The notes beneath the pieces are model-generated. The model was not told the origin of the DNA. It did not search any database and saw only the letters and a program-made list of their open reading frames with translations. A program made the position numbers and the translations under genes. From positions 1 through 51,343 of the forward strand of contig JAGBLH010000286.1 in assembly GCA_017635515.1 (NCBI GenBank): DNA of 51,343 nucleotides. The letters are read 5' to 3'. The stretch's first letter is position 1. The number at the start of each line of letters is the position of its first letter. The DNA is from Selenomonas sp. Its GTDB lineage: Bacteria; Bacillota; Negativicutes; Selenomonadales; Selenomonadaceae. Below, in pieces: positions 1-51,343 of the stretch.

Positions 1-157
1 CAAGGGGACGTACATAGATGCCCTCAGCGCCGTACATAGCCTGATAACAAATCATGCGTTCGTCAGTCTCCGTATGGAATACAGGACAGGCAATGACGCG
101 ATAATCGTGGTTCTTGAAATGCCGCCACGTTTCTCCGGCTTTCGGCAACTCTCTCAT
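1..157 (-). CDS. DUF1653 domain protein (partial, runs off left edge)
   Basis: The visible N-terminal 52 residues begin MRELPKAGETWRHFKNHDYR and continue with HTETDERMICYQAMYG and a final VRPL. This is the usual pattern of the short DUF1653 family: a small beta-rich domain with G-x-x-[WY]-R-H-F-K, then H-x-E-T, then Y-x-[AS]-[LM]-Y-G, then V-R-P. The family has no established biochemical role that I can name. The start at 157 has AGGAGG about 8-10 bases upstream; an in-frame ATG at 166 sits too close to that site. The start codon overlaps the stop of the upstream 50-residue gene (ATGA), so the two are translationally coupled. The C-terminus is outside the window. Confidence 0.75.
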   Translation of the reverse strand, partial: MRELPKAGETWRHFKNHDYRVIACPVFHTETDERMICYQAMYGAEGIYVRPL

Positions 158-306
158 TCGCCCCATTCCTCCTTCAATTCATCAATCAATTCCGACACTT
201 CTGCGCGGGTCATATATTCAAAATCAACTTCCAAGTCATCCTCGGTGTAGCCTAGCTTCGCCATCAAGTCCTTGGCATAACTAATCTGAGCTTCTGTCGG
301 TTCCAT
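154..306 (-). CDS. small phage-type protein, 50 aa
   Basis: A 50-residue acidic protein beginning MEPTEAQISYAKDLMAKLGY and ending in an EAEVSELIDEL-like helix (TRAEVSELIDELKEEWGE). The pattern of a short Q-x-x-Y-x-x-x-L helix, a linker and a T-[RK]-x-E-[AV]-S-x-L-I-x-E-L helix resembles small DUF3072-like proteins, but I would not assign it firmly. The start has a GGAGGTGG ribosome binding site 5 bases upstream. It overlaps the end of the gene before it by about 26 bases and the start of the DUF1653 gene by 4, as expected in a compact phage operon. Confidence 0.6.
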   Translation of the reverse strand: MEPTEAQISYAKDLMAKLGYTEDDLEVDFEYMTRAEVSELIDELKEEWGE

Positions 307-502
307 TGCGACCACCTCCCTTCGGGGGCTTGTATTCCCTGCGCCACCAGCTTTCGCAGCTAAGGCAGTTGAAATGGTTGCAGGCGTGTCTGCCCTGCTT
401 CAACACGCCACAGGGCGTACACATGAGCTTCATATTTTCGGGCTTGAAGTGAGCATCGAATGTCGCGTTCATGACCTCTATGAACTTGTCAAGGTTTGTC
501 AT
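281..502 (-). CDS. small Cys/His-rich protein, 73 aa
   Basis: The protein starts MTNLDKFIEVMNATFDAHF at the ATG at 502, which has GGGAGA 5-6 bases upstream and overlaps the 3' end of thyX by 14 bases. The middle holds CTPCGV, HACNHFNC and LSCESWW, that is at least six Cys and two His spaced like a compact zinc-binding domain. The rest is basic. It is not a family I can name. Its place directly behind thyX in a coupled operon suggests an early phage accessory function, but nothing more specific can be read. Confidence 0.55.
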   Translation of the reverse strand: MTNLDKFIEVMNATFDAHFKPENMKLMCTPCGVLKQGRHACNHFNCLSCESWWRREYKPPKGGGRNGTDRSSD

Positions 503-1127
503 GGCAATCTCCCAAATCATCGAACACACCTGGTATCATATTGCTCATCTGCGCAAGCAAGGGATAAGCGACCTCCCGCATCTGCGGATGAGCGTCAGGC
601 GCAGCACGTTTGCGGAAGAACCACCGCCATTCGCGAAGGTTCGCAGTCATATACAACTCAGTCTTCAAGCTGTTGGGCAGTACACTCCGAGCCTCCTGCG
701 GTGTGCAGCCGATGTTGAGCAGGGCGAAATAGGCTTCCTCAGCTTCTTCGCAAGCAGCTTTCCAGCATACATACCCGGCATCGCCCACGTCGAAAAACGG
801 CGGCTTTACCACTGTGATTTCCGAACCGAACTCGCCCTTGGAATAGTTGCAATAGCGGGTGCTTTCCTGGGAATAGGATGCCAGTCTGTGCCGCACGATT
901 TCATGCGACACACCACGGTCAACAATGAACTTAACGGTGATGCTGAAATGTTCCAGCACCGACTCATGCCCGCAGTCGATAATGGCTTTGATAAACTTCT
1001 GAGCAGAACCGTCAATAATTCTGTCCTCGGACTTATAGCAAACACGTCCGCAGCGCTCAATGTGCTTTACGACGGCATTGCCGTCAAGCGGGGTCACAAT
1101 TTCAATGCTTGGGGTTACAATCCTCAT
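489..1127 (-). CDS. thyX: flavin-dependent thymidylate synthase ThyX
   Basis: ThyX makes dTMP from dUMP in the cytoplasm, using methylenetetrahydrofolate as carbon donor and FAD with NAD(P)H for reduction. The signature motif RHRLASYSQESTRY (R-H-R-x-x-S-x-x-x-x-S-x-R-Y) is complete near residue 80. The substrate-binding region RKRAAPDAHPQMRE near residue 185 corresponds to the R-[TA]-A-x-x-A-Q-x-x-[IM]-R block. The length of 212 residues fits the short phage/Firmicutes forms. The ATG at 1127 (MRIVTPSIEIV) has AGGAGG upstream; the longer reading frame to 1244 adds only a low-complexity stretch that overlaps the gene before it. It lies in a replication operon with the DNA polymerase, fitting a phage that supplies its own dTTP. 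Confidence 0.93.
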   Translation of the reverse strand: MRIVTPSIEIVTPLDGNAVVKHIERCGRVCYKSEDRIIDGSAQKFIKAIIDCGHESVLEHFSITVKFIVDRGVSHEIVRHRLASYSQESTRYCNYSKGEFGSEITVVKPPFFDVGDAGYVCWKAACEEAEEAYFALLNIGCTPQEARSVLPNSLKTELYMTANLREWRWFFRKRAAPDAHPQMREVAYPLLAQMSNMIPGVFDDLGDCHDKP

Positions 1128-1375
1128 TTCCTTTTCCTCCTGTGCAATGGTTTCTTTCGCTTGCGACGATGCCGCTTGCTGTGCGCCATGCGTCGCAGGT
1201 ACTTGGCTTTTCGCAGTATCTGGTTTCTTAGGTCTGCTTCCCACAGCGGCATTGCCTCAATTATCCGCTTTATCTCTCGATACGCACGAACAAATCTCTG
1301 ATACAGCTCGATGGCCATGTCCTGCAAGCACCGCCAAAATTCCATCAGCTTCTCATTGAAGTCGGTCACGGCCAT
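1124..1375 (-). CDS. small basic protein between DNA polymerase and ThyX, 83 aa
   Basis: Starts MAVTDFNEKLMEFWRCLQ at 1375, where the ATG overlaps the polymerase stop codon (TGATG). This indicates translational coupling, with AAAGGA as the likely ribosome binding site. The N-terminal two-thirds is helical (LYQRFVRAYREIKRIIEAM). The C-terminus is very basic, with many Arg, Lys and His residues (SKRHRRKRKKPLHRRKRK), which suggests nucleic acid contact. No family is recognised. The 4-base overlap with thyX supports it being a real member of the operon rather than a shadow. Confidence 0.6.
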   Translation of the reverse strand: MAVTDFNEKLMEFWRCLQDMAIELYQRFVRAYREIKRIIEAMPLWEADLRNQILRKAKYLRRMAHSKRHRRKRKKPLHRRKRK

Positions 1376-3363
1376 CAATCCTTTCGGAAGAACTCCCCAA
1401 CCCATCCGTCAGCGTTCAGGGGCAGCCCCTGCGCCCACGGTATCGGCTCAGTCATAATCCTGACCACGGCATCGAGGTTCGCCATGCTGACAGGGCAGTC
1501 AATGACTACCTCATCATGGACGTGGAACACGATGGGGAACCCGGCGGCTTCCAGCTTCTCAATCGTGAGGGCCAGACAGTCGCGGGCGATAGCTTGCACC
1601 ACGTTCTCCACGAGCTTCCCGCCGTATGTCTCAAGCGACTCCCACCGCTTCGTAGTCTGGTTCACGCCACGATAGTTGATGGATGGTCTGTCCCACTGAT
1701 TCGTACCCAGGGAAGGGAAGGCGTAATAGAGCTTGCGCTGGCTCGGCAGGGTGATGGTCATGTAGTCCAGGCCGTTTGCCATGTCGAACTCTCGCGTGAA
1801 CAGCAGACCGTTCACACCCGTCTGCTTCCCTGTCTGAATGGTGGCTACCGCAGCTTTTTCGACCCTGTACCACAAGTCCACGATGCGCTTGTTGGCCTCA
1901 CGCCAGCGATAAACGATGTCTTGCAGGTCTTCCTCCGGGATGCCCATGTTCAAGGCTCCCATCTGGATAAGAGCGCCGACACCGCCTTGATAGCCGAGGG
2001 CCAGCGTAGCCACCTTCCCGCGCTGCCGCAGGGCGTATTCCGGGTTGCCCTTCTTGATTTTCTCAATCGGCACCCCGAACATCTGGCTTGCCGTGGCCTC
2101 ATAAATCTTGCCATGCGTCCTGAACACTTCCAGTACCCATTCCTCTCCGGCGAGCCATGCAATGACCCTAGCCTCGATAGAGGAGAAGTCCGCATCAACC
2201 AGCACGTTGCCGTCGCCGGCGATGAACGACGTGCGGATAAGCTGGGAAAGCGTGTCCATCGGCGAGCCAAACAGGACTTTCAGCTTTTCGCCGTCACGCT
2301 TCTTGACCGCTTCGCGGGCCATCGGCAGGTATTTCAGGTCGATGTAGGTTCGGGCGAGGTTCTGCACCTGCACGAGCCGTCCCGCCCATCTGCCGGTTCG
2401 GTTCGCCCCGTAGAACTGCAACAGTCCACGGACTCTGCCATCGGCGCATACTGCCGCCTCAATGGCGTTGTATTTCTTGGTGCTGGTCTTGCCCAGCTCC
2501 TGACGGATTTCCAGCATACGCTCGGCAGAGCCAGTCACGGCTTGCGTCTTGAGCATCTGTTCTACGGTGTCCTTGCGGAGATCGGGCAGGGTTTCTCCCG
2601 TCGTTTCCTCAAGCCACTTGGCAAGCTGGGCGATGCTGTTGGGATTTTGCAGTCCTGTGATGCCGATGGCCTCCTGCATTAGCCTGTCATGGGTCTTTCC
2701 TGCTATTTCCAAGGCTCCCTGCACCAACTCCATATCCACGGCCACACCACGGGCATTGATGCGGAGGTCTGTCTGCCACTGCTTTTCAATGGCTTCCGGC
2801 ACAGGGAAGGCTGACAGCCTCCGGTCGATTTCCATTTCAGTTGTGACATCGCCTTGGCAATACTGCTTGAATAGTGCCCACTTTTCAGGGTCGTGCTTCG
2901 GATAGTTCCGCGTCCTGCCGCCGTTGGCTTTCGTTGGATTGCAGGGTACACAGAAATAACGAATCAGGGCTTTGCCTACGGACATTTTCTGCTTGTCAGC
3001 AGGGAGGTTCAAGGCTTTGCCCGTGGCATCCAAACCTGCCGTCAGCCCGCAATACAGGCCGTGAAGCATCGTGTCCCGCCATTGCTCAATCGGCAAAGGC
3101 CGTCCGCAGAACTTCGATAAGCAATACCACTCGAAAGCAGCATTGTAAGCGTGCTTAACATAATCAGAGTCGAACAGCGCCTGGGCAACCCATGCCGGGA
3201 GTTCTTCTCCTTGAGCAAGGTCAACGATTTCCACAGGGCCGCTGTCTAGGCTGTATGCGAACAGCAGCACCTCGAAATCCCGGCTCTGGACGTACTTATA
3301 CAGACCCGTTTTCGGTATCGGTTCGCTGCTGAAAGTTTCAATATCAATCGAAAGATGCTTCAC
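1375..3363 (-). CDS. phage-type family A DNA polymerase with 3'-5' exonuclease domain
   Basis: A 662-residue replicative DNA polymerase of the PolA family, phage type. The N-terminal proofreading exonuclease shows the D-x-E motif in LSIDIETFSSEP at the very start. The polymerase domain shows motif A (LVDADFSSIEARVIAWLAGE), motif B (RQRGKVATLALGYQGG) with the catalytic Arg/Lys and Tyr, and motif C (VFHVHDEVVIDCP) near the C-terminus. There is no 5'-3' exonuclease domain, as usual for phage polymerases. I prefer the GTG at 3363: AGGAG lies 8 bases upstream and the GTGA overlaps the stop of the preceding gene. A GTG at 3372 is possible but too close to that site. It is the core of the leftward replication operon. 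Confidence 0.93.
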   Translation of the reverse strand: MKHLSIDIETFSSEPIPKTGLYKYVQSRDFEVLLFAYSLDSGPVEIVDLAQGEELPAWVAQALFDSDYVKHAYNAAFEWYCLSKFCGRPLPIEQWRDTMLHGLYCGLTAGLDATGKALNLPADKQKMSVGKALIRYFCVPCNPTKANGGRTRNYPKHDPEKWALFKQYCQGDVTTEMEIDRRLSAFPVPEAIEKQWQTDLRINARGVAVDMELVQGALEIAGKTHDRLMQEAIGITGLQNPNSIAQLAKWLEETTGETLPDLRKDTVEQMLKTQAVTGSAERMLEIRQELGKTSTKKYNAIEAAVCADGRVRGLLQFYGANRTGRWAGRLVQVQNLARTYIDLKYLPMAREAVKKRDGEKLKVLFGSPMDTLSQLIRTSFIAGDGNVLVDADFSSIEARVIAWLAGEEWVLEVFRTHGKIYEATASQMFGVPIEKIKKGNPEYALRQRGKVATLALGYQGGVGALIQMGALNMGIPEEDLQDIVYRWREANKRIVDLWYRVEKAAVATIQTGKQTGVNGLLFTREFDMANGLDYMTITLPSQRKLYYAFPSLGTNQWDRPSINYRGVNQTTKRWESLETYGGKLVENVVQAIARDCLALTIEKLEAAGFPIVFHVHDEVVIDCPVSMANLDAVVRIMTEPIPWAQGLPLNADGWVGEFFRKD

Positions 3364-3743
3364 GGCAGCCACTCCTGTTCTTTAACAAACGCTAACCACT
3401 TCTGTCCCTTAACAATTTTGATGACATTCAGCAGTTTCTGGTGTTGCTTTTTCAACTGTTTTTCCGGCGTGGATTTCGGCCTGTTGACGTAGCCTCTGAT
3501 GCGTTCTGCAAACAAGGCATCAGACTGCTGGCGCAAATCCTCTGCTGTCTTCATGGCCAAATCGTGATTTTCCACGGCTTCTTCAAGAAGGACGATGAGC
3601 TTTTTTCGGTCATCCTCGGTACAATGCTGGCAAGCCAATTTCAGCAATTTCTTGATGGACGGCATTCCCATGCTGGAAAAGTACCGTTCGGCATTCACGC
3701 TGATGTTGCCAGTCATCCATCTGACATGAAAATTATTTTCCAT
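3360..3743 (-). CDS. hypothetical phage replication-operon protein, 127 aa
   Basis: Begins MENNFHVRWMTGNISVNAE with AGGAG 8 bases upstream. It is a mostly helical, charged protein: a central segment (TEDDRKKLIVLLEEAVENHD, then LAMKTAEDLRQQSDAL) should form a coiled coil, followed by a basic KQLKKQHQKLLN stretch. No catalytic motif is visible and I do not recognise a family. It overlaps the polymerase start by 4 bases. A hairpin just upstream (3764-3799) separates it from the DUF2815 gene and may set the ratio of the two products. Confidence 0.6.
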   Translation of the reverse strand: MENNFHVRWMTGNISVNAERYFSSMGMPSIKKLLKLACQHCTEDDRKKLIVLLEEAVENHDLAMKTAEDLRQQSDALFAERIRGYVNRPKSTPEKQLKKQHQKLLNVIKIVKGQKWLAFVKEQEWLP

Positions 3744-3763
3744 ACTTGCGTCTCCTGATTACA

Positions 3764-3799
3764 AACCCCGCAGTCAAGGCTTTGGTCAACTGCGGGGTT
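3764..3799 (-). terminator. strong stem-loop between DUF2815 gene and polymerase operon
   Basis: Arms AACCCCGCAGT and ACTGCGGGGTT pair perfectly over 11 bp with a 14-nt loop. On the minus strand the stem is followed by TTTGTAATC, only a weak T-run, so it may act as a partial terminator or attenuator rather than a full stop. Confidence 0.6.
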
Positions 3800-3809
3800 C
3801 ATTTTCGTA

Positions 3810-4475
3810 TCAATACATCGGCTGTCCCGTAAGCGGGTTGATGGCTCCTGGCTGCGCCCCTGACGGAACAGTGGAAGGAGTTCCGGGGGCATAACCCGTC
3901 GCTACCGTAGCAGCTCCGGGGGTCATACCAATGCCAGCGAAGTCAGCCGCAGCAGATGCTCCACCTGCCAGCGGATCGCCGTCACGAGTCTTCATCACGT
4001 TGCCCAGGCCACATCCGATACCACGCTTGCCAGCGCGGGCATAGCCAAAGAAATTGATGGTAACGCGGGCATACATCCCGCTGTAAATATCCTGCGGCAG
4101 AAGCTCGGTGTTAATGTCACTCTGGTGAACGACCTGCGGCTTATTCTTCGTGCTTGCGGTGATGACCCAGCACCCTTTGCACTCATCGCCATACGGCGTT
4201 CCATTCTCACGAACACCGTCACCATCGTGGATGGGAACGGGCATGACAGGGGGGCGCACACCATTCCAAATCTTGCTCTGAGCATCAGCGGCAGCGGCCT
4301 CGATGCTGGCATCAATGTTCTGCTTAACAGCTACATCCGTCTTCGGGATGAGCAGGGTCACGGAATACTTCGGAGTTGCGCTGGGGTCATTGTTGTTCGC
4401 GCGGGGCGCCACGAGGTTCACATAAGACAGGCGGACTTCACCGGTCAAAACTTTGGTAGGGATGTTGTTATACAT
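3810..4475 (-). CDS. DUF2815 family protein, probable single-stranded DNA-binding protein
   Basis: A 221-residue member of the DUF2815 family found in replication modules of Firmicutes phages, where it sits beside DUF2800 and is thought to bind single-stranded DNA. Residues 1-60 contain TGEVRLSYVNLVAPRA and the beta strand KYSVTLLIPKTD typical of the family. The middle has GCWVITASTKNKPQVV and SGMYARVTINFFGYAR. The last 60 residues are a Gly/Ala/Pro/Thr-rich low-complexity tail, similar in style to SSB tails. AGGAGG precedes the ATG by 9 bases. It lies directly downstream of the DUF2800 gene in the same leftward operon. Confidence 0.88.
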   Translation of the reverse strand: MYNNIPTKVLTGEVRLSYVNLVAPRANNNDPSATPKYSVTLLIPKTDVAVKQNIDASIEAAAADAQSKIWNGVRPPVMPVPIHDGDGVRENGTPYGDECKGCWVITASTKNKPQVVHQSDINTELLPQDIYSGMYARVTINFFGYARAGKRGIGCGLGNVMKTRDGDPLAGGASAAADFAGIGMTPGAATVATGYAPGTPSTVPSGAQPGAINPLTGQPMY

Positions 4476-4492
4476 ACTCTTTTCCTCCTCAA

Positions 4493-4576
4493 CTCTTTAC
4501 ATTTCACTTTTTCGTCTTCACTTTTCGCTTTTTGCTCTTTACATTTTACGTTTCGCTCTTTACGTTTTCTGCAACT
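4493..4576. repeat. four degenerate 21-nt tandem units
   Basis: CTCTTTAC recurs at 4493, 4535 and 4556, and a related GTCTTCAC lies at 4514, all in step with a 21-nt period. On the coding (minus) strand the units are purine-rich (GTAAAGAG). They cover the last codons of the DUF2800 gene and the spacer to the DUF2815 gene. Confidence 0.6.
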
Positions 4577-5730
4577 GCTGCAAAGTCGGTAGCGGCTGAA
4601 CTGAATACTGGACGCTTATCGCTTTCAGGGGCGAGCGTTGGCTTGCCTTGTGGCTTAGTCACGAATTCACCAACCATCTCATCAAATTTCTGCTTGCCCA
4701 GCATTTTCTCAATCTGTGCCAACGTCTTGGGAACGCTGTCGTAAATCACAGCCCGCTTAATGCCCTGAGCTTCCAAGGCTTCCAAAGCCTTGTCTTGGTT
4801 AGACCATGCGCGAGAACTGCGTCCCTCGACAATCTTGAATCCGGGAATGGGGATGCCTTCAAGCAACCTCATAAGAGCAGCTTCTTTTACTGCACTGAAC
4901 CATTCCACCAGCGTCTCACCTTTTCGGAGTGCTTCGCTCATTTCTTCTGGGGATAGCAGTCCTGTCAGATTGCTCTTTATCGCCGGAGCAAAATCATCAA
5001 ATGCTGATATTTGCTGTCTGGCCTGTGCTTTACACCTTCCATGTGCTCGGCAGAACCTGCACCATTCTCCGGCATGATACTCGCCGAAACCTGCATAAGC
5101 CATCTGTGCTTTGGGCTTGATTTCCTCGCCCCAGGCCAAAAGTTCTTCCACGGTACATTTCCAGCTTTCATAGCTTCCAAGCCTCGGCTGGTCAATGTAA
5201 ATCTCGACGTTCAGGATGCCGCCTCCAAAAATCGGCTGGTAGAGCTTGATGGCCCCCAAAGCGTACAGCATAAGCTGTGGATTTTCCGCCGCGCATACTT
5301 TCACGCCCTTGCCATTCTTGAAGTCTGTGATGACAAGCGTGTCACCGCCAAACATGATGCAATCACATCGCCCGAATGCTTCCGGGACATAGGCGGAAAT
5401 GTCAACGCTCGTTTCAAATGCGACATAAGGTTCACTTGCAAAGCCCATCGCTCTTTCAGCAAGATGCTCAACATAAGTCTCTGCCGAGCGAAGCATCTCA
5501 TCGTCCCACAGCGGGTCAGCTTTGAGCTTCTTGAGAGTTCTCGTACAGCTTGCGGCCTTGATTTTTCCGAAATGCTTCTTTGCCATGACCTCGCATACGC
5601 TGTGGGCCAGCGTCCCTTCCTCTGCGAAGGAACTGGTCTTTTCTGGCAGTTCTGCTTCAAGCCGGGCTGACAGCGGGCAGTTTAGCCAGCGATGCGCAGC
5701 AGACGGGGAGAGCAGTGCATGATCGCTCAT
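4546..5730 (-). CDS. DUF2800 family protein, PD-(D/E)XK nuclease-like
   Basis: A 394-residue DUF2800 protein from phage replication modules, related to Cas4/RecB-type nucleases. The N-terminus LLSPSAAHRWLNCPLSARLE is the family hallmark. The nuclease core is visible as EEGTLAHSVCE (motif with His and Glu, about residues 38-48), then GRCDCIMFGG and LVITDFKNGKG (Asp and Asp-x-Lys, about residues 140-165). A C-terminal cysteine cluster CRFCRAHGRCKAQ near residue 227 may hold an iron-sulfur or zinc site. The start overlaps the upstream stop (ATGA) with GGGGG upstream. It probably works with the DUF2815 protein and the polymerase during phage DNA replication or recombination. Confidence 0.88.
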   Translation of the reverse strand: MSDHALLSPSAAHRWLNCPLSARLEAELPEKTSSFAEEGTLAHSVCEVMAKKHFGKIKAASCTRTLKKLKADPLWDDEMLRSAETYVEHLAERAMGFASEPYVAFETSVDISAYVPEAFGRCDCIMFGGDTLVITDFKNGKGVKVCAAENPQLMLYALGAIKLYQPIFGGGILNVEIYIDQPRLGSYESWKCTVEELLAWGEEIKPKAQMAYAGFGEYHAGEWCRFCRAHGRCKAQARQQISAFDDFAPAIKSNLTGLLSPEEMSEALRKGETLVEWFSAVKEAALMRLLEGIPIPGFKIVEGRSSRAWSNQDKALEALEAQGIKRAVIYDSVPKTLAQIEKMLGKQKFDEMVGEFVTKPQGKPTLAPESDKRPVFSSAATDFAAVAENVKSET

Positions 5731-6164
5731 ATCTTTGCCCCCAAATCCCGCATAGCCGTGGCAAACGCGCCAAGCTGTTCGGGCTTCAGCTCCATTACGG
5801 CTTGAACGCCGAAGGAATGAAGCAGGTTAATCAGGTCATTCGCCTTGCCCGCATCCATCAATGTTGCACCGGCTGCCATAATCTGCTCCACGGTGTATTT
5901 CGGAGCTGTTGCCAACGGAACTCCTGCTACCGGCAATCCCTGCTGTGCGGGTGCAGGCTGTGGAGCCGGGGCCTGTTGCGGCTGTGCCACGGGGGGAGTC
6001 GGCACGGGCTGAGGAGCCTGAACAGGTGCCGGTGCGGGTGCTACCGGTGTCTGCGCAGGTGCTGTCTGCTGCTGTGCTGGAATTTTCGCCCCCTGCAATG
6101 CCATTGCCAAGTTATTGATAGCCTCGGCAAGAGCCGCAGCTTCTACGGTGATTACGATTTCCAT
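5727..6164 (-). CDS. phage protein with Pro/Ala/Gln-rich linker, 145 aa
   Basis: Starts MEIVITVEAAALAEAINNLA (AAAGGGG upstream). It has an N-terminal amphipathic helix, a roughly 60-residue Pro/Ala/Gln/Val-rich linker, and a C-terminal helical domain (YTVEQIMAAGATLMDAGK, later AVMELKPEQLGAFATAMRDL). Proteins of this layout are common next to DUF2800 in Firmicutes phages, but no function is established as far as I know. The low-complexity linker suggests a tether between two interaction domains. It overlaps the DUF2800 start by 4 bases. Confidence 0.65.
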   Translation of the reverse strand: MEIVITVEAAALAEAINNLAMALQGAKIPAQQQTAPAQTPVAPAPAPVQAPQPVPTPPVAQPQQAPAPQPAPAQQGLPVAGVPLATAPKYTVEQIMAAGATLMDAGKANDLINLLHSFGVQAVMELKPEQLGAFATAMRDLGAKI

Positions 6165-6186
6165 GATTTTGACCCCTTTCATCACA

Positions 6187-6657
6187 TCAATAAAAATGGT
6201 TTTCTCGGTTTCCGCCGGAGCAGAAGAACCGAATATCTGACAACGGCTGGCATCCATTGTCGTGCCAGTCTGCCAATGTTTGCTCTGCAACAGCTATGTC
6301 ATTTTCGGTTACGGGTCTTGACTGCTGCCAGTAGCCATTGAAGGCATTCGGCGTTTCCAGCACCTCAACCACGCTGTCCTTAAATCTGCTGTCGCTGACT
6401 CGGTTTAGGATGACTTCACACACAAGCCGTTTGTCCTGCACCTTGTCTGAGTAACACTCACCAGCAAGCGTAAGAGCCATCGCCCTGACATCTTCTTCAG
6501 ACCATCTGGGCTGTGCTTGCGGTATCGGCTCCACAGGCTCCTGGATTTTTACAACCATGACCGGCTTTTGAACTGGCTTTGCCTTATCTGCGGGCATGGC
6601 ATATAAGGCGACTGCCGTGAATGCAGCCACCGCTGTCACATCTTTTAGCGTTTCCAA
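6187..6657 (-). CDS. SleB-type cell wall hydrolase (Hydrolase_2)
   Basis: A membrane-anchored or secreted peptidoglycan hydrolase of the SleB/Hydrolase_2 family. The core reads AMALTLAGECYSDK followed by RLVCEVILNRVSD, with the conserved catalytic-type Glu in GEC. The C-terminus holds ADWHDNGCQPLSDI and RFFCSGGN. An N-terminal hydrophobic segment (VTAVAAFTAVALYAM) is a likely signal or anchor, followed by a Pro/Val/Lys linker. The start is uncertain: the only ATGs in frame (6747, 6759) lie inside the divergent gene at 6707, so I chose the TTG at 6657; TTG at 6666 is another option. It heads the leftward operon, which is an unusual place for a lysis or entry gene. Confidence 0.72.
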   Translation of the reverse strand: METLKDVTAVAAFTAVALYAMPADKAKPVQKPVMVVKIQEPVEPIPQAQPRWSEEDVRAMALTLAGECYSDKVQDKRLVCEVILNRVSDSRFKDSVVEVLETPNAFNGYWQQSRPVTENDIAVAEQTLADWHDNGCQPLSDIRFFCSGGNRENHFY

Positions 6658-6706
6658 CCATCTCAACGGTTTGCTGGATTTGCACAAACGACTAGGAGGA
6701 CAGAAA

Positions 6707-8386
6707 ATGGAAATGCAGGAAAAAATTGAGAAGGCTCGCAAGGACATCTGGCAAGCCATCGGGGACTATGGTCGGCACAGCAATTTGACCGATGTTCTTG
6801 ACGATGTGACCGATTCGTTCGTGGACAGGCTGGCAGAAGACAGTGTGAAGGCCAAGCAGGAGCTTCGTGAAATGTTCCGCAAGTCTCCGGCATGGGATGA
6901 GGCATTGGATGCGTTGGTCATCAACGGAACGCGGACGCATGACCCGAATTACGACATAGTGTATGACCTGGCGTATGAGATTTTAGATCCCGCTTTTGAT
7001 GGACGCTGCGATAGCGACGACCTCAAAGCCGCTATTAAGCTGTTCACTCAGTACGGTGGCGACCATTCCGAGGCAATAGCTGCTATTGGCAGGTTGGCTC
7101 CGAAAGCATACGCTCCTGGCAAGAAAAAGAGCCGCATTTTCAAGGCGATGTGTCAGGCGTTGGGCATCGCTGATGAGACTGCTGGAAGCAGGTTTCAGCA
7201 TCTCTATGCGCAGTTGGCAGATGAGCTGTCAGCCAAAAAGATTTCGTTCAAGTTGTACGTCAGCTTGAACCCGGCGCATTTCGTAACCATGTCGAATCCG
7301 AAGCAGGATAAGCGTGGGAACACGATGACAAGCTGCCATTCGTTCAACAGTGACGAGTACCAGTACAACAACGGTTGTTCTGGGTACGCACGGGATAACT
7401 GTACGATGATTGCATTTACCGTGTCAGACCCGAATGAGCCGGAAACGCTCAATAATCGCAAGACAACGCGCCAGCTCTATATGTACCGCCCCGGTAACGG
7501 ATTGCTGTTGCAGAGCCGGATGTATAACACGAGCGGTGGCACGGAGGGGGCGCAGACTGAATCGAAGCTCTATCGCGACCTGATACAGCGGGAAATCTCC
7601 GAATGCGAGGGTATGCCGAACCTGTGGAAGACGTTTAAGTATTACAACAACGATAGGGGCATCAACTTCCGTACGGGAGATGGCTTCGGCGGCTATCCTG
7701 ACTGGACGTACAGCAACTTCGCAGCGATGGTCAGCCTCCGCCATGACCATGAGCTTGATTACAGGGTGTTCAACATCGGAACGTGGGGGCTGTGCATCTC
7801 TTGCGGACAGGAAACCAGTGCTGGTCTTTACTGCGAGGATTGCAACGATGATGGACGTGCAGAATGTGCGGAATGCGGCGACCGTTACAGCGAAGATGAC
7901 CTCTACACCGTGTATAGCAGCTCAGGTCGTGAAATGCAGGTTTGCCGCGATTGCCGGGACGAGTATTACGAGTATTGCGAAGACTGTGAGGAGTATTACC
8001 ACCGTGATGCCGTTACGCAGTTAGCTAATGGCGAGTATGTATGCAATGATTGCCGTGACAGGCATTATCGGATTTGCGATGAGTGCGGCGAGTGGTTTCA
8101 CCAGGATGATATGAGCGTAGCAGTAGATGCGAACGGTTGTGAGGTTCATATCTGCAACGGCTGCCGTGATTACCATTACGTTGAGTGCGATGATTGTGGT
8201 CGGCACGTCCGCAGCAATCATGTCACGGATGCTCACCGTGAAGGTGTTGAAGTATCGGTTTGCCCGGACTGCATCAGCAGTTACGCTGAGTGCGATGAAT
8301 GCGGCGACTGGTATCACGATGATGATTTGCGGGATGGCTTTTGCCCGGATTGCATCGAGGAAAAAGAGGAGGCTGAGGCTGTATGA
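6707..8386 (+). CDS. large phage protein with six C-terminal zinc ribbons
   Basis: A 559-residue protein starting MEMQEKIEKARKDIWQAIGD with AGGAGG 8 bases upstream. Residues 1-360 form a globular part with no motif I can name; it contains NPAHFVTMSNPKQDKRGNTM and RQLYMYRPGNGLLLQSR. From about residue 362 to 540 there are twelve C-x-x-C knuckles (for example CISC, CEDC, CAEC, CRDC, CDEC, CNGC, CPDC) at regular spacing, which should form six zinc ribbons. The linkers are highly acidic. The stop overlaps the start of the peptidase gene (ATGA). It is the first gene of the rightward operon, divergent from the SleB gene. A protein-protein or nucleic-acid scaffold is plausible but not shown. Confidence 0.8.
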   Translation: MEMQEKIEKARKDIWQAIGDYGRHSNLTDVLDDVTDSFVDRLAEDSVKAKQELREMFRKSPAWDEALDALVINGTRTHDPNYDIVYDLAYEILDPAFDGRCDSDDLKAAIKLFTQYGGDHSEAIAAIGRLAPKAYAPGKKKSRIFKAMCQALGIADETAGSRFQHLYAQLADELSAKKISFKLYVSLNPAHFVTMSNPKQDKRGNTMTSCHSFNSDEYQYNNGCSGYARDNCTMIAFTVSDPNEPETLNNRKTTRQLYMYRPGNGLLLQSRMYNTSGGTEGAQTESKLYRDLIQREISECEGMPNLWKTFKYYNNDRGINFRTGDGFGGYPDWTYSNFAAMVSLRHDHELDYRVFNIGTWGLCISCGQETSAGLYCEDCNDDGRAECAECGDRYSEDDLYTVYSSSGREMQVCRDCRDEYYEYCEDCEEYYHRDAVTQLANGEYVCNDCRDRHYRICDECGEWFHQDDMSVAVDANGCEVHICNGCRDYHYVECDDCGRHVRSNHVTDAHREGVEVSVCPDCISSYAECDECGDWYHDDDLRDGFCPDCIEEKEEAEAV

Positions 8387-9360
8387 TTTCGTTGGAGAAG
8401 TTCTTGACACCGACCCAGAAGGAACTGTATGCGCTGGTTCGCAAGATGTATAAAGGCCGCACGATTTGCTGCAAAAAGAGTTTTGTGCTTGTCTATGGCG
8501 AAGCGCCGGTCATGCTGGTGGCGCACATGGACACCGTGCATAACGAGCGGGTAAAGCATATCTGCACGACGCAGGATGGTAACATCCTGATGTCTCCCCA
8601 GGGCATCGGCGGTGATGACCGCTGCGGGGTATATGCGCTGGTCAATGCGTATGAGGCGGCAGAGAAGAAGCCGTGGCTCTTATTCACCTGCGATGAAGAA
8701 ATCGGAGGCAGGGGGGCAGATAACTTCTGCCGCAAGTATGAAGACGGAAAGTTGCCGAAAGAGCTGGCTGACCTGAAGCTGATAATCGAGATTGACCGCA
8801 GGGGCAGCGAAGATGCGGTGTATTACAGTTGTGACAACAAGGAGTTCGAGGATTATATCACGAGCAAAGGATTCAAGACGGCCAGCGGGTCGTTCAGCGA
8901 TATTTCGTACATAGCGCCAGATTTGGGCGTGGCGGCTGTGAACCTTTCGTCCGGCTATTACAACGCCCACACGCAGCATGAGTACATCAATCGCCAGCAT
9001 ATTGATGCGGTGATTGCGAAAGTGAATGAAATCGTGGCTGAAGCTGCGAAGCCTGATTTCCCGAAGTACGAATACATTGAGAAGAAGGTGGAGCTGGTCA
9101 GAAGGGCGTTCCCGTATGCAAGTCCGAGTAACTGGTGGAAACATGATAAAGATGACGATGATGGCGTTGTGACCCTGCATACGAACATCCCGAAGGACTT
9201 GCCCGTGAAGTACAAGGCGATGTATGACGAGCTGCTGGATTACTACGAGATGGGCGACCTTGAGGAATACCGCAAGATGTACGGTGACGCAGTGATTGAG
9301 GAAATGTACCAGAGCGACATCATGCCGCAGTATACGGATGGATGGGGTGACTTGAAATGA
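8383..9360 (+). CDS. M20/M42-like zinc metallopeptidase
   Basis: A 325-residue cytoplasmic peptidase of the M20/M28/M42 superfamily. The metal-binding positions can be read in order: VAHMDTV (His and Asp, about residue 47), GIGGDDRCGVYA (bridging Asp, about 79), FTCDEEIGGRGA (catalytic Glu pair, about 105), IIEIDRRGS (Asp, about 140) and NAHTQHEYI (His, about 198). These are all intact, so activity as a dinuclear zinc aminopeptidase, dipeptidase or deacylase is likely; the substrate cannot be read. The last 100 residues have no known motif. It overlaps both neighbours by 4 bases, so it is made together with the six-zinc-ribbon protein. Confidence 0.83.
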   Translation: MISLEKFLTPTQKELYALVRKMYKGRTICCKKSFVLVYGEAPVMLVAHMDTVHNERVKHICTTQDGNILMSPQGIGGDDRCGVYALVNAYEAAEKKPWLLFTCDEEIGGRGADNFCRKYEDGKLPKELADLKLIIEIDRRGSEDAVYYSCDNKEFEDYITSKGFKTASGSFSDISYIAPDLGVAAVNLSSGYYNAHTQHEYINRQHIDAVIAKVNEIVAEAAKPDFPKYEYIEKKVELVRRAFPYASPSNWWKHDKDDDDGVVTLHTNIPKDLPVKYKAMYDELLDYYEMGDLEEYRKMYGDAVIEEMYQSDIMPQYTDGWGDLK

Positions 9361-9884
9361 TTGAGAAGGGCATGACGATAAAAGATGCTGCCCATCAGTG
9401 GGTGCGCGAGTTTGATGCAATCCAGCAGGGCATGATTAAGAAACTGATGGATGCCGAGCCGGATGACTGGAATGAGATCACGCTGCCGGTCGCAGGAAAC
9501 CGGGTGTACGTCTATGACGAGCAGAACAGCGGTGAGGTCATCAAGCAGGGCAAGAGCAAAGACAAGTTCCGTGTCAAGCTGGACAGCGGCAAAGAAGTCT
9601 GGGTCAAGAAGGGCGACTTCGAGATTGAGTTTGATGAACGCCTTCCGATGTGGGGAACGATGTGGTCGTTCAGTGATTCGCTCGATACGCATTGGCTTGA
9701 GGAGGAAGATGGGCTTGAGGCCATGTCCGAATGCGGGTTCAGAATTTTTGAGAGCGAGGAGTTCGGTTGTTTCTTCGGTATTGATGGCGCTGGCTACGAT
9801 TTTTATGAGGCTCATTGGATTCCGCTCTACAAGGCTCGTGGCCTGAAGTGGCATGACCCGGAAACGGAGGTGAAAGCATCGTGA
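9357..9884 (+). CDS. conserved phage hypothetical protein, 175 aa
   Basis: Starts MIEKGMTIKDAAHQWVREFD, coupled (ATGA) to the peptidase stop. The N-terminal half has a small beta-barrel-like stretch (NRVYVYDEQNSGEVI, then KFRVKLDSGKEVWVKKGDF) like a KOW/SH3-type fold. The C-terminal half is rich in Trp, Phe and Tyr (MWGTMWSFSDSLDTHWLEEE, then CFFGIDGAGYDFYEAHW) and looks like a domain common in phages of Clostridia and Negativicutes. No function is known to me. Confidence 0.72.
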   Translation: MIEKGMTIKDAAHQWVREFDAIQQGMIKKLMDAEPDDWNEITLPVAGNRVYVYDEQNSGEVIKQGKSKDKFRVKLDSGKEVWVKKGDFEIEFDERLPMWGTMWSFSDSLDTHWLEEEDGLEAMSECGFRIFESEEFGCFFGIDGAGYDFYEAHWIPLYKARGLKWHDPETEVKAS

Positions 9885-10126
9885 GACTGAAGAACGCAGA
9901 TGGACTTCTGCTGAAGAACATCTGGGCGTTCCTCGAAACCAGCGGGCGGCATGACCTGTCCGCTGGTCTTCGGGAACTGCTCGACAGATATGAGAAAGAC
10001 AAGGCAGAGGTTCAGGCAGCTAACCGTAGACGTGCGCTGGAAAATCGAAAAGCGGGGTATACCTGGCCGTCCGTGCCTGTCCCGAAGACCAGCAAGTATT
10101 ACGGGAAGGAGGCCGGGGACGCATGA
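9881..10126 (+). CDS. hypothetical protein, 81 aa
   Basis: A GTG start overlaps the previous stop (GTGA); GAGGTG lies about 7 bases upstream. The sequence MRLKNADGLLLKNIWAFLET, then LSAGLRELLDRYEKDKAEV is helical; the C-terminus is basic. Not a family I recognise. The gene is kept because of the exact 4-base overlaps at both ends. Confidence 0.6.
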   Translation: MRLKNADGLLLKNIWAFLETSGRHDLSAGLRELLDRYEKDKAEVQAANRRRALENRKAGYTWPSVPVPKTSKYYGKEAGDA

Positions 10127-10236
10127 GTAAGAAGGAGTGGGCAGTCCTGATATTTTTCGTGGTGTTGCTGGTAGCCAGCTTTTCCGTTGGCGTAGCAATC
10201 TCGAATGACTGCCATAGAATTCGTGGATTGCTGTGA
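10123..10236 (+). CDS. single-pass membrane microprotein, 37 aa
   Basis: Too short for routine gene finding. ATG at 10123 overlaps the preceding stop (ATGA); GGAGG lies about 11 bases upstream. The protein is MSKKEWAVLIFFVVLLVASF followed by SVGVAISNDCHRIRGLL: a short basic N-terminus and one clear transmembrane helix with the basic end inside. Small one-helix proteins of this kind are frequent in phage early operons. Function unknown. Confidence 0.55.
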   Translation: MSKKEWAVLIFFVVLLVASFSVGVAISNDCHRIRGLL

Positions 10237-10248
10237 GGAGGGCAGACG

Positions 10249-10869
10249 ATGGACAGGGTGCTGATGACGCAGGACGACGTGAAGATGCTGTTCGTATGGC
10301 TGCAAGAGCACAAGGAGCAGGTTCGCCAGTTTCCATGCCCGCTGAAAGCAGTTGAGATAGTGCTTACACATAATGCGATACGGATAAAGGGCATCCGCGA
10401 TGGCAAGTGGCTGAAGCTCTATGTGTACAGTGGCAACGAGAGCCTGGGCAAGATGGAGTTTGAGATTGACTTTGAGGCCCAGCATCTGCTGTTGCGTAAA
10501 TGCACGACGATTTTGTCGAGGGATGACCGAGCATCTATCTTGTCAGGCTACTTCACGTTGATGGCGTTCATGGTTTACGAAAAGCCGGAGTTGGTCAAGC
10601 AGGACGAGCCGTTTGCCATGAAGACGCGCCACAAGCCCCGTGGAGGCAGTCCAACCAAGAAGCAGACAACCTACATCCTGCGGCAGCGAAAGGCAGCAAC
10701 CAGAGGCGCCCAGGGCGGCCACCATACCAGTCCGAGAGGGGTCTTTACGGTGCGTGGGCATTATCGCAAGTATCGTTCCGGCAAGACGGTCTGGATTGCT
10801 GAGTACAAGAAAGGCACGGGAGATAAGAGGCACAAGCGTTACAAGATGGGAGGAAAGATTGATGGGTGA
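10249..10869 (+). CDS. phage hypothetical protein with basic SPRG-type tail, 206 aa
   Basis: Starts MDRVLMTQDDVKMLFVWLQE. The first 120 residues are mixed alpha/beta with no motif I can name. The C-terminal 60 residues are strongly basic and carry SPRGVFTVRGHYRKYRSGKT followed by VWIAEYKKG and HKRYKM, a block seen at the end of many phage proteins, probably for nucleic acid or capsid contact. It overlaps the next start by 8 bases. Confidence 0.68.
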   Translation: MDRVLMTQDDVKMLFVWLQEHKEQVRQFPCPLKAVEIVLTHNAIRIKGIRDGKWLKLYVYSGNESLGKMEFEIDFEAQHLLLRKCTTILSRDDRASILSGYFTLMAFMVYEKPELVKQDEPFAMKTRHKPRGGSPTKKQTTYILRQRKAATRGAQGGHHTSPRGVFTVRGHYRKYRSGKTVWIAEYKKGTGDKRHKRYKMGGKIDG

Positions 10870-11287
10870 ACAGGTTAGTTTGAAGCGGTGTCCGTTTTGT
10901 GGCGTGAAACCGATGGTGAAGTTGACAGAGGATAATGTCGGGCTGGTAGCTTGTCCGTATTGCGGCGGGCAGATGCGGTTCTATGGGGACGAGAAAGAGG
11001 CTGTGAAGCTGTGGAACAATCGGCAGGGCGAGAAGATTGCAGAGTTGGAGTACATCAAGTCGTTTATTCGTGAATGCGATTTTGAGGCAAAGACCTGCTG
11101 CGATCAGCTCCAATGCCTGTGGACTGCGTACTGCTTTCATCACAACCTTGATGTCGATACGCTGGATTACGATATGGATTTGGCAGAGTTGTGGAACATC
11201 GTCAAGAAAGCCGAGATTATGCCGGATAAAGCCTGTTGGCATGATAGCGATAGTTTCGACGATTTCATGTGCGTGTATTTGGTGTAG
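10862..11287 (+). CDS. Lar-like restriction alleviation zinc ribbon protein, 141 aa
   Basis: The N-terminal 50 residues read SLKRCPFCGVKPMVKLTED, then GLVACPYCGGQMRFYG and EAVKLWNNR. This is the pattern of the Lar family: two C-x-x-C-G knuckles followed by [ST]-x-x-E-A-[IV]-x-x-W-N-x-R. Lar in the Rac prophage lowers host type I restriction, so an anti-restriction role is possible, but this zinc ribbon is also used more widely in phages. The remaining 90 residues are helical and unassigned. The start at 10862 has GGAGG upstream; the longer frame is a shadow of the previous gene. Confidence 0.72.
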   Translation: MGEQVSLKRCPFCGVKPMVKLTEDNVGLVACPYCGGQMRFYGDEKEAVKLWNNRQGEKIAELEYIKSFIRECDFEAKTCCDQLQCLWTAYCFHHNLDVDTLDYDMDLAELWNIVKKAEIMPDKACWHDSDSFDDFMCVYLV

Positions 11288-11296
11288 GAGGGCGGC

Positions 11297-11482
11297 ATGA
11301 AGCAGAGCATTTATTATCACGGCGAGCCGAATGCCAAGTACGGCATTTGGAAAGATGGCTGGAAGTTTGAGGTTTGTGAGGACACGCCGATGTTGGCGAT
11401 GGCTCGCCTGTACCAGAAAATCGGTCATGAGGCAAAGAAGTATGAGCCGAGAAGATTGCCGAAAGGAGGTCTGCCGAAATGA
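11297..11482 (+). CDS. small hypothetical protein, 61 aa
   Basis: Starts MKQSIYYHGEPNAKYGIWKD with GGAGGGCGGC directly upstream. A small mixed protein ending in a basic Pro/Gly tail; no motif is visible. It overlaps the next gene by 4 bases, and its last codons provide that gene's GGAGG site. Confidence 0.6.
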   Translation: MKQSIYYHGEPNAKYGIWKDGWKFEVCEDTPMLAMARLYQKIGHEAKKYEPRRLPKGGLPK

Positions 11483-11784
11483 TTGCGATGGAGCAGGAAC
11501 CTGGCATGAAGGGGTTTACGGAATTGACGACATGGGCATTCCTGCAACCCGGCTCTGCTGTCAAGCCGAACATTACGGCGTTGAAGTTGGCAGTGGCAGA
11601 CCTTTGCAGGATGGTGACGCAGAAGACAGCAGGGCAGAAACGCCCCGGTTCCGACAAAAAGTATTGCGAACGTGACCTGAGCGTTGCCGAGAATTTGGAG
11701 CGTGTGAAGTTCACGATTATTGCTGAGGCGACCCTGCTGGTTTTGTCGGGCAAATTGGATGAATTGAAGGAGGATGCAAAATGA
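11479..11784 (+). CDS. hypothetical protein, 101 aa
   Basis: Starts MIAMEQEPGMKGFTELTTWA, coupled by ATGA to the previous gene with AAAGGAGG upstream. A mostly helical protein; the second half (LSVAENLERVKFTIIAEATL) looks like a packed helical hairpin. Family not recognised. It overlaps the next start by 4 bases. Confidence 0.6.
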   Translation: MIAMEQEPGMKGFTELTTWAFLQPGSAVKPNITALKLAVADLCRMVTQKTAGQKRPGSDKKYCERDLSVAENLERVKFTIIAEATLLVLSGKLDELKEDAK

Positions 11785-12194
11785 AAGTCAGCATGGAAGA
11801 AAAGAAGGCCGAAGCCATCAAGCGGATGAAAATGCTGAAGCTGTTCCCGGAAGTAATCAGGCAATTTGAGCAGGATGGTTTGGTGAATATCAGCGAGCCG
11901 CCATTTGGTGCACATTTTTGGTTGAGTGATGAAGATAAGAAGCGTGTGGCTGAATTCGAGCAGGAGAATAACGCTCTCGTTTATACCGCGATTCGCAGTT
12001 ATACGGACATCGGGCAGATGGATTCGTTCCTGTTCGTAAGTGACTATCCGGAAGAATGGGATTTGGACAGACGTGACATTAAAGACAAGCAGACGTTGGC
12101 CTGGGTGTATAACCATAATATGCCGGACTGCTCCGAGATGGGCAGTATTGGTATTGCGCCAACGCCCGCCGCAGGACTTCGCCGGACGTGGTAA
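11781..12194 (+). CDS. conserved phage protein, 137 aa
   Basis: Starts MKVSMEEKKAEAIKRMKMLK. The C-terminal half holds DSFLFVSDYPEEWDLDRRDI, then LAWVYNHNMPDCSEMGSIGI and a final GLRRTW, a well conserved block in Firmicutes phages and gut metagenomes. The acidic and histidine residues in YNHNMPDCSE could bind metal, but no activity is established. It ends 12 bases before the next gene. Confidence 0.7.
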   Translation: MKVSMEEKKAEAIKRMKMLKLFPEVIRQFEQDGLVNISEPPFGAHFWLSDEDKKRVAEFEQENNALVYTAIRSYTDIGQMDSFLFVSDYPEEWDLDRRDIKDKQTLAWVYNHNMPDCSEMGSIGIAPTPAAGLRRTW

Positions 12195-12206
12195 GGAGGG
12201 AATGGT

Positions 12207-12479
12207 ATGACGGAGTGGTGCTTGGAGCATCCGTGGATGACATTTATTTTGCTGCTGGTTTTGTTCAGCAGCTTGAAAATCCATTTCGGCGTCGGTGCTT
12301 GGCAAAAAGAAATTCGGCTTGCAAATCGCATCCACGAGCTTGAAGAAATTCTTTGCCCTTGCGAACAGCACGATTGGGTGAAAGTTGGTCAGAAAATGGT
12401 TGGTGGTACAGGCCACGGTGACGAGCAGTGCATTGAACGGTATGTTTGTCGCAAATGCAAGAAAGAAAAGGAAGTGTGA
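12207..12479 (+). CDS. membrane-anchored zinc-binding small protein, 90 aa
   Basis: Starts MTEWCLEHPWMTFILLLVLF: one N-terminal transmembrane helix, then a short helical segment. The C-terminal half has CPCEQHDW and CRKCKKEKE, enough Cys/His for one zinc site facing the cytoplasm. Similar DUF-less proteins with a C-x-C-x-x-H-D-W motif occur in phage and mobile element operons. Role unknown. Confidence 0.62.
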   Translation: MTEWCLEHPWMTFILLLVLFSSLKIHFGVGAWQKEIRLANRIHELEEILCPCEQHDWVKVGQKMVGGTGHGDEQCIERYVCRKCKKEKEV

Positions 12480-12484
12480 CGGGC

Positions 12485-13009
12485 ATGAGGTACATGGTGC
12501 GTTTCAGCAAATTGAGTTATGGGCAAGTGGAAGTCGAAGCAAAGTCTGATGAGGAAGCGAAGACGATTGCATCCGGCAAAGCAGTCGATTATTTCGATGA
12601 GGAAATCACGGATGTTACGGCAGAGCCGATAGGCATGATAAATGCCGATACGATTCGCCGGATGGATAATCGCGAACTCGCAGAATTTTTCGTGGAGCGT
12701 TGTGAATGTCCGCCTGACCGTGATTCTGATAAATGCACAACCGGCGCTTGCGATTCATGCTGGTGGCGGTGGCTGACGAAAAAAGCTGAAATTGGTAACG
12801 GCAGAACGTATACGGTAACAGAATGCTGCCCGCATTGCCAGAGTGAGATTGAAATGCGGTGGAATACTGATACCGATGGCTTCAAAGCGTTTTGTCCGGT
12901 ATGCGGCAATCGTCTTATGCTTTGCGATGAATGCCGTCATGCGGAAAACAGCAAAGGCTGCGATTATGATACGCGGTCTGATAGCTGTCGTTATAGCAGG
13001 AAAAGCTGA
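12485..13009 (+). CDS. phage protein with C-terminal zinc ribbons, 174 aa
   Basis: I place the start at 12485 (MRYMVRFSKLSYGQVEVEAK), just after the previous stop, with GGAAGTG upstream. The N-terminal 45 residues form a small alpha/beta domain with an E-[AV]-x-S-x-E-E-A pattern. The middle has CECPPDRDSDKCTTGACDSC and the C-terminus CCPHCQSEIEMRW, AFCPVCGNRL and CDECRHAE, giving two or three zinc sites. Its stop overlaps the next start (TGATG). Confidence 0.65.
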   Translation: MRYMVRFSKLSYGQVEVEAKSDEEAKTIASGKAVDYFDEEITDVTAEPIGMINADTIRRMDNRELAEFFVERCECPPDRDSDKCTTGACDSCWWRWLTKKAEIGNGRTYTVTECCPHCQSEIEMRWNTDTDGFKAFCPVCGNRLMLCDECRHAENSKGCDYDTRSDSCRYSRKS

Positions 13010-13509
13010 TGATTTCCGTGTATGAGTATGTCCCATTGAAAGGCTTCGAGGGGACGTATGAGGTCAACAGGCTTGGCGACATAAAGCGTGTAGGCAAGGA
13101 AAAGTCGATGAAGCAAAGGGTTGCCGATGGTTATAAAGTTGTCACGCTGAGTGTTGGTGGAAAAGCTCGGCAGTATCGGGTACAAACGCTCGTAGGTAGA
13201 ACATTCCTGCGTCCGCTCAAAAAAGGCGAATGCTATTTTCACAGGAATGGCGACAAGCTGGATAACTGGGTGAACAATTTGGAAATACGCACCATGCGTG
13301 ATGTGTACCGAGATATTGGTAAAAGCGGAACACGAGCAAGACCTGTTGAGCAGATTGATGAAAGTGGCAAGGTCATAGACAGTTTCAAAAGTGCGAAAGC
13401 AGCCAGCGAGGAACTGTTCCTATCCTTGCCGCAAGTTCTGCTCAGGCTCAACCGAAAAATGAAAAGAAAAATCCCACCGTTTTTGCGGTGGGCACAGGGG
13501 GTGAAATGA
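13009..13509 (+). CDS. NUMOD4/HNH homing endonuclease-like protein
   Basis: A 166-residue protein of the phage NUMOD/HNH type. It starts with YEYVPLKGFEGTYEVNRLGD, a clear NUMOD4 motif (G-F-E-G-x-Y-x-V-[SN]-x-x-G). The HNH part is RTFLRPLKKGECYFHRNGDK then LDNWVNNLEIRT; only the central His of the usual H-H pair remains (FHRNGD rather than HHxDGD), so cleavage activity may be reduced. The C-terminus VEQIDESGKVIDSFKSAKAA is a NUMOD1-like DNA-binding module. Such genes are mobile and nick or cut DNA at specific sites. It sits free-standing between two operon genes, overlapping both, as a homing gene would. Confidence 0.8.
   Translation: MISVYEYVPLKGFEGTYEVNRLGDIKRVGKEKSMKQRVADGYKVVTLSVGGKARQYRVQTLVGRTFLRPLKKGECYFHRNGDKLDNWVNNLEIRTMRDVYRDIGKSGTRARPVEQIDESGKVIDSFKSAKAASEELFLSLPQVLLRLNRKMKRKIPPFLRWAQGVK
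13473..13492 (-). terminator. terminator-like hairpin read on the minus strand, inside the NUMOD gene
   Basis: Arms CCCACCG and CGGTGGG flank a TTTTTG loop. On the minus strand the stem is followed by ATTTTTCTTTTC. It lies inside coding sequence, so it could be coincidental; it could also protect the rightward operon from antisense transcription. Confidence 0.35.
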
Positions 13510-13883
13510 TGAGTTATTCGAGAGGCGAGATTTATTTCGTGGAAAAGTTTAAGACGTTTGGTTCAGAGCAATGGTCTGGTAGACCGGGCATTATTGTATC
13601 TGGCGATTTGAACCGGCATAACAGCACGGTAGTGATGGTGTATCTTACGACGCAGCCGAAACGTGAGATGATCACGCACGTTCCAATTTATGCAACGGGG
13701 CTGCCAAGCACAGCGATATGTGAGCAGATTCATACTGTGGATTGCAGACGTTTGGGACGGTTTTGTGGAAAATGCAGTGAGGCTGAGATGAAAGCCATTG
13801 ATGTGGCTTTGAAAGCATCGCTCGGTCTGAACAGGATAGAAAAGTGCCTGTTATGCGGGAAAGAAACGGTATGCAAAGTTTAG
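13506..13883 (+). CDS. MazF/PemK family endoribonuclease toxin
   Basis: A 125-residue MazF/PemK-fold protein. It shows the opening strand RGEIYFVEKF, then SGRPGIIVSGDLNRHNS (G-R-P-x-[IV]-[IV]-x-[SN]-x-x-x-N), VMVYLTTQPK and STAICEQIHTVDCRRLG, with the Arg, Thr and Ser positions used for RNA cleavage in place. It adds a C-terminal CLLCGKETVC knuckle. The start is ATG 13506 or 13509, both behind GGGGGTG. No MazE-like antitoxin lies next to it. Orphan proteins of this subfamily are frequent in Firmicutes phages, so it may be a host take-over mRNase or a regulator rather than an addiction toxin. Confidence 0.8.
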   Translation: MMSYSRGEIYFVEKFKTFGSEQWSGRPGIIVSGDLNRHNSTVVMVYLTTQPKREMITHVPIYATGLPSTAICEQIHTVDCRRLGRFCGKCSEAEMKAIDVALKASLGLNRIEKCLLCGKETVCKV

Positions 13884-13903
13884 CTGTGTGCTTTCCCGGT
13901 GAA

Positions 13904-13926
13904 CGCTGATGATAGCGCAGTTTTTT
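13904..13926 (+). terminator. weak terminator after the MazF-like gene
   Basis: A short CGCT/AGCG stem with a 6-nt loop is followed, after three bases, by six T residues (13921-13926). The stem is only 4 bp, so termination may be partial. The rest of 13884-14101 shows no gene. Confidence 0.4.
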
Positions 13927-14101
13927 CCGAAGCACGCAATGATAATAACCACAAAGGCTCAGAGAATATCGCTTCTACGGCGTGTAAATAATTTTTGAAT
14001 AATCTCCTTTAGGCCACAGTCATAAAAACAACCAGACGCGCACCAGTAGCCCCCACAGGCTCTCAAAATTTCAGCCCGTGGACATTTACCTCTTGCCAGC
14101 A

Positions 14102-14217
14102 CTCCTAGTGAAATTTTTTGAAAATAATTCGGAAAAACTATTGCAATATACAGATAGCGTGTTAAGATGAAGTCAAGATAAATCATACAACAAGCCAGAC
14201 GAGAGGAGCGCGATTGA
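14102..14217 (+). repeat. 116-bp leader repeat, copy 1
   Basis: Nearly identical to 14555-14670 (about three mismatches, all in the first 16 bases). It includes the promoter and ribosome binding site (GAGGAG) and ends just before the start codon of the 88-residue gene. Confidence 0.93.
14141..14168 (+). promoter_or_regulatory. promoter of the 88-aa gene
   Basis: -35 TTGCAA (14141-14146), 16-nt spacer, -10 TAAGAT (14163-14168). The same sequence drives the gene at 14672. Confidence 0.6.
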
Positions 14218-14218
14218 C

Positions 14219-14485
14219 ATGACTAGCCCGATGATTACTGAGGTTCGCAAGTGGAATTCCATGAGCGTCAGAAACGTATGCGTAAACAATGACCTCTACA
14301 CCTGCGGATGCAACGAGGACTACACCCGGCTGCTGGATGAAGTAAATCTCATGGAGCCGACGAAGGAAAACATCTACCGTGTGGCAACCGACATCGTAAA
14401 GCATAGCGATGAGCAGACCGTATCGAACGTGATGTTCCTGCTGGCCAATCAGGCTGTGACAGTTTCCTTCGCGATAGCAGAATGA
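14219..14485 (+). CDS. small phage protein, 88 aa
   Basis: Starts MTSPMITEVRKWNSMSVRNV with GAGGAG 10 bases upstream inside the duplicated leader. It contains CVNNDLYTCGCNEDY (three Cys) and a helical C-terminus. The opening I-x-x-V-R-K-W-N pattern is a modest alpha/beta type; no function can be assigned. It has its own promoter, separate from the long operon before it. Confidence 0.65.
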   Translation: MTSPMITEVRKWNSMSVRNVCVNNDLYTCGCNEDYTRLLDEVNLMEPTKENIYRVATDIVKHSDEQTVSNVMFLLANQAVTVSFAIAE

Positions 14486-14533
14486 GCCGAAACCAGCCGA
14501 AAGGCTGGTCAGCCGGAACTGACCTACCGGCTC
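14484..14533 (+). other. nested stem-loops in the 3' region of the 88-aa gene
   Basis: GAGCCG (14484-14489) can pair with CGGCTC (14528-14533). Inside lies ACCAGCC-GAAA-GGCTGGT (14492-14509), a 7-bp stem with a GAAA tetraloop. AGCCGG and CCGGCT offer an alternative pairing. There is no T-run, so it is not a standard terminator. Confidence 0.5.
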
Positions 14534-14554
14534 TGACGATGGCAGGTCGTAAGA

Positions 14555-14670
14555 CTTCTAGTAAAATTTCTTGAAAATAATTCGGAAAAACTATTGCAAT
14601 ATACAGATAGCGTGTTAAGATGAAGTCAAGATAAATCATACAACAAGCCAGACGAGAGGAGCGCGATTGA
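14555..14670 (+). repeat. 116-bp leader repeat, copy 2
   Basis: Second copy of the sequence at 14102-14217, placed in front of the 62-residue gene. The identity stops at the start codon; the two coding regions are unrelated. Confidence 0.93.
14594..14621 (+). promoter_or_regulatory. promoter of the 62-aa gene
   Basis: -35 TTGCAA (14594-14599), 16-nt spacer, -10 TAAGAT (14616-14621), identical to the promoter at 14141. Confidence 0.6.
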
Positions 14671-14671
14671 G

Positions 14672-14860
14672 ATGAAAGACCACGAGTTGATGGAAATGAT
14701 GGCAGCAATCGAAGCAATGAGACAGAACGCAGAGCAGATTGAACGGGAAAACGCATTGTACGAAGTGAATCTGCAAGTAGCGGCTGACAGGCTCGAATCT
14801 TACGAGTACGGCAGCGAGGAGTACGAGAACAGCCTGAACAGCTACCGTGCAATGTTCTGA
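14672..14860 (+). CDS. small acidic coiled-coil protein, 62 aa
   Basis: Starts MKDHELMEMMAAIEAMRQNA with GAGGAG upstream in the duplicated leader. Almost entirely helical and acidic, with a heptad-like pattern; it ends YENSLNSYRAMF. No family recognised. It may form a short operon with the gene at 14881, whose AAAGGAGG site follows 20 bases later. Confidence 0.62.
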   Translation: MKDHELMEMMAAIEAMRQNAEQIERENALYEVNLQVAADRLESYEYGSEEYENSLNSYRAMF

Positions 14861-14880
14861 TAGCAAAGGAGGCGACGGAA

Positions 14881-15168
14881 ATGACGACCCTGACGATGCG
14901 TGAATATCTTGACCAGAAGACGGCCTTTTTCAACAAGCATTATGGCACTCGTGGCGGTCGCGAAAGCGGCGGCGTGGAGGACGAAACCATTCGCAAGACG
15001 GTATGCTTCGAGGATGGTCATGCGTGGGAAGAAATTACAGAGCCTGTGTACGAAATGGTGGAAATCGAAAAGCATGGCTTGAAGCTCTTGGTACAGGTTA
15101 AGTTTTACCGCACCGAAATCTGGGATTCCGATAATCCCAGAAGCAGATATTACTATGAGCCAGCATAA
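14881..15168 (+). CDS. hypothetical protein, 95 aa
   Basis: Starts MTTLTMREYLDQKTAFFNKH with AAAGGAGG upstream. A mixed protein with FEDGHAWEEITEPVYEMVEI and beta strands LKLLVQVKFYRTEIW at the end. Not recognised. It is the last gene with the CGN-rich codon use of the phage-like part. Confidence 0.62.
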   Translation: MTTLTMREYLDQKTAFFNKHYGTRGGRESGGVEDETIRKTVCFEDGHAWEEITEPVYEMVEIEKHGLKLLVQVKFYRTEIWDSDNPRSRYYYEPA

Positions 15169-15460
15169 AATCGAAACAGGGCGCTGGCCCTGTCCAGGGA
15201 TGGTAGCGCTTCCCTGCTGATGATGACAGCTTATGCGTGGCACTTCTGCAATAGCTTGATTCTGCCGCCTCTTGAAAGGAAGACTGGCGGAAATTTCCTA
15301 GTAGCTTTTCGGTACTTTTCAGGAAGCATCTGCGGGGCAGGGTAACACTTGGAGAAAAGGACGCGCCAGCCGGTGCGAAGTCATTCCGGCACGAAGGGTA
15401 AGGCCCTTCCAGCACAACAGCTCGACAGAGGGTAAAAGGTTAGATTGCGGGTCTGGGCGT
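15169..15460. other. 292-base intergenic region with several stem-loops
   Basis: No gene seen. Stem-loops include ACAGGGC-GCTG-GCCCTGT (15176-15193), CCGCC-TCTT paired with AAGA and GGCGG (15265-15290), GCCGG/CCGGC (15369-15390) and GAAGGG-TAAGG-CCCTTC (15393-15409). The GC-rich, structured character suits an untranslated RNA or a replicon boundary element. It lies exactly where codon use changes. Confidence 0.45.
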
Positions 15461-15580
15461 ATGGGCAAATCCGGCAAACTGTCAAAGCGGTTGCTGAGAG
15501 AGTATCCGCAGTCTGAGTTCAACAAGCATTGGCTGGCTTACAAGAAGCTTGCTATGCCGGGTGAGAGGGAAGGAGCTTGA
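15461..15580 (+). CDS. small basic protein, 39 aa
   Basis: The frame reads MGKSGKLSKRLLREYPQSEF then NKHWLAYKKLAMPGEREGA. The composition (basic, aromatic, helical) looks like a real short protein rather than noise. No clear ribosome binding site precedes the ATG, which lowers confidence. Its end supplies the AGGAG site of the next gene, and the stop lies 2 bases before that start. Confidence 0.4.
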   Translation: MGKSGKLSKRLLREYPQSEFNKHWLAYKKLAMPGEREGA

Positions 15581-15582
15581 TT

Positions 15583-15801
15583 ATGTCAGGTGCAATGGGA
15601 TTGATTGGATGTCTTGCGTTTGTGGTTGTGCTGCTGTTCTGGCGCATCAACAGGTATGAGAGGCAGGTCCTCATCTATCACAACAGATTGAACAAGCTCC
15701 TGAATGCTTTCCTTGCGACCATGGGGGAAGACGAGAGGGAGAAGTTCTTGCAGGATAACAGGATTGACCCCAAAAAATGGAAGGAGCCTCTTAGCTTATG
15801 A
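15583..15801 (+). CDS. membrane-anchored helical protein, 72 aa
   Basis: Start MSGAMGLIGCLAFVVVLLFW at 15583, with AGGAG 7 bases upstream; a TTG at 15577 is less likely. One N-terminal transmembrane helix is followed by a basic, helical cytoplasmic part (NRYERQVLIYHNRLNKLLNA) and KWKEPLSL at the end. It overlaps the 818-residue gene by 4 bases, so the two are co-translated. Function unknown. Confidence 0.62.
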   Translation: MSGAMGLIGCLAFVVVLLFWRINRYERQVLIYHNRLNKLLNAFLATMGEDEREKFLQDNRIDPKKWKEPLSL

Positions 15802-18254
15802 TTAAGGAAATTGCAATGGAGGACAGGTTTCAGGAAGTTCTGAAGGAAGCAGCCCTGAAGGTCATGGAGGCCGGGACTGGCATGAACCTTGATTTTGCCA
15901 GAGATATCTTCACGGCAGCCAGGATGCTGAAGGAGGGCTATCCGCTGAAGGAGGTGCTGAAGGAACTCAAGAAGCTTTTCATGAAGCGAACCGGCAGCAC
16001 TGATGCAAAGGCAGCCAACCTTTATGCTGACAAGGTTCTGGGCAAGGTCAATGAGCAGCTGAAGAATGAGTCCAGGGATGATATTCCCAAGGCTTATGAT
16101 GAGCTGGAGAAGCATCTGTCAACGGACAAGCTGAGGCTCAAGAATCTTGATGGCAAGCCCCTGACTTCCAGCCAGAAGGGGAATATCCTTGCCAGGATGA
16201 TGGTAGTGGATGGGTTTTCTTTGGCAGCGGTGGAGGAGGCCGCCTCACAGAGCAAGGCTCTGGGCTTCACGGATGAGGAGGAGCTGAAGCAAGCCTTGTC
16301 TTCCTGCAAGGAGATTTCCAGCAGGTACAAGGCTATCAGCGATATCCCCCTGAAGTCCCGTGTCGAGACTTATGGGGACATGTACAAGCAGTATGCCAAG
16401 GAGTACATGGAGCAGACAGGGACAGCATTCCTTACGCCCCAGGATGATGAGAAGATACTGGCAACGCTCTGCATGGAGATCCGTTATGCGGTACAGCAGG
16501 ACCTTCCCAACAATGACAAGGGCAGGAAGCAGCTGGACGATTACATGAAAACGGAAATCCTGCCCGGTTGCAGCAAGGCGGTGCAGGAAGCTTCCCCGGT
16601 GGCAGCAGAGGGCTGGAGGAACAAGTCCCAGTACATCCCCTGCGTGATGTATGGCACGGAGCATTTCTCCGAGCTGATGAAAGACACGGAGGAGAAGTAC
16701 CAGAAAACCCAGAGCATTGTGCAGGGATTCCTTGCTGGTTTCGACCAGGAGCAGGATGAGGCAAGGAGGATTTATCCTGAGACAACCCTTGATACGGAGC
16801 TTGCCAAGGAGCTTATTTTCGAGAGGCAGAGCGAACCTCTCATAAAGCGGGCTGTCGAGGAGCATACAAGAATCGGTGGCAGGGATAATTTCATAGATCG
16901 CAATTTCAAGGACAAGGAAGCGTATGCCAGTGCCATATTGCGGGGAGCCAAGGATTCCTACAGCAGGGAGCAGCATCTGCTGTTCAGTGCGCGGCCCCAG
17001 ATTCCCCAGCTGTCTTATGCGCAGCTCAAGGAGCAGAACATCACTGCCAATGACCTTTATCTTGAGGCGGTGAAGGAACGGCTGGATATTTATCCGACTT
17101 TCAGGCTCCATATGGCTGACCCATCGGTGGATGAGGAGCTTGCAGCCGGTATCATCACGAAACACCCTGACGTTGATTTGGATGAATTGAAGACCGCCAT
17201 TGAAGAAAATTCGCCAAGAGCAGCGATCTTGGGCATTTCCGATAATTATGCTGAAACTGTGGTCAGACATGTCAAGACGGAACTGGAGCAGGTGGACAAG
17301 CGGGAACGCCAGGCCTTGGATCAGAAGATGCTGTTCAACAAGAGTCGGGGCTTTGCCCAGGTGGCCTTTTCGGAAGACCCCATGGAGGATTACCAGAATT
17401 GCAAGGTGGCAATGGAGATGCTTCAGGACAATATCCCTGAGGTTGATATCAGGCAGATGATAAAGGATATTGCCCCGCAGGAGGGACTGAGCACCAATCC
17501 TGAGCTGTATGCCACTATGATCGTAGGCACTGCCAAGCGGGTGCTGGAGCGGAGCGATAATATCCTGAAGTATCGGAAAGACCCAACTGTGCCTATGGAT
17601 ATGCAGGACCTCTATATGGAAAAGGCTCAGAAAATCTTGCAGAAGAAGGGCTTCCCTGACAGCAATATGGATGTGGAGGTCTACAAGCAGCTGAAGCTTG
17701 AGGGACGAGATGAGAGCGACATACAGGCTGCCGTGAAGCGTTATTCTCCGTCAGCCATAGAGGCAGGGAGGGATGAGGCTTCCTATTGCGAGTTCGTCAA
17801 GTCTTCGGCAGATTTCAAGATAAACGAAGAGAAGGAGAAACTGGACAATTACCTGGTGATTCCGAGACTGGAAGATGAATGCACCCCGGATGAGGAATAT
17901 GAGTTCCAGCGCAAGAAGATGACGGATTATATTTCCCTGCCTTTCAATCCAGCCTTTGATACCAAGCTGGCCAGGGGTCTCCTGGAGAAGAAGATGGAGG
18001 AGGACAAGGTTGCTGATGTCCTTGACAGGCTATCTCCTATGGCAGGTTCAAGGACGGGGGATGAACCTTCAGTCGGAAGCTATGGCAGGAGCAGGGTGGC
18101 TGAGGCTTTGCAAAGCATGAAGCGTGTGCTGGTGAATGAAGAGGTACATGAGAATACAAAGGTGACTCAGCATGATTTCGGGCTGGTGAAGACCACGGAG
18201 CGGGCTTTGGTCAGGACATATGCCACGCAGACCGATGGGCAGCAGGAAGATTAG
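15798..18254 (+). CDS. large helical protein, 818 aa, of unknown function
   Basis: Starts at the ATG at 15798 that overlaps the previous stop; MEDRF at 15816 is an alternative. The whole length is predicted helical, strongly charged and without transmembrane segments. Several segments look like degenerate repeats of one unit of roughly 100-130 residues: AYASAILRGAKDSYSREQH, NYAETVVRHVKTELEQVDKR, LYATMIVGTAKRVLERSD and SYCEFVKSSADFKINEEKEK each follow a segment of the kind EELKTAIEENSP, DIRQMIKDIAPQ or DIQAAVKRYSPS. This suggests a helical repeat scaffold. Such giant proteins are typical of conjugative elements (polyvalent-type proteins), but no enzyme domain can be seen. Confidence 0.7.
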   Translation: MIKEIAMEDRFQEVLKEAALKVMEAGTGMNLDFARDIFTAARMLKEGYPLKEVLKELKKLFMKRTGSTDAKAANLYADKVLGKVNEQLKNESRDDIPKAYDELEKHLSTDKLRLKNLDGKPLTSSQKGNILARMMVVDGFSLAAVEEAASQSKALGFTDEEELKQALSSCKEISSRYKAISDIPLKSRVETYGDMYKQYAKEYMEQTGTAFLTPQDDEKILATLCMEIRYAVQQDLPNNDKGRKQLDDYMKTEILPGCSKAVQEASPVAAEGWRNKSQYIPCVMYGTEHFSELMKDTEEKYQKTQSIVQGFLAGFDQEQDEARRIYPETTLDTELAKELIFERQSEPLIKRAVEEHTRIGGRDNFIDRNFKDKEAYASAILRGAKDSYSREQHLLFSARPQIPQLSYAQLKEQNITANDLYLEAVKERLDIYPTFRLHMADPSVDEELAAGIITKHPDVDLDELKTAIEENSPRAAILGISDNYAETVVRHVKTELEQVDKRERQALDQKMLFNKSRGFAQVAFSEDPMEDYQNCKVAMEMLQDNIPEVDIRQMIKDIAPQEGLSTNPELYATMIVGTAKRVLERSDNILKYRKDPTVPMDMQDLYMEKAQKILQKKGFPDSNMDVEVYKQLKLEGRDESDIQAAVKRYSPSAIEAGRDEASYCEFVKSSADFKINEEKEKLDNYLVIPRLEDECTPDEEYEFQRKKMTDYISLPFNPAFDTKLARGLLEKKMEEDKVADVLDRLSPMAGSRTGDEPSVGSYGRSRVAEALQSMKRVLVNEEVHENTKVTQHDFGLVKTTERALVRTYATQTDGQQED

Positions 18255-18276
18255 ATTGTCAAGGATGGTGTGATTT

Positions 18277-18825
18277 ATGAGGGCAAGAAATGCTTTGGTG
18301 GCTTTGGCTTTGCTTGTATGCGCTCTATTGCCCATGCAAGATAATAAGGCCGAAGCAGCAGATTATTACACGGTGATTGCCAATAATATCGCCGGATACA
18401 ATGGGGATGCGGCGCAGATTGACTGGATAGCCAACGCCATCCTGTACTCATGCAGTGTCTATCAGGTCGATCCGTTCCTGGTGACGGCGGTCATGGAAAC
18501 GGAAAGCGGGTTTAATTTCGGGGCTATCAGCCCTGCGGGGGCTATCGGCCTCATGCAGCTGATGCCGGACACGGCAGCCATGGTGGGGGTTGACCCATAC
18601 AATCCACTTGATAATGTCATAGGCGGCACAAGCTATCTCAATACCCAGCTGAATAATTTCGGCAGCTGGGGGGAGTATGGCGTGACTTATGCGGTGGCAG
18701 CCTATAACGCCGGGGGCAATGCGGTGAGGCAGTACGGCGGTGTCCCGCCTTATCCTGAGACACAGAATTATGTGTATAAGGTGGCGAATGCGTACAGCAA
18801 TCTGGTGGCTAACAGCCAGTGGTGA
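18277..18825 (+). CDS. secreted lytic transglycosylase (SLT domain, VirB1-like)
   Basis: A 182-residue exported muramidase. Residues 1-28 are a signal peptide (NALVALALLVCALLPM, cleavage near AEAA). The SLT domain carries the catalytic Glu in VTAVMETESGFNF, then SPAGAIGLMQLMPDTA (G-[LI]-M-Q-[LI]-M-P), DNVIGGTSYLNTQL and VAAYNAGGNAV, all canonical for family 1 transglycosylases. In conjugative elements such enzymes open the peptidoglycan for the type IV secretion channel, which suits the VirB5/VirB6-like genes at 46.9-50.3 kb. It ends 6 bases before the methyltransferase gene. Confidence 0.9.
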   Translation: MRARNALVALALLVCALLPMQDNKAEAADYYTVIANNIAGYNGDAAQIDWIANAILYSCSVYQVDPFLVTAVMETESGFNFGAISPAGAIGLMQLMPDTAAMVGVDPYNPLDNVIGGTSYLNTQLNNFGSWGEYGVTYAVAAYNAGGNAVRQYGGVPPYPETQNYVYKVANAYSNLVANSQW

Positions 18826-18831
18826 GAGCTT

Positions 18832-19968
18832 ATGGATTATTTGACATTAGGTTCCCTGTTTGATGGAATCGGTGGGTGGCTTCTGGCTGCCAAGCATGCA
18901 GGAATCAAGCCGATTTGGGCAAGCGAGATTGATGATTTTCCGGCAGCAGTCACGGCAAAGCATTTCCCTGGCGTAGTCCAGCTGGGAGATGTCAGGAAGC
19001 TTGATCTTGACTGGCTGACTCCAGTTGATATCGTATGCGCGGGCAGCCCTTGCCAGGACTTGTCTGTTGCCGGGAGCAGGAGAGGGCTGAAAGGGAAAAG
19101 GAGCGGTTTATTCAGTGAAGCAATCAGGATCATCAGAGAAATGCGTAGAAGATATTCCCTGCCGAGATATTTCGTCTGGGAAAATGTCCCAGGCGTTTTC
19201 TCCAGCAATGGGGGGCTTGATTTTAGAGCCGTGCTCCAGCAAATCAGCCAGGCCGAGATTCCAATGCCTCCAGATAACAGATGGGCAAACGCCGGCCTGG
19301 TTGAGTGGGGAAGCGGTTCGCTTGCATGGCGAACCATTGATGCTCAACACTGGGGAGTTCCCCAACGAAGGAAAAGAGTCTTTCTTGTTGCAGATCTTGC
19401 AGAAAAAAGTGCCGGGAAGATATTATTTGAGCGGAAAGGCTTGCCAGGGGATTCTGAGGAGGATGGAAGAACGGGGGGAGAAACTGCACCCATCACTGGA
19501 AAAAGCATTGATGGCACAGGCAAGGAGCTAGTTCATAACCACACTTATGCTGATGTGGCTTCAACGCTGCGGGCTGGTGCTGGCGCTCCGAAGCATATGT
19601 CCGATATCCAAGGGAGGCTGGTCTTTGTATTGCAGGGCAGCATGATAAACCGAAAAGCTGAAAACGGGCCGCAGGGGACGGGCATCATATATCAGAAGAC
19701 TATTGGCAGCCTTTGCGCAGATGATTACAAAGGAATAAATAATCAATATGTCAAGCAGGACAAGTGCATCATCCAGAAATATGTGCGCAGGCTTACGCCC
19801 AAGGAATGTGAGAGATTGCAGGGGCTTCCTGATGGATATACCAGGATAGTTTTCAATGGCAAACCTGCCACGGACGGTCATAGATACAAGGCTCTAGGAA
19901 ATGGCATGGCGCAGCCTTGCGCCGATTTCGTGCTCAGGAGGATTGTGGAATTAAGTAAAATATTATGA
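18832..19968 (+). CDS. DNA (cytosine-5-)-methyltransferase, orphan
   Basis: A 378-residue C5 methyltransferase. Motif I is LGSLFDGIGGWLLA (residues 5-18), motif IV the catalytic VCAGSPCQDLSVAGSRRG with Cys near residue 74, motif VI FVWENVPGVF, motif VIII PQRRKRVFLVAD, and motifs IX/X RRLTPKECERLQGLPDGYT and ALGNGMAQPCADFV. All catalytic parts are intact. The target recognition region (about 200-310) has no counterpart I can name, so the target site is unknown. No restriction enzyme is adjacent, which suggests protection against host restriction during transfer. The palindrome with T-run at 19976 follows the stop by 8 bases and may terminate it. Confidence 0.93.
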   Translation: MDYLTLGSLFDGIGGWLLAAKHAGIKPIWASEIDDFPAAVTAKHFPGVVQLGDVRKLDLDWLTPVDIVCAGSPCQDLSVAGSRRGLKGKRSGLFSEAIRIIREMRRRYSLPRYFVWENVPGVFSSNGGLDFRAVLQQISQAEIPMPPDNRWANAGLVEWGSGSLAWRTIDAQHWGVPQRRKRVFLVADLAEKSAGKILFERKGLPGDSEEDGRTGGETAPITGKSIDGTGKELVHNHTYADVASTLRAGAGAPKHMSDIQGRLVFVLQGSMINRKAENGPQGTGIIYQKTIGSLCADDYKGINNQYVKQDKCIIQKYVRRLTPKECERLQGLPDGYTRIVFNGKPATDGHRYKALGNGMAQPCADFVLRRIVELSKIL

Positions 19969-19975
19969 TAAACAA

Positions 19976-20002
19976 GAAAGTGGTTCCAATAGAACCACTT
20001 TC
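19976..20002. promoter_or_regulatory. palindromic site 1, operator or attenuator/terminator
   Basis: Arms GAAAGTGGTTC and GAACCACTTTC around CAATA. A run of seven T follows, so as RNA it can terminate transcription from the C5 methyltransferase gene. The same palindrome occurs at 24844 and 46792. Confidence 0.8.
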
Positions 20003-20031
20003 ATTTTTTTATTCGGCTGAAAATCTGTAAG

Positions 20032-20059
20032 TTGGAACTCTTTCCGCAAGGGATAATAT
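20032..20059 (+). promoter_or_regulatory. probable promoter of the chimeric dam gene
   Basis: -35 TTGGAA (20032-20037), 16-nt spacer, -10 TAATAT (20054-20059). The primase copy has TTAGAA at -35, a weaker match, so the two promoters may differ in strength. Confidence 0.5.
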
Positions 20060-20101
20060 ATATAGAAGTCTTGCAGGGTGTGCGGAACGGAGGAATTTGG
20101 C

Positions 20102-21037
20102 TTGAGATTTTTGGATGAAGACGAGAAGCGGGAGCTTCGGAGCCATCTGAAGGAGTATCTGGTGGAAGGCGGTCTTGCCACGGTGGAGCAGATAAGCCGT
20201 GGGCAGAATTTCAGCTGCCCAGAGATTGCTCCTATCGTGAAATGGGCCGGAGGCAAAAGACAGCTGTTGCCGACTTTGAAGCCGATGCTTCCAGGCTGTT
20301 TCAATAAATATTTTGAGCCGTTTTTTGGCGGGGGGGCGCTGTTTTGCAGCATGGCTCCCAATAAAGCGGTCATCAATGACCTTAATGGCCAGCTTATTAC
20401 GATGTATAAACAGATAAGGGATAATCCATCTGCTATATTAGGGGAACTTCATCAGATTCAATTCAGATATAATGCTTTGGAAACGATGGATGAAAAAGAC
20501 AATCTGTATTATGAGCTTCGAGAGGAATATAACCGCAGGATAAGCAAAAGGAGCGAAGATGTTGCTGCTTTGCTGATATTCTTGAATAAGGCAGGATTCA
20601 ATGGTTTGTATCGTGTCAATTCTATGGGGAGATATAATGTGCCACCAGCACATCGGAAACAAATCAATGCTTTTGACGAGAAGAATGTAATGGCTTTTTC
20701 AAAAATCCTGAAAAACTCAGAGATAATGTGTGGTGACTTCGAAGATGCTTGCAAGGATGCTAAAGAAGGAGATTTCGTCTTCTTTGATTCACCGTATTAT
20801 AATACTTTTGATACTTACCAAGCGAAGGGATTCAGTGAGGAAGATCATGTCAGACTTCGAGATTTATTTAGGGCATTGACTAAACGAAAAATTTGGTGTA
20901 TGCTTACTAATAATGACTGCGAACAAATAAAGGAATTATACAAAGGTTTCAATATTCGCTCTATCCCCGTAAAACGTGTAATAAGTTGCAACGGAAAAAA
21001 TCGGACGGGGAAAGAAGTCATCATAACAAACTATTAG
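20102..21037 (+). CDS. Dam-family DNA adenine-N6 methyltransferase with a primase-derived N-terminus
   Basis: 311 residues. I choose the TTG at 20102, which has CGGAGG 8 bases upstream, the same start as in the primase copy. Residues 1-40 (LDEDEKRELRSHLKEYLVEG and onward to FSCP) are the primase N-terminus. From residue 41 a complete D12-class methyltransferase follows: motif I VKWAGGKRQLLPTL, then YFEPFFGGGALFCSM, the middle block AGFNGLYRVNSMGRYNVP, and motif IV VFFDSPYYNTF. The catalytic tetrapeptide is DSPY rather than the usual DPPY. It transfers a methyl group from SAM to adenine in a short DNA site (GATC in most relatives; not provable here). The C-terminus RTGKEVIITNY is typical. The gene therefore uses the promoter, start and first codons of the primase gene. 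Confidence 0.92.
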   Translation: MRFLDEDEKRELRSHLKEYLVEGGLATVEQISRGQNFSCPEIAPIVKWAGGKRQLLPTLKPMLPGCFNKYFEPFFGGGALFCSMAPNKAVINDLNGQLITMYKQIRDNPSAILGELHQIQFRYNALETMDEKDNLYYELREEYNRRISKRSEDVAALLIFLNKAGFNGLYRVNSMGRYNVPPAHRKQINAFDEKNVMAFSKILKNSEIMCGDFEDACKDAKEGDFVFFDSPYYNTFDTYQAKGFSEEDHVRLRDLFRALTKRKIWCMLTNNDCEQIKELYKGFNIRSIPVKRVISCNGKNRTGKEVIITNY

Positions 21038-21063
21038 TGGTGACTTCGGAAAGGAAAATCTGC

Positions 21064-21402
21064 ATGCTGTATCATGTGACTCCTTCAAAAAACGTCAAAA
21101 GCATACTGACTGAGGGACTTGAACCTAAGATAGGCAAAGCAAGCGAAACGAATGGTGAGAAGCAACCATGTGTTTATCTCTTCACTTCCTTGGACTGGGT
21201 GAAAGAAGGCATTGAAACATGGCTTGGTGAGATATATTGGGACGAAGATTTATCCGTTCTTTCAATAAATACTACTGCGGAGGAATTAGGTGGCGAAGTC
21301 AATGGCGGTGAAGTCCTGGTAAATCGTTTGATTCCTCCTGCTGATATCAAGGAGCTTTATCCCCCCGAAGAGGTTTACGATGCGTTGGGGATTGAGTATT
21401 GA
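21064..21402 (+). CDS. hypothetical protein with MLYHVTPSKN-type N-terminus, 112 aa
   Basis: Starts MLYHVTPSKNVKSILTEGLE, with AAAGGAAAA upstream. The opening Y-[HR]-V-[TV]-x-x-x-[NS]-x-x-S-I-L-x-x-G-L-x-P, followed by CVYLFTSLDWVKEGIETWL and LSVLSINTT, recalls small proteins whose fold is compared with ADP-ribosyltransferase-like or RNA 2'-phosphotransferase-like domains. I cannot see enough to claim catalysis. It follows the dam gene by 26 bases and probably shares its transcript. Confidence 0.62.
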   Translation: MLYHVTPSKNVKSILTEGLEPKIGKASETNGEKQPCVYLFTSLDWVKEGIETWLGEIYWDEDLSVLSINTTAEELGGEVNGGEVLVNRLIPPADIKELYPPEEVYDALGIEY

Positions 21403-21445
21403 ACCTGGATAGCGGAACAGAAAAACCTCTTGATCAGACCTGTTA

Positions 21446-21463
21446 GACTGCAATGATGCAGTC
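21446..21463 (+). terminator. stem-loop between the 112-aa and 248-aa genes
   Basis: GACTGCA and TGCAGTC pair perfectly around an ATGA loop. The downstream CTTGTCTT is only weakly T-rich. Possible partial terminator or leader structure. Confidence 0.4.
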
Positions 21464-21492
21464 CTTGTCTTATGGTTAGGAGGTATTACCAT

Positions 21493-22239
21493 ATGGAGTA
21501 TTTGGATTTTAATGTGGTCAGGATGCTTGGTTCTTATGGACTAACTGTTGATGGCCTAGTAGACTTTAGTGATTCTATGGATGACGCTGTTACAGATTCT
21601 GAATGGGAATGGCTGAAAAAGAAATGCTACCGCAAGAATATGGTTGCTCTCATTGGTTCCGGCTTTATTGACTTTACTAAAGCTTCTTTTTTAACCCTTA
21701 TAAGAGGTTGTGTTGACAAATATTCATACACTAATGATATGATTAGCAGATTGCCAAACTATGATGCATTCCTGGATATCCAACGTGAAAATATTGGGAA
21801 AGCGAGGGCAGATGTAGCAAGAATCTATTTTGATGCCGGTAATTATGTAGTATGTTATGGTAAAATACAGAAGTTCAGTCACATAAGAGAAAAACGGGAT
21901 AAAGTCTGTATCGAAAAAGTTACAATATATAATCCTCATTCATTGGATGTTGATTGGAATTTGTTTACGGGGACACTGGATCATATTTGGGTGGAAAGCT
22001 GCTATTTCGAGGGGATGGATATAGGGGATAATGTAAAATTTGAGGCTACTATCTCCCCTTATTTGAAAACAGGCAATGGCAAGCAGATAGATTATGGCCT
22101 GGAAGTTTCGGATGATGCAGAACAGATAGATGATTATTACTGGCCTACCAAGGAAGATGTTCGTAATAGTATTGCGAATCGGAATAAATGTGCAAGTTGC
22201 TTGTATAATGATTATTGTTATGGGCATTGCCTTGCGTAG
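21493..22239 (+). CDS. hypothetical protein with C-terminal cysteine cluster, 248 aa
   Basis: Start MEYLDFNVVRMLGSYGLTVD at 21493 with AGGAGG 9 bases upstream; a TTA-rich upstream extension is unlikely. The middle (ARIYFDAGNYVVCYGKIQKF, VTIYNPHSLDVDWNLFTG and VKFEATISPYLKTGNGKQID) is beta-rich. The C-terminus CASCLYNDYCYGHCLA is a Cys/His zinc-type knuckle. The gene is visibly more A+T-rich than the conjugation genes around the island, as recent cargo would be. No family recognised. It ends at a bidirectional terminator. Confidence 0.65.
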   Translation: MEYLDFNVVRMLGSYGLTVDGLVDFSDSMDDAVTDSEWEWLKKKCYRKNMVALIGSGFIDFTKASFLTLIRGCVDKYSYTNDMISRLPNYDAFLDIQRENIGKARADVARIYFDAGNYVVCYGKIQKFSHIREKRDKVCIEKVTIYNPHSLDVDWNLFTGTLDHIWVESCYFEGMDIGDNVKFEATISPYLKTGNGKQIDYGLEVSDDAEQIDDYYWPTKEDVRNSIANRNKCASCLYNDYCYGHCLA

Positions 22240-22260
22240 TTACTGACGAATATACGAAAG

Positions 22261-22298
22261 AAAAGCATGGACTCTCGATTAAGAGGTTCCATGCTTTT
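22261..22298. terminator. bidirectional terminator between convergent genes
   Basis: AAAAGCATGGA and TCCATGCTTTT pair over 11 bp with an internal CTCT/AGAG pairing. T-runs follow in the plus direction (CTTTTTCTTT) and the minus direction (CTTTTCTTTC). It serves the 248-residue gene and the convergent minus-strand pair. Confidence 0.8.
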
Positions 22299-22301
22299 TC
22301 T

Positions 22302-22475
22302 TTATCTGGGGTTGTTTTTTATATTGTTTTTTGATTGTTGCTTTTTTATTAGTGCTGTTGCTGTGTCAATCTCCTTCTCGGCGTTCATCTTGTCAATTTT
22401 AGCTTTGTAAAGCCCCTTATATGCTTTTCGTTGCTTGGTCAGAGTACCTCTATAGCAATATTTACTGTCTTCCAT
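22302..22475 (-). CDS. small basic protein behind the VbhA-like antitoxin, 57 aa
   Basis: Starts MEDSKYCYRGTLTKQRKAYK at 22475, overlapping the VbhA-like gene by 14 bases. The protein is basic and helical (GLYKAKIDKMNAEKEIDTAT) and ends NNIKNNPR. It does not resemble a Fic toxin, the usual VbhA partner, and is much too short for one. It could be a remnant or an unrelated small DNA-binding protein. GGAAG-type Shine-Dalgarno sequence is weak (GGCAGAAT). Confidence 0.4.
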   Translation of the reverse strand: MEDSKYCYRGTLTKQRKAYKGLYKAKIDKMNAEKEIDTATALIKKQQSKNNIKNNPR

Positions 22476-22638
22476 ATTCTGCCAGCACTTCCTGTCTTAA
22501 TTCTTCAGAACTTTTTTCGCCCTTGGCTACTAGAAGTAATTCTTCAATGAATTCTTTGTCCAGGTACATATTTTCTATAGCTAATGTGGAAGTGACTGAA
22601 CGAACTATTCTAGCTGCTTCTGAATTTTCCACTATCAT
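22462..22638 (-). CDS. VbhA-like antitoxin domain protein, 58 aa
   Basis: Starts MIVENSEAARIVRSVTSTLA at 22638, behind an ideal GAGGTGAT site. The pattern A-x-x-x-V-x-S-x-x-x-x-[ML]-E followed by FIEELLLVAKGEKSSEELRQ matches the short three-helix antitoxin VbhA fold, whose second helix normally blocks the ATP pocket of a Fic toxin by an inhibitory S/T-x-x-x-E-G/N motif. Here SVTSTLAIEN provides a similar S-x-x-x-x-[IL]-E-N. No Fic domain gene lies in the window, so the antitoxin is orphaned or acts on a Fic protein elsewhere. It has its own strong promoter divergent from abiEi. Confidence 0.6.
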   Translation of the reverse strand: MIVENSEAARIVRSVTSTLAIENMYLDKEFIEELLLVAKGEKSSEELRQEVLAEYGRQ

Positions 22639-22673
22639 CGTTATCACCTCGTAATCTTCTGCTATTTATATCC

Positions 22674-22703
22674 ATTATACCATGCAGGTGGTGGCAGAAT
22701 CAA
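22674..22703 (-). promoter_or_regulatory. promoter of the VbhA-like gene
   Basis: On the minus strand: -35 TTGATT (22703-22698), 18-nt spacer, -10 TATAAT (22679-22674) with an extended TGG in front. Placed back to back with the abiEi promoter. Confidence 0.7.
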
Positions 22704-22706
22704 CCG

Positions 22707-22735
22707 TTGAAAAGGTTTTTGATTTGTGGTATCAT
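22707..22735 (+). promoter_or_regulatory. promoter of the abiEi-abiEii operon
   Basis: -35 TTGAAA (22707-22712), 17-nt spacer, -10 TATCAT (22730-22735). It starts 4 bases from the -35 box of the divergent VbhA-like promoter. Confidence 0.7.
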
Positions 22736-22744
22736 AAATCAAAA
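22717..22744. promoter_or_regulatory. inverted repeat over the abiEi -10 box, probable autoregulatory operator
   Basis: Arms TTTTGATTT and AAATCAAAA are separated by 10 bases that contain most of the -10 box. AbiEi proteins are known to repress their own operon by binding inverted repeats in the promoter, so this is the likely site. Confidence 0.65.
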
Positions 22745-22755
22745 GAGGTGATTTT

Positions 22756-23523
22756 ATGCGGGGTGGCAAGAGACCGGGGGCTGGACGGCCCAAGGCTATA
22801 GAAGGAACCAGGAGGCATTTCCTGTACTGCACGGAAGAGGAGTACGCTCAGGCGAAGAAGAGACTGGAGTGGGAGAGGGAGAAAGCCAATCCTCAGATCT
22901 TCATGGATGACGAGGATTATGTGTTTGATTGCCTGGCTAGTTTCGTGCCGGGGCAGCCTATCTTTTTGGACAAGCTTTTCGAGGACTGCCATGGGCGCAT
23001 CGAGAGCGTGGAGCGGTATAGGGAGCTTGTTGAGAAAATTGCGGAAGAGAATCCACGCCTCAAGCTAAGGAAATATGAGGAAGGCATCTACTACAGGACA
23101 ATACAGAAACGCTGTCGAGAATTGAGAATAGACAGCAGAGAGTTGTTTGCCATTAAGTATATGAAAGATGATGGATGGCATACAACAGGATATGATTTGC
23201 TTAACAAACTTGGTCTTGTGACACTTGTTCCTGCTTACGGCGAAATAGTGAGCAATTTTGTAAAGGAAAATATTGTAGATGAAAAATTTAAAGTGAAAAT
23301 ATATCCAGCAAAAGAGGAAATTACAGCTGAAAACAGACAGTATTTTACAATATTGGATGCAGTAAAGATGTTAAAAGAACCTTGTATAGATGCTGATAAC
23401 CCAATTAAGTTGATTAAAGATTATATAGAGAAAAATAAGCTTGAGATAACAAAGATTCGTGAATATGCTAATAGATCTTACGATAATGAAACTATAAATA
23501 ATTTGTCACTATGCGGAGGATAA
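22756..23523 (+). CDS. AbiEi-family antitoxin (DUF6088) with GKRPGAGRP DNA-binding N-terminus
   Basis: A 255-residue type IV antitoxin. The ATG follows GAGGTGATTTT, an ideal site. Residues 1-13 carry GGKRPGAGRPKA, a minor-groove-type motif found at the start of many plasmid and phage DNA-binding proteins. Residues 45-135 look like a winged helix (DYVFDCLASFVPGQPIFLDK, then IYYRTIQKRCRELRI). Residues 135-200 hold GWHTTGYDLLNKLGLVTLVP and GEIVSNFVKE, the DUF6088/AbiEi core (G-x-x-T-T-G-Y-x-L-L-N-x-L-G-L). It should counter AbiEii and repress the operon through the inverted repeat at 22717. The C-terminal half is A+T-rich compared with the first 90 codons. Confidence 0.82.
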   Translation: MRGGKRPGAGRPKAIEGTRRHFLYCTEEEYAQAKKRLEWEREKANPQIFMDDEDYVFDCLASFVPGQPIFLDKLFEDCHGRIESVERYRELVEKIAEENPRLKLRKYEEGIYYRTIQKRCRELRIDSRELFAIKYMKDDGWHTTGYDLLNKLGLVTLVPAYGEIVSNFVKENIVDEKFKVKIYPAKEEITAENRQYFTILDAVKMLKEPCIDADNPIKLIKDYIEKNKLEITKIREYANRSYDNETINNLSLCGG

Positions 23524-23527
23524 AATA

Positions 23528-24544
23528 ATGTACATTCATGAAGACTCTGGCGAATTTATAAGTACAATTGAAGAAATAAGCGAAATTACTGGATATCGTA
23601 TGGACGTTCTGGAAAAAGATTACTATGTTACACTGTTTCTCAAAGAACTAGCGTCCATGCAGTTTGACGATGGTTTAAAAGCTTATTTCAAAGGTGGTAC
23701 AGCTTTATACAAAAAATTAAAGAATCCAAAAAGGTTTTCTGAAGATATTGATATAACACTTGATGTCACTGGCTTGAATAACTCACAGGTTAAACAGACC
23801 TTAAAAAAAGCATCACAGAAATATGTAGCGTTGCCACGCTGCAAAGGCCATAAAAAGGAGAAAAATTTCCGTTCAGAAGCCTTGATGGTATATGAATATA
23901 CACCGAAAGTTCCATTTGATGCCAAAGATAAGCTTGAAAGGTTCGGTGAAGTGCAGGTTGAAGCAACAACTTTTACAATAAGCGAACCAACAGAAAGTAT
24001 GGAAATAAACAGCCTTATATATGAAAAAGCTCCGGAGGATATAAAAGCAATGCTTGAGGATAGATTCAATATAGGAGCTTTTGAAGTAAAAGCAATAACA
24101 TTGGAACGCTTATTCATAGACAAGCTTTTTGCTGCTGAAGCATATGTAAGAAGATCTGCTCAGGAAGATAAGACATTCGAGGCTTCAAAACATATCTATG
24201 ATTTGTCTGTTTTAAGCGATCAGGAGAGGATAAATGCTTTCCTGAAGGATGAAGAAGCCATGTCTTATATGCTTCAGATACAAATGAAGGAAGAGTTGAG
24301 CCGCATGAAGGGCGTGGCGGGCATTGTTCCCAGCAAGTTCAAGTTCTTTAGTTCTATATGCGAAGATGATAGGTTTGAAAAGGGATTCCAGAATATGGAA
24401 GACATTTATGTTTTCAGGGATGAGGACAGGTTCTCGTTTCAGATGGCTGTGGAGAAAATTTCTTCACTGAAGGAAAGGTTGCTTGAAAATGTTGCCTGGA
24501 AAGAAGCAAAGGCAGTCAAAGCTGAGAAAGAATTCTCAAGATGA
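23528..24544 (+). CDS. AbiEii/AbiGii-type nucleotidyltransferase toxin
   Basis: A 338-residue toxin of the type IV abortive infection system AbiE. The nucleotidyltransferase core is clear: VLEKDYYVTLFLKEL near residue 27, then YFKGGTALYKKLKN and RFSEDIDITLDVTG (G-G-[TS]-x-x-x-x-[RK] followed by S-x-D-[IV]-D), and ITLERLFIDKLFAAEAY near residue 190, the conserved T-x-[ER]-x-x-x-x-D-K-L motif. Relatives transfer nucleotides to target RNA such as tRNA and arrest growth after phage infection. GGAGG from the end of abiEi precedes the ATG by about 7 bases, 4 bases after the abiEi stop. The pair can also stabilise the element. Confidence 0.88.
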   Translation: MYIHEDSGEFISTIEEISEITGYRMDVLEKDYYVTLFLKELASMQFDDGLKAYFKGGTALYKKLKNPKRFSEDIDITLDVTGLNNSQVKQTLKKASQKYVALPRCKGHKKEKNFRSEALMVYEYTPKVPFDAKDKLERFGEVQVEATTFTISEPTESMEINSLIYEKAPEDIKAMLEDRFNIGAFEVKAITLERLFIDKLFAAEAYVRRSAQEDKTFEASKHIYDLSVLSDQERINAFLKDEEAMSYMLQIQMKEELSRMKGVAGIVPSKFKFFSSICEDDRFEKGFQNMEDIYVFRDEDRFSFQMAVEKISSLKERLLENVAWKEAKAVKAEKEFSR

Positions 24545-24572
24545 GTGGGTATGCAAGGGAGGGAGTATTGCT

Positions 24573-24805
24573 GTTGAGATTGGAGGAATAGAAGAAGGAG
24601 AGCGGATGCTGGTAAAAGGAGGGCATGGCGTTTTCCATCAGCAGCCCTACAATGAGGCGGTGGCAAGCAATATCCTCAAGAGGCTTTCATGCCATATACA
24701 ATGGAGGAGACTGAAGGGGGGGGGCTGTGTCGAAAGGTGCTTGGTGCGGCCCCCATATTTGATAATGGCAATAGTTTGACCATGCTGAGGGAACATAGCA
24801 GATAA
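24573..24805 (+). pseudogene. decayed HipA-like kinase fragment
   Basis: Reading from about 24573 gives IEEGERMLVKGGHGVFHQQP then YNEAVASNILKRL, the N-lobe pattern of HipA/CtkA-like kinases (M-[LV]-K, E-x-[IV]-A-S-x-I-x-x-R-L). A shift of one frame near 24687 then gives MPYTMEETEGG and, further on, APIFDNGNSLT before a stop at 24803. APIFD-[SN]-G-x-S-L belongs to the kinase C-lobe, so a large internal part is missing. The gene is therefore frameshifted and internally deleted. The nine-G run at 24716-24724 may be a slippage site. Confidence 0.6.
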
Positions 24806-24843
24806 ATTTGGTGCATGAGACAACAAAATACAATATTCAAGGT

Positions 24844-24870
24844 GAAAGTGGTTCTAATAGAACCACTTTC
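24844..24870. promoter_or_regulatory. palindromic site 2
   Basis: Arms GAAAGTGGTTC and GAACCACTTTC around TAATA, followed by seven T. Same element as at 19976 and 46792, 29 bases upstream of the primase -35 box. Confidence 0.8.
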
Positions 24871-24899
24871 ATTTTTTTATTTGGCTGAAAATCTGTAAG

Positions 24900-24927
24900 T
24901 TAGAACTCTTTTCGCAAGGGATAATAT
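24900..24927 (+). promoter_or_regulatory. probable promoter of the primase operon
   Basis: -35 TTAGAA (24900-24905), 16-nt spacer, -10 TAATAT (24922-24927). The -35 box is a weaker match than in the dam copy. Confidence 0.5.
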
Positions 24928-24968
24928 ATATAGAAGTCTTGCAGGTGCGCGGAACGGAGGAATTTGGC

Positions 24969-26642
24969 TTGAGATTTTTGGATGAAGACGAGAAGCGGGA
25001 GCTTCGGAGCCATCTGAAGGAGTATCTGGTGGAAAGCGGCCTTGCTACGGTGGAGCAAATAAGCCGTGGGCAGAATTTCAGCTGCCCAGGGCTTGACCAC
25101 AATGATGATTCTCCTTCGGCCCACTACTATGATGACCCGAAGTGCCCGCATGTGTACTGCTTCGGCTGCGGGGATTCCTGGGAACTGTTCAAGCTCATTG
25201 GCGAGAGGGAGGGGAAGTTCTCTTTCGAGGAGCAGGTGGAGAGGGCCAGGGAACTTTATGGCAGGGAGAGGTCGGACAACAGGCCCATCCCTGTGGTGAA
25301 GCTCCAGCAGACGGTGGAAAATGGGCCTGTCACAGAAGAGGAGAAAGAGAAGCTCCGTGAGTTCGTCAAGGAGAGCCAGAAGCATCTGGAGGAAACGGAT
25401 TATTTCCTTCGCCGGGGCTTTTCCCTGGAGTTTGCCAGGGAGCAGGGGGTGGGGTACAGCCCTGAACGCCACCGCCTTATCGTCCCTACTGATGAGGGGT
25501 ATGTGGCAAGGACGGTGCTTCCTTATGACAATATCCCACGATATCTGAATTCCAAAGGAGCGAATGTGTCGCTGGCTGGCAAGGCAGCCCTTGATCAGGA
25601 TAAGCCGGTTTTCGTGGTGGAAGGCATCTTTGATGCCCTGGCGATAAGGCAAGCGGGGTATGAGGCAATCTCTCTCAACAGCACAAGCAATGCCAAGCTC
25701 TTGCTGGATGCTGTTGAGAAGTCTGAGGCCAAGCCTGAGCTTGTCATTGCTCTTGACAACGACAAGACGGGAAGAAAGACCGCTATGGAGCTGAAAGCCC
25801 GGCTTGATGAGATGCTGGGTGTGAAGTCCAGGCTGGTGCTGGACAGCTGGGGGGAGTTCAAGGATGCAGGGGAGTGGCTGGAAAAGGCGGGGAATGATGC
25901 CTTGAAAGAGAGGCTGGGCGTGGTGATGGCAATGGATTCTGACAGGCTGGAAAGCCTTCAGGATGAGGAAACGTATGCCATGATGTACCATCGCCTCCGG
26001 GAGAACAAGCCAGCCCATGCCACGGATGACCTGCTTGAGTATTGGGAGAGTGTCATTCATGAAATAAAGGAGACTGTCATCCAGCTCCATAAGGCTGAAA
26101 AGCAGTGCAAGGTGCTGAAGCTCTGGAGCACGGCTATCGAGAAGGCGGCAGAGGAGTTCAGCATCGAGCCTGAGAAGGTGGAACCGCTCAGGCAGGAACT
26201 CAGCAAGATTGAGGCCAAGGCCCAGCAGGACCTGAAGGACTGGGAGTATATCATGAAGTCCATGGAAAAGCTGGATTTCTTCTCGAACAATCTGATTGAT
26301 TCCATTGTGGAGATAAGGGAGAGAAATCCGCTCTTCAAGCTGCCTGAGGTCCAGCATGCCATGGAGGCCGAGGAAGCCCTGAGGGAACCGCCGAAGCAGA
26401 AGCCTGAGGTGATCTATTATGCCTTGCTTCGTGAGGCTGCCGAGAATAACACGGGCATCCTTGATTATGAGGCAGACAGGCTAATTGCTGAAAGGCTGAA
26501 GGACAGCAGAAAGAATGAGAAGGAGATCGCCATGTGCCTTTCCTTCTCTCCGGCTCTCAGGAATGTCCCAGAAGGCAAGAGGAAGGCTACAGCGGAGACT
26601 GTGCTGAAGGACATTGAAAGCAAGCGTGGCGCAGGAAGGTGA
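24969..26642 (+). CDS. conjugative-element DNA primase (CHC2 zinc finger plus TOPRIM)
   Basis: 557 residues from the TTG at 24969 (CGGAGG 8 bases upstream). The CHC2-type zinc finger uses C39 in NFSCPGLDH, H44, and C64/C67 in VYCFGCGDSWELFKLIG. The TOPRIM domain shows FVVEGIFDALAIRQ (catalytic Glu near residue 216) and VIALDNDKTGRKTA (D-x-D near 263). The C-terminal 250 residues are a charged coiled-coil region without known motifs. The protein should make RNA primers on the transferred single strand or for vegetative replication. It leads an operon running through 39.3 kb with the seven tail-sharing paralogs. Its first 40 codons recur at 20102. Confidence 0.9.
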   Translation: MRFLDEDEKRELRSHLKEYLVESGLATVEQISRGQNFSCPGLDHNDDSPSAHYYDDPKCPHVYCFGCGDSWELFKLIGEREGKFSFEEQVERARELYGRERSDNRPIPVVKLQQTVENGPVTEEEKEKLREFVKESQKHLEETDYFLRRGFSLEFAREQGVGYSPERHRLIVPTDEGYVARTVLPYDNIPRYLNSKGANVSLAGKAALDQDKPVFVVEGIFDALAIRQAGYEAISLNSTSNAKLLLDAVEKSEAKPELVIALDNDKTGRKTAMELKARLDEMLGVKSRLVLDSWGEFKDAGEWLEKAGNDALKERLGVVMAMDSDRLESLQDEETYAMMYHRLRENKPAHATDDLLEYWESVIHEIKETVIQLHKAEKQCKVLKLWSTAIEKAAEEFSIEPEKVEPLRQELSKIEAKAQQDLKDWEYIMKSMEKLDFFSNNLIDSIVEIRERNPLFKLPEVQHAMEAEEALREPPKQKPEVIYYALLREAAENNTGILDYEADRLIAERLKDSRKNEKEIAMCLSFSPALRNVPEGKRKATAETVLKDIESKRGAGR

Positions 26643-26646
26643 GGCT

Positions 26647-27063
26647 ATGTCAAAGATTTTTTTTGTAAGCCAGGAATCAGATGCTTATCCTGTCAAGGTG
26701 GTCCTGAGCAGGAGCAATAAGTATGTGTTCCTGTTCCACGATGAGCGACTGGTGCTCTCCCTCAGCGCCAACGATATCTTCCTGATAAAGGACGAGATTG
26801 ATACCGAGCGGGGGTACAAGGAACTTGTCAGGGTTTATCTCATGAGGCTGATAGATAAGATGGAACCTGATTTCGAGCGGGCGCTCTGTAATGAGGAATA
26901 TGTTGAAGATGTCGCTGAGAAGTATGCAAAGCAGGTGAGGGGGATATCTATACTGACGCTGACAGAAGAAATGAGGCAGAGTTTCTTTGAGGAGGCATTC
27001 CGTCAGGTCGATTACAGATTTTATCTCAAGAAGAATGACGGCGAAACAAGGGTGGGTGCTTGA
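26647..27063 (+). CDS. hypothetical protein, 138 aa
   Basis: Start MSKIFFVSQESDAYPVKVVL at 26647, 4 bases after the primase stop, with AGGAAGGTGAGG upstream. The N-terminal 60 residues are beta-rich (VVLSRSNKYVFLFHDERLVL), the rest helical (GYKELVRVYLMRLIDKMEPD). It overlaps the next ATG by a single base. No family recognised; part of the primase operon. Confidence 0.65.
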   Translation: MSKIFFVSQESDAYPVKVVLSRSNKYVFLFHDERLVLSLSANDIFLIKDEIDTERGYKELVRVYLMRLIDKMEPDFERALCNEEYVEDVAEKYAKQVRGISILTLTEEMRQSFFEEAFRQVDYRFYLKKNDGETRVGA

Positions 27064-27812
27064 TGGGAAAGGTCATTGATATGAAAGCATGGGGTAAGGA
27101 AAGCCTGAAACCGGCAGAAAAGCTGGCCATGATGGTTATGGCTGGTGACAAGTCAGCCATAGAGTATGCTCAAAGATTGAATGAGAATGCAGATGGGCTT
27201 GTGTCTCTTGCCGTGTTCATCAACAGATGCCAGCGCAGCCTGGACCTTGCCAGGAAGGCCAGGGCTATGTTCTCCGAGGACATACGCATCGGCGGGAGAA
27301 TCAGCGAGGCTTTTGACCATGTCGTGAATGCCCAGGCAATGCTTACGCCGACTGTCATTGAGAGCAGGTTGTTCAGCAGCTTCAAGCTGGTGTCAAATTT
27401 CAGGGAGATCGGCAGGTATTCCAAGAAGAACCCTGAGATCCAGTTCCTATATGATATGAAGAACTGCCCCAAGCTGGATGGTGATGTGACCTATTACGCC
27501 CGCCAGGTGGATTACGCCATTGGCAGGATGTATGCTGACGGAAGGTTTTCTGAAGAGGAAATCATTGATACTGCCATGCGGTGCAGCCCACTCAATGACA
27601 GCACGGAAACCCTGATGCTCCCTATCATGCTCCTGCGAGATGAGCTGATGAAGCAGGACAGGGATTTTGTGGTAGAGAGGGTGGCTGAGGGCATTGATGT
27701 GGAGACTGCGATTGAGATATGCAAGAAGCAGATGCAGCACAGGCCTGGTGATGCGGAGTATTATGATGAGATCCGGGAGCATGTGAGAAGGAAAGAAAGC
27801 GAACTGGCATAA
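27063..27812 (+). CDS. hypothetical helical protein, 249 aa
   Basis: Start MGKVIDMKAWGKESLKPAEK at 27063; AAGGGTGGGTG lies upstream. The protein is all-helical with repeated helical hairpins (AIEYAQRLNENADGLVSLAV, AIGRMYADGRFSEEEIIDTA and FVVERVAEGIDVETAIEICK) and resembles in style the helical repeats of the 818-residue protein at 15.8 kb, though I cannot show homology. No enzyme motif. It sits between the primase and the paralog cluster. Confidence 0.62.
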   Translation: MGKVIDMKAWGKESLKPAEKLAMMVMAGDKSAIEYAQRLNENADGLVSLAVFINRCQRSLDLARKARAMFSEDIRIGGRISEAFDHVVNAQAMLTPTVIESRLFSSFKLVSNFREIGRYSKKNPEIQFLYDMKNCPKLDGDVTYYARQVDYAIGRMYADGRFSEEEIIDTAMRCSPLNDSTETLMLPIMLLRDELMKQDRDFVVERVAEGIDVETAIEICKKQMQHRPGDAEYYDEIREHVRRKESELA

Positions 27813-27829
27813 GGGGGATGTTTGACATC

Positions 27830-29086
27830 ATGGCAGAGGATAAAAGCATTTTATATTTTGATGTGCGTTTTTCGGAGAATGGCGAGTACAACCAGGATGA
27901 CCATACTGTGATGATAAAGGCACTGCGTGAACCCAAGTCTCTTGAGGAGTTGAATGAGTTCCTGAAGGATGTGGTCGAAGAGCATGGCAAGGTCATTGAG
28001 TATGACAGGTTATCTGAAGATGAGGGAATAAATTGGTTTGATACTTTTGGTGATGAGAACAGGCCTGTGCTTGGCGAGGTGAAGGTGCTGTATGATGAAA
28101 AAAGTGTACTGGATGATGGCACGGAGATTTTGAGTGTGTCTCAGCCATTCCCAGATGATGAGGAATATACTGCTATACATTATGTGCAGGGGAATCTTAC
28201 TGGGGTTCAACTGGTTCAGAATTGTGTAGTGGCTGATTTTGAACTTGAGGTGGCTCGTTTTGATGAAGTGCCGGAGATTCCTGTATATAGAGAATATGGC
28301 GCGGCTATGGTTCCTGTAACTTCTCTGAACACGGTGGGGCATTCTGAAAAGGAAGCCGTGCTGGAGTTAATCAACCGAGGTGAATTGGAGCTTCATGATT
28401 TGAGTGAGCTTCCTAATGTCAAGGATTTGGGACCAGTGCTTTCCGATTTGTATCATGAGGCCCTATCCACTACTCCTGAGATGGTTTTTCTTGATGAAGA
28501 TAATAAGGATTCAATCCTCAAAATGGGGTATGAAAAATCTGTTCAGGAGATATGTGAGAGCATAGAGGCTGACTTGGAAAAGTTTCCAGCATTGAGGAAA
28601 GTCATTGAAGTTGATCCCGATGGGCCGGAGGAAGGGGAGCCGATTGTTACTTGCTATATGGATTTCCCTTGTATGGTAGTCGAGGACTATGACAGGGAGA
28701 AATACAGGAGCGCAGTTCCTTTTATGCTTAATCAGGCCGGTGCAAAAATTTTGGAGTATGTGCAAGAGGCAGTGGATAAGGAACTGGGCGTGGTAGAGGC
28801 TTGCAAGGAGCATAACATAACTTATGCGCCCCGTAAACTGGAAGAAGCACTGTATGCTTTTGGGCATTTTTCCAGCAAACAAGTGCTGAAGGTTATTGAT
28901 AAGGAAGCTCATAGGCCTGACAAACGGAAGGATGCTGCTGTCCTGGACGGGGCGTTGAAGTACGAATCCCAGCATGACAGGAAGGAAGCTTTGAAGCAGG
29001 TGAAGAGCTGGATGAAGAAGCCTTGCGACAAGGTAGCCAAAGAGATTGAGAAGCTTCAGGAGAAGAACAGGCAGCAGGGCAGGTAA
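27830..29086 (+). CDS. tail-sharing paralog 1, 418 aa
   Basis: First of seven genes that share a C-terminal block. I favour the ATG at 27830 (MAEDKSILYFDVRF); an ATG at 27818 abuts the GGGGG site. A unique N-terminus (about 1-110) is followed by the family core: TAIHYVQGNLTGVQL, then AVLELINRGELELHDLSELP, then SIEADLEKFPALRKVIEVDP and DFPCMVVEDYDREKYRS. The tail reads VLDGALKYESQHDRKEALKQ, then VKSWMKKPCDKVAKEIEK and LQEKNRQQGR. The body is acidic and the tail basic. No catalytic motif is visible. A cytosolic polyvalent or accessory protein of the conjugative element, or a substrate with a secretion tail, are both possible. Confidence 0.7.
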   Translation: MAEDKSILYFDVRFSENGEYNQDDHTVMIKALREPKSLEELNEFLKDVVEEHGKVIEYDRLSEDEGINWFDTFGDENRPVLGEVKVLYDEKSVLDDGTEILSVSQPFPDDEEYTAIHYVQGNLTGVQLVQNCVVADFELEVARFDEVPEIPVYREYGAAMVPVTSLNTVGHSEKEAVLELINRGELELHDLSELPNVKDLGPVLSDLYHEALSTTPEMVFLDEDNKDSILKMGYEKSVQEICESIEADLEKFPALRKVIEVDPDGPEEGEPIVTCYMDFPCMVVEDYDREKYRSAVPFMLNQAGAKILEYVQEAVDKELGVVEACKEHNITYAPRKLEEALYAFGHFSSKQVLKVIDKEAHRPDKRKDAAVLDGALKYESQHDRKEALKQVKSWMKKPCDKVAKEIEKLQEKNRQQGR

Positions 29087-29105
29087 GAAAAGGAAGGAAT
29101 AATCT

Positions 29106-30380
29106 ATGGATAAGGATAAAGCAGTAGACCTCCTGATGGATGAGGTCAGCCTTTATGACAAAGAAAAGCACATCTTGTATGTCCCTGATGTTGCCAATGA
29201 GTGTCATTGCCATGGCATACAGGAGTTCCACATCAATCTGAGTGATGAAAGATTGGAGGAAGAAATCCAAAAGCATGGTGGCCTGACAGCGATGTGCCTT
29301 GGATGCATCCCGGCTCCGGGGGCAATGCAAGATTACAACGATGAGTACGGGTATTCCGTTCTGGTTGGTGAAGAGATAGATCCTAAGGCTTATGGCATAG
29401 ATGATGTAGATTCCTTGCAGATGACTGATTATCTGAATGATGTCAGGAATGCTTATGGGCGTTTTGTTGCGGATTTGGATTTGCAAAATCTCACTGTTGA
29501 CCCGATGGATTACAAGAATATCACTGGCAAAGAATGGATAGATGAAGAAGCCAGGGAACAGCCAGAGAACAGCATGACGGAAGAGCAGCTTCAGCATAAG
29601 CTGTATGATTTATACCAGCTGGACTGGATGATGTTCCGTGGGCATAGCCTCAGCGAGATGATCAAGGGGATGTCAGAGGTCGCTCGTGAATCGGGAGATG
29701 AATATATCACCACTTATGATGGGGAGACATATACAGGAGAAGCTCATCTCGAAGAAGATGCTGTCGATTGCATGTATGCCCAATGGGAGAAGGATAGCGG
29801 TTTCAAAGGCGAGATTTTTGCTTGCTTCGAGGAGTTTTGCGAAAATGAGTATCTGGATGCATCATATATGCATGAATTGATGAATTCACAGCCTATTGAG
29901 CTGACAGGTAAGCTCGAAGATCTTTATGATGAATTCATGATGGCTAGGGAAGAACGGGAGATGCAGGAGGAAAAGGACAGGTATTTCCCGCCTGATATCA
30001 TGGGCGAAGAGGTCTTCCAGTATATCAGTGATGTGCTGGAGAAGGAGAAGGAGGTCATCGGGTATCGGGCAGAGGCAGCAGATAGGTATGATGCCGAGGA
30101 TGATTATTCCCCAAGGACTCTTGAGGATGCAATAAAGACATTCACTCCTGTAACTGGGGCAGATATGCTGGAAGTTCTGAAGGATGAGTCCAAGATGGAC
30201 AATGAGAAGCAGAAGGCTCCCTTTGCCGATACGGTGCTTGACGGGGCCTTGAAGTATGATACGAAGCTTCACAGGAAAGAGGCCTACAACAAGGTCAAGG
30301 AATGGATGGGGAAGCCTTGCGACAAGGTTGCCAAGGAGATCGAGAAGCTCCAGGAGAAGAACAGGGCGCAGGGCAGGTAA
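29106..30380 (+). CDS. tail-sharing paralog 2, 424 aa
   Basis: Starts MDKDKAVDLLMDEVSLYDKE with AAGGAA upstream. The N-terminal 150 residues have a Cys/His cluster (VANECHCHGIQEFHIN, then AMCLGCIPAPGA) that could bind metal, and a VDPMDYKNITGKEW segment. The central part is acidic and helical. It lacks the clear beta core of its neighbours but ends with the same tail: VLDGALKYDTKLHRKEAYNK, then KVAKEIEKLQEKNRAQGR. So only the tail, not the body, is shared, which argues that the tail is a transferable module. Function unknown. Confidence 0.7.
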   Translation: MDKDKAVDLLMDEVSLYDKEKHILYVPDVANECHCHGIQEFHINLSDERLEEEIQKHGGLTAMCLGCIPAPGAMQDYNDEYGYSVLVGEEIDPKAYGIDDVDSLQMTDYLNDVRNAYGRFVADLDLQNLTVDPMDYKNITGKEWIDEEAREQPENSMTEEQLQHKLYDLYQLDWMMFRGHSLSEMIKGMSEVARESGDEYITTYDGETYTGEAHLEEDAVDCMYAQWEKDSGFKGEIFACFEEFCENEYLDASYMHELMNSQPIELTGKLEDLYDEFMMAREEREMQEEKDRYFPPDIMGEEVFQYISDVLEKEKEVIGYRAEAADRYDAEDDYSPRTLEDAIKTFTPVTGADMLEVLKDESKMDNEKQKAPFADTVLDGALKYDTKLHRKEAYNKVKEWMGKPCDKVAKEIEKLQEKNRAQGR

Positions 30381-30407
30381 GGGATTACAGATAGTTTGAG
30401 GAAGATA

Positions 30408-31253
30408 ATGATGGATGGAAAAATAATCAAACTTGAAGAAAACAAACTAAAGGCTAAATTAGATGATGTTAGGGGAAAAAGGGAAAAACTGGAGAAGAAA
30501 TTAGCCAGACTGAAGGCTGAAGAAAAAAGAAAAGAAATGAGGGAGCGTGTTGATAGGAGAAAAATCACTTATGCTTATGGTCAATGGGCATTAGATAATA
30601 TAGAGATGCCCATGGCTGTTCCTAATACTTTTGAAGAGGCCGTACTTGATATAAATGCATTATATGATTTCTTGGGTTGCCAAAGGGAGTCGGCTCCTGT
30701 ATTCAATGAAAAATATTTTAGGCCAGGTTATTCTATGGTGGTATTAGGGGCAGAAATAAAGCAGCAGGTGGAAAAACAGATTCTTTCCTGCCCTTATTGT
30801 TGTCCTAAAACCAAAACCGAGCTTCAAGCCAATATAAGCTTTCTGAAGGAGAAATATCCGTCACAAGCAAAGGAATATAATCTGAACGATTATGATTTTG
30901 ATTGTCTGATTCCAGACAGGATATATTCTCTCAGGGAAATGCATGAAATCGGATTCCCTTTTGATGGTTTTTCTGTTCCTGACAAGGAAATGGAGTTCAC
31001 TGGTGAACTTGTTGCCAGGATGTGGGCTGCCAGGCATCCTCAACTGATATGCTTTTTTGTTTCAGATGAGGGGAAAGGATATAGGCTCAATCTGTGGTGG
31101 AAAGGGAACGATAAGGATTATTGCCCTAGACATACTCCTATATGTTTCAAGACTGTCGAAACACAAACTGTATGGAAATGCACCGTAGGACTGACAAGAA
31201 ATGGGAAGGTAGTCTGGGATACAGCAGAAGCAATGGAGGGTTATTATGAGTAA
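30408..31253 (+). CDS. hypothetical protein with N-terminal coiled coil, 281 aa
   Basis: Start MMDGKIIKLEENKLKAKLDD at 30408, 6 bases after GAGG; TTG at 30396 is less likely. Residues 10-55 form a highly charged coiled coil. The middle has FLGCQRESAPVFNEKYFRPG and a CPYCCPKTKT knuckle. The C-terminus VETQTVWKCTVGLTRNGKVV is beta-rich. It has no shared tail, unlike the genes around it, and is more A+T-rich. It overlaps the next start by 8 bases. Family not recognised. Confidence 0.65.
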   Translation: MMDGKIIKLEENKLKAKLDDVRGKREKLEKKLARLKAEEKRKEMRERVDRRKITYAYGQWALDNIEMPMAVPNTFEEAVLDINALYDFLGCQRESAPVFNEKYFRPGYSMVVLGAEIKQQVEKQILSCPYCCPKTKTELQANISFLKEKYPSQAKEYNLNDYDFDCLIPDRIYSLREMHEIGFPFDGFSVPDKEMEFTGELVARMWAARHPQLICFFVSDEGKGYRLNLWWKGNDKDYCPRHTPICFKTVETQTVWKCTVGLTRNGKVVWDTAEAMEGYYE

Positions 31254-32925
31254 GCTTAACGAGGCTTCTTTGGCAGACTTGAGAAAAGTTCTGCAAGGTT
31301 ATGAGGAAAATGGACATTCGGCAAAATCTGGTGACTGGGAGATTGCCACTGGCGGGTATGATTTAAATTGGCAGCTTTACTATAAGGGAAACCCTGTGGT
31401 TGACTGCATTGGAAACTCCATCACTGGCAGCGGGGGGACTCTTGATCATGTCAATATGGATAGGGAAGACTTTCTGAAGGTTTCCAAGGTCATCAAGGAA
31501 GAGTATCCAGATGTTCTTACCAAGGCAGAAGAGAAAGCAGAGCTGACGGGGCTTGATTATAAGACTCTTTGGGAAGAGCTTGGTGATGTGCCCGTAGACG
31601 AAAATGAAAATATTGATGTTGACTGGAGGCAGTTCCCCAAGGGGACATTCAGGGAAGATATATGGCATTGGTTTGAGGAAGAGTATGGCATCAGCGTAGG
31701 TGAGCTGATGAACGGTGATGAAGCAACAAAAGAAGAAATGCTTCTGGAAGAGAAGGCTGCTGATGATGAATATGTTTTCTCAGCCACGAAGGAGGGGCTG
31801 GAGAAGATTTCCAGTTACATCAGCGAAATGGAGGCAAAGAGGAAGGAAATCCTTGATGCCGGGCTTGATACGGTGGAAGAGGTTGGTGCATTGCCTACGG
31901 CTGGGGATATCATCAATGATATCCAGTTTGCCTATGAGGAGGAGACAAAAGATTATTGCCATCATTGGGATGTGACGGACAATCATATAACAAAGAAGCC
32001 ATTACTACTGGAACTCAACAAGGATTTTGTGAAAACAAAGATCTTGGAGGTGAAAAGGAAGGGGCAGGAGCCTGATGCTGATGCCTGGGTGACTATCCAG
32101 CAGGGGAACAGGAAGGGCTATTTCATTACTTCTGTGGGCGAATTGGACAGGAGAAAGCACCAGATGGAAAAGCTTGAGGATAGATATGGCCCAGGTGCTT
32201 TTACTGCCGACACAACGGATGAGGCATGCGCAAAGGATCTGATTGCATTGGGGGAAATTCTGGATGTTCCTAATCTCAGGGAGCTTCCCCTGATTGATGA
32301 CCAGTCCCATGCCTTGCAGACTGTGTTCAGGATGTCCCGCCAGAATGATGACGGTGGCTGTGTTTATATTGATAAGAACAATTACCAGGAACTGCTGGGG
32401 GATATCTTCAGGGATGGCATTGATCCCAATGCCTCACTGGAGTCGATGGTGCTTGATCTGCACAGCGATGTGTGCCATGTGCCTGGAATTGAGCTTGCCA
32501 TAAAGTTCCCTGAGCCGGAGGTGCTTGAGGCAGAAGAGGAGGCTTATGTCACTGTCTATCCTGAGTTCCCTGCTTGCTTTGCCAGTCGGGACAAGAGCCT
32601 CCGGCAGATGATCTATATTGTTGAGGATTCGCTTATGGAGATTGCTTCGCCTGACAGCAACAAGGAGGCGGGGCGCAAGACACTTGAAGAGGCAATGGAG
32701 AGGCGTGGCCTTGACAAGGATGACTTCATGGAGCTGATGCAGAATGCTGCCAAGTCAAAGGAGATTAGGTATGAAATACCTATTGGTGGGGCTGTGAAGA
32801 TAAACACGCAGAAGGAAAGAGTGGATGCTGTTTATACGTTCAGAAAGTGGATGAAGGAACCTGGGAAGAAGATTGCCAAGGAGATTGAGACCTTGAAAGC
32901 CAAGGGGAAGGGCGTGGGCAAATGA
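31246..32925 (+). CDS. tail-sharing paralog 3, 559 aa
   Basis: Starts MSKLNEASLADLRKVLQGYE. A unique N-terminal domain (about 1-165) includes TGLDYKTLWEELGDVP. Then comes a segment shared with paralog 4: FSATKEGLEKISSY, LLLELNKDFVKTKILEV, and WVTIQQGNRKGYFI, and later VPNLRELPLIDDQSHALQTV, ERRGLDKDDFMELMQNA. The tail is a divergent form: KINTQKERVDAVYTFRKWMK, then KKIAKEIETLKAKGKGVGK. It overlaps the previous gene by 8 bases and paralog 4 by 4, so it is one transcript. No catalytic residues can be picked out; the body is acidic. Confidence 0.7.
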   Translation: MSKLNEASLADLRKVLQGYEENGHSAKSGDWEIATGGYDLNWQLYYKGNPVVDCIGNSITGSGGTLDHVNMDREDFLKVSKVIKEEYPDVLTKAEEKAELTGLDYKTLWEELGDVPVDENENIDVDWRQFPKGTFREDIWHWFEEEYGISVGELMNGDEATKEEMLLEEKAADDEYVFSATKEGLEKISSYISEMEAKRKEILDAGLDTVEEVGALPTAGDIINDIQFAYEEETKDYCHHWDVTDNHITKKPLLLELNKDFVKTKILEVKRKGQEPDADAWVTIQQGNRKGYFITSVGELDRRKHQMEKLEDRYGPGAFTADTTDEACAKDLIALGEILDVPNLRELPLIDDQSHALQTVFRMSRQNDDGGCVYIDKNNYQELLGDIFRDGIDPNASLESMVLDLHSDVCHVPGIELAIKFPEPEVLEAEEEAYVTVYPEFPACFASRDKSLRQMIYIVEDSLMEIASPDSNKEAGRKTLEEAMERRGLDKDDFMELMQNAAKSKEIRYEIPIGGAVKINTQKERVDAVYTFRKWMKEPGKKIAKEIETLKAKGKGVGK

Positions 32926-34817
32926 ATCGTGAGGAATTTATTGAGAGCCTTCAGGACAAAGGCTTCTATGATGTGGACATTGATGCTGAGAAGGTCAATG
33001 ATTACTTCGAGCGGAAGGATTTTGAAGGCAGTGAGCCACGCATTGTCGGTAGCATGAGGTTGGAGGATATTGCTGTCCTGATCTGGCTGGACAGGGCAGA
33101 TGATGAAGTGACCCCAGGGATTCATCTGGACTTCCTGGAGCCTACGGAGGAGAGGAATGAATATGCGGAATACCTGCCTACAGACGAGAAGAAGGAAAAC
33201 CCGTTCTTTTACAATGGTTCCTATGAGTTCCGCAACATAGAGCAATGCAATGATTTTCAGAAGCTGGCAAGCTTTGTTGATGTGACGGCAAAAGCGTGGA
33301 TATTGGAAAGGGAAGAGTACAAGCTATGGGATCTCAAGTCTGACATCAGGGATGATGTCAACTTGCTCAGGAACAGGTGGAGCCAGGGGCATGAGTTTCC
33401 AAGCAGACCAACAGGAGGGGTTGGGCTGGTAGCATCTGACGATGGCAGACAGACATTTGGTGTCTTCCGTGATGAGCGACACACCGGAAAACTTTCCTTT
33501 GATATTGGCATCAAGAATGTTCGCAGGAATATCAATGGCAGGGAAAAGAATTGTGACTTGGTTTACACGAATGGCAAGCTGTTCATAAAAACTGCCCCTG
33601 ATGGGTATTCGCCTTTTACCGGCAGATCGGAGGGGGTGGAGATGTTCAAGCCACATGTCAGTGATATAAAGCTGTTCTGTGAAGAGTTCAAGGCTTTCCA
33701 TGAGGATGTTCAGAAGTTCAATGAGTCCATTGTTGCCAAGGAAAATATGAAGGACAATGGAATTGCACTGACCCTTACTGATGAGGGTCTGGCGAAGGTG
33801 TCTGATTATCACCATGGAGCTGAGGATGTTGTCAAGTTGCAGGTGTCTGCGGAAGATGTGGTCAAGCTCCTGCCTGATTTCTATGGGCCGAACAGGGCCA
33901 ATGACAATTTCCTGACTTTGAATTTTGATTCAGAGAATCCTCTAGTGCTTGAGTTCAAGAAGGATTTTGTGAAGACCAAGGTGCTGGATGTGTTCAAGGA
34001 GCCGAGCTGGGTTGATGAACCAGAAGTAAGGATATCTTACCAGCAGGGGAACAAGGTCGGCACTATGTATATACCAAAGCAGGAATATGAAAGTCGGGCA
34101 GGGTTCTATGAATCTGAAACCGTCCAGCAGACGGTCAGCAGCATGATTGCCCATGGCAAGCTGGCATATATCCCTGACCTCAAGGAGAAACCGCTTGTCG
34201 AAGACCAGTCCTTCATCTTGCAGGAAATATACAGAAGGTCGCTTTCTGACCCGCAGGGGATGGTGTTCATAGATGAGAAGAACTGCGGGGAGTTCCTTTC
34301 TGATGAGCAGAAGAGTGTGCTTGACCCTGAAGAGTATGCGTATGCTGTTAAGGAACGCTTGCGGCAAGAGAAATATGATAATCCGCTGCTTGCTGACGAA
34401 TTTCAGTTTCATGAGTTTGTTGATAATGAGCCTTTTGTGACCGTGTTCGCCCATTTTCCTGCAAAATTCACTCACGAGGCCATGGATGCCAAGGAGATGC
34501 TGCTGGCTGCTGATGCGGTGCTGATGGATCTTGCCAAAGCGGCTGACAGGGGCGAGAAGGCTGGCCTGACTTTTGAGAAGGCTCTGGAGAACCGGGGAAT
34601 CGACAAGGAAGACTTCATGGAGCAGGTCAAGAAGGCAGGGAAGTCAAGGGAGTTCATCGAGGGGGCAAGCATTGCTGGCGGGGCTATACGGCTTGAGAGC
34701 CAGCAGGACAGGAAAGAGGCTGCCAAGGTTCTCTCAGGCTGGATGAAGAAGCCTGGGGAGAAGATTGCCAAGGAGATTGAGAAGCTCCAGGAGAAGAACA
34801 GAGTGCAGGGCAGATAA
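32922..34817 (+). CDS. tail-sharing paralog 4, 631 aa
   Basis: Starts MNREEFIESLQDKGFYDVDI, coupled by ATGA to paralog 3. The N-terminal 270 residues include an ordered alpha/beta domain (DIAVLIWLDRADDEVTPGIH and LGLVASDDGRQTFGVFRDER-like strands). The second half parallels paralog 3: LTLTDEGLAKVSDY, LVLEFKKDFVKTKVLDV, VRISYQQGNKVGTMYI, LKEKPLVEDQSFILQEIYRR, NRGIDKEDFMEQVKKAGKS. The tail reads AIRLESQQDRKEAAKVLSGW then GEKIAKEIEKLQEKNRVQGR, almost identical to paralogs 1 and 2 at the end. The pair 3/4 looks like an older duplication. Confidence 0.7.
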   Translation: MNREEFIESLQDKGFYDVDIDAEKVNDYFERKDFEGSEPRIVGSMRLEDIAVLIWLDRADDEVTPGIHLDFLEPTEERNEYAEYLPTDEKKENPFFYNGSYEFRNIEQCNDFQKLASFVDVTAKAWILEREEYKLWDLKSDIRDDVNLLRNRWSQGHEFPSRPTGGVGLVASDDGRQTFGVFRDERHTGKLSFDIGIKNVRRNINGREKNCDLVYTNGKLFIKTAPDGYSPFTGRSEGVEMFKPHVSDIKLFCEEFKAFHEDVQKFNESIVAKENMKDNGIALTLTDEGLAKVSDYHHGAEDVVKLQVSAEDVVKLLPDFYGPNRANDNFLTLNFDSENPLVLEFKKDFVKTKVLDVFKEPSWVDEPEVRISYQQGNKVGTMYIPKQEYESRAGFYESETVQQTVSSMIAHGKLAYIPDLKEKPLVEDQSFILQEIYRRSLSDPQGMVFIDEKNCGEFLSDEQKSVLDPEEYAYAVKERLRQEKYDNPLLADEFQFHEFVDNEPFVTVFAHFPAKFTHEAMDAKEMLLAADAVLMDLAKAADRGEKAGLTFEKALENRGIDKEDFMEQVKKAGKSREFIEGASIAGGAIRLESQQDRKEAAKVLSGWMKKPGEKIAKEIEKLQEKNRVQGR

Positions 34818-34832
34818 ATGGAGGGTTATGGA

Positions 34833-36623
34833 ATGAAAAAGCTGATGGAGTTTGAAATCAAAGATGATGTCTATGAGGTATATGGCGATTATCAACCTGA
34901 TTGCAGCACAGTCTTTGAGCCTGATGTGATTGGTTCGGTGCTCATGAATGGAGACAAGATGCAGTCCTTTGGGAAGACATGGACGGATGTTGTTCTGGAT
35001 GAGAAGGATTTTCTGGGGATGGCCATTGCCGCCTATGTGAATGATGATGCCAATGTTCATTTCACTGAGGTGTGCGAGGAGATCGAATCCTTCAAGGATA
35101 ATGTGCAGACATATACGCATGAAATGAATGGCAAAAAGATCCCGAATACTGTAGTCACTCACATGGGGGATGCGCTGGATTTGGTGGCGCTCTCTGAGAC
35201 TGGGGGATATTATGCCAACGGCACGCTTTCTGTTGCAACGAGGACGGACGGCTCTATTGCTACGGATGTTGAGGCGTTTGTTGAGAATGCTCTGGAAGAG
35301 GATTATGAGCAGGGCAAGATGATTTATATGAGCAAGGAGGTGAAGGAGTATCTTCAGGAACTTGTGGGAGAGTATCATCAGGAATATGTGGGAGACAGGC
35401 AGGGTGAGTGGGACATGGAGCAGGTCATTGAGGGTCTTAAAGACATGCATATAAAATATGACCTGCTTCAATCGGAGCCGGAAATTGGCAATGAGGGAAA
35501 ACGGGCAGAGGCAATTGGCAAAGCTATAAAATGGCTTGAAAATCCTAAGGCAATGGCTTTTGTCCCTGAGAATGACTTCAATGCGGTGTATGATACGCTT
35601 AAAGTGATGAAGGCCGAAGTCGGTAAGAAGAGAGACAAGTATCTGAAGGTTGGCTATGAGGATGCTCAAATCATACAGGAATATTTACCGCTTGATTATG
35701 CGGTGAATAAGCTGGCGGGGAATTACCACTACTATCAAACGGAGATACTGGATTTAAAAACAAGTAAATATCCATCGGAGCCTGAATGTGGTGTTGTGCA
35801 TTTCCGGCAGGGAAATTTGTCCGGCTATGAACTGATACCTATGGAGATATTGGAAGGAGGCTATACAAAAGAGCATCTGAAAGATGAAGAGGCCGTAGCT
35901 AAATTGGTACAGACAGGCGAATTTGAACTGCCAGATCTTTACGCACTTCCGCATTACAGTGATATCAGCCCTGCTTTGCTGGCTCTATATGATGAAGTGA
36001 AAGAACTAAACCCTGCTGAATTTTTCTGCATTGAACAGGAACTGACTGATATTGCAAAAAGCAGCAAGTCACTAAAGGGACAATCAGCACAGGATATTAT
36101 CGCACAGATAGAAGCGGATATGTTATTATATCCGAATCTTAGAGAATCTATAGAAATAGATCCATATGATACAGAAACTTGCTGCGTAAATTTTCTTAAA
36201 GAATTCCGTACATGTATAGCAGATGACTATGATGGTGGGAGATATAAGAAGATGGCCCCCATTCATGGCGATGTTCCGGGAGAGAAAATTTTTGGGCAGA
36301 TCGAGAAGGCCCTCGATGTGGTGGCCGAGAGGGATACGCATACTATTCCCAATGGCGGGGAGGTTGACCGCACTCTCAAGGAGGCCCTGAGCGACTTCGA
36401 GAGCTTGTCCGGGCAGGAAGTCCTGGTGTCCCTGAAGCGTGAGGCTGAGGCTACGGATGTGCGGAAGGGCAGCACTGTCCTGCATGGAACTATGAAGTTC
36501 GAGACACAGAAGGACAGGAAGGATGCTTACAAATGGGCCAAGAAGTGGCTGAACAAGTCAGCCAAGGAGCTGGATTATGAGATCTACAAGATACAGGAGA
36601 AAGGAAAAGGACAGGGGAGATAA
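34833..36623 (+). CDS. tail-sharing paralog 5, 596 aa
   Basis: Start MKKLMEFEIKDDVYEVYGDY at 34833 with GGAGG 8 bases upstream; ATG 34818 has no good site. N-terminal domain 1-190 is unique. From about residue 200 it carries KYDLLQSEPEIGNEGKRAEA and NPKAMAFVPENDFNAVYDTL, shared almost word for word with paralog 7. The family core follows: YHYYQTEILDLKTSK, VVHFRQGNLSGYELIPMEIL, GEFELPDLYALPHYSDISPA, IIAQIEADMLLYPNLRESIE, FRTCIADDYDGGRYKKMAPI. The tail is VLHGTMKFETQKDRKDAYKW, AKKWLNKSAKELDYEIYK and IQEKGKGQGR. It is the most complete copy of the common architecture. Confidence 0.72.
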   Translation: MKKLMEFEIKDDVYEVYGDYQPDCSTVFEPDVIGSVLMNGDKMQSFGKTWTDVVLDEKDFLGMAIAAYVNDDANVHFTEVCEEIESFKDNVQTYTHEMNGKKIPNTVVTHMGDALDLVALSETGGYYANGTLSVATRTDGSIATDVEAFVENALEEDYEQGKMIYMSKEVKEYLQELVGEYHQEYVGDRQGEWDMEQVIEGLKDMHIKYDLLQSEPEIGNEGKRAEAIGKAIKWLENPKAMAFVPENDFNAVYDTLKVMKAEVGKKRDKYLKVGYEDAQIIQEYLPLDYAVNKLAGNYHYYQTEILDLKTSKYPSEPECGVVHFRQGNLSGYELIPMEILEGGYTKEHLKDEEAVAKLVQTGEFELPDLYALPHYSDISPALLALYDEVKELNPAEFFCIEQELTDIAKSSKSLKGQSAQDIIAQIEADMLLYPNLRESIEIDPYDTETCCVNFLKEFRTCIADDYDGGRYKKMAPIHGDVPGEKIFGQIEKALDVVAERDTHTIPNGGEVDRTLKEALSDFESLSGQEVLVSLKREAEATDVRKGSTVLHGTMKFETQKDRKDAYKWAKKWLNKSAKELDYEIYKIQEKGKGQGR

Positions 36624-36627
36624 GGAC

Positions 36628-37836
36628 ATGACCGAAGAGGAAAGCTTAGTAGAGGGACTGAGATCCATAAAGGATTATTCGGAAGTGGAACTCAAGGCAC
36701 AGGGGAAGGACAGCGGGCAAGCTGAGTTCTTCATTTCTGATGCGGAGACAATGGATAGAGCCATAACCCTGATAGAAAACCCCACTACAATGCGGTTCAT
36801 GGAAAAAGAAGAGGTAGATTCCTTGCTGAACAAGCTGAAGGACCTGGAAGAGTACAGCAAGGATATGGAACAGGGAAGCGAAGAGATGGGGATTGATGAT
36901 TCTGCCTGGGGAGAAGATATTGTCACGCTGGATAGTGCAAGAAATCTTATCTCGGTCAAATATCATGTCTATCAGACTGAAATACTTGATGTCCAGCGGT
37001 CAGAAGAGACTGGTGATGATTATGGCATGGTTCATTTCAGGCAAGGCCGCCTGTCTGGATATGGGCTGGTTCCTATGGAATTGCTGGATGAGGAATATGA
37101 GGGTAAGGAAACGGAAGATAAGGCGATTGTGCAGGCCCTCATAACGCAGGGGGAATTGGAACTTCCTGACCTCTGCAAACTGCCTGGTAATTGCGATATC
37201 AGTCCTACGCTGCTTAATTTTTATGATGATATAAGGCAGGAGCCTCCTGGCCGCATTGGTTATACTGAGGAGGATCTGAAAGCATTGGCAGATTCCGAGA
37301 GGTTCAAGTGGAAAGGCTATCAGGCTATCCGTGATGAAATAGAGGCTGATCTGATACTGTATCCGTCACTGAGATGTTCCATCAACCTTGATCCTGTGGA
37401 TGAAATCGGTGATCTGAAGTATGGAATCGAGTTCGAGAATGATTTCCGCACCTGCATTGCAGACGATTATCCCAGTGCGAGATATGTCAAGATGGCAGCA
37501 ATCTTCCACGATATGCCTGGAGAAGAAATCTTTGAGAAAATCGAGGAGTCCTTGAGGATTGTGGCTAAGATGGATACGCAGCGTACACTCAAGGAAGCTA
37601 TGACTCAGTTCGTGGCCCTTTCTGGGCAGGATGTCCTGGTGTCCTTGAAGCATGAGGCTGAGGCCAAGGATGTGCGGAAAGGCAGCACAGTCCTTTATGG
37701 GACTATGAAGTTCGAGACACAGAAGGACCGGCAGGAGGCATATAAGTGGGCGAAGAAGTGGCTGAACAAGCCTATAAAGGAGCTGTGTCATGAGATCAGC
37801 ATGACACAGGAGAAGGATAAGAGCCAGGGGAGGTAA
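36628..37836 (+). CDS. tail-sharing paralog 6, 402 aa
   Basis: Start MTEEESLVEGLRSIKDYSEV at 36628, 4 bases after the previous stop, with GGGGAGATAAGG upstream. Compared with paralog 5 it lacks the long N-terminal domain and begins near the KxYDLLQ region. Core: YHVYQTEILDVQRSEETGDD, MVHFRQGRLSGYGLVPMELL, GELELPDLCKLPGNCDISPT, IRDEIEADLILYPSLRCSIN, FRTCIADDYPSARYVKMAAI. Tail: VLYGTMKFETQKDRQEAYKW, then LNKPIKELCHEISMTQEKDK and SQGR. It is very close to paralog 5 in the last 110 residues, a sign of recent tandem duplication. Confidence 0.72.
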   Translation: MTEEESLVEGLRSIKDYSEVELKAQGKDSGQAEFFISDAETMDRAITLIENPTTMRFMEKEEVDSLLNKLKDLEEYSKDMEQGSEEMGIDDSAWGEDIVTLDSARNLISVKYHVYQTEILDVQRSEETGDDYGMVHFRQGRLSGYGLVPMELLDEEYEGKETEDKAIVQALITQGELELPDLCKLPGNCDISPTLLNFYDDIRQEPPGRIGYTEEDLKALADSERFKWKGYQAIRDEIEADLILYPSLRCSINLDPVDEIGDLKYGIEFENDFRTCIADDYPSARYVKMAAIFHDMPGEEIFEKIEESLRIVAKMDTQRTLKEAMTQFVALSGQDVLVSLKHEAEAKDVRKGSTVLYGTMKFETQKDRQEAYKWAKKWLNKPIKELCHEISMTQEKDKSQGR

Positions 37837-37843
37837 ATAAGGA

Positions 37844-39292
37844 ATGACACCTTTGAAGGTAACACAGCTCAATAGGGATATGCTGGACGAATTAAAAGCC
37901 CGCTACCTATCAGTGACGGTAGAAAGAGAAGAACACCGCAGTGTGTCCGAAAGAGAACTTCAAGATGCAGACGAACTGGTATCAGATGAAACCATCTTTG
38001 CAAAGTATGCCAATGCCGAATTCACTGTAGATAACTTCATATGCACAGCAAGGAGATATGACATACAGGATGAAATTGAGCGCAAAGAAACCATTAAGGG
38101 ACTTAAAGAAATGAAGGTAAAATATGACCTGCTTCAATCGGAGCCGGAAATTGGTAATGAGGGGGAGAGAGCAGAGGCAATTGGCAAAGCTATAGAATGG
38201 TTTGAAAATCCTAAATCAATGGCTTCTATCCCTGAGTATAGATTCAATGAAGTGTATGATACGCTTAAAATGATGAAGGACGAAGCGGGTGAGAAGAGAG
38301 ACAGATATTTGAAGGTTGGCTATATGGATGCTCCAATCATGGATGAGTATTTTCCGCTTAATTGTGCAGTGGATAAACTGCCAGGAGATTACCATTATCA
38401 TCAGACTGTGATACAAGATGTGCTGTATCCTGATGACGATGATGAATATATGGCTGCTATTTCTTATCGGCAGGGCAACATACAAGGAAGTCAGCTCATA
38501 GAGAAGGACAGTCTTTCTTATTACAGGAAAGAAGAATTCGGATATGAGATGAGTAACAAGGACATTATTAGCGAATTATTAAGGCGTGAAGATTTGGAGC
38601 TGACAGACCTTAGTCTCTTGCCTCATTACAGTGAAGTCAGCCCGGCTATGTTGAAGTTTTATGATGATATAAGAGACAAGGAGCCTATGGAGACGTTCTA
38701 TACCGAGGATGAGGTGCGGAAGCTCTGCTGCAGTGAGGATGGCGTTCACAAGTCTCCGAAGGATGTTTGTGAAGAGCTGAAAGCAGATATTGAGCTTTAT
38801 CCATTTATCAGAAACTCCATTGATATAGACCCTTTGAATAATGGTAGTTTTGATGTGAAGTTCCTTGATGATTTCCGTACATGCATCTCAGATAGCCTTG
38901 ACGGCAGCAGGAATGAGAAGATGAGTCCGATTCGAGGGGACATTCCTGGTGAGGAAATATTCGGGCAGATTGAAAATGCTTTGGATGCTGTGGCTGGGAG
39001 AGATTCGCATGGTATCCCTAGAGGCGGGGAAGCTGACCGTGAACTCAGAGAAGTCTTACGCAATTTCGAGAACTTTTCAGGGCAGGAAGCCCTAGTATCT
39101 CTGAAGCATGAGGCTGAGGCCAAGGATGTGCGGAAGGGCAGCACGGTTCTGCATGGGGCTTTGAAGTATGAGACACAGAAGGACAGAAAGGATGCTTACA
39201 AGTGGGTGAAGGATTGGATGGATGCATCGGTCAATGAGCTGAATCGTGAGCTTCACAAGATGCAGGAGAAAGAGAAAGGACAGGGGAGGTAG
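37844..39292 (+). CDS. tail-sharing paralog 7, 482 aa
   Basis: Starts MTPLKVTQLNRDMLDELKAR. The N-terminal 75 residues are unique. Then MKVKYDLLQSEPEIGNEGER, NPKSMASIPEYRFNEVYDTL and YLKVGYMDAPIMDEYFPLN match paralog 5. Core: YHYHQTVIQDVLYPDDDDEY, AISYRQGNIQGSQLIEKDSL, EDLELTDLSLLPHYSEVSPA, ELKADIELYPFIRNSIDIDP, FRTCISDSLDGSRNEKMSPI. Tail: VLHGALKYETQKDRKDAYKW, VKDWMDASVNELNREL, KMQEKEKGQGR. It is the last gene of the run; a pseudogene scrap and terminator follow. Confidence 0.72.
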   Translation: MTPLKVTQLNRDMLDELKARYLSVTVEREEHRSVSERELQDADELVSDETIFAKYANAEFTVDNFICTARRYDIQDEIERKETIKGLKEMKVKYDLLQSEPEIGNEGERAEAIGKAIEWFENPKSMASIPEYRFNEVYDTLKMMKDEAGEKRDRYLKVGYMDAPIMDEYFPLNCAVDKLPGDYHYHQTVIQDVLYPDDDDEYMAAISYRQGNIQGSQLIEKDSLSYYRKEEFGYEMSNKDIISELLRREDLELTDLSLLPHYSEVSPAMLKFYDDIRDKEPMETFYTEDEVRKLCCSEDGVHKSPKDVCEELKADIELYPFIRNSIDIDPLNNGSFDVKFLDDFRTCISDSLDGSRNEKMSPIRGDIPGEEIFGQIENALDAVAGRDSHGIPRGGEADRELREVLRNFENFSGQEALVSLKHEAEAKDVRKGSTVLHGALKYETQKDRKDAYKWVKDWMDASVNELNRELHKMQEKEKGQGR

Positions 39293-39306
39293 GTAATGAT
39301 GCTGGG

Positions 39307-39458
39307 ATGGATGTTTTCTCCCTAGATGCTAAGGCAGAGGGCATCCGCTCCGTGGTTTTCACAGGGATAGAGAAGGGTATGTGTTCATCCCATCGAAGCA
39401 GGTGCAGCCAACATCCAGCCTGGAATACCTATGCGGGCAGTTCGTCTGCCGTGCGTGA
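39307..39458 (+). pseudogene. short decayed coding remnant
   Basis: Frame from 39307 reads MDVFSLDAKAEGIRSVVFTG then IEKG; a one-base shift near 39380 continues YVFIPSKQVQPTSSLEYLCG and QFVCRA to a stop at 39456-39458. The VVFTGIE-x-G-YVFIPSKQV string looks like real beta-strand protein and is comparable in style to the QGN-type core of the paralogs (x-x-Q-G-N-x-x-G-x-x-I-P). It may be the end of an eighth, lost paralog, but this is uncertain. Confidence 0.35.
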
Positions 39459-39464
39459 ATAGAG

Positions 39465-39509
39465 AGCCGGTCACTATGATTCATGGTGGCTGGCTTTTAT
39501 TTTTATTTT
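39465..39509 (+). terminator. terminator of the primase/paralog operon
   Basis: Arms AGCCGGTCAC and GTGGCTGGCT pair with two G-T pairs, loop TATGATTCATG, followed by TTTTATTTTTATTTT. Confidence 0.8.
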
Positions 39510-39510
39510 G

Positions 39511-39541
39511 ACTAATATATCTGTTTGACAGATATATTAGT
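39511..39541. promoter_or_regulatory. 31-bp palindromic operator over the -35 box of the HigA-like gene
   Basis: Perfect 13-bp arms ACTAATATATCTG and CAGATATATTAGT around TTTGA. The right arm covers the end of the -35 box. Likely binding site of the HigA-like regulator encoded just downstream. Confidence 0.75.
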
Positions 39542-39553
39542 TTGTGGTATATT
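39525..39553 (+). promoter_or_regulatory. strong promoter of the HigA-like/ATPase operon
   Basis: -35 TTGACA (39525-39530), 17-nt spacer, -10 TATATT (39548-39553). The transcript has a leader of about 240 bases before the first long gene. Confidence 0.8.
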
Positions 39554-39574
39554 ATATATAGGAGAAGTGTAGCT

Positions 39575-39672
39575 GGCTGGCATGTATAAGGCAGATAGAC
39601 AGAACTTTAGAATAAAATGGCAAGCTTTAGATAGAGATTGTGAGACTTTTAGAGAGAAGAAGATGCCTACTG
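39575..39672 (+). repeat. tandem leader duplication, copy 1
   Basis: About 98 bases similar to 39711-39811, from GGCTG through AGATAGACAG, TTTAGAATAA and TGGCAAGCT to ATGCC-ACTG. It ends with a start codon like that of the HigA-like gene. Confidence 0.75.
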
Positions 39673-39716
39673 CTTTCTCCAGGAATATATCGTCAAGTAA
39701 TGATGTGGTTGGCTGA
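39663..39716 (+). other. 17-codon leader ORF left by the duplication
   Basis: ATGCCTACT opens a frame MPTAFSRNISSSNDVVG that stops at 39714-39716. The first three codons copy those of the HigA-like gene (MPTV). It may be a dead scrap or a leader peptide. Confidence 0.35.
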
Positions 39717-39811
39717 CAGATAAGAAGAGATAGACAGACCTTTAGAATAAGATGGCAAGCTGTAAGCAGAGTTCGTGATGCATTGAAAGAGAGAAGAGAT
39801 TATGCCAACTG
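39711..39811 (+). repeat. tandem leader duplication, copy 2
   Basis: Second copy of the leader, ending in the real start codon region of the HigA-like gene (ATGCCAACTG). Confidence 0.75.
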
Positions 39812-40071
39812 TCAATGAAATCTTGAAGGAACAATTCATGGAGCCGTTTGGGCTTTCAGGGTACATGATAGCCAAGAGGATTCATGTGCCGATGTCGAGG
39901 ATATTTGATATCTTGAGCGGGAAACGCCGTATCACGGCAGATACATCACTGAGGCTTGGGAGACTTTTCGGCGTGGAGGATGACTACTTCCTGATCTTGC
40001 AAGGCAGGGACGATATTGAAGAGCTTAGAGTGACATTGAAGGAAGAGCTTAGGACTATAAGAGAGATATGA
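39802..40071 (+). CDS. HigA-like XRE-family regulator/antitoxin, 89 aa
   Basis: A small helix-turn-helix protein of the HigA type. MPTVNEILKEQFMEPFGLSG, then YMIAKRIHVPMSRIFDILSG and KRRITADTSLRLGRLFGVED carry the typical E-x-[FL]-x-x-x-x-G-[IL]-[ST] opening, the recognition helix with P-x-S-R-[IV], and G-K-R-x-I-[ST]-x-x-[TS]-[AS]-L-R-L. The C-terminus is a short acidic helix. No HigB toxin is encoded upstream; instead it overlaps an ATPase gene. It probably represses its own promoter at 39511-39553 and perhaps the related promoter at 50322. Confidence 0.82.
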   Translation: MPTVNEILKEQFMEPFGLSGYMIAKRIHVPMSRIFDILSGKRRITADTSLRLGRLFGVEDDYFLILQGRDDIEELRVTLKEELRTIREI

Positions 40072-40085
40072 GGGGAGGGTGCTTC

Positions 40086-42026
40086 GTGGAAAAAGAAATA
40101 TTAGTAAGGAAAAGAATATATGAAGATGAAATAGCTGGCATGAATAAACGCAGATGTTTTAATGAGGCCGTGAAATTCCTGGATTCGAGCCACGGAAAAA
40201 GCGGAAAAGTGCTCTCACTTTATGGATTAAGAAGGACTGGGAAAACTGTCCTGATGAAACAGTTAGCATTGAAGTATGGCGTTCCTTATATTTATGAAGT
40301 GTTACCATCAGCTAAAATGGATGAGATAGGCAAGTTTCTTGAGCAGGAAAAGGGCAAGGCAAGGATAGTATTTATTGACGAAATAACTAATGCGGAGGAT
40401 TTTATCGAAAATTCAGCATTATTGCCTGACTATTATGCTTCTGATGGAACAGATATCGTTATCACTGGCACAGATTCTTTTGGCCTTTATTTAGCCGAAG
40501 ACCAGGAACTGCTCAATCGCACATGTCATATCAACATGACATATATATCTTTTGCTGAACATTGTGAGGTCTTGGGTGCAAGCAATTTAGATGAATATAT
40601 AGAGCATGGTGGCTTGATGCGAAGAGGCATTGTTGATAATGCAGCTATAACAGACTATGAAACTGCCAGAAGGTATCTGGATAGTGCTGTCTCAAACAAT
40701 ATATCTTCCAGTATAAGCAAAAAAATCATGTCACCAAGATATTCGACTATTGAGGAATATAATAAGAGAGATATTTTTTTGGCAATAGAGAAAGTAGTCG
40801 AAATATATAATGGAGTGTTCTCAGATAAGATCGTAAATCGGGTGAGTTTCAGCCCAATAATTGGAATGCCTATCACATACCAAATAAGCAACAAGAAAAA
40901 TGAGAGTGAGAAGAGAACTAGGTATAAAAAAGTAGATATAAATCGCTTAAGGGAAGAGTATGCAAGTATAATAAACTTATCATGTTCTCTTAGTCATCCA
41001 GCAACTGCTCAGTTTGTTGCTGAAATAGAAGATGCTCTGACAAAAATAGGTTTACTTTCCAGAGTAGAGTCATATTACTTCAACAAGGTAGAAGGATATT
41101 GGGAGGAATCTTATAGAGAGATCGAAAAGTATGTGATACAACCTGCAATAAAGTTCAATCAACTCCAGGAAGCAAATAGGTTGTTATTGGAAAGTGATGC
41201 TCTGGCAACAATACCGCCATTGGAAAGAGCTGAACTAAAAGAACATCTTACCAATGATATATATGGCAAAATTACGGAAAACATTGTCCTGTATGATACA
41301 AGGAAATGCCTGAATAATGATGAATATATTGTCTGCAAACCTTTTTTTGAAGGGGATACCAAAGGAGAATACGATATGCTGGTTTGCAATTGTTACAAAA
41401 AGCATCACTATGCTTTTGAGGTGAAGCATTCCAGCAAGGCTGTAGTAGGGTATAATCCCAAAGGAGATTATATCGGACAGGATAAGCATTTGATGAATGA
41501 AGACTTCAACGGTGAAGCAAGAAGAAATTTCGGTGAGTGCAAAGGGAATTTTGTTCTATATAATGGAACAGGCCTCGTTTCTCCCAGAGGGACTTATTAC
41601 ATAAATATAAAGGATTTTCTTTGTTCGATTGATGAAACTCATAATCTTGAGGAAACAGTAAGTCGGATAACTACAAATTTACCTCAGAAAAATGAGTTGG
41701 ATTTAATTGACCAGAATCCAGAAATATATCCGTTCCCGATAAGGATGGACAGTATTCCCCAAGAATGCCAATGTGATTTACATAGGCTGATCTTATTGTC
41801 TTCCGAACAAGAAATGTTTGCAGGTAAAACGATATATGAAAAGTTAGAAAAAAAGTATCCGCTCCAAATGGAAAAGGTTGATAGAGGAGAGGTAAAAAGA
41901 ATATTAAGTGCCTATAGGGCGTTACCTTCATACAAAGGATTGTGTAGGCAGTTTAAGCGGTCTGCTATTGGGAAGTCATTTAAGAAAAATTTTCAGGTCC
42001 GTTCAGATGGCAAACCTGTAAATTAG
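40086..42026 (+). CDS. AAA-type ATPase with C-terminal nuclease-like region, 646 aa
   Basis: I prefer the GTG at 40086 (VEKEILVRKRIYEDEIAG) because GGGAGG lies 7 bases upstream; the ATG at 40068 would translate through that site. The P-loop is LYGLRRTGKTVLMKQLAL (Walker A) and ARIVFIDEITNAEDF (Walker B), with an arginine-rich sensor region, as in archaeal-type ATPases and DUF4143 proteins. The C-terminal part holds DMLVCNCYKKHHYAFEVKHS (D then E-x-K), a PD-(D/E)XK-like motif, and later GNFVLYNGTGLV. The gene is A+T-rich compared with its neighbours, a sign of transfer. With the HigA-like gene it forms a two-gene unit that could be a toxin-antitoxin or defence module. Confidence 0.78.
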   Translation: MEKEILVRKRIYEDEIAGMNKRRCFNEAVKFLDSSHGKSGKVLSLYGLRRTGKTVLMKQLALKYGVPYIYEVLPSAKMDEIGKFLEQEKGKARIVFIDEITNAEDFIENSALLPDYYASDGTDIVITGTDSFGLYLAEDQELLNRTCHINMTYISFAEHCEVLGASNLDEYIEHGGLMRRGIVDNAAITDYETARRYLDSAVSNNISSSISKKIMSPRYSTIEEYNKRDIFLAIEKVVEIYNGVFSDKIVNRVSFSPIIGMPITYQISNKKNESEKRTRYKKVDINRLREEYASIINLSCSLSHPATAQFVAEIEDALTKIGLLSRVESYYFNKVEGYWEESYREIEKYVIQPAIKFNQLQEANRLLLESDALATIPPLERAELKEHLTNDIYGKITENIVLYDTRKCLNNDEYIVCKPFFEGDTKGEYDMLVCNCYKKHHYAFEVKHSSKAVVGYNPKGDYIGQDKHLMNEDFNGEARRNFGECKGNFVLYNGTGLVSPRGTYYINIKDFLCSIDETHNLEETVSRITTNLPQKNELDLIDQNPEIYPFPIRMDSIPQECQCDLHRLILLSSEQEMFAGKTIYEKLEKKYPLQMEKVDRGEVKRILSAYRALPSYKGLCRQFKRSAIGKSFKKNFQVRSDGKPVN

Positions 42027-42051
42027 ATTATATCAGCAAAGAGGGCATTAT

Positions 42052-42228
42052 ATGGGTAGCAGTCTTGTCAAATTGGAAAGGGCAGCGGGAGCTAAGAGGA
42101 TATCCCGCTGGAACAGCGGGGTATGCTCCATCTGTGGCAAATGGGTGGAGTGCATCACCCAGGCTCATGCGAAGGAACATGGGTATAAGAATGCAGATGA
42201 AATGGCTAGGGCCGGAGTGGTGAAGTGA
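42052..42228 (+). CDS. small zinc-finger protein, 58 aa
   Basis: Starts MGSSLVKLERAAGAKRISRW, with GAGGG upstream. It carries CSICGKWVECITQAHAKEHG, a C-x-x-C-...-H-x-x-x-H finger comparable to the ROS/MucR type, with KEHGY after it. The N-terminus is basic. A DNA-binding regulator or accessory factor is plausible. It ends just before the next gene's ribosome binding site. Confidence 0.6.
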   Translation: MGSSLVKLERAAGAKRISRWNSGVCSICGKWVECITQAHAKEHGYKNADEMARAGVVK

Positions 42229-42239
42229 AGGGGATTTTT

Positions 42240-42437
42240 ATGCATGAAATAAAAAAAGAAGGATTAAACATCATGGATAGCGAGAGTTCATGTACCAAGC
42301 GACCTGTTTTTTGGAGATACATCTGGCCTTGCGGGTTAGGGTTGGCAGGAGGATTGGCTCTAGGTGAATCATTAAGCGTGGCGGTGATAATATTGGTGTT
42401 CCTTTTAGGATTGGCGCCACTTTTCCCAAAAAAATGA
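42240..42437 (+). CDS. small membrane protein, 65 aa
   Basis: Start MHEIKKEGLNIMDSESSCTK at 42240 behind AAGGGGA. The second half is hydrophobic with two short membrane segments (YIWPCGLGLAGGLALGES and VAVIILVFLLGLAPLF) and ends PKK. No family recognised. Confidence 0.55.
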   Translation: MHEIKKEGLNIMDSESSCTKRPVFWRYIWPCGLGLAGGLALGESLSVAVIILVFLLGLAPLFPKK

Positions 42438-42448
42438 ATTGACATAGT

Positions 42449-43237
42449 GTGTGCAGATATTATGGGGCTAAAGCCGGGGGTGAAGCAGGAGTGGTGGATG
42501 GACGGAATTATGCCAGGAATACTATACTGGCTTTGTCAAGGCTGGACAAGCCGTTCATTATCTGCGGGAAGTTCTATGCCCATTTCAGCCGGGAATATGT
42601 CACTTATACGGAAATCCGTCCGTATGTACCCCAAGGAGCCTCTACAAACCTTATCTGCGACCATTTGAATGTGATGGAGAAGGATGTGGAGAAGTTTATC
42701 TGCATTGACCCCAGGTATGATTATCGTTCTGATATACTGGTTTGCAGGGCTATGGAGTATACGGGCAGTGACGGAAATGTTCGTGGCGGGATTTTCCTTA
42801 CGGATGAGCTTGGCATACCGCCTGTTATGTTGGAGAAGTATGCCCGCAGCAAGGGAATCGTGGAGAGCGTTGATCCTTCCAGGTATGTGGACTTCTTTTC
42901 CTTTGCAGAGGGCAGGTACGCTTATTATGGCAGGAATATTTGGGCAAGCGGGCACAAGGCCAGGCCACGACTGACCTGGGCTGAGAAGCAGATGCTGGAG
43001 GCGCAGAGGAAACAGGAGAAGAGGAAGAAGAAGCCTCTAAGGAAAGAGGTTTCGCTAGAGGAGTTCATGCGGATGCATAAGGAGAGGAATCCTTTGTGGA
43101 TTCCTCCGGCTGGCAATCTGAATAACAATACGGCCTGGATGAAGAAGGCCGTTCCTCAGAAGGACCTCAGGGCTATTTTGGAAAGGCAGCCTTCTCTGAG
43201 GAAGAAGGTTTATCAGGAATTTTTGAAGCGGTGCTGA
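42449..43237 (+). CDS. hypothetical protein with basic C-terminal half, 262 aa
   Basis: The frame begins with GTG at 42449 (CRYYGAKAGGEAGVVDGRNY); no good ribosome binding site is seen there and GTG at about 42491 (VDGRN) is an alternative. Residues 1-165 are an alpha/beta domain (KPFIICGKFYAHFSREYVTY, GASTNLICDHLNVMEKDVEK). Residues 170-262 are highly basic and helical (RLTWAEKQMLEAQRKQEKRK). No family recognised. It ends immediately before the phosphoesterase. Confidence 0.6.
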   Translation: MCRYYGAKAGGEAGVVDGRNYARNTILALSRLDKPFIICGKFYAHFSREYVTYTEIRPYVPQGASTNLICDHLNVMEKDVEKFICIDPRYDYRSDILVCRAMEYTGSDGNVRGGIFLTDELGIPPVMLEKYARSKGIVESVDPSRYVDFFSFAEGRYAYYGRNIWASGHKARPRLTWAEKQMLEAQRKQEKRKKKPLRKEVSLEEFMRMHKERNPLWIPPAGNLNNNTAWMKKAVPQKDLRAILERQPSLRKKVYQEFLKRC

Positions 43238-43255
43238 TTGGAGAAAATGAGAGAA

Positions 43256-43951
43256 ATGAAGATTTATGTCACTGGTGATACACATATCCCTATAGACATC
43301 AGCAAGCTGAATACCAAGGAGTTTCCTGAACAACAGGAGATGACACGGGAGGATTATGTCATCATACTTGGCGATTTTGGATTGTATTGGCATGATGGCG
43401 AGGAACATGAGCATTGGAGGAAGTGGCTGGAGGAAAAAAGCTTCACTATCCTTTGGATTGACGGCAACCATGAGAATCATCGGTGGATAAACAGCTTGCC
43501 TGTCTCCAGTTGGCATGGCGGGAGAGTGCATCAGACGGCAGAAAATATCATTCATTTGATGCGCGGGGGGTGCTTCAAGATTGGCGGCAAGCATTTCCTG
43601 GCAGCAGGTGGAGCGCAGTCTTATGACCGTTTGTGCCGAGTTCCTGATGTGAGCTGGTGGAAGGAAGAGCTGTGGAGCCACCAAGAGCAGGAGAACCTGT
43701 TCTTCACTCTTGACAGGATGAAAGCTGAAGGCATCCGCATTGACTATATACTTAGCCATACCTGCCCAAGGGAGCTGCTAAGGCCAATGTTTGGTGTGGA
43801 AGATCCTGATCCTACAGCAAGTCTGCTACAGGCTGTGTATGATGAGCTGGGGAGTCGGGGCTTCCAAGGGTGGTATTTTGGTCACTGGCATCAGGATAAG
43901 AGCATGGGGAAGTTCCATTGTTTGTATGATGAGGTCAGAAGGATTATGTAA
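43256..43951 (+). CDS. calcineurin-like metallophosphoesterase, 231 aa
   Basis: All five metal-binding blocks can be read: YVTGDTHIP (D-x-H), IILGDFGLYW (G-D-x-G), WIDGNHENH (G-N-H-E), DYILSHTCP (S-H) and GWYFGHWHQD (G-H-x-H). The protein is therefore likely an active dinuclear phosphoesterase, of the small type often carried by phages and mobile elements; protein phosphatase, nuclease or cyclic nucleotide activities cannot be separated from sequence. Start: MKIYVTGDTH at 43256 matches the family N-terminus; ATG 43247 is an alternative (GGAG only 3 bases away). Confidence 0.85.
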   Translation: MKIYVTGDTHIPIDISKLNTKEFPEQQEMTREDYVIILGDFGLYWHDGEEHEHWRKWLEEKSFTILWIDGNHENHRWINSLPVSSWHGGRVHQTAENIIHLMRGGCFKIGGKHFLAAGGAQSYDRLCRVPDVSWWKEELWSHQEQENLFFTLDRMKAEGIRIDYILSHTCPRELLRPMFGVEDPDPTASLLQAVYDELGSRGFQGWYFGHWHQDKSMGKFHCLYDEVRRIM

Positions 43952-43967
43952 AGTGTGGTGATAAAAT

Positions 43968-44207
43968 ATGCCAGTTATAAATTTTGATGAATTCCAGGAC
44001 AAGATAAAAGAAAGAACAAAGGGGATGCGCCCTCCCAAGATGCCGGACAGAGATGTAAGGGATAGAAATCCTTATGAATCTGATGCTTTAGCCAGAAAGG
44101 TTAGGGAATCCTGGCTTAGTAATTTTGATAAAGGAATCATGAAAAAAATACCTGGAGGATATGAAATAGTATGGGAAAAGATAATAAGTCAGGGAGAGAA
44201 GAGATAA
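43968..44207 (+). CDS. hypothetical protein, 79 aa, ahead of a nucleotidyltransferase
   Basis: Starts MPVINFDEFQDKIKERTKGM. A basic, partly disordered protein with RPPKMPDRDVRDRNPYES and a helical C-terminus. It overlaps the following nucleotidyltransferase gene by 37 bases, and its C-terminal codons contain that gene's GGAGG site. The small-gene-plus-nucleotidyltransferase layout is like a toxin-antitoxin pair, but the small protein has no antitoxin motif. Confidence 0.55.
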   Translation: MPVINFDEFQDKIKERTKGMRPPKMPDRDVRDRNPYESDALARKVRESWLSNFDKGIMKKIPGGYEIVWEKIISQGEKR

Positions 44208-45178
44208 TAGAACTGGCAGAGAATCCTAATATTTCTCCTGCTTATAAAAGATTTAGGTTGGCGGGAATAGTATGTGAAGAACTTGCGAAATATAGGGTTC
44301 GTGCGATTATGGTTGGTGGCTCGGCAGTAGAGTTATACAGCTCCCAGCATTACGCAACACAAGATATTGATTTTGTTCTCAGCACAAACGAAAGAGTTAC
44401 GGAGTGCATGAATTCACTCGGATTTGAGAATCATGGTGGAGTATGGGAATGTGAGGGTACGCCATTTATCATTGAATTTCCTAAAGGCCCTTTGGCGGGA
44501 GACATAAACCGTGTCAGAAATGTAAGTATAGGCGATAAAATCTTCACTGTGATAGGCGCAGAGGATATTATAATAGATAGATGCCTACGGGGGAAGTTTT
44601 GGGAAGCTTCTCCCAAGATTATGGGGAAGAACTTTAGGGAAGGGTATTTCAGCGAATGGGCAAAATTCATGATAGAAGCTAATGCTGATGACCTTGATTG
44701 GGAATATTTAAAAAAACGTGCAAGAGAAGAAGATTGTGAAGATGTCATAAGACATTTTCAAAAAATGTATAAAAAGGAACTAAGCAGTCTCGATGAACGC
44801 CATCCCAAACGGCAGGAAATTATTGGGTCACAAGATTTTACAGATTACTTAAATAAGATAATAGAAACGGAAGTGCCTAAATTATCCAGTAGGACTTCTA
44901 ATTACAAAACCTTTGTTTATTTTGCAAAACCAATACTATCGCTTGGCGTGTCATGGAATCATGATGATGATATTTTAATTGTAAAAAATATGTGCAAATA
45001 TGACCTGGAGAAGGAAAGGATATTAGAATGTTTGAAACACAGTCCGAATTTTCTAGGTTTATCTGCAAAAGAAATGACTGTTAAAGCCAATATAATTTGG
45101 AAAAATGCACAGGATGATCCTTTGTCGTCTTCTATTGTATGTTCTTATATAAAGAAACATTCTTGCAAAAATAAGTAA
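44171..45178 (+). CDS. nucleotidyltransferase-fold protein, 335 aa
   Basis: The N-terminal domain has YRVRAIMVGGSAVELYSSQH, then YATQDIDFVLST: the G-G-S-[AT]-V-E and T-x-D-[IV]-D-[FL] motifs of minimal nucleotidyltransferases (as in UPF0157-unrelated DUF6036-type proteins). VIGAEDIIIDRCLRGKF adds the [ED]-D-x-x-x-D-R-[LC] block near residue 135. The second half is helical and unassigned. The gene is A+T-rich with more AAA/AAT codons than the flanking phosphoesterase, a sign of separate origin. The reaction is probably transfer of AMP or another nucleotide to a protein or RNA. Confidence 0.75.
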   Translation: MGKDNKSGREEIIELAENPNISPAYKRFRLAGIVCEELAKYRVRAIMVGGSAVELYSSQHYATQDIDFVLSTNERVTECMNSLGFENHGGVWECEGTPFIIEFPKGPLAGDINRVRNVSIGDKIFTVIGAEDIIIDRCLRGKFWEASPKIMGKNFREGYFSEWAKFMIEANADDLDWEYLKKRAREEDCEDVIRHFQKMYKKELSSLDERHPKRQEIIGSQDFTDYLNKIIETEVPKLSSRTSNYKTFVYFAKPILSLGVSWNHDDDILIVKNMCKYDLEKERILECLKHSPNFLGLSAKEMTVKANIIWKNAQDDPLSSSIVCSYIKKHSCKNK

Positions 45179-45190
45179 GGTGAATAAAAC

Positions 45191-46243
45191 ATGTTAGAAA
45201 ATATTGGAGGGGTGTTCGGTTCTGCTGAATACTCTTTTTTGAAGGGTGTTCCATACCTGAATGACAACATTTTCTATCTCACCCTCGGCGGTTCCCGTGC
45301 TTATGGCACTAATCTGCCTGAGTCGGATTATGATCTGCGTGGCGGGTATATTGAGAAGCCTGGGGCTATGTTTGCCCTTGAGCCTCAGAAGGAGGAGTTC
45401 TGTGACAGCGATACCGATACCTGCCTATACAGCCTGAAGAAGCTGGTCCGGCTGCTGGCTGCTTGCAATCCTAATGTCATAGAGATGCTGGGGACTCGTG
45501 ATGAGGATGTGGTATATGCGAATGATATAGGCAGGGCGCTGCGGGCGAATAGGGGGCTGTTCCTCTCCAAACGGGCTTATTTCACGTTCTCAGGCTATGC
45601 GACTCAGCAGCTCCGTAGGCTCCAGAATGCTCTGGCCAGGGATTCTTATCCTCAGCCGGAGAAGGAGAGGCATATCCTGAAGTCTGTCTCCGTGGATATC
45701 CTTACTTCAGGGGAGCCTTTCAATGCTTTTATGCTGGACAGGGCACAGGCGAACAGGAATGAGAGCCAGTTCGATGTCTCCCTGGAGATCCTGCCGTCAA
45801 ACAACGAGGATTATGAGCAGGAGATCTTTGTCAGCGGGACTATGAAGCACCTGCCTCTGAGGGAGTATATCAACCTCAATTCAAAGCTTGCCAATACCAT
45901 AAAGAATTATGGCATCATCACGCACAGGAACAGGAAGAAGGACGAGGCGCACCTGAATAAGCATGCTATGCATCTCATCCGCTTGTATTATATGTGCATT
46001 GACATACTGAAGAATCAGGAGATCGTCACTTACAGGGAGAGGGAGCATGACCTGCTCATGTCTATCCGCAATGGCGAGATGCCGTTTGAGAAGATATTTG
46101 CTCTCCAGGAGAAGCTGGAAAGGGAGATGGAGGAGGCTAATGCTGAGTCTAAGCTTCCTGATAGGGCTGATATGGGGAAAATCAATGAGCTGCTTTTGGG
46201 GTTATACAATAGGCACTTTGGAATAAATTCTGATTTCATCTAA
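45191..46243 (+). CDS. predicted nucleotidyltransferase (DNA polymerase beta superfamily), 350 aa
   Basis: Starts MLENIGGVFGSAEYSFLKGV with AAGGTG upstream. The active site LTLGGSRAYGTNLPESDYDL followed by RGGYI is the G-S-x-x-[YF]-G-...-S-D-x-D-x-R-G motif of COG3541-type nucleotidyltransferases. LYSLKKLVRLLAACNPNVIE and MLGTRDEDVV follow as in that family. The C-terminal helical part (LNKHAMHLIRLYYMCIDILK, then EIVTYREREHDLLMSIRNGE) is also family-like. These proteins are common in phages and plasmids; possible roles are tRNA or nucleotide end modification. Codon use (AGG, CTG rich) matches the conjugation genes. Confidence 0.85.
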   Translation: MLENIGGVFGSAEYSFLKGVPYLNDNIFYLTLGGSRAYGTNLPESDYDLRGGYIEKPGAMFALEPQKEEFCDSDTDTCLYSLKKLVRLLAACNPNVIEMLGTRDEDVVYANDIGRALRANRGLFLSKRAYFTFSGYATQQLRRLQNALARDSYPQPEKERHILKSVSVDILTSGEPFNAFMLDRAQANRNESQFDVSLEILPSNNEDYEQEIFVSGTMKHLPLREYINLNSKLANTIKNYGIITHRNRKKDEAHLNKHAMHLIRLYYMCIDILKNQEIVTYREREHDLLMSIRNGEMPFEKIFALQEKLEREMEEANAESKLPDRADMGKINELLLGLYNRHFGINSDFI

Positions 46244-46288
46244 GCCGCCCTGCTTGTTAAGATTACGGGAGGGAAGGAGGGTCAATAT

Positions 46289-46534
46289 ATGGTGGAAAAT
46301 CTTGGATTTGAAGAATGGAAACAAAAATATATGGGGGTAGAACCAAAGGAGAAGAATTTTGATGATATTGATCCAACGCTTTTCCTCATGTCTATCCCAG
46401 AGATTCCTCATGATTTCCAAAGAATATATTTGGAGTATAGGCGTATAATCAATGAGCTGATAGAGAAAAATAGAGAAAAGGAATGTTCCTTGCCGTATGA
46501 CGAGGCGGCGGCCTTGGTCAACAGCAGGTGGTAA
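46289..46534 (+). CDS. small hypothetical protein, 81 aa
   Basis: Starts MVENLGFEEWKQKYMGVEPK with AGGAGG 8 bases upstream. Acidic, helical, with IPEIPHDFQRIYLEYRRIIN and a final DEAAALVNSRW. Not recognised. It is the last gene before a strong terminator. Confidence 0.6.
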   Translation: MVENLGFEEWKQKYMGVEPKEKNFDDIDPTLFLMSIPEIPHDFQRIYLEYRRIINELIEKNREKECSLPYDEAAALVNSRW

Positions 46535-46542
46535 GTGACAAG

Positions 46543-46583
46543 AAAATAGCCCTTGCAGATATTGATTCTGCAAGGGCTATTTT
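46543..46583. terminator. strong bidirectional terminator
   Basis: Perfect 16-bp arms AAAATAGCCCTTGCAG and CTGCAAGGGCTATTTT with a 9-nt loop. T-rich runs follow in both directions. It ends the operon at 42.0-46.5 kb and the minus-strand candidate RNA. Confidence 0.9.
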
Positions 46584-46714
46584 CTTTGTTCTCTTTGCTG
46601 CGAGGTTTCTTTCGTTCCGTGCCCCAATGGCGATGAGGGAGCAAGATTATTCGTAGAAGAGAAGGAGTGAATAGGAATAGGGGGTAAGACATTTTTTATA
46701 GATGGTGCTTCGTA
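46543..46714 (-). ncRNA. candidate small RNA, about 170 nt
   Basis: A promoter with an extended -10 (46721-46748) points leftward and the next strong signal is the terminator at 46583-46543. No convincing gene with a ribosome binding site lies between. The transcript would contain C-rich single-stranded stretches (TTACCCCCTATTCC and CACTCCTTCTC) that can pair with purine-rich ribosome binding sites such as GAAGGAG. Regulation of conjugation genes is inference. Confidence 0.45.
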
Positions 46715-46720
46715 CTGAAC

Positions 46721-46748
46721 ATTTTACCACATTTATCTGACAAGTCAA
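46721..46748 (-). promoter_or_regulatory. minus-strand promoter of the candidate RNA
   Basis: On the minus strand: -35 TTGACT (46748-46743), 16-nt spacer, TGG extension and -10 TAAAAT (46726-46721). Confidence 0.65.
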
Positions 46749-46791
46749 GCGATTTTGGAAAGTTTGCCTATTGGATTTGCGTAGTTTCAGC

Positions 46792-46816
46792 AAAGTGGTT
46801 CTATTAGAACCACTTT
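46792..46816. promoter_or_regulatory. palindromic site 3, upstream of the type IV secretion operon
   Basis: Perfect 25-bp palindrome with 12-bp arms AAAGTGGTTCTA and TAGAACCACTTT around one T. No T-run follows, which favours a protein-binding operator here. Downstream sequence GCT-N6-CTGTAA-x-TTGG is shared with the sites at 19976 and 24844. Confidence 0.8.
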
Positions 46817-46915
46817 CATTATGTAAATTTGCTATATTTCTGTAATTTGGTTGAGGTTCTATGTGATACAACTAAGGTAAGGACTTCAGAATGTTTTTTA
46901 CAGGGAGTGATTTTC

Positions 46916-47698
46916 ATGGCAATGGAAAAGTTTTCGAAGAAGGCCGTAGCCATAGGCGTGGGGGCTATCATGGGGGTCAGCGCAAGCCTCCTGGCTATGA
47001 TTCCCAGCTCCAGGGGAACTGAGGCGGCTATTGCGGTCTTTGACGAAAAGAATATTGAGGAAGCGGTAAAGACCGCCATTCAGACGGCGAATATCTTGAC
47101 GGAGGCACAGAAGCAGTATGCTTTGATGTTGCTGAACATGAAGAAGCTGGATGTCGGCACACTTATGCAATTTCTAGGGACTCAGGATAAGAATATCGCT
47201 GAACTCAACAAGCAGGTAGAGAACTACAGGGGGGTCTTGAACAAGAACAAGACTCTTGAGAATATCTGGAAGGATACTGTGGGTGATTTTGAGTCGGTGC
47301 TGAATGGCAATCTCACTGTGTATGATATGTACAAGATAACCAAGAACCGGGCGAAACAGGCTCAGGATACGGTAAATGATGCCAACATCATCGTCATGAA
47401 CGCTCAGAAGACGAACAAAGAGGTGCTGGAACAAAGCAAGAAGATCATGGAGAAGTCGAATGAGGCTGAGGGTGAACTTCAAGCCCAGCAAGCCAATACG
47501 GCGGCGATTACGAATGAGACTAATGCCATAACGCAGGAAATCAACTTGCTGACGGGGCTTGTTTCGTATCAGCAGATGGATAGGCAGGATAAGGAAGCTG
47601 ACAGGGCTTATAGCCAAGCGGTTGTAACTAAATCTAATAATATCGGGCACAAAAATCTTGCAAGTTACGATGGCTCAAAAAATCTGTACAGGGAGTAA
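46916..47698 (+). CDS. VirB5/TrbJ-like conjugation protein
   Basis: Start MAMEKFSKKAVAIGVGAIMG at 46916 behind GGGAGTGA; 260 residues. The N-terminus is a signal peptide (basic residues, then VAIGVGAIMGVSASLLAMI), with the mature part starting near AIAVFDEKNIEEAVKTAIQT. TrbJ/VirB5 proteins typically begin [AG]-[IV]-x-V-x-D-x-x-N-[LI] followed by long helices, as here (ILTEAQKQYALMLLNMKKLD, then a coiled coil to about residue 240). Such proteins form the minor tip or periplasmic part of the conjugative pilus or channel. It lies 3 bases upstream of the VirB6-like gene, and behind palindromic site 3. Confidence 0.78.
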   Translation: MAMEKFSKKAVAIGVGAIMGVSASLLAMIPSSRGTEAAIAVFDEKNIEEAVKTAIQTANILTEAQKQYALMLLNMKKLDVGTLMQFLGTQDKNIAELNKQVENYRGVLNKNKTLENIWKDTVGDFESVLNGNLTVYDMYKITKNRAKQAQDTVNDANIIVMNAQKTNKEVLEQSKKIMEKSNEAEGELQAQQANTAAITNETNAITQEINLLTGLVSYQQMDRQDKEADRAYSQAVVTKSNNIGHKNLASYDGSKNLYRE

Positions 47699-47701
47699 CT
47701 T

Positions 47702-50266
47702 ATGCGTAAAAAACATATTTACACAGGATTGCTTCTGGGTGTCATAATTATATTGCTTTTGACTTCGGATATTGCTTTGGCTGCTGACTCTATCGGGGAT
47801 ATTCTTGGTGGTGGCAGTAAATCTATGACTGCCAGTGATTTTTCCGATAAGGTAATCGACTTTGGCAAAGATATCAATGAGGGCACATCATTCAGAACGG
47901 AGTTCCAGAAAATATTCCTGGGCATGAACACTGTCTTCAGGTCTATCATCACAATCCTTACGGTGGCTGCCGGCGCTATGATTGCCTTTGGCATTGAGGA
48001 TGGCAAGAAGACGGTATGGCAGTTCATGCTGGGGATAGGGCTTGCTTATAATTTCGGGGTGTTTTTGTTTGAGGTGTTTGGCAATACCGGGATTCTTATG
48101 TCCGTGGACGATATTGCAGCAGCTCACAAAGGAACAAGTGCAGCAGCTGAAATACTGAAGAATTCAAAAGAAAACGGGAATGATGATATCCTGAGCGAGA
48201 TCATGGCGGTTTATTCAGGAACCATCATAAACAATGGCATGCCGGTGCTCCAAGCCATAGCGCTCAGGATGACTATTGCCTTGGCTGCCCTTGAGGGTGG
48301 CTATAAGATTGCTATGGATCTGTATAGTGGCGATAAGATCAAATTCATGCTGACGTATGTTTTCAAGGCTGGCTTTTTCTGCTTCCTTATCATGGAGTGG
48401 CTGAATATAGGTCAAGCGTTATCAGGATTCTTCCAGGCTGCGGGGTTCATGGCGGCGGGGGAAACTGGCTTCTCTACAGCTGATCCGACATCGGTGGATG
48501 CTGACAAGACTTTCAGGCCTGACTCCATCTGGCATAATGCCTGGGCTTTCCTGGAACTTTGTTTGAATGGCAAAGGAGCAAGTGATGAAGCAAAAAATGT
48601 AGGCTTCGGCTTTGTAGATGCTGTTTCAGATAAAGGTGTTTTCAGCGTAGCTGGTAATCTGCTAAGTGGTGCTATTCTTGAACCTATTGTGGAAATCATA
48701 GCAACACTTGTCATTGTAGGGATCATGCTCTTTATTGCTGTGGAAATGTTCGTGGCCCGCATTGAGTTCTACACCATGCTTATGCTCAGTGTGGTTTTCT
48801 TGCCCTTTGGTGTCACGGAAAGGCTGGCCTTTTTGTCGAATTCGGCTATCAGCCTGATGTTCAACTCCGGGGCGAAGATGATGGTCATCTGTTTCCTACA
48901 GGTGATGATTGCTAAGATATTCTCAGCGTATTTCATAAAGCTGGAAGTGAATCCGTATGAGAATTTCTCAATACTATGCCAGATTATTATTATGTGTGCG
49001 TTCTTTGCGTACCTCACGAAGAAGATACCTGATCTGGTGTCCTCGTTCCTGAACGGTAGCCCGGCACTGAGCGGTGGCGGGATGATTAGCCAGGCTTCGG
49101 GGATGGCTAGACAGGCTGCTTCGGTGGCTGGTGCTGTGGCTACTGGCGGGGCTGCTTTGGGAGGGATGGTTGCTGGAGCTGGTGTCGCATCCCAGGCTGC
49201 CAAGGAGGCTTACGCTGCAAGCGGCAAAGCACCTACCATGATGAGCAGCCTGAAGAATTCTACTGCGGGAATGATGGCTAGAGGCTTGGCTATGAATGCA
49301 TTAGGCAAGAATCCTATCACTCAGGCAGCATCCCGTGGGGCCAGAATGATGATTGGGGATGATGGGAAGCTCCTGAACCCAGATACCAATTTCATGGATG
49401 GGGTACAGAGGCTGGCAGGGCTTGAGAAACGTGATAATGTTCATGCTCCACGGAAGGATTCCATCTTCTCAGATGCTGCTGATCCGTCTACAAAGAGGGA
49501 CGGTACGGGCAACGGCAATGATACACCGCCTGGTGGCCCTCCTGGTGGTGGCGGTTCTCCCAACAAGCCTACCATCAACCCGCCCAAGGGGTATCCCGGT
49601 GAAGATACAACAGCCAAACCTTCACAGGAGAAAGGTGATGGCGGTTCTGGTGGCAGAGGTATTGACGGCAAGGATGGCAAGGATGGGCAGTCAGCTCAGG
49701 TTGCAATGCCTACTCCTAATGGCATGAAAGAAAAAGAGACCATCAGAGAGAATACCAACAGGTCTGAGAGCCAGCATACAGAGCACAAGGATACCAAGGA
49801 GGTTCCTAGCCAGAATGCAGCTGAAAAAGCTGGTTCGGCTCAAGCATCTCAGATTATGCCTACGTCACAATCTGCCGCTCCTGCTGGTGGTGGAGCTGGC
49901 ACAGGCAATGCTGCTTCTCAACCTATGCCTGGTAAAGCTGAAGCATCTGGAACAGTGACTGCTGGCAACGGCAATAAAGCCTCGCAACAGGTCGGCGCTC
50001 AAATGCCACAGGCTAATCCTCAGGTGCAGAATGCTCAGGCATCGCAAAGCAATACCCAATCTGCCGCTCCTGCTGGTGGTGGAGTTGTCACAAGCAATGC
50101 TGCTCCACAGGTTGCTCCTGGGAAGGCTGAAGTTTCTGGTGCAAAGAATTCTACAGGCAATGCCTCGGTATATACGCCTATAGGTGGTGGTGCACCTAAT
50201 ACCGATTCCTCTGGAAATAAGTCAGGTAGCTCCATGAGCGATATGGGGAATTTTAAGAGGAAATGA
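47702..50266 (+). CDS. VirB6/TrbL-like type IV secretion membrane protein, 854 aa
   Basis: Signal-like N-terminus (HIYTGLLLGVIIILLLTSDI, then ALAADS), followed by a soluble stretch and several transmembrane helices: ITILTVAAGAMIAFGIEDG, FMLGIGLAYNFGVFLFEVFG, LVIVGIMLFIAVEMFVAR, FYTMLMLSVVFLPFGVTE and ICQIIIMCAFFAYL-type segments near residue 425. The sequence MLSVVFLPFGVTERLAFLSN is a hallmark of TrbL/VirB6 proteins, the polytopic inner-membrane core of the channel. From about residue 460 the protein becomes a soluble Gly/Ala/Pro/Gln-rich tail of nearly 400 residues with an internal repeat (49868-50141). This long tail is typical of plasmid TrbL forms. A terminator follows the stop. Confidence 0.88.
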   Translation: MRKKHIYTGLLLGVIIILLLTSDIALAADSIGDILGGGSKSMTASDFSDKVIDFGKDINEGTSFRTEFQKIFLGMNTVFRSIITILTVAAGAMIAFGIEDGKKTVWQFMLGIGLAYNFGVFLFEVFGNTGILMSVDDIAAAHKGTSAAAEILKNSKENGNDDILSEIMAVYSGTIINNGMPVLQAIALRMTIALAALEGGYKIAMDLYSGDKIKFMLTYVFKAGFFCFLIMEWLNIGQALSGFFQAAGFMAAGETGFSTADPTSVDADKTFRPDSIWHNAWAFLELCLNGKGASDEAKNVGFGFVDAVSDKGVFSVAGNLLSGAILEPIVEIIATLVIVGIMLFIAVEMFVARIEFYTMLMLSVVFLPFGVTERLAFLSNSAISLMFNSGAKMMVICFLQVMIAKIFSAYFIKLEVNPYENFSILCQIIIMCAFFAYLTKKIPDLVSSFLNGSPALSGGGMISQASGMARQAASVAGAVATGGAALGGMVAGAGVASQAAKEAYAASGKAPTMMSSLKNSTAGMMARGLAMNALGKNPITQAASRGARMMIGDDGKLLNPDTNFMDGVQRLAGLEKRDNVHAPRKDSIFSDAADPSTKRDGTGNGNDTPPGGPPGGGGSPNKPTINPPKGYPGEDTTAKPSQEKGDGGSGGRGIDGKDGKDGQSAQVAMPTPNGMKEKETIRENTNRSESQHTEHKDTKEVPSQNAAEKAGSAQASQIMPTSQSAAPAGGGAGTGNAASQPMPGKAEASGTVTAGNGNKASQQVGAQMPQANPQVQNAQASQSNTQSAAPAGGGVVTSNAAPQVAPGKAEVSGAKNSTGNASVYTPIGGGAPNTDSSGNKSGSSMSDMGNFKRK
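49868..50141 (+). repeat. internal duplication in the TrbL-like tail
   Basis: About 85 bases starting CAATCTGCCGCTCCTGCTGG at 49868 recur at 50057. Both encode QSAAPAGGG-x-x-x-x-NAA-x-Q-x-x-PGKAE-x-SG. Confidence 0.8.
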
Positions 50267-50272
50267 TGTTTT

Positions 50273-50312
50273 GAAAGCTCCTGCTGGTGATGATTTACTA
50301 GCAGGAGCTTTC
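50273..50312 (+). terminator. terminator after the TrbL-like gene
   Basis: Perfect 13-bp arms GAAAGCTCCTGCT and AGCAGGAGCTTTC with a 14-nt loop, followed by GTTATCTTATT. Confidence 0.85.
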
Positions 50313-50321
50313 GTTATCTTA

Positions 50322-50350
50322 TTGACAAATATATCTGTTTGGCATATACT
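50322..50350 (+). promoter_or_regulatory. strong promoter sharing the 39.5-kb operator half-site
   Basis: -35 TTGACA (50322-50327), 17-nt spacer, -10 TATACT (50345-50350). The spacer contains AATATATCTGTTTG, the same string as in the palindrome at 39511. Confidence 0.85.
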
Positions 50351-50390
50351 TTAAAGTAGGTTAAGTGTACACATTTGAGAGGTGAAAAGG

Positions 50391-50789
50391 ATGTTTGGCT
50401 TCAGCAGCAAAGATAATAAAGCAGAAAAACCTAATTATACGATTCATGATCCGAACGAAACATTTAGAGAAGATGTAGAAATTGCTTTGGCTCGTACTTT
50501 GGGCACATGTAATCCTAAAGGCATAAACTATATAATGAAAACTTACATGCCAGAACTGATGGATTCTATACAGTCAATCAAGGAATCGGCTGAGAATAAT
50601 GGAAAAAATATTATTCAGAATTCACATAACCAAGTGGCTATAAATGAAAATATAAATTTGATGCGTAATGAAATGATGGAAGAATTGCAGTCGCTCAGGC
50701 TTCAGAACAAGGAGTTACAGGCGAAGTATGATGCCCTGGTCGAGCGGATGGCGGGGTATATTGAGAGAGAGAATGGGAAGGGGAGGTAA
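50391..50789 (+). CDS. hypothetical protein with C-terminal coiled coil, 132 aa
   Basis: Start MFGFSSKDNKAEKPNYTIHD at 50391 with GAGAGGTGA upstream. Residues 25-60 are helical with FREDVEIALARTLGTCNPKG; residues 60-125 form a long coiled coil (MRNEMMEELQSLRLQNKELQ). It ends in basic ERENGKGR. It may be a plasmid partition-like or structural small protein, but no known motif is present. It has its own strong promoter. Confidence 0.62.
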   Translation: MFGFSSKDNKAEKPNYTIHDPNETFREDVEIALARTLGTCNPKGINYIMKTYMPELMDSIQSIKESAENNGKNIIQNSHNQVAINENINLMRNEMMEELQSLRLQNKELQAKYDALVERMAGYIERENGKGR

Positions 50790-50826
50790 GAGATATAATA
50801 TAATTATACTAAGGAGGCTTATTAAA

Positions 50827-51111
50827 ATGAAACAAGCAAAAATAGAGTTATCTAATGAAATGGCAGATTTCATAAACAATAGAAAAATAGATGATTTAAC
50901 TGAATTTAAACGTGCTGCTTTTATGTTGTACGCTTATATTGATGCAGGGCTTATATCTCACGGAAAAGCGGCATCAATGCTCGGAGTAGATAAATTTAGG
51001 CTCATTAACTTCTACGGCAAATATGGCTTGCAGTATATCACTGATCCTGTTGATAAATATGCGGATTCAGAGAAGAAATTGCTTTCATATTACGAATCTA
51101 AGGAGAAATGA
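50827..51111 (+). CDS. UPF0175-type antitoxin, 94 aa
   Basis: Starts MKQAKIELSNEMADFINNRK with AAGGAGG about 10 bases upstream. The sequence has the UPF0175 pattern: an N-terminal strand-helix and AFMLYAYIDAGLISHGKAAS then MLGVDKFRLINFYGKYGLQY (x-Y-x-x-G-x-[IL]-S-x-G-K-A-A-x-x-L-G), a short helix-turn-helix-like unit. These proteins are antitoxins paired with DUF3368 PIN toxins, as the next gene shows. It should also repress the operon. The following start lies 1 base after its stop. Confidence 0.82.
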   Translation: MKQAKIELSNEMADFINNRKIDDLTEFKRAAFMLYAYIDAGLISHGKAASMLGVDKFRLINFYGKYGLQYITDPVDKYADSEKKLLSYYESKEK

Positions 51112-51112
51112 T

Positions 51113-51343
51113 ATGCAGAATGACACATTGATTGTATCTGATACTGGGCCACTTATAACTTTATGCCAGATTGATAAATTATACATATTACAGAGAATGT
51201 TTAATAAGGTTTATATTCCTTTAGCGGTATATGATGAACTTAACTCAAAAGACCATTTGGATGAAATTAACAAAATAAATAATTCTTCTTTTATACATGT
51301 AGAAAGTGTAAGGAACACAGATGAAGTTGAACGGATTTTAAAA
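51113..51343 (+). CDS. DUF3368 PIN-domain toxin (partial, runs off right edge)
   Basis: 77 codons visible. MQNDTLIVSDTGPLITLCQI and YILQRMFNKVYIPLAVYDEL carry the PIN start motif V-S-D-[TS]-[GS]-P-L-I (first catalytic Asp) and the conserved V-Y-[IV]-P-x-x-V-x-x-E-L (Glu). PIN toxins are metal-dependent RNases that arrest growth. Together with the UPF0175 gene directly upstream it forms a type II toxin-antitoxin pair, here probably a stability module of the element. The C-terminal half with the last Asp residues is not in the window. Confidence 0.85.
   Translation, partial: MQNDTLIVSDTGPLITLCQIDKLYILQRMFNKVYIPLAVYDELNSKDHLDEINKINNSSFIHVESVRNTDEVERILK

Follow-up and report, generated by a model that had tools for sequence, protein, structure and literature searches.

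Seven paralogs with a common C-terminal domain as candidate protein cargo of a conjugative element in Selenomonas

Known cargo signals and the present locus

How conjugation machines pick the proteins they inject is an open question, and the known signals vary by system. In the Agrobacterium VirB/D4 system, the signal is made up of several arginines spaced over the last ~20 residues. We analyzed a window of 51,343 nucleotides from a Selenomonas sp. contig (JAGBLH010000286.1), which carries seven paralogous genes, P1–P7 (Table 1). Here, as with the Agrobacterium motif (PMC10025392), a positive C-terminus is found on several unrelated proteins. Unlike that motif, the ending is a single terminal arginine preceded by a small residue, other arginines often being few, and P1 (C-terminal end KEIEKLQEKNRQQGR) and P7 (RELHKMQEKEKGQGR) lack the spaced-arginine pattern.

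Two C-terminal domains of T4SS substrates offer further comparisons. The XVIPCD of the Xanthomonas-type killing T4SS effectors (PMC10025392) resembles the domain found here in its length of ~120 residues, its occurrence on several proteins, its glutamine-containing tail and its T4SS context. It is carried by a range of unrelated effectors, whereas the present domain occurs on one paralog family only, and no toxin/immunity pairs were seen. Up to E = 10, P1–P7 gave no match with whatever XVIPCD model Pfam may contain. The BID domain of Bartonella Beps and some relaxases (PMC10025392) is likewise helical and C-terminal, with a short end of positive charge behind it. The present domain gave no BID match in Pfam and was not found on the relaxase here. 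No BID, XVIPCD or TraI-signal structure was among the fold matches listed for P1 or its C-terminal domain.

Polyvalent proteins have been proposed as T4SS cargo (Iyer et al. 2017, PMC5512222). The portions of that paper on which we draw describe a setting like the one found here, with a T4SS-encoding element, ArdC, LPD1/LPD5 and SNF2-methylase neighbors, and a proposed co-delivery with DNA; they describe no C-terminal label. Polyvalent proteins join several disparate recognized domains in one polypeptide. Such domains are present in the neighbors on contig C216 of the same genome, whereas P1–P7 have no recognizable enzymatic or LPD domain. For an F plasmid, the conjugative transfer of ParA, ParB, SSB and other proteins is known (PMC8406263). 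The corresponding parts of the two “conjutome” papers (PMC8406263, PMC11288057) report maintenance proteins passing the conjugation channel, some with C-terminal signals, but these signals are diverse and no shared terminal arginine is described there.

The element and its seven-gene cluster

The host of the element is a Gram-negative Firmicute of the Selenomonadaceae type. The VirB5/VirB6 channel named in the first-pass annotation was recovered as a VirB5-like and a TrbL protein in the window. The other T4SS components were found on contigs of the same genome that a 25-bp palindrome and gene order link to the window. These contigs encode VirB2/4/8/9/10/11, a VirD4-like ATPase (on contig C268) and a MobA/MobL relaxase. 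T4SS components alongside are a trait of polyvalent proteins that is present here, and the gene content supports a type IV channel encoded by the element. Contigs C247, C216, C194, C232, C268, C258 and C253 are its presumed pieces. Because no overlapping ends directly joined the window contig to C216, their linkage rests on the gene order of G001:C5 and on the shared palindrome.

Table 1 Features of the window and of the seven-gene cluster.
Feature	Coordinates	Strand	Remarks
Lytic transglycosylase (SLT) of the transfer system	18277..18825	+	
Toprim primase-like protein	24939..26642	+	End GAGR; in cargo class by its terminal Arg
P1, 422 aa	27818..29086	+	Body domain and C-terminal domain; end QGR
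Body domain of P1, ~177 aa	28115..28690	+	Also in P3–P7
C-terminal domain of P1, ~114 aa, reference copy	28736..29083	+	Profile; AlphaFold2 model
P2, 424 aa	29106..30380	+	Unique body and C-terminal domain; end QGR
Tailless protein between P2 and P3, 285 aa	30396..31253	+	End GYYE
P3, 559 aa	31246..32925	+	Body domain and C-terminal domain; end VGK
P4, 631 aa	32922..34817	+	Body domain and C-terminal domain; end QGR
P5, 601 aa	34818..36623	+	Body domain and C-terminal domain; end QGR
P6, up to 419 aa	36577..37836	+	Body domain and C-terminal domain; end QGR
P7, 482 aa	37844..39292	+	Body domain and C-terminal domain; end QGR
C-terminal domain, other copies	30003–30377, 32605–32922, 34491–34814, 36276–36620, 37516–37833, 38945–39289	+	
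25-bp palindrome AAAGTGGTTCTAWTAGAACCACTTT	46792..46816; also 19977–20001, 24845–24869		Links the contigs of the element
VirB5-like protein	46829..47698	+	Assigned from its place beside TrbL and SLT in elements of the family; unmatched in Pfam
TrbL/VirB6 channel protein	47702..50266	+	

Positions 27818–39292 hold seven same-strand ORFs of 419–631 aa with a common C-terminal block. The cluster lies just downstream of the Toprim primase gene. The seven genes noted at first pass are real, but an eighth, tailless gene lies among them. The start of P1 is either 27818 or the in-frame ATG at position 27830. For P6 the true start is probably 36628; the listed one overlaps P5. As first described, the proteins combine acidic bodies (net −37 to −61) with a basic stretch over their final 47 residues (+2 to +8). 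The bodies had also been called partly unrelated. This is true of P2, whose only part in common with the others is the C-terminal domain, whereas the other six have a further domain in common. Relatives of this body domain sit directly downstream of an ArdC gene in family elements. Residues 108–146 of P3 matched phrog_24588.

The shared C-terminal unit was longer than the 47 residues first reported, extending over ~114–125. A profile built from the final ~114 residues of the same seven proteins found all of them in a genome search with E = 1e-37 to 6e-50, well outside what chance would give, and had no match in the genome beyond them. Independently of the profile, P1 and P2 gave a BLASTP E of 3.5e-26, with ~125 residues in common. 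AlphaFold2 on the domain alone gave a folded, helical model with a loose end (pLDDT 89, pTM 0.79), and the domain is predicted to be a separate folding unit and not buried in the body.

Outside the cluster we found no relatives. Profile searches covered 189 and 380 genomes, the sole positive being the own genome; none of the 379 other genomes of the same class matched. The tail was not found in plasmids, phages, IMG/VR or GTDB contigs, scanned by short patterns or single proteins, which may miss distant relatives. Of the two refuting observations named at first pass, neither was made: in the sets searched, the tail was found on no element without a T4SS, and it is predicted to belong to a domain separate from the body. 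Fold searches with P1 and with the C-terminal domain gave no usable match, low-Z matches to helical proteins being discarded. Scans of the seven proteins with Pfam, NCBIfam, PHROGs and PADLOC returned nothing convincing, and no Pfam or NCBIfam family above the cut-off; weak AsnC, Clathrin and Csm3 matches below it were discarded. A reading as seven toxins plus immunity was dropped, since the proteins have no toxin domains and their genes are not paired with small ones.

Terminal arginine in cargo-type and machinery proteins

The 47-residue block had been read as a tag on different proteins. This reading is not supported. The block forms the latter half of a domain that is specific to this family and, in the sets searched, confined to the seven paralogs. 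What the P1–P7 family has in common with other proteins is no more than the final two or three residues. An end in QGR, at first ascribed to all seven, is present in six, as a small residue followed by arginine; P3 ends in GK (VGK). On C216, six adjacent genes, including those for ArdC-type and LPD1/LPD5 polyvalent proteins, end in QGR, TGR, AAR, QGR, KGR and YAR. The tail profile matched none of these six proteins, and when profiles were compared, one QGR-ending protein of C216 showed no similarity to the tail domain.

Terminal arginine was present in 41 of 58 cargo-type proteins vs 10 of 169 proteins of the transfer machinery (Fisher p = 4e-22, a value that treats relatives and orthologues as independent, which they are not) and 16 of 202 chromosomal proteins; the cargo-type classes (non-homologous methylase-helicase, ArdC, LPD and Toprim primase proteins) were drawn up after the pattern had been noticed. 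The methylase-helicase on contig C194, to which the palindrome and not the tail had led, has a terminal R. The held-out annotated Selenomonas plasmid NZ_CP017043 agrees: R is the last residue of its methylase-helicase and of the ArdC-type relative, but of no T4SS core protein. Methylase-helicase homologues with ~40–50% identity kept the terminal R, while the preceding residues differ. Residue −2 was G, A, S, V, T or I in 45 of 50 cases.

Three explanations of this ending do without a role in addressing. In the first, the tail is a conserved domain of a family that grew by tandem duplication and gene conversion, QGR being inherited and roleless, and the likeness to other cargo a coincidence or an effect of composition. 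The tandem copies of the tail are 64–80% identical at the DNA level, and the confinement of the domain to this cluster fits as well. We nevertheless regard this as rather improbable: non-homologous neighbors on the element, unmatched by the profile, end in QGR, KGR, TGR and AAR, and machinery genes from these elements differ strongly in this respect.

A second explanation sees the arginine as a side effect of signals in the DNA where genes end, for example a Shine-Dalgarno sequence of the next gene over AGG/AGA codons, or the stop-codon context. AGA/AGG indeed made up 70% of 46 terminal Arg codons vs 27% inside the same genes. Chromosomal terminal arginines had a similar preference (9/16), however, CGN was used in 30% of the cargo cases, ribosome sites were frequently well past the stop, and machinery genes of the same elements are without this ending, so that we consider this very improbable. 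Just as implausible in our view is a shield against C-terminal degradation, by which unfolded proteins would survive passage or storage and which would have no directing role. Its occurrence on large multidomain cargo proteins fits, but machinery and chromosomal proteins should need stability too.

A putative export label

The terminal arginine resembles an address label that would direct export to the recipient cell. That P1–P7 are protein cargo gains support from the antirestriction proteins, methylase-helicases and primases in this element family, which likewise end in arginine. From these sequence patterns we infer both the role of the arginine as a translocation signal and the export of P1–P7. 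As the best reading, plausible although we stop just short of calling it probable, we propose that P1–P7 are a lineage-specific expansion on a conjugative element, delivered via its own T4SS with a terminal-Arg label read by a VirD4-like protein. Each protein would consist of a variable acidic body, the ~114-residue helical C-terminal domain and a loose end of a small residue and Arg-COOH. The domain would present the label to the VirD4-like coupling protein, and unrelated cargo that lacks the domain (DarB-like methylase-helicase, ArdC, LPD1/LPD5 protein, primase) would display this label too. Delivery might occur with the transferred DNA or independently of it, and P1–P7 would act in the recipient, our guess being in establishment or counter-defence.

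The main counter-evidence to an arginine label is that most relaxases, the canonical substrate, lack it. Among the complete MobA/MobL relaxases of these elements ~8 of 38 have a terminal R, and that of the own genome ends in KRLL. Other points against are the terminal K of P3, the lack of a terminal R in several of the family's ArdC-type proteins, and the relatives of the body domain (~170 aa), which end in IV or II. That the ~114-residue domain has neither a detectable relative nor a fold match also counts against the reading. Proteobacterial ArdC/TraC1 relatives are mostly without terminal R.

Alternatively, the C-terminal domain could serve assembly or docking in the donor cell, the paralogs forming a complex, e.g., with relaxosome, primase or coupling protein, and staying unexported; the arginine would then be typical of cytosolic DNA-processing proteins. 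The separate, helical nature of the predicted domain and the position just downstream of the primase are in keeping with this, as is PcfB, a protein of donor-side type, which ends in R in a Monoglobus clostridial ICE. Docking alone leaves unexplained the same ending on polyvalent antirestriction proteins, which are expected to act in the recipient, and we consider it unlikely.

Under the export-label reading, a terminal residue dividing probable cargo from machinery across a whole element family would amount to a rule that is simple and can be tested. Many unknown delivered proteins, P1–P7 included, could be spotted with it, and the export of counter-defence proteins in Firmicutes of the gut and mouth could be put to a direct test. 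More tentatively, and with more doubt than belief, we suggest that conjugative elements of Bacillota mark protein cargo by a short C-terminal label for the coupling protein, with endings that differ by element family, and that P1–P7 are a new cargo family joining this label to an orphan domain. If so, the endings would be a small residue and Arg in Selenomonadaceae elements, -[E/A/S/T/R]-R in a Tn1549-like clostridial ICE, and others, e.g., an acidic -EMEL, in other families, and the way its proteins end could reveal the cargo repertoire of an element. In the Monoglobus ICE, the relaxase, SNF2, Toprim, ParA and ParB proteins end in R as PcfB does, and VirB4, VirD4 and the TrbL-like protein have other terminal residues.

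Seven paralogs with a separable C-terminal domain

The window (C247) is one whole contig of a 316-contig assembly. It carried seven genes on one strand whose products, P1–P7, had similar C-termini, in a row broken by a tail-less gene. The ORF list and all-against-all BLASTP confirmed the tandem paralogs with a common C-terminus described in the first-pass annotation, but the 47 residues given there for their likeness proved too short. P5, P6 and P7 shared 38–55% identity across ~380–420 residues, P1 aligned with these three over ~325 residues, and P3 with P4 over ~400. For P2, the alignment with P1 covered its C-terminal 125 residues (44%, E = 3.5e-26). Built from the final ~114 residues of the seven copies themselves, a profile matched exactly these seven in the genome. 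The charge of P1–P7 agreed with the acidic bodies and basic tails noted before. The QGR ending attributed to all seven was present in six, whereas P3 ended in VGK.

In the AlphaFold2 model of full P1 (seven-row alignment), the N-terminus was poor and the helical C-terminus well predicted. The last 116 residues alone were modelled as five helices plus one short segment of two strands (mean pLDDT 89, pTM 0.79), the confidence dropping only in the last few residues. Because these residues fold alone and confidence falls only at the very end, the 47-residue block makes up, in the model, the second half of a domain of its own, with a loose end after it, and is not a tail buried in one domain with the body. 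The C-terminal domain had no sequence family match (Pfam, NCBIfam), no convincing match among solved-structure sequences and no fold match in structure searches. It was undetected in 379 further genomes from the class (profile search), in plasmid and phage sets, and in viral and GTDB contigs (pattern-based scans); none of these sets placed the tail on elements without a type IV secretion system (T4SS).

Contigs of the element

The VirB5/VirB6 channel expected from the sequence was recovered as a VirB5-like protein and TrbL, encoded in the window along with a lytic transglycosylase and a Toprim primase. In another genome of the genus (contig G001:C5), homologues of these four genes lay in a single cluster, alongside a large methylase-helicase and second copies of TrbL and of the VirB5-like protein. 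A 25-bp palindrome, AAAGTGGTTCTAWTAGAACCACTTT, had 18 copies in the window's own genome: the window has three and C216 five, with others in C232, C194, C268, C258, C253 and C106. The reversed palindrome had zero matches in this genome, and the palindrome was missing from the other family elements tested. It could be an operator, a terminator or a maintenance site.

By homology to family elements, C268 encoded VirB2-, VirB4-, VirB8-, VirB9-, VirB10- and VirB11-like proteins and a VirD4-like ATPase. C216 had a second TrbL, a VirB5-like protein, a MobA/MobL relaxase and a topoisomerase-like protein, and C194 a methylase-helicase of 2897 aa. From the shared palindrome and the gene order in G001:C5 we infer that these contigs all derive from one large conjugative element, though C106 may be chromosomal; overlaps between contig ends were sought and none found. 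The nearest named relative is a Selenomonas plasmid, which points to a host of Selenomonadaceae type. The analysis shows a seven-member family, its separable predicted C-terminal domain and a T4SS element.

Features of the window
Feature	Position	Remark
Reverse-strand genes	1-6759	minus strand; contig's left end
818-aa helical protein	15798-18254	
~270-bp duplication, copy 1	19957-20228	
~270-bp duplication, copy 2	24825-25095	
25-bp near-perfect palindrome	19977-20001	
25-bp near-perfect palindrome	24845-24869	
25-bp near-perfect palindrome	46792-46816	
Seven paralogs, P1–P7	27818-39292	one strand
Tail-less gene, 285 aa	30396-31253	breaks row of P1–P7 (ORF list)
Metallophosphoesterase, nucleotidyltransferase and RlaP-type genes	43238-46243	between paralog cluster and VirB5-like gene

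Terminal arginine on non-machinery proteins

Reading the C-termini of related elements revealed a terminal arginine on large non-machinery proteins. In C216, six adjacent genes, among them an ArdC-type protein and an LPD1/LPD5 polyvalent protein, ended in QGR, TGR, AAR, QGR, KGR and YAR, and none of the six matched the tail profile. G001:C5 had a row of products ending in R, made up of the methylase-helicase, a protein of 510 aa, an ArdC-zincin-YodL protein, a relative of the paralogs' body domain and a protein of 437 aa; the primase there also ended in R.

With proteins grouped by homology across family elements, terminal R was found in 41/58 proteins of cargo-type classes (pooled from two analyses, window and C216 left out, fragments scored as failures), which were defined only after the pattern had been noticed, vs 10/169 of thirteen machinery classes (Fisher p = 4e-22, which overstates independence, orthologues being related). 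Chromosomal ORFs had it in 16/202 cases. Terminal arginine is thus associated with non-machinery proteins. In a permutation test, R-ending genes adjoined each other more often than shuffled genes did (28 pairs vs a shuffled mean of 17; reached in 0/2000 shuffles). In 45/50 cases the arginine followed a small or branched residue, namely G, A, S, V, T or I. An artefact of the ribosome site is unlikely, since AGA/AGG encoded 70% of the terminal arginines in cargo and 56% in chromosomal proteins.

The held-out, annotated plasmid NZ_CP017043 (Selenomonas sp. oral taxon 920) had a methylase-helicase ending in EAASR and an ArdC-type relative ending in QAAAR; its VirB2, VirB4/VirD4-like ATPases, VirB8, VirB9, VirB10, TrbB, TrbL, VirB5 and SLT had no terminal R. 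The C194 methylase-helicase, located via the palindrome, ended in R. In a clostridial ICE of Monoglobus, terminal R was on ParA, ParB, SNF2, a Toprim protein, a DUF3846 protein, PcfB, the relaxase and four unknowns, and absent from VirD4, VirB4, TrbL-like and PrgI.

Other endings also occurred, and those of the relaxases, some ArdC proteins, short body-domain relatives and P3 speak against a terminal-arginine label. The relaxases of the family had conserved ends of their own kind, with R in only ~8/38 and KRLL in the window's own genome. Some ArdC proteins ended otherwise, including those on elements of another T4SS type, short body-domain relatives ended in IV or II, and P3 has K in place of R. 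Most proteobacterial relatives lacked terminal R. Neighbours of DUF3991 proteins sampled across the phylum shared other endings, e.g., -GYER/-PER or -EMEL/-HEL, and element-specific endings may be general.

Among the family's MobA/MobL relaxases (L122-L161), many had a conserved C-terminal W-x-[LM]-[ML]-S-E-x-[DE]-K-D-E, ending in REL, DRY or GR; this stretch is a candidate for a separate relaxase signal. In other Bacillota (L230, L231, L241, L249), DUF3991 proteins had acidic ends (e.g., EEMEL, EWDHEL, EEWEL) in common with neighbours to which they are unrelated, and GYER/PER endings were common to neighbours at other DUF3991 loci.

Possible export and other genes of the window

The orphan C-terminal domain would display the terminal arginine on the paralogs, the coupling protein would read it, and the paralogs would enter the recipient. 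This agrees with conjugation channels being known to deliver plasmid maintenance proteins (PMC8406263, PMC11288057) and with the proposed delivery of polyvalent proteins (PMC5512222). Body-domain relatives directly follow ArdC genes, which suggests a counter-defence or establishment role. C-terminal T4SS signals in general are already known, namely the arginine motif, XVIPCD and BID (reviewed in PMC10025392). A single terminal arginine across unrelated conjugation cargo was not found in the open-licence literature searched.

The reverse-strand genes, one of them for a family A DNA polymerase, resemble a replication module of phage type and have opposite GC skew. Through the ~270-bp duplication, a DNA adenine methylase gains the N-terminus of the primase; between the copies, D12 methylase and AbiEii-type genes resemble an inserted defence cassette. 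The 818-aa protein has repeated SP-x-A...Y-like units and no Pfam match; in T4SS elements of the family, its gene and those of its homologues (L039, L054, L055) adjoin the transglycosylase gene or lie close to it. The genes for a metallophosphoesterase, a nucleotidyltransferase and RlaP-type RNA repair are possibly nucleic-acid repair or defence cargo.
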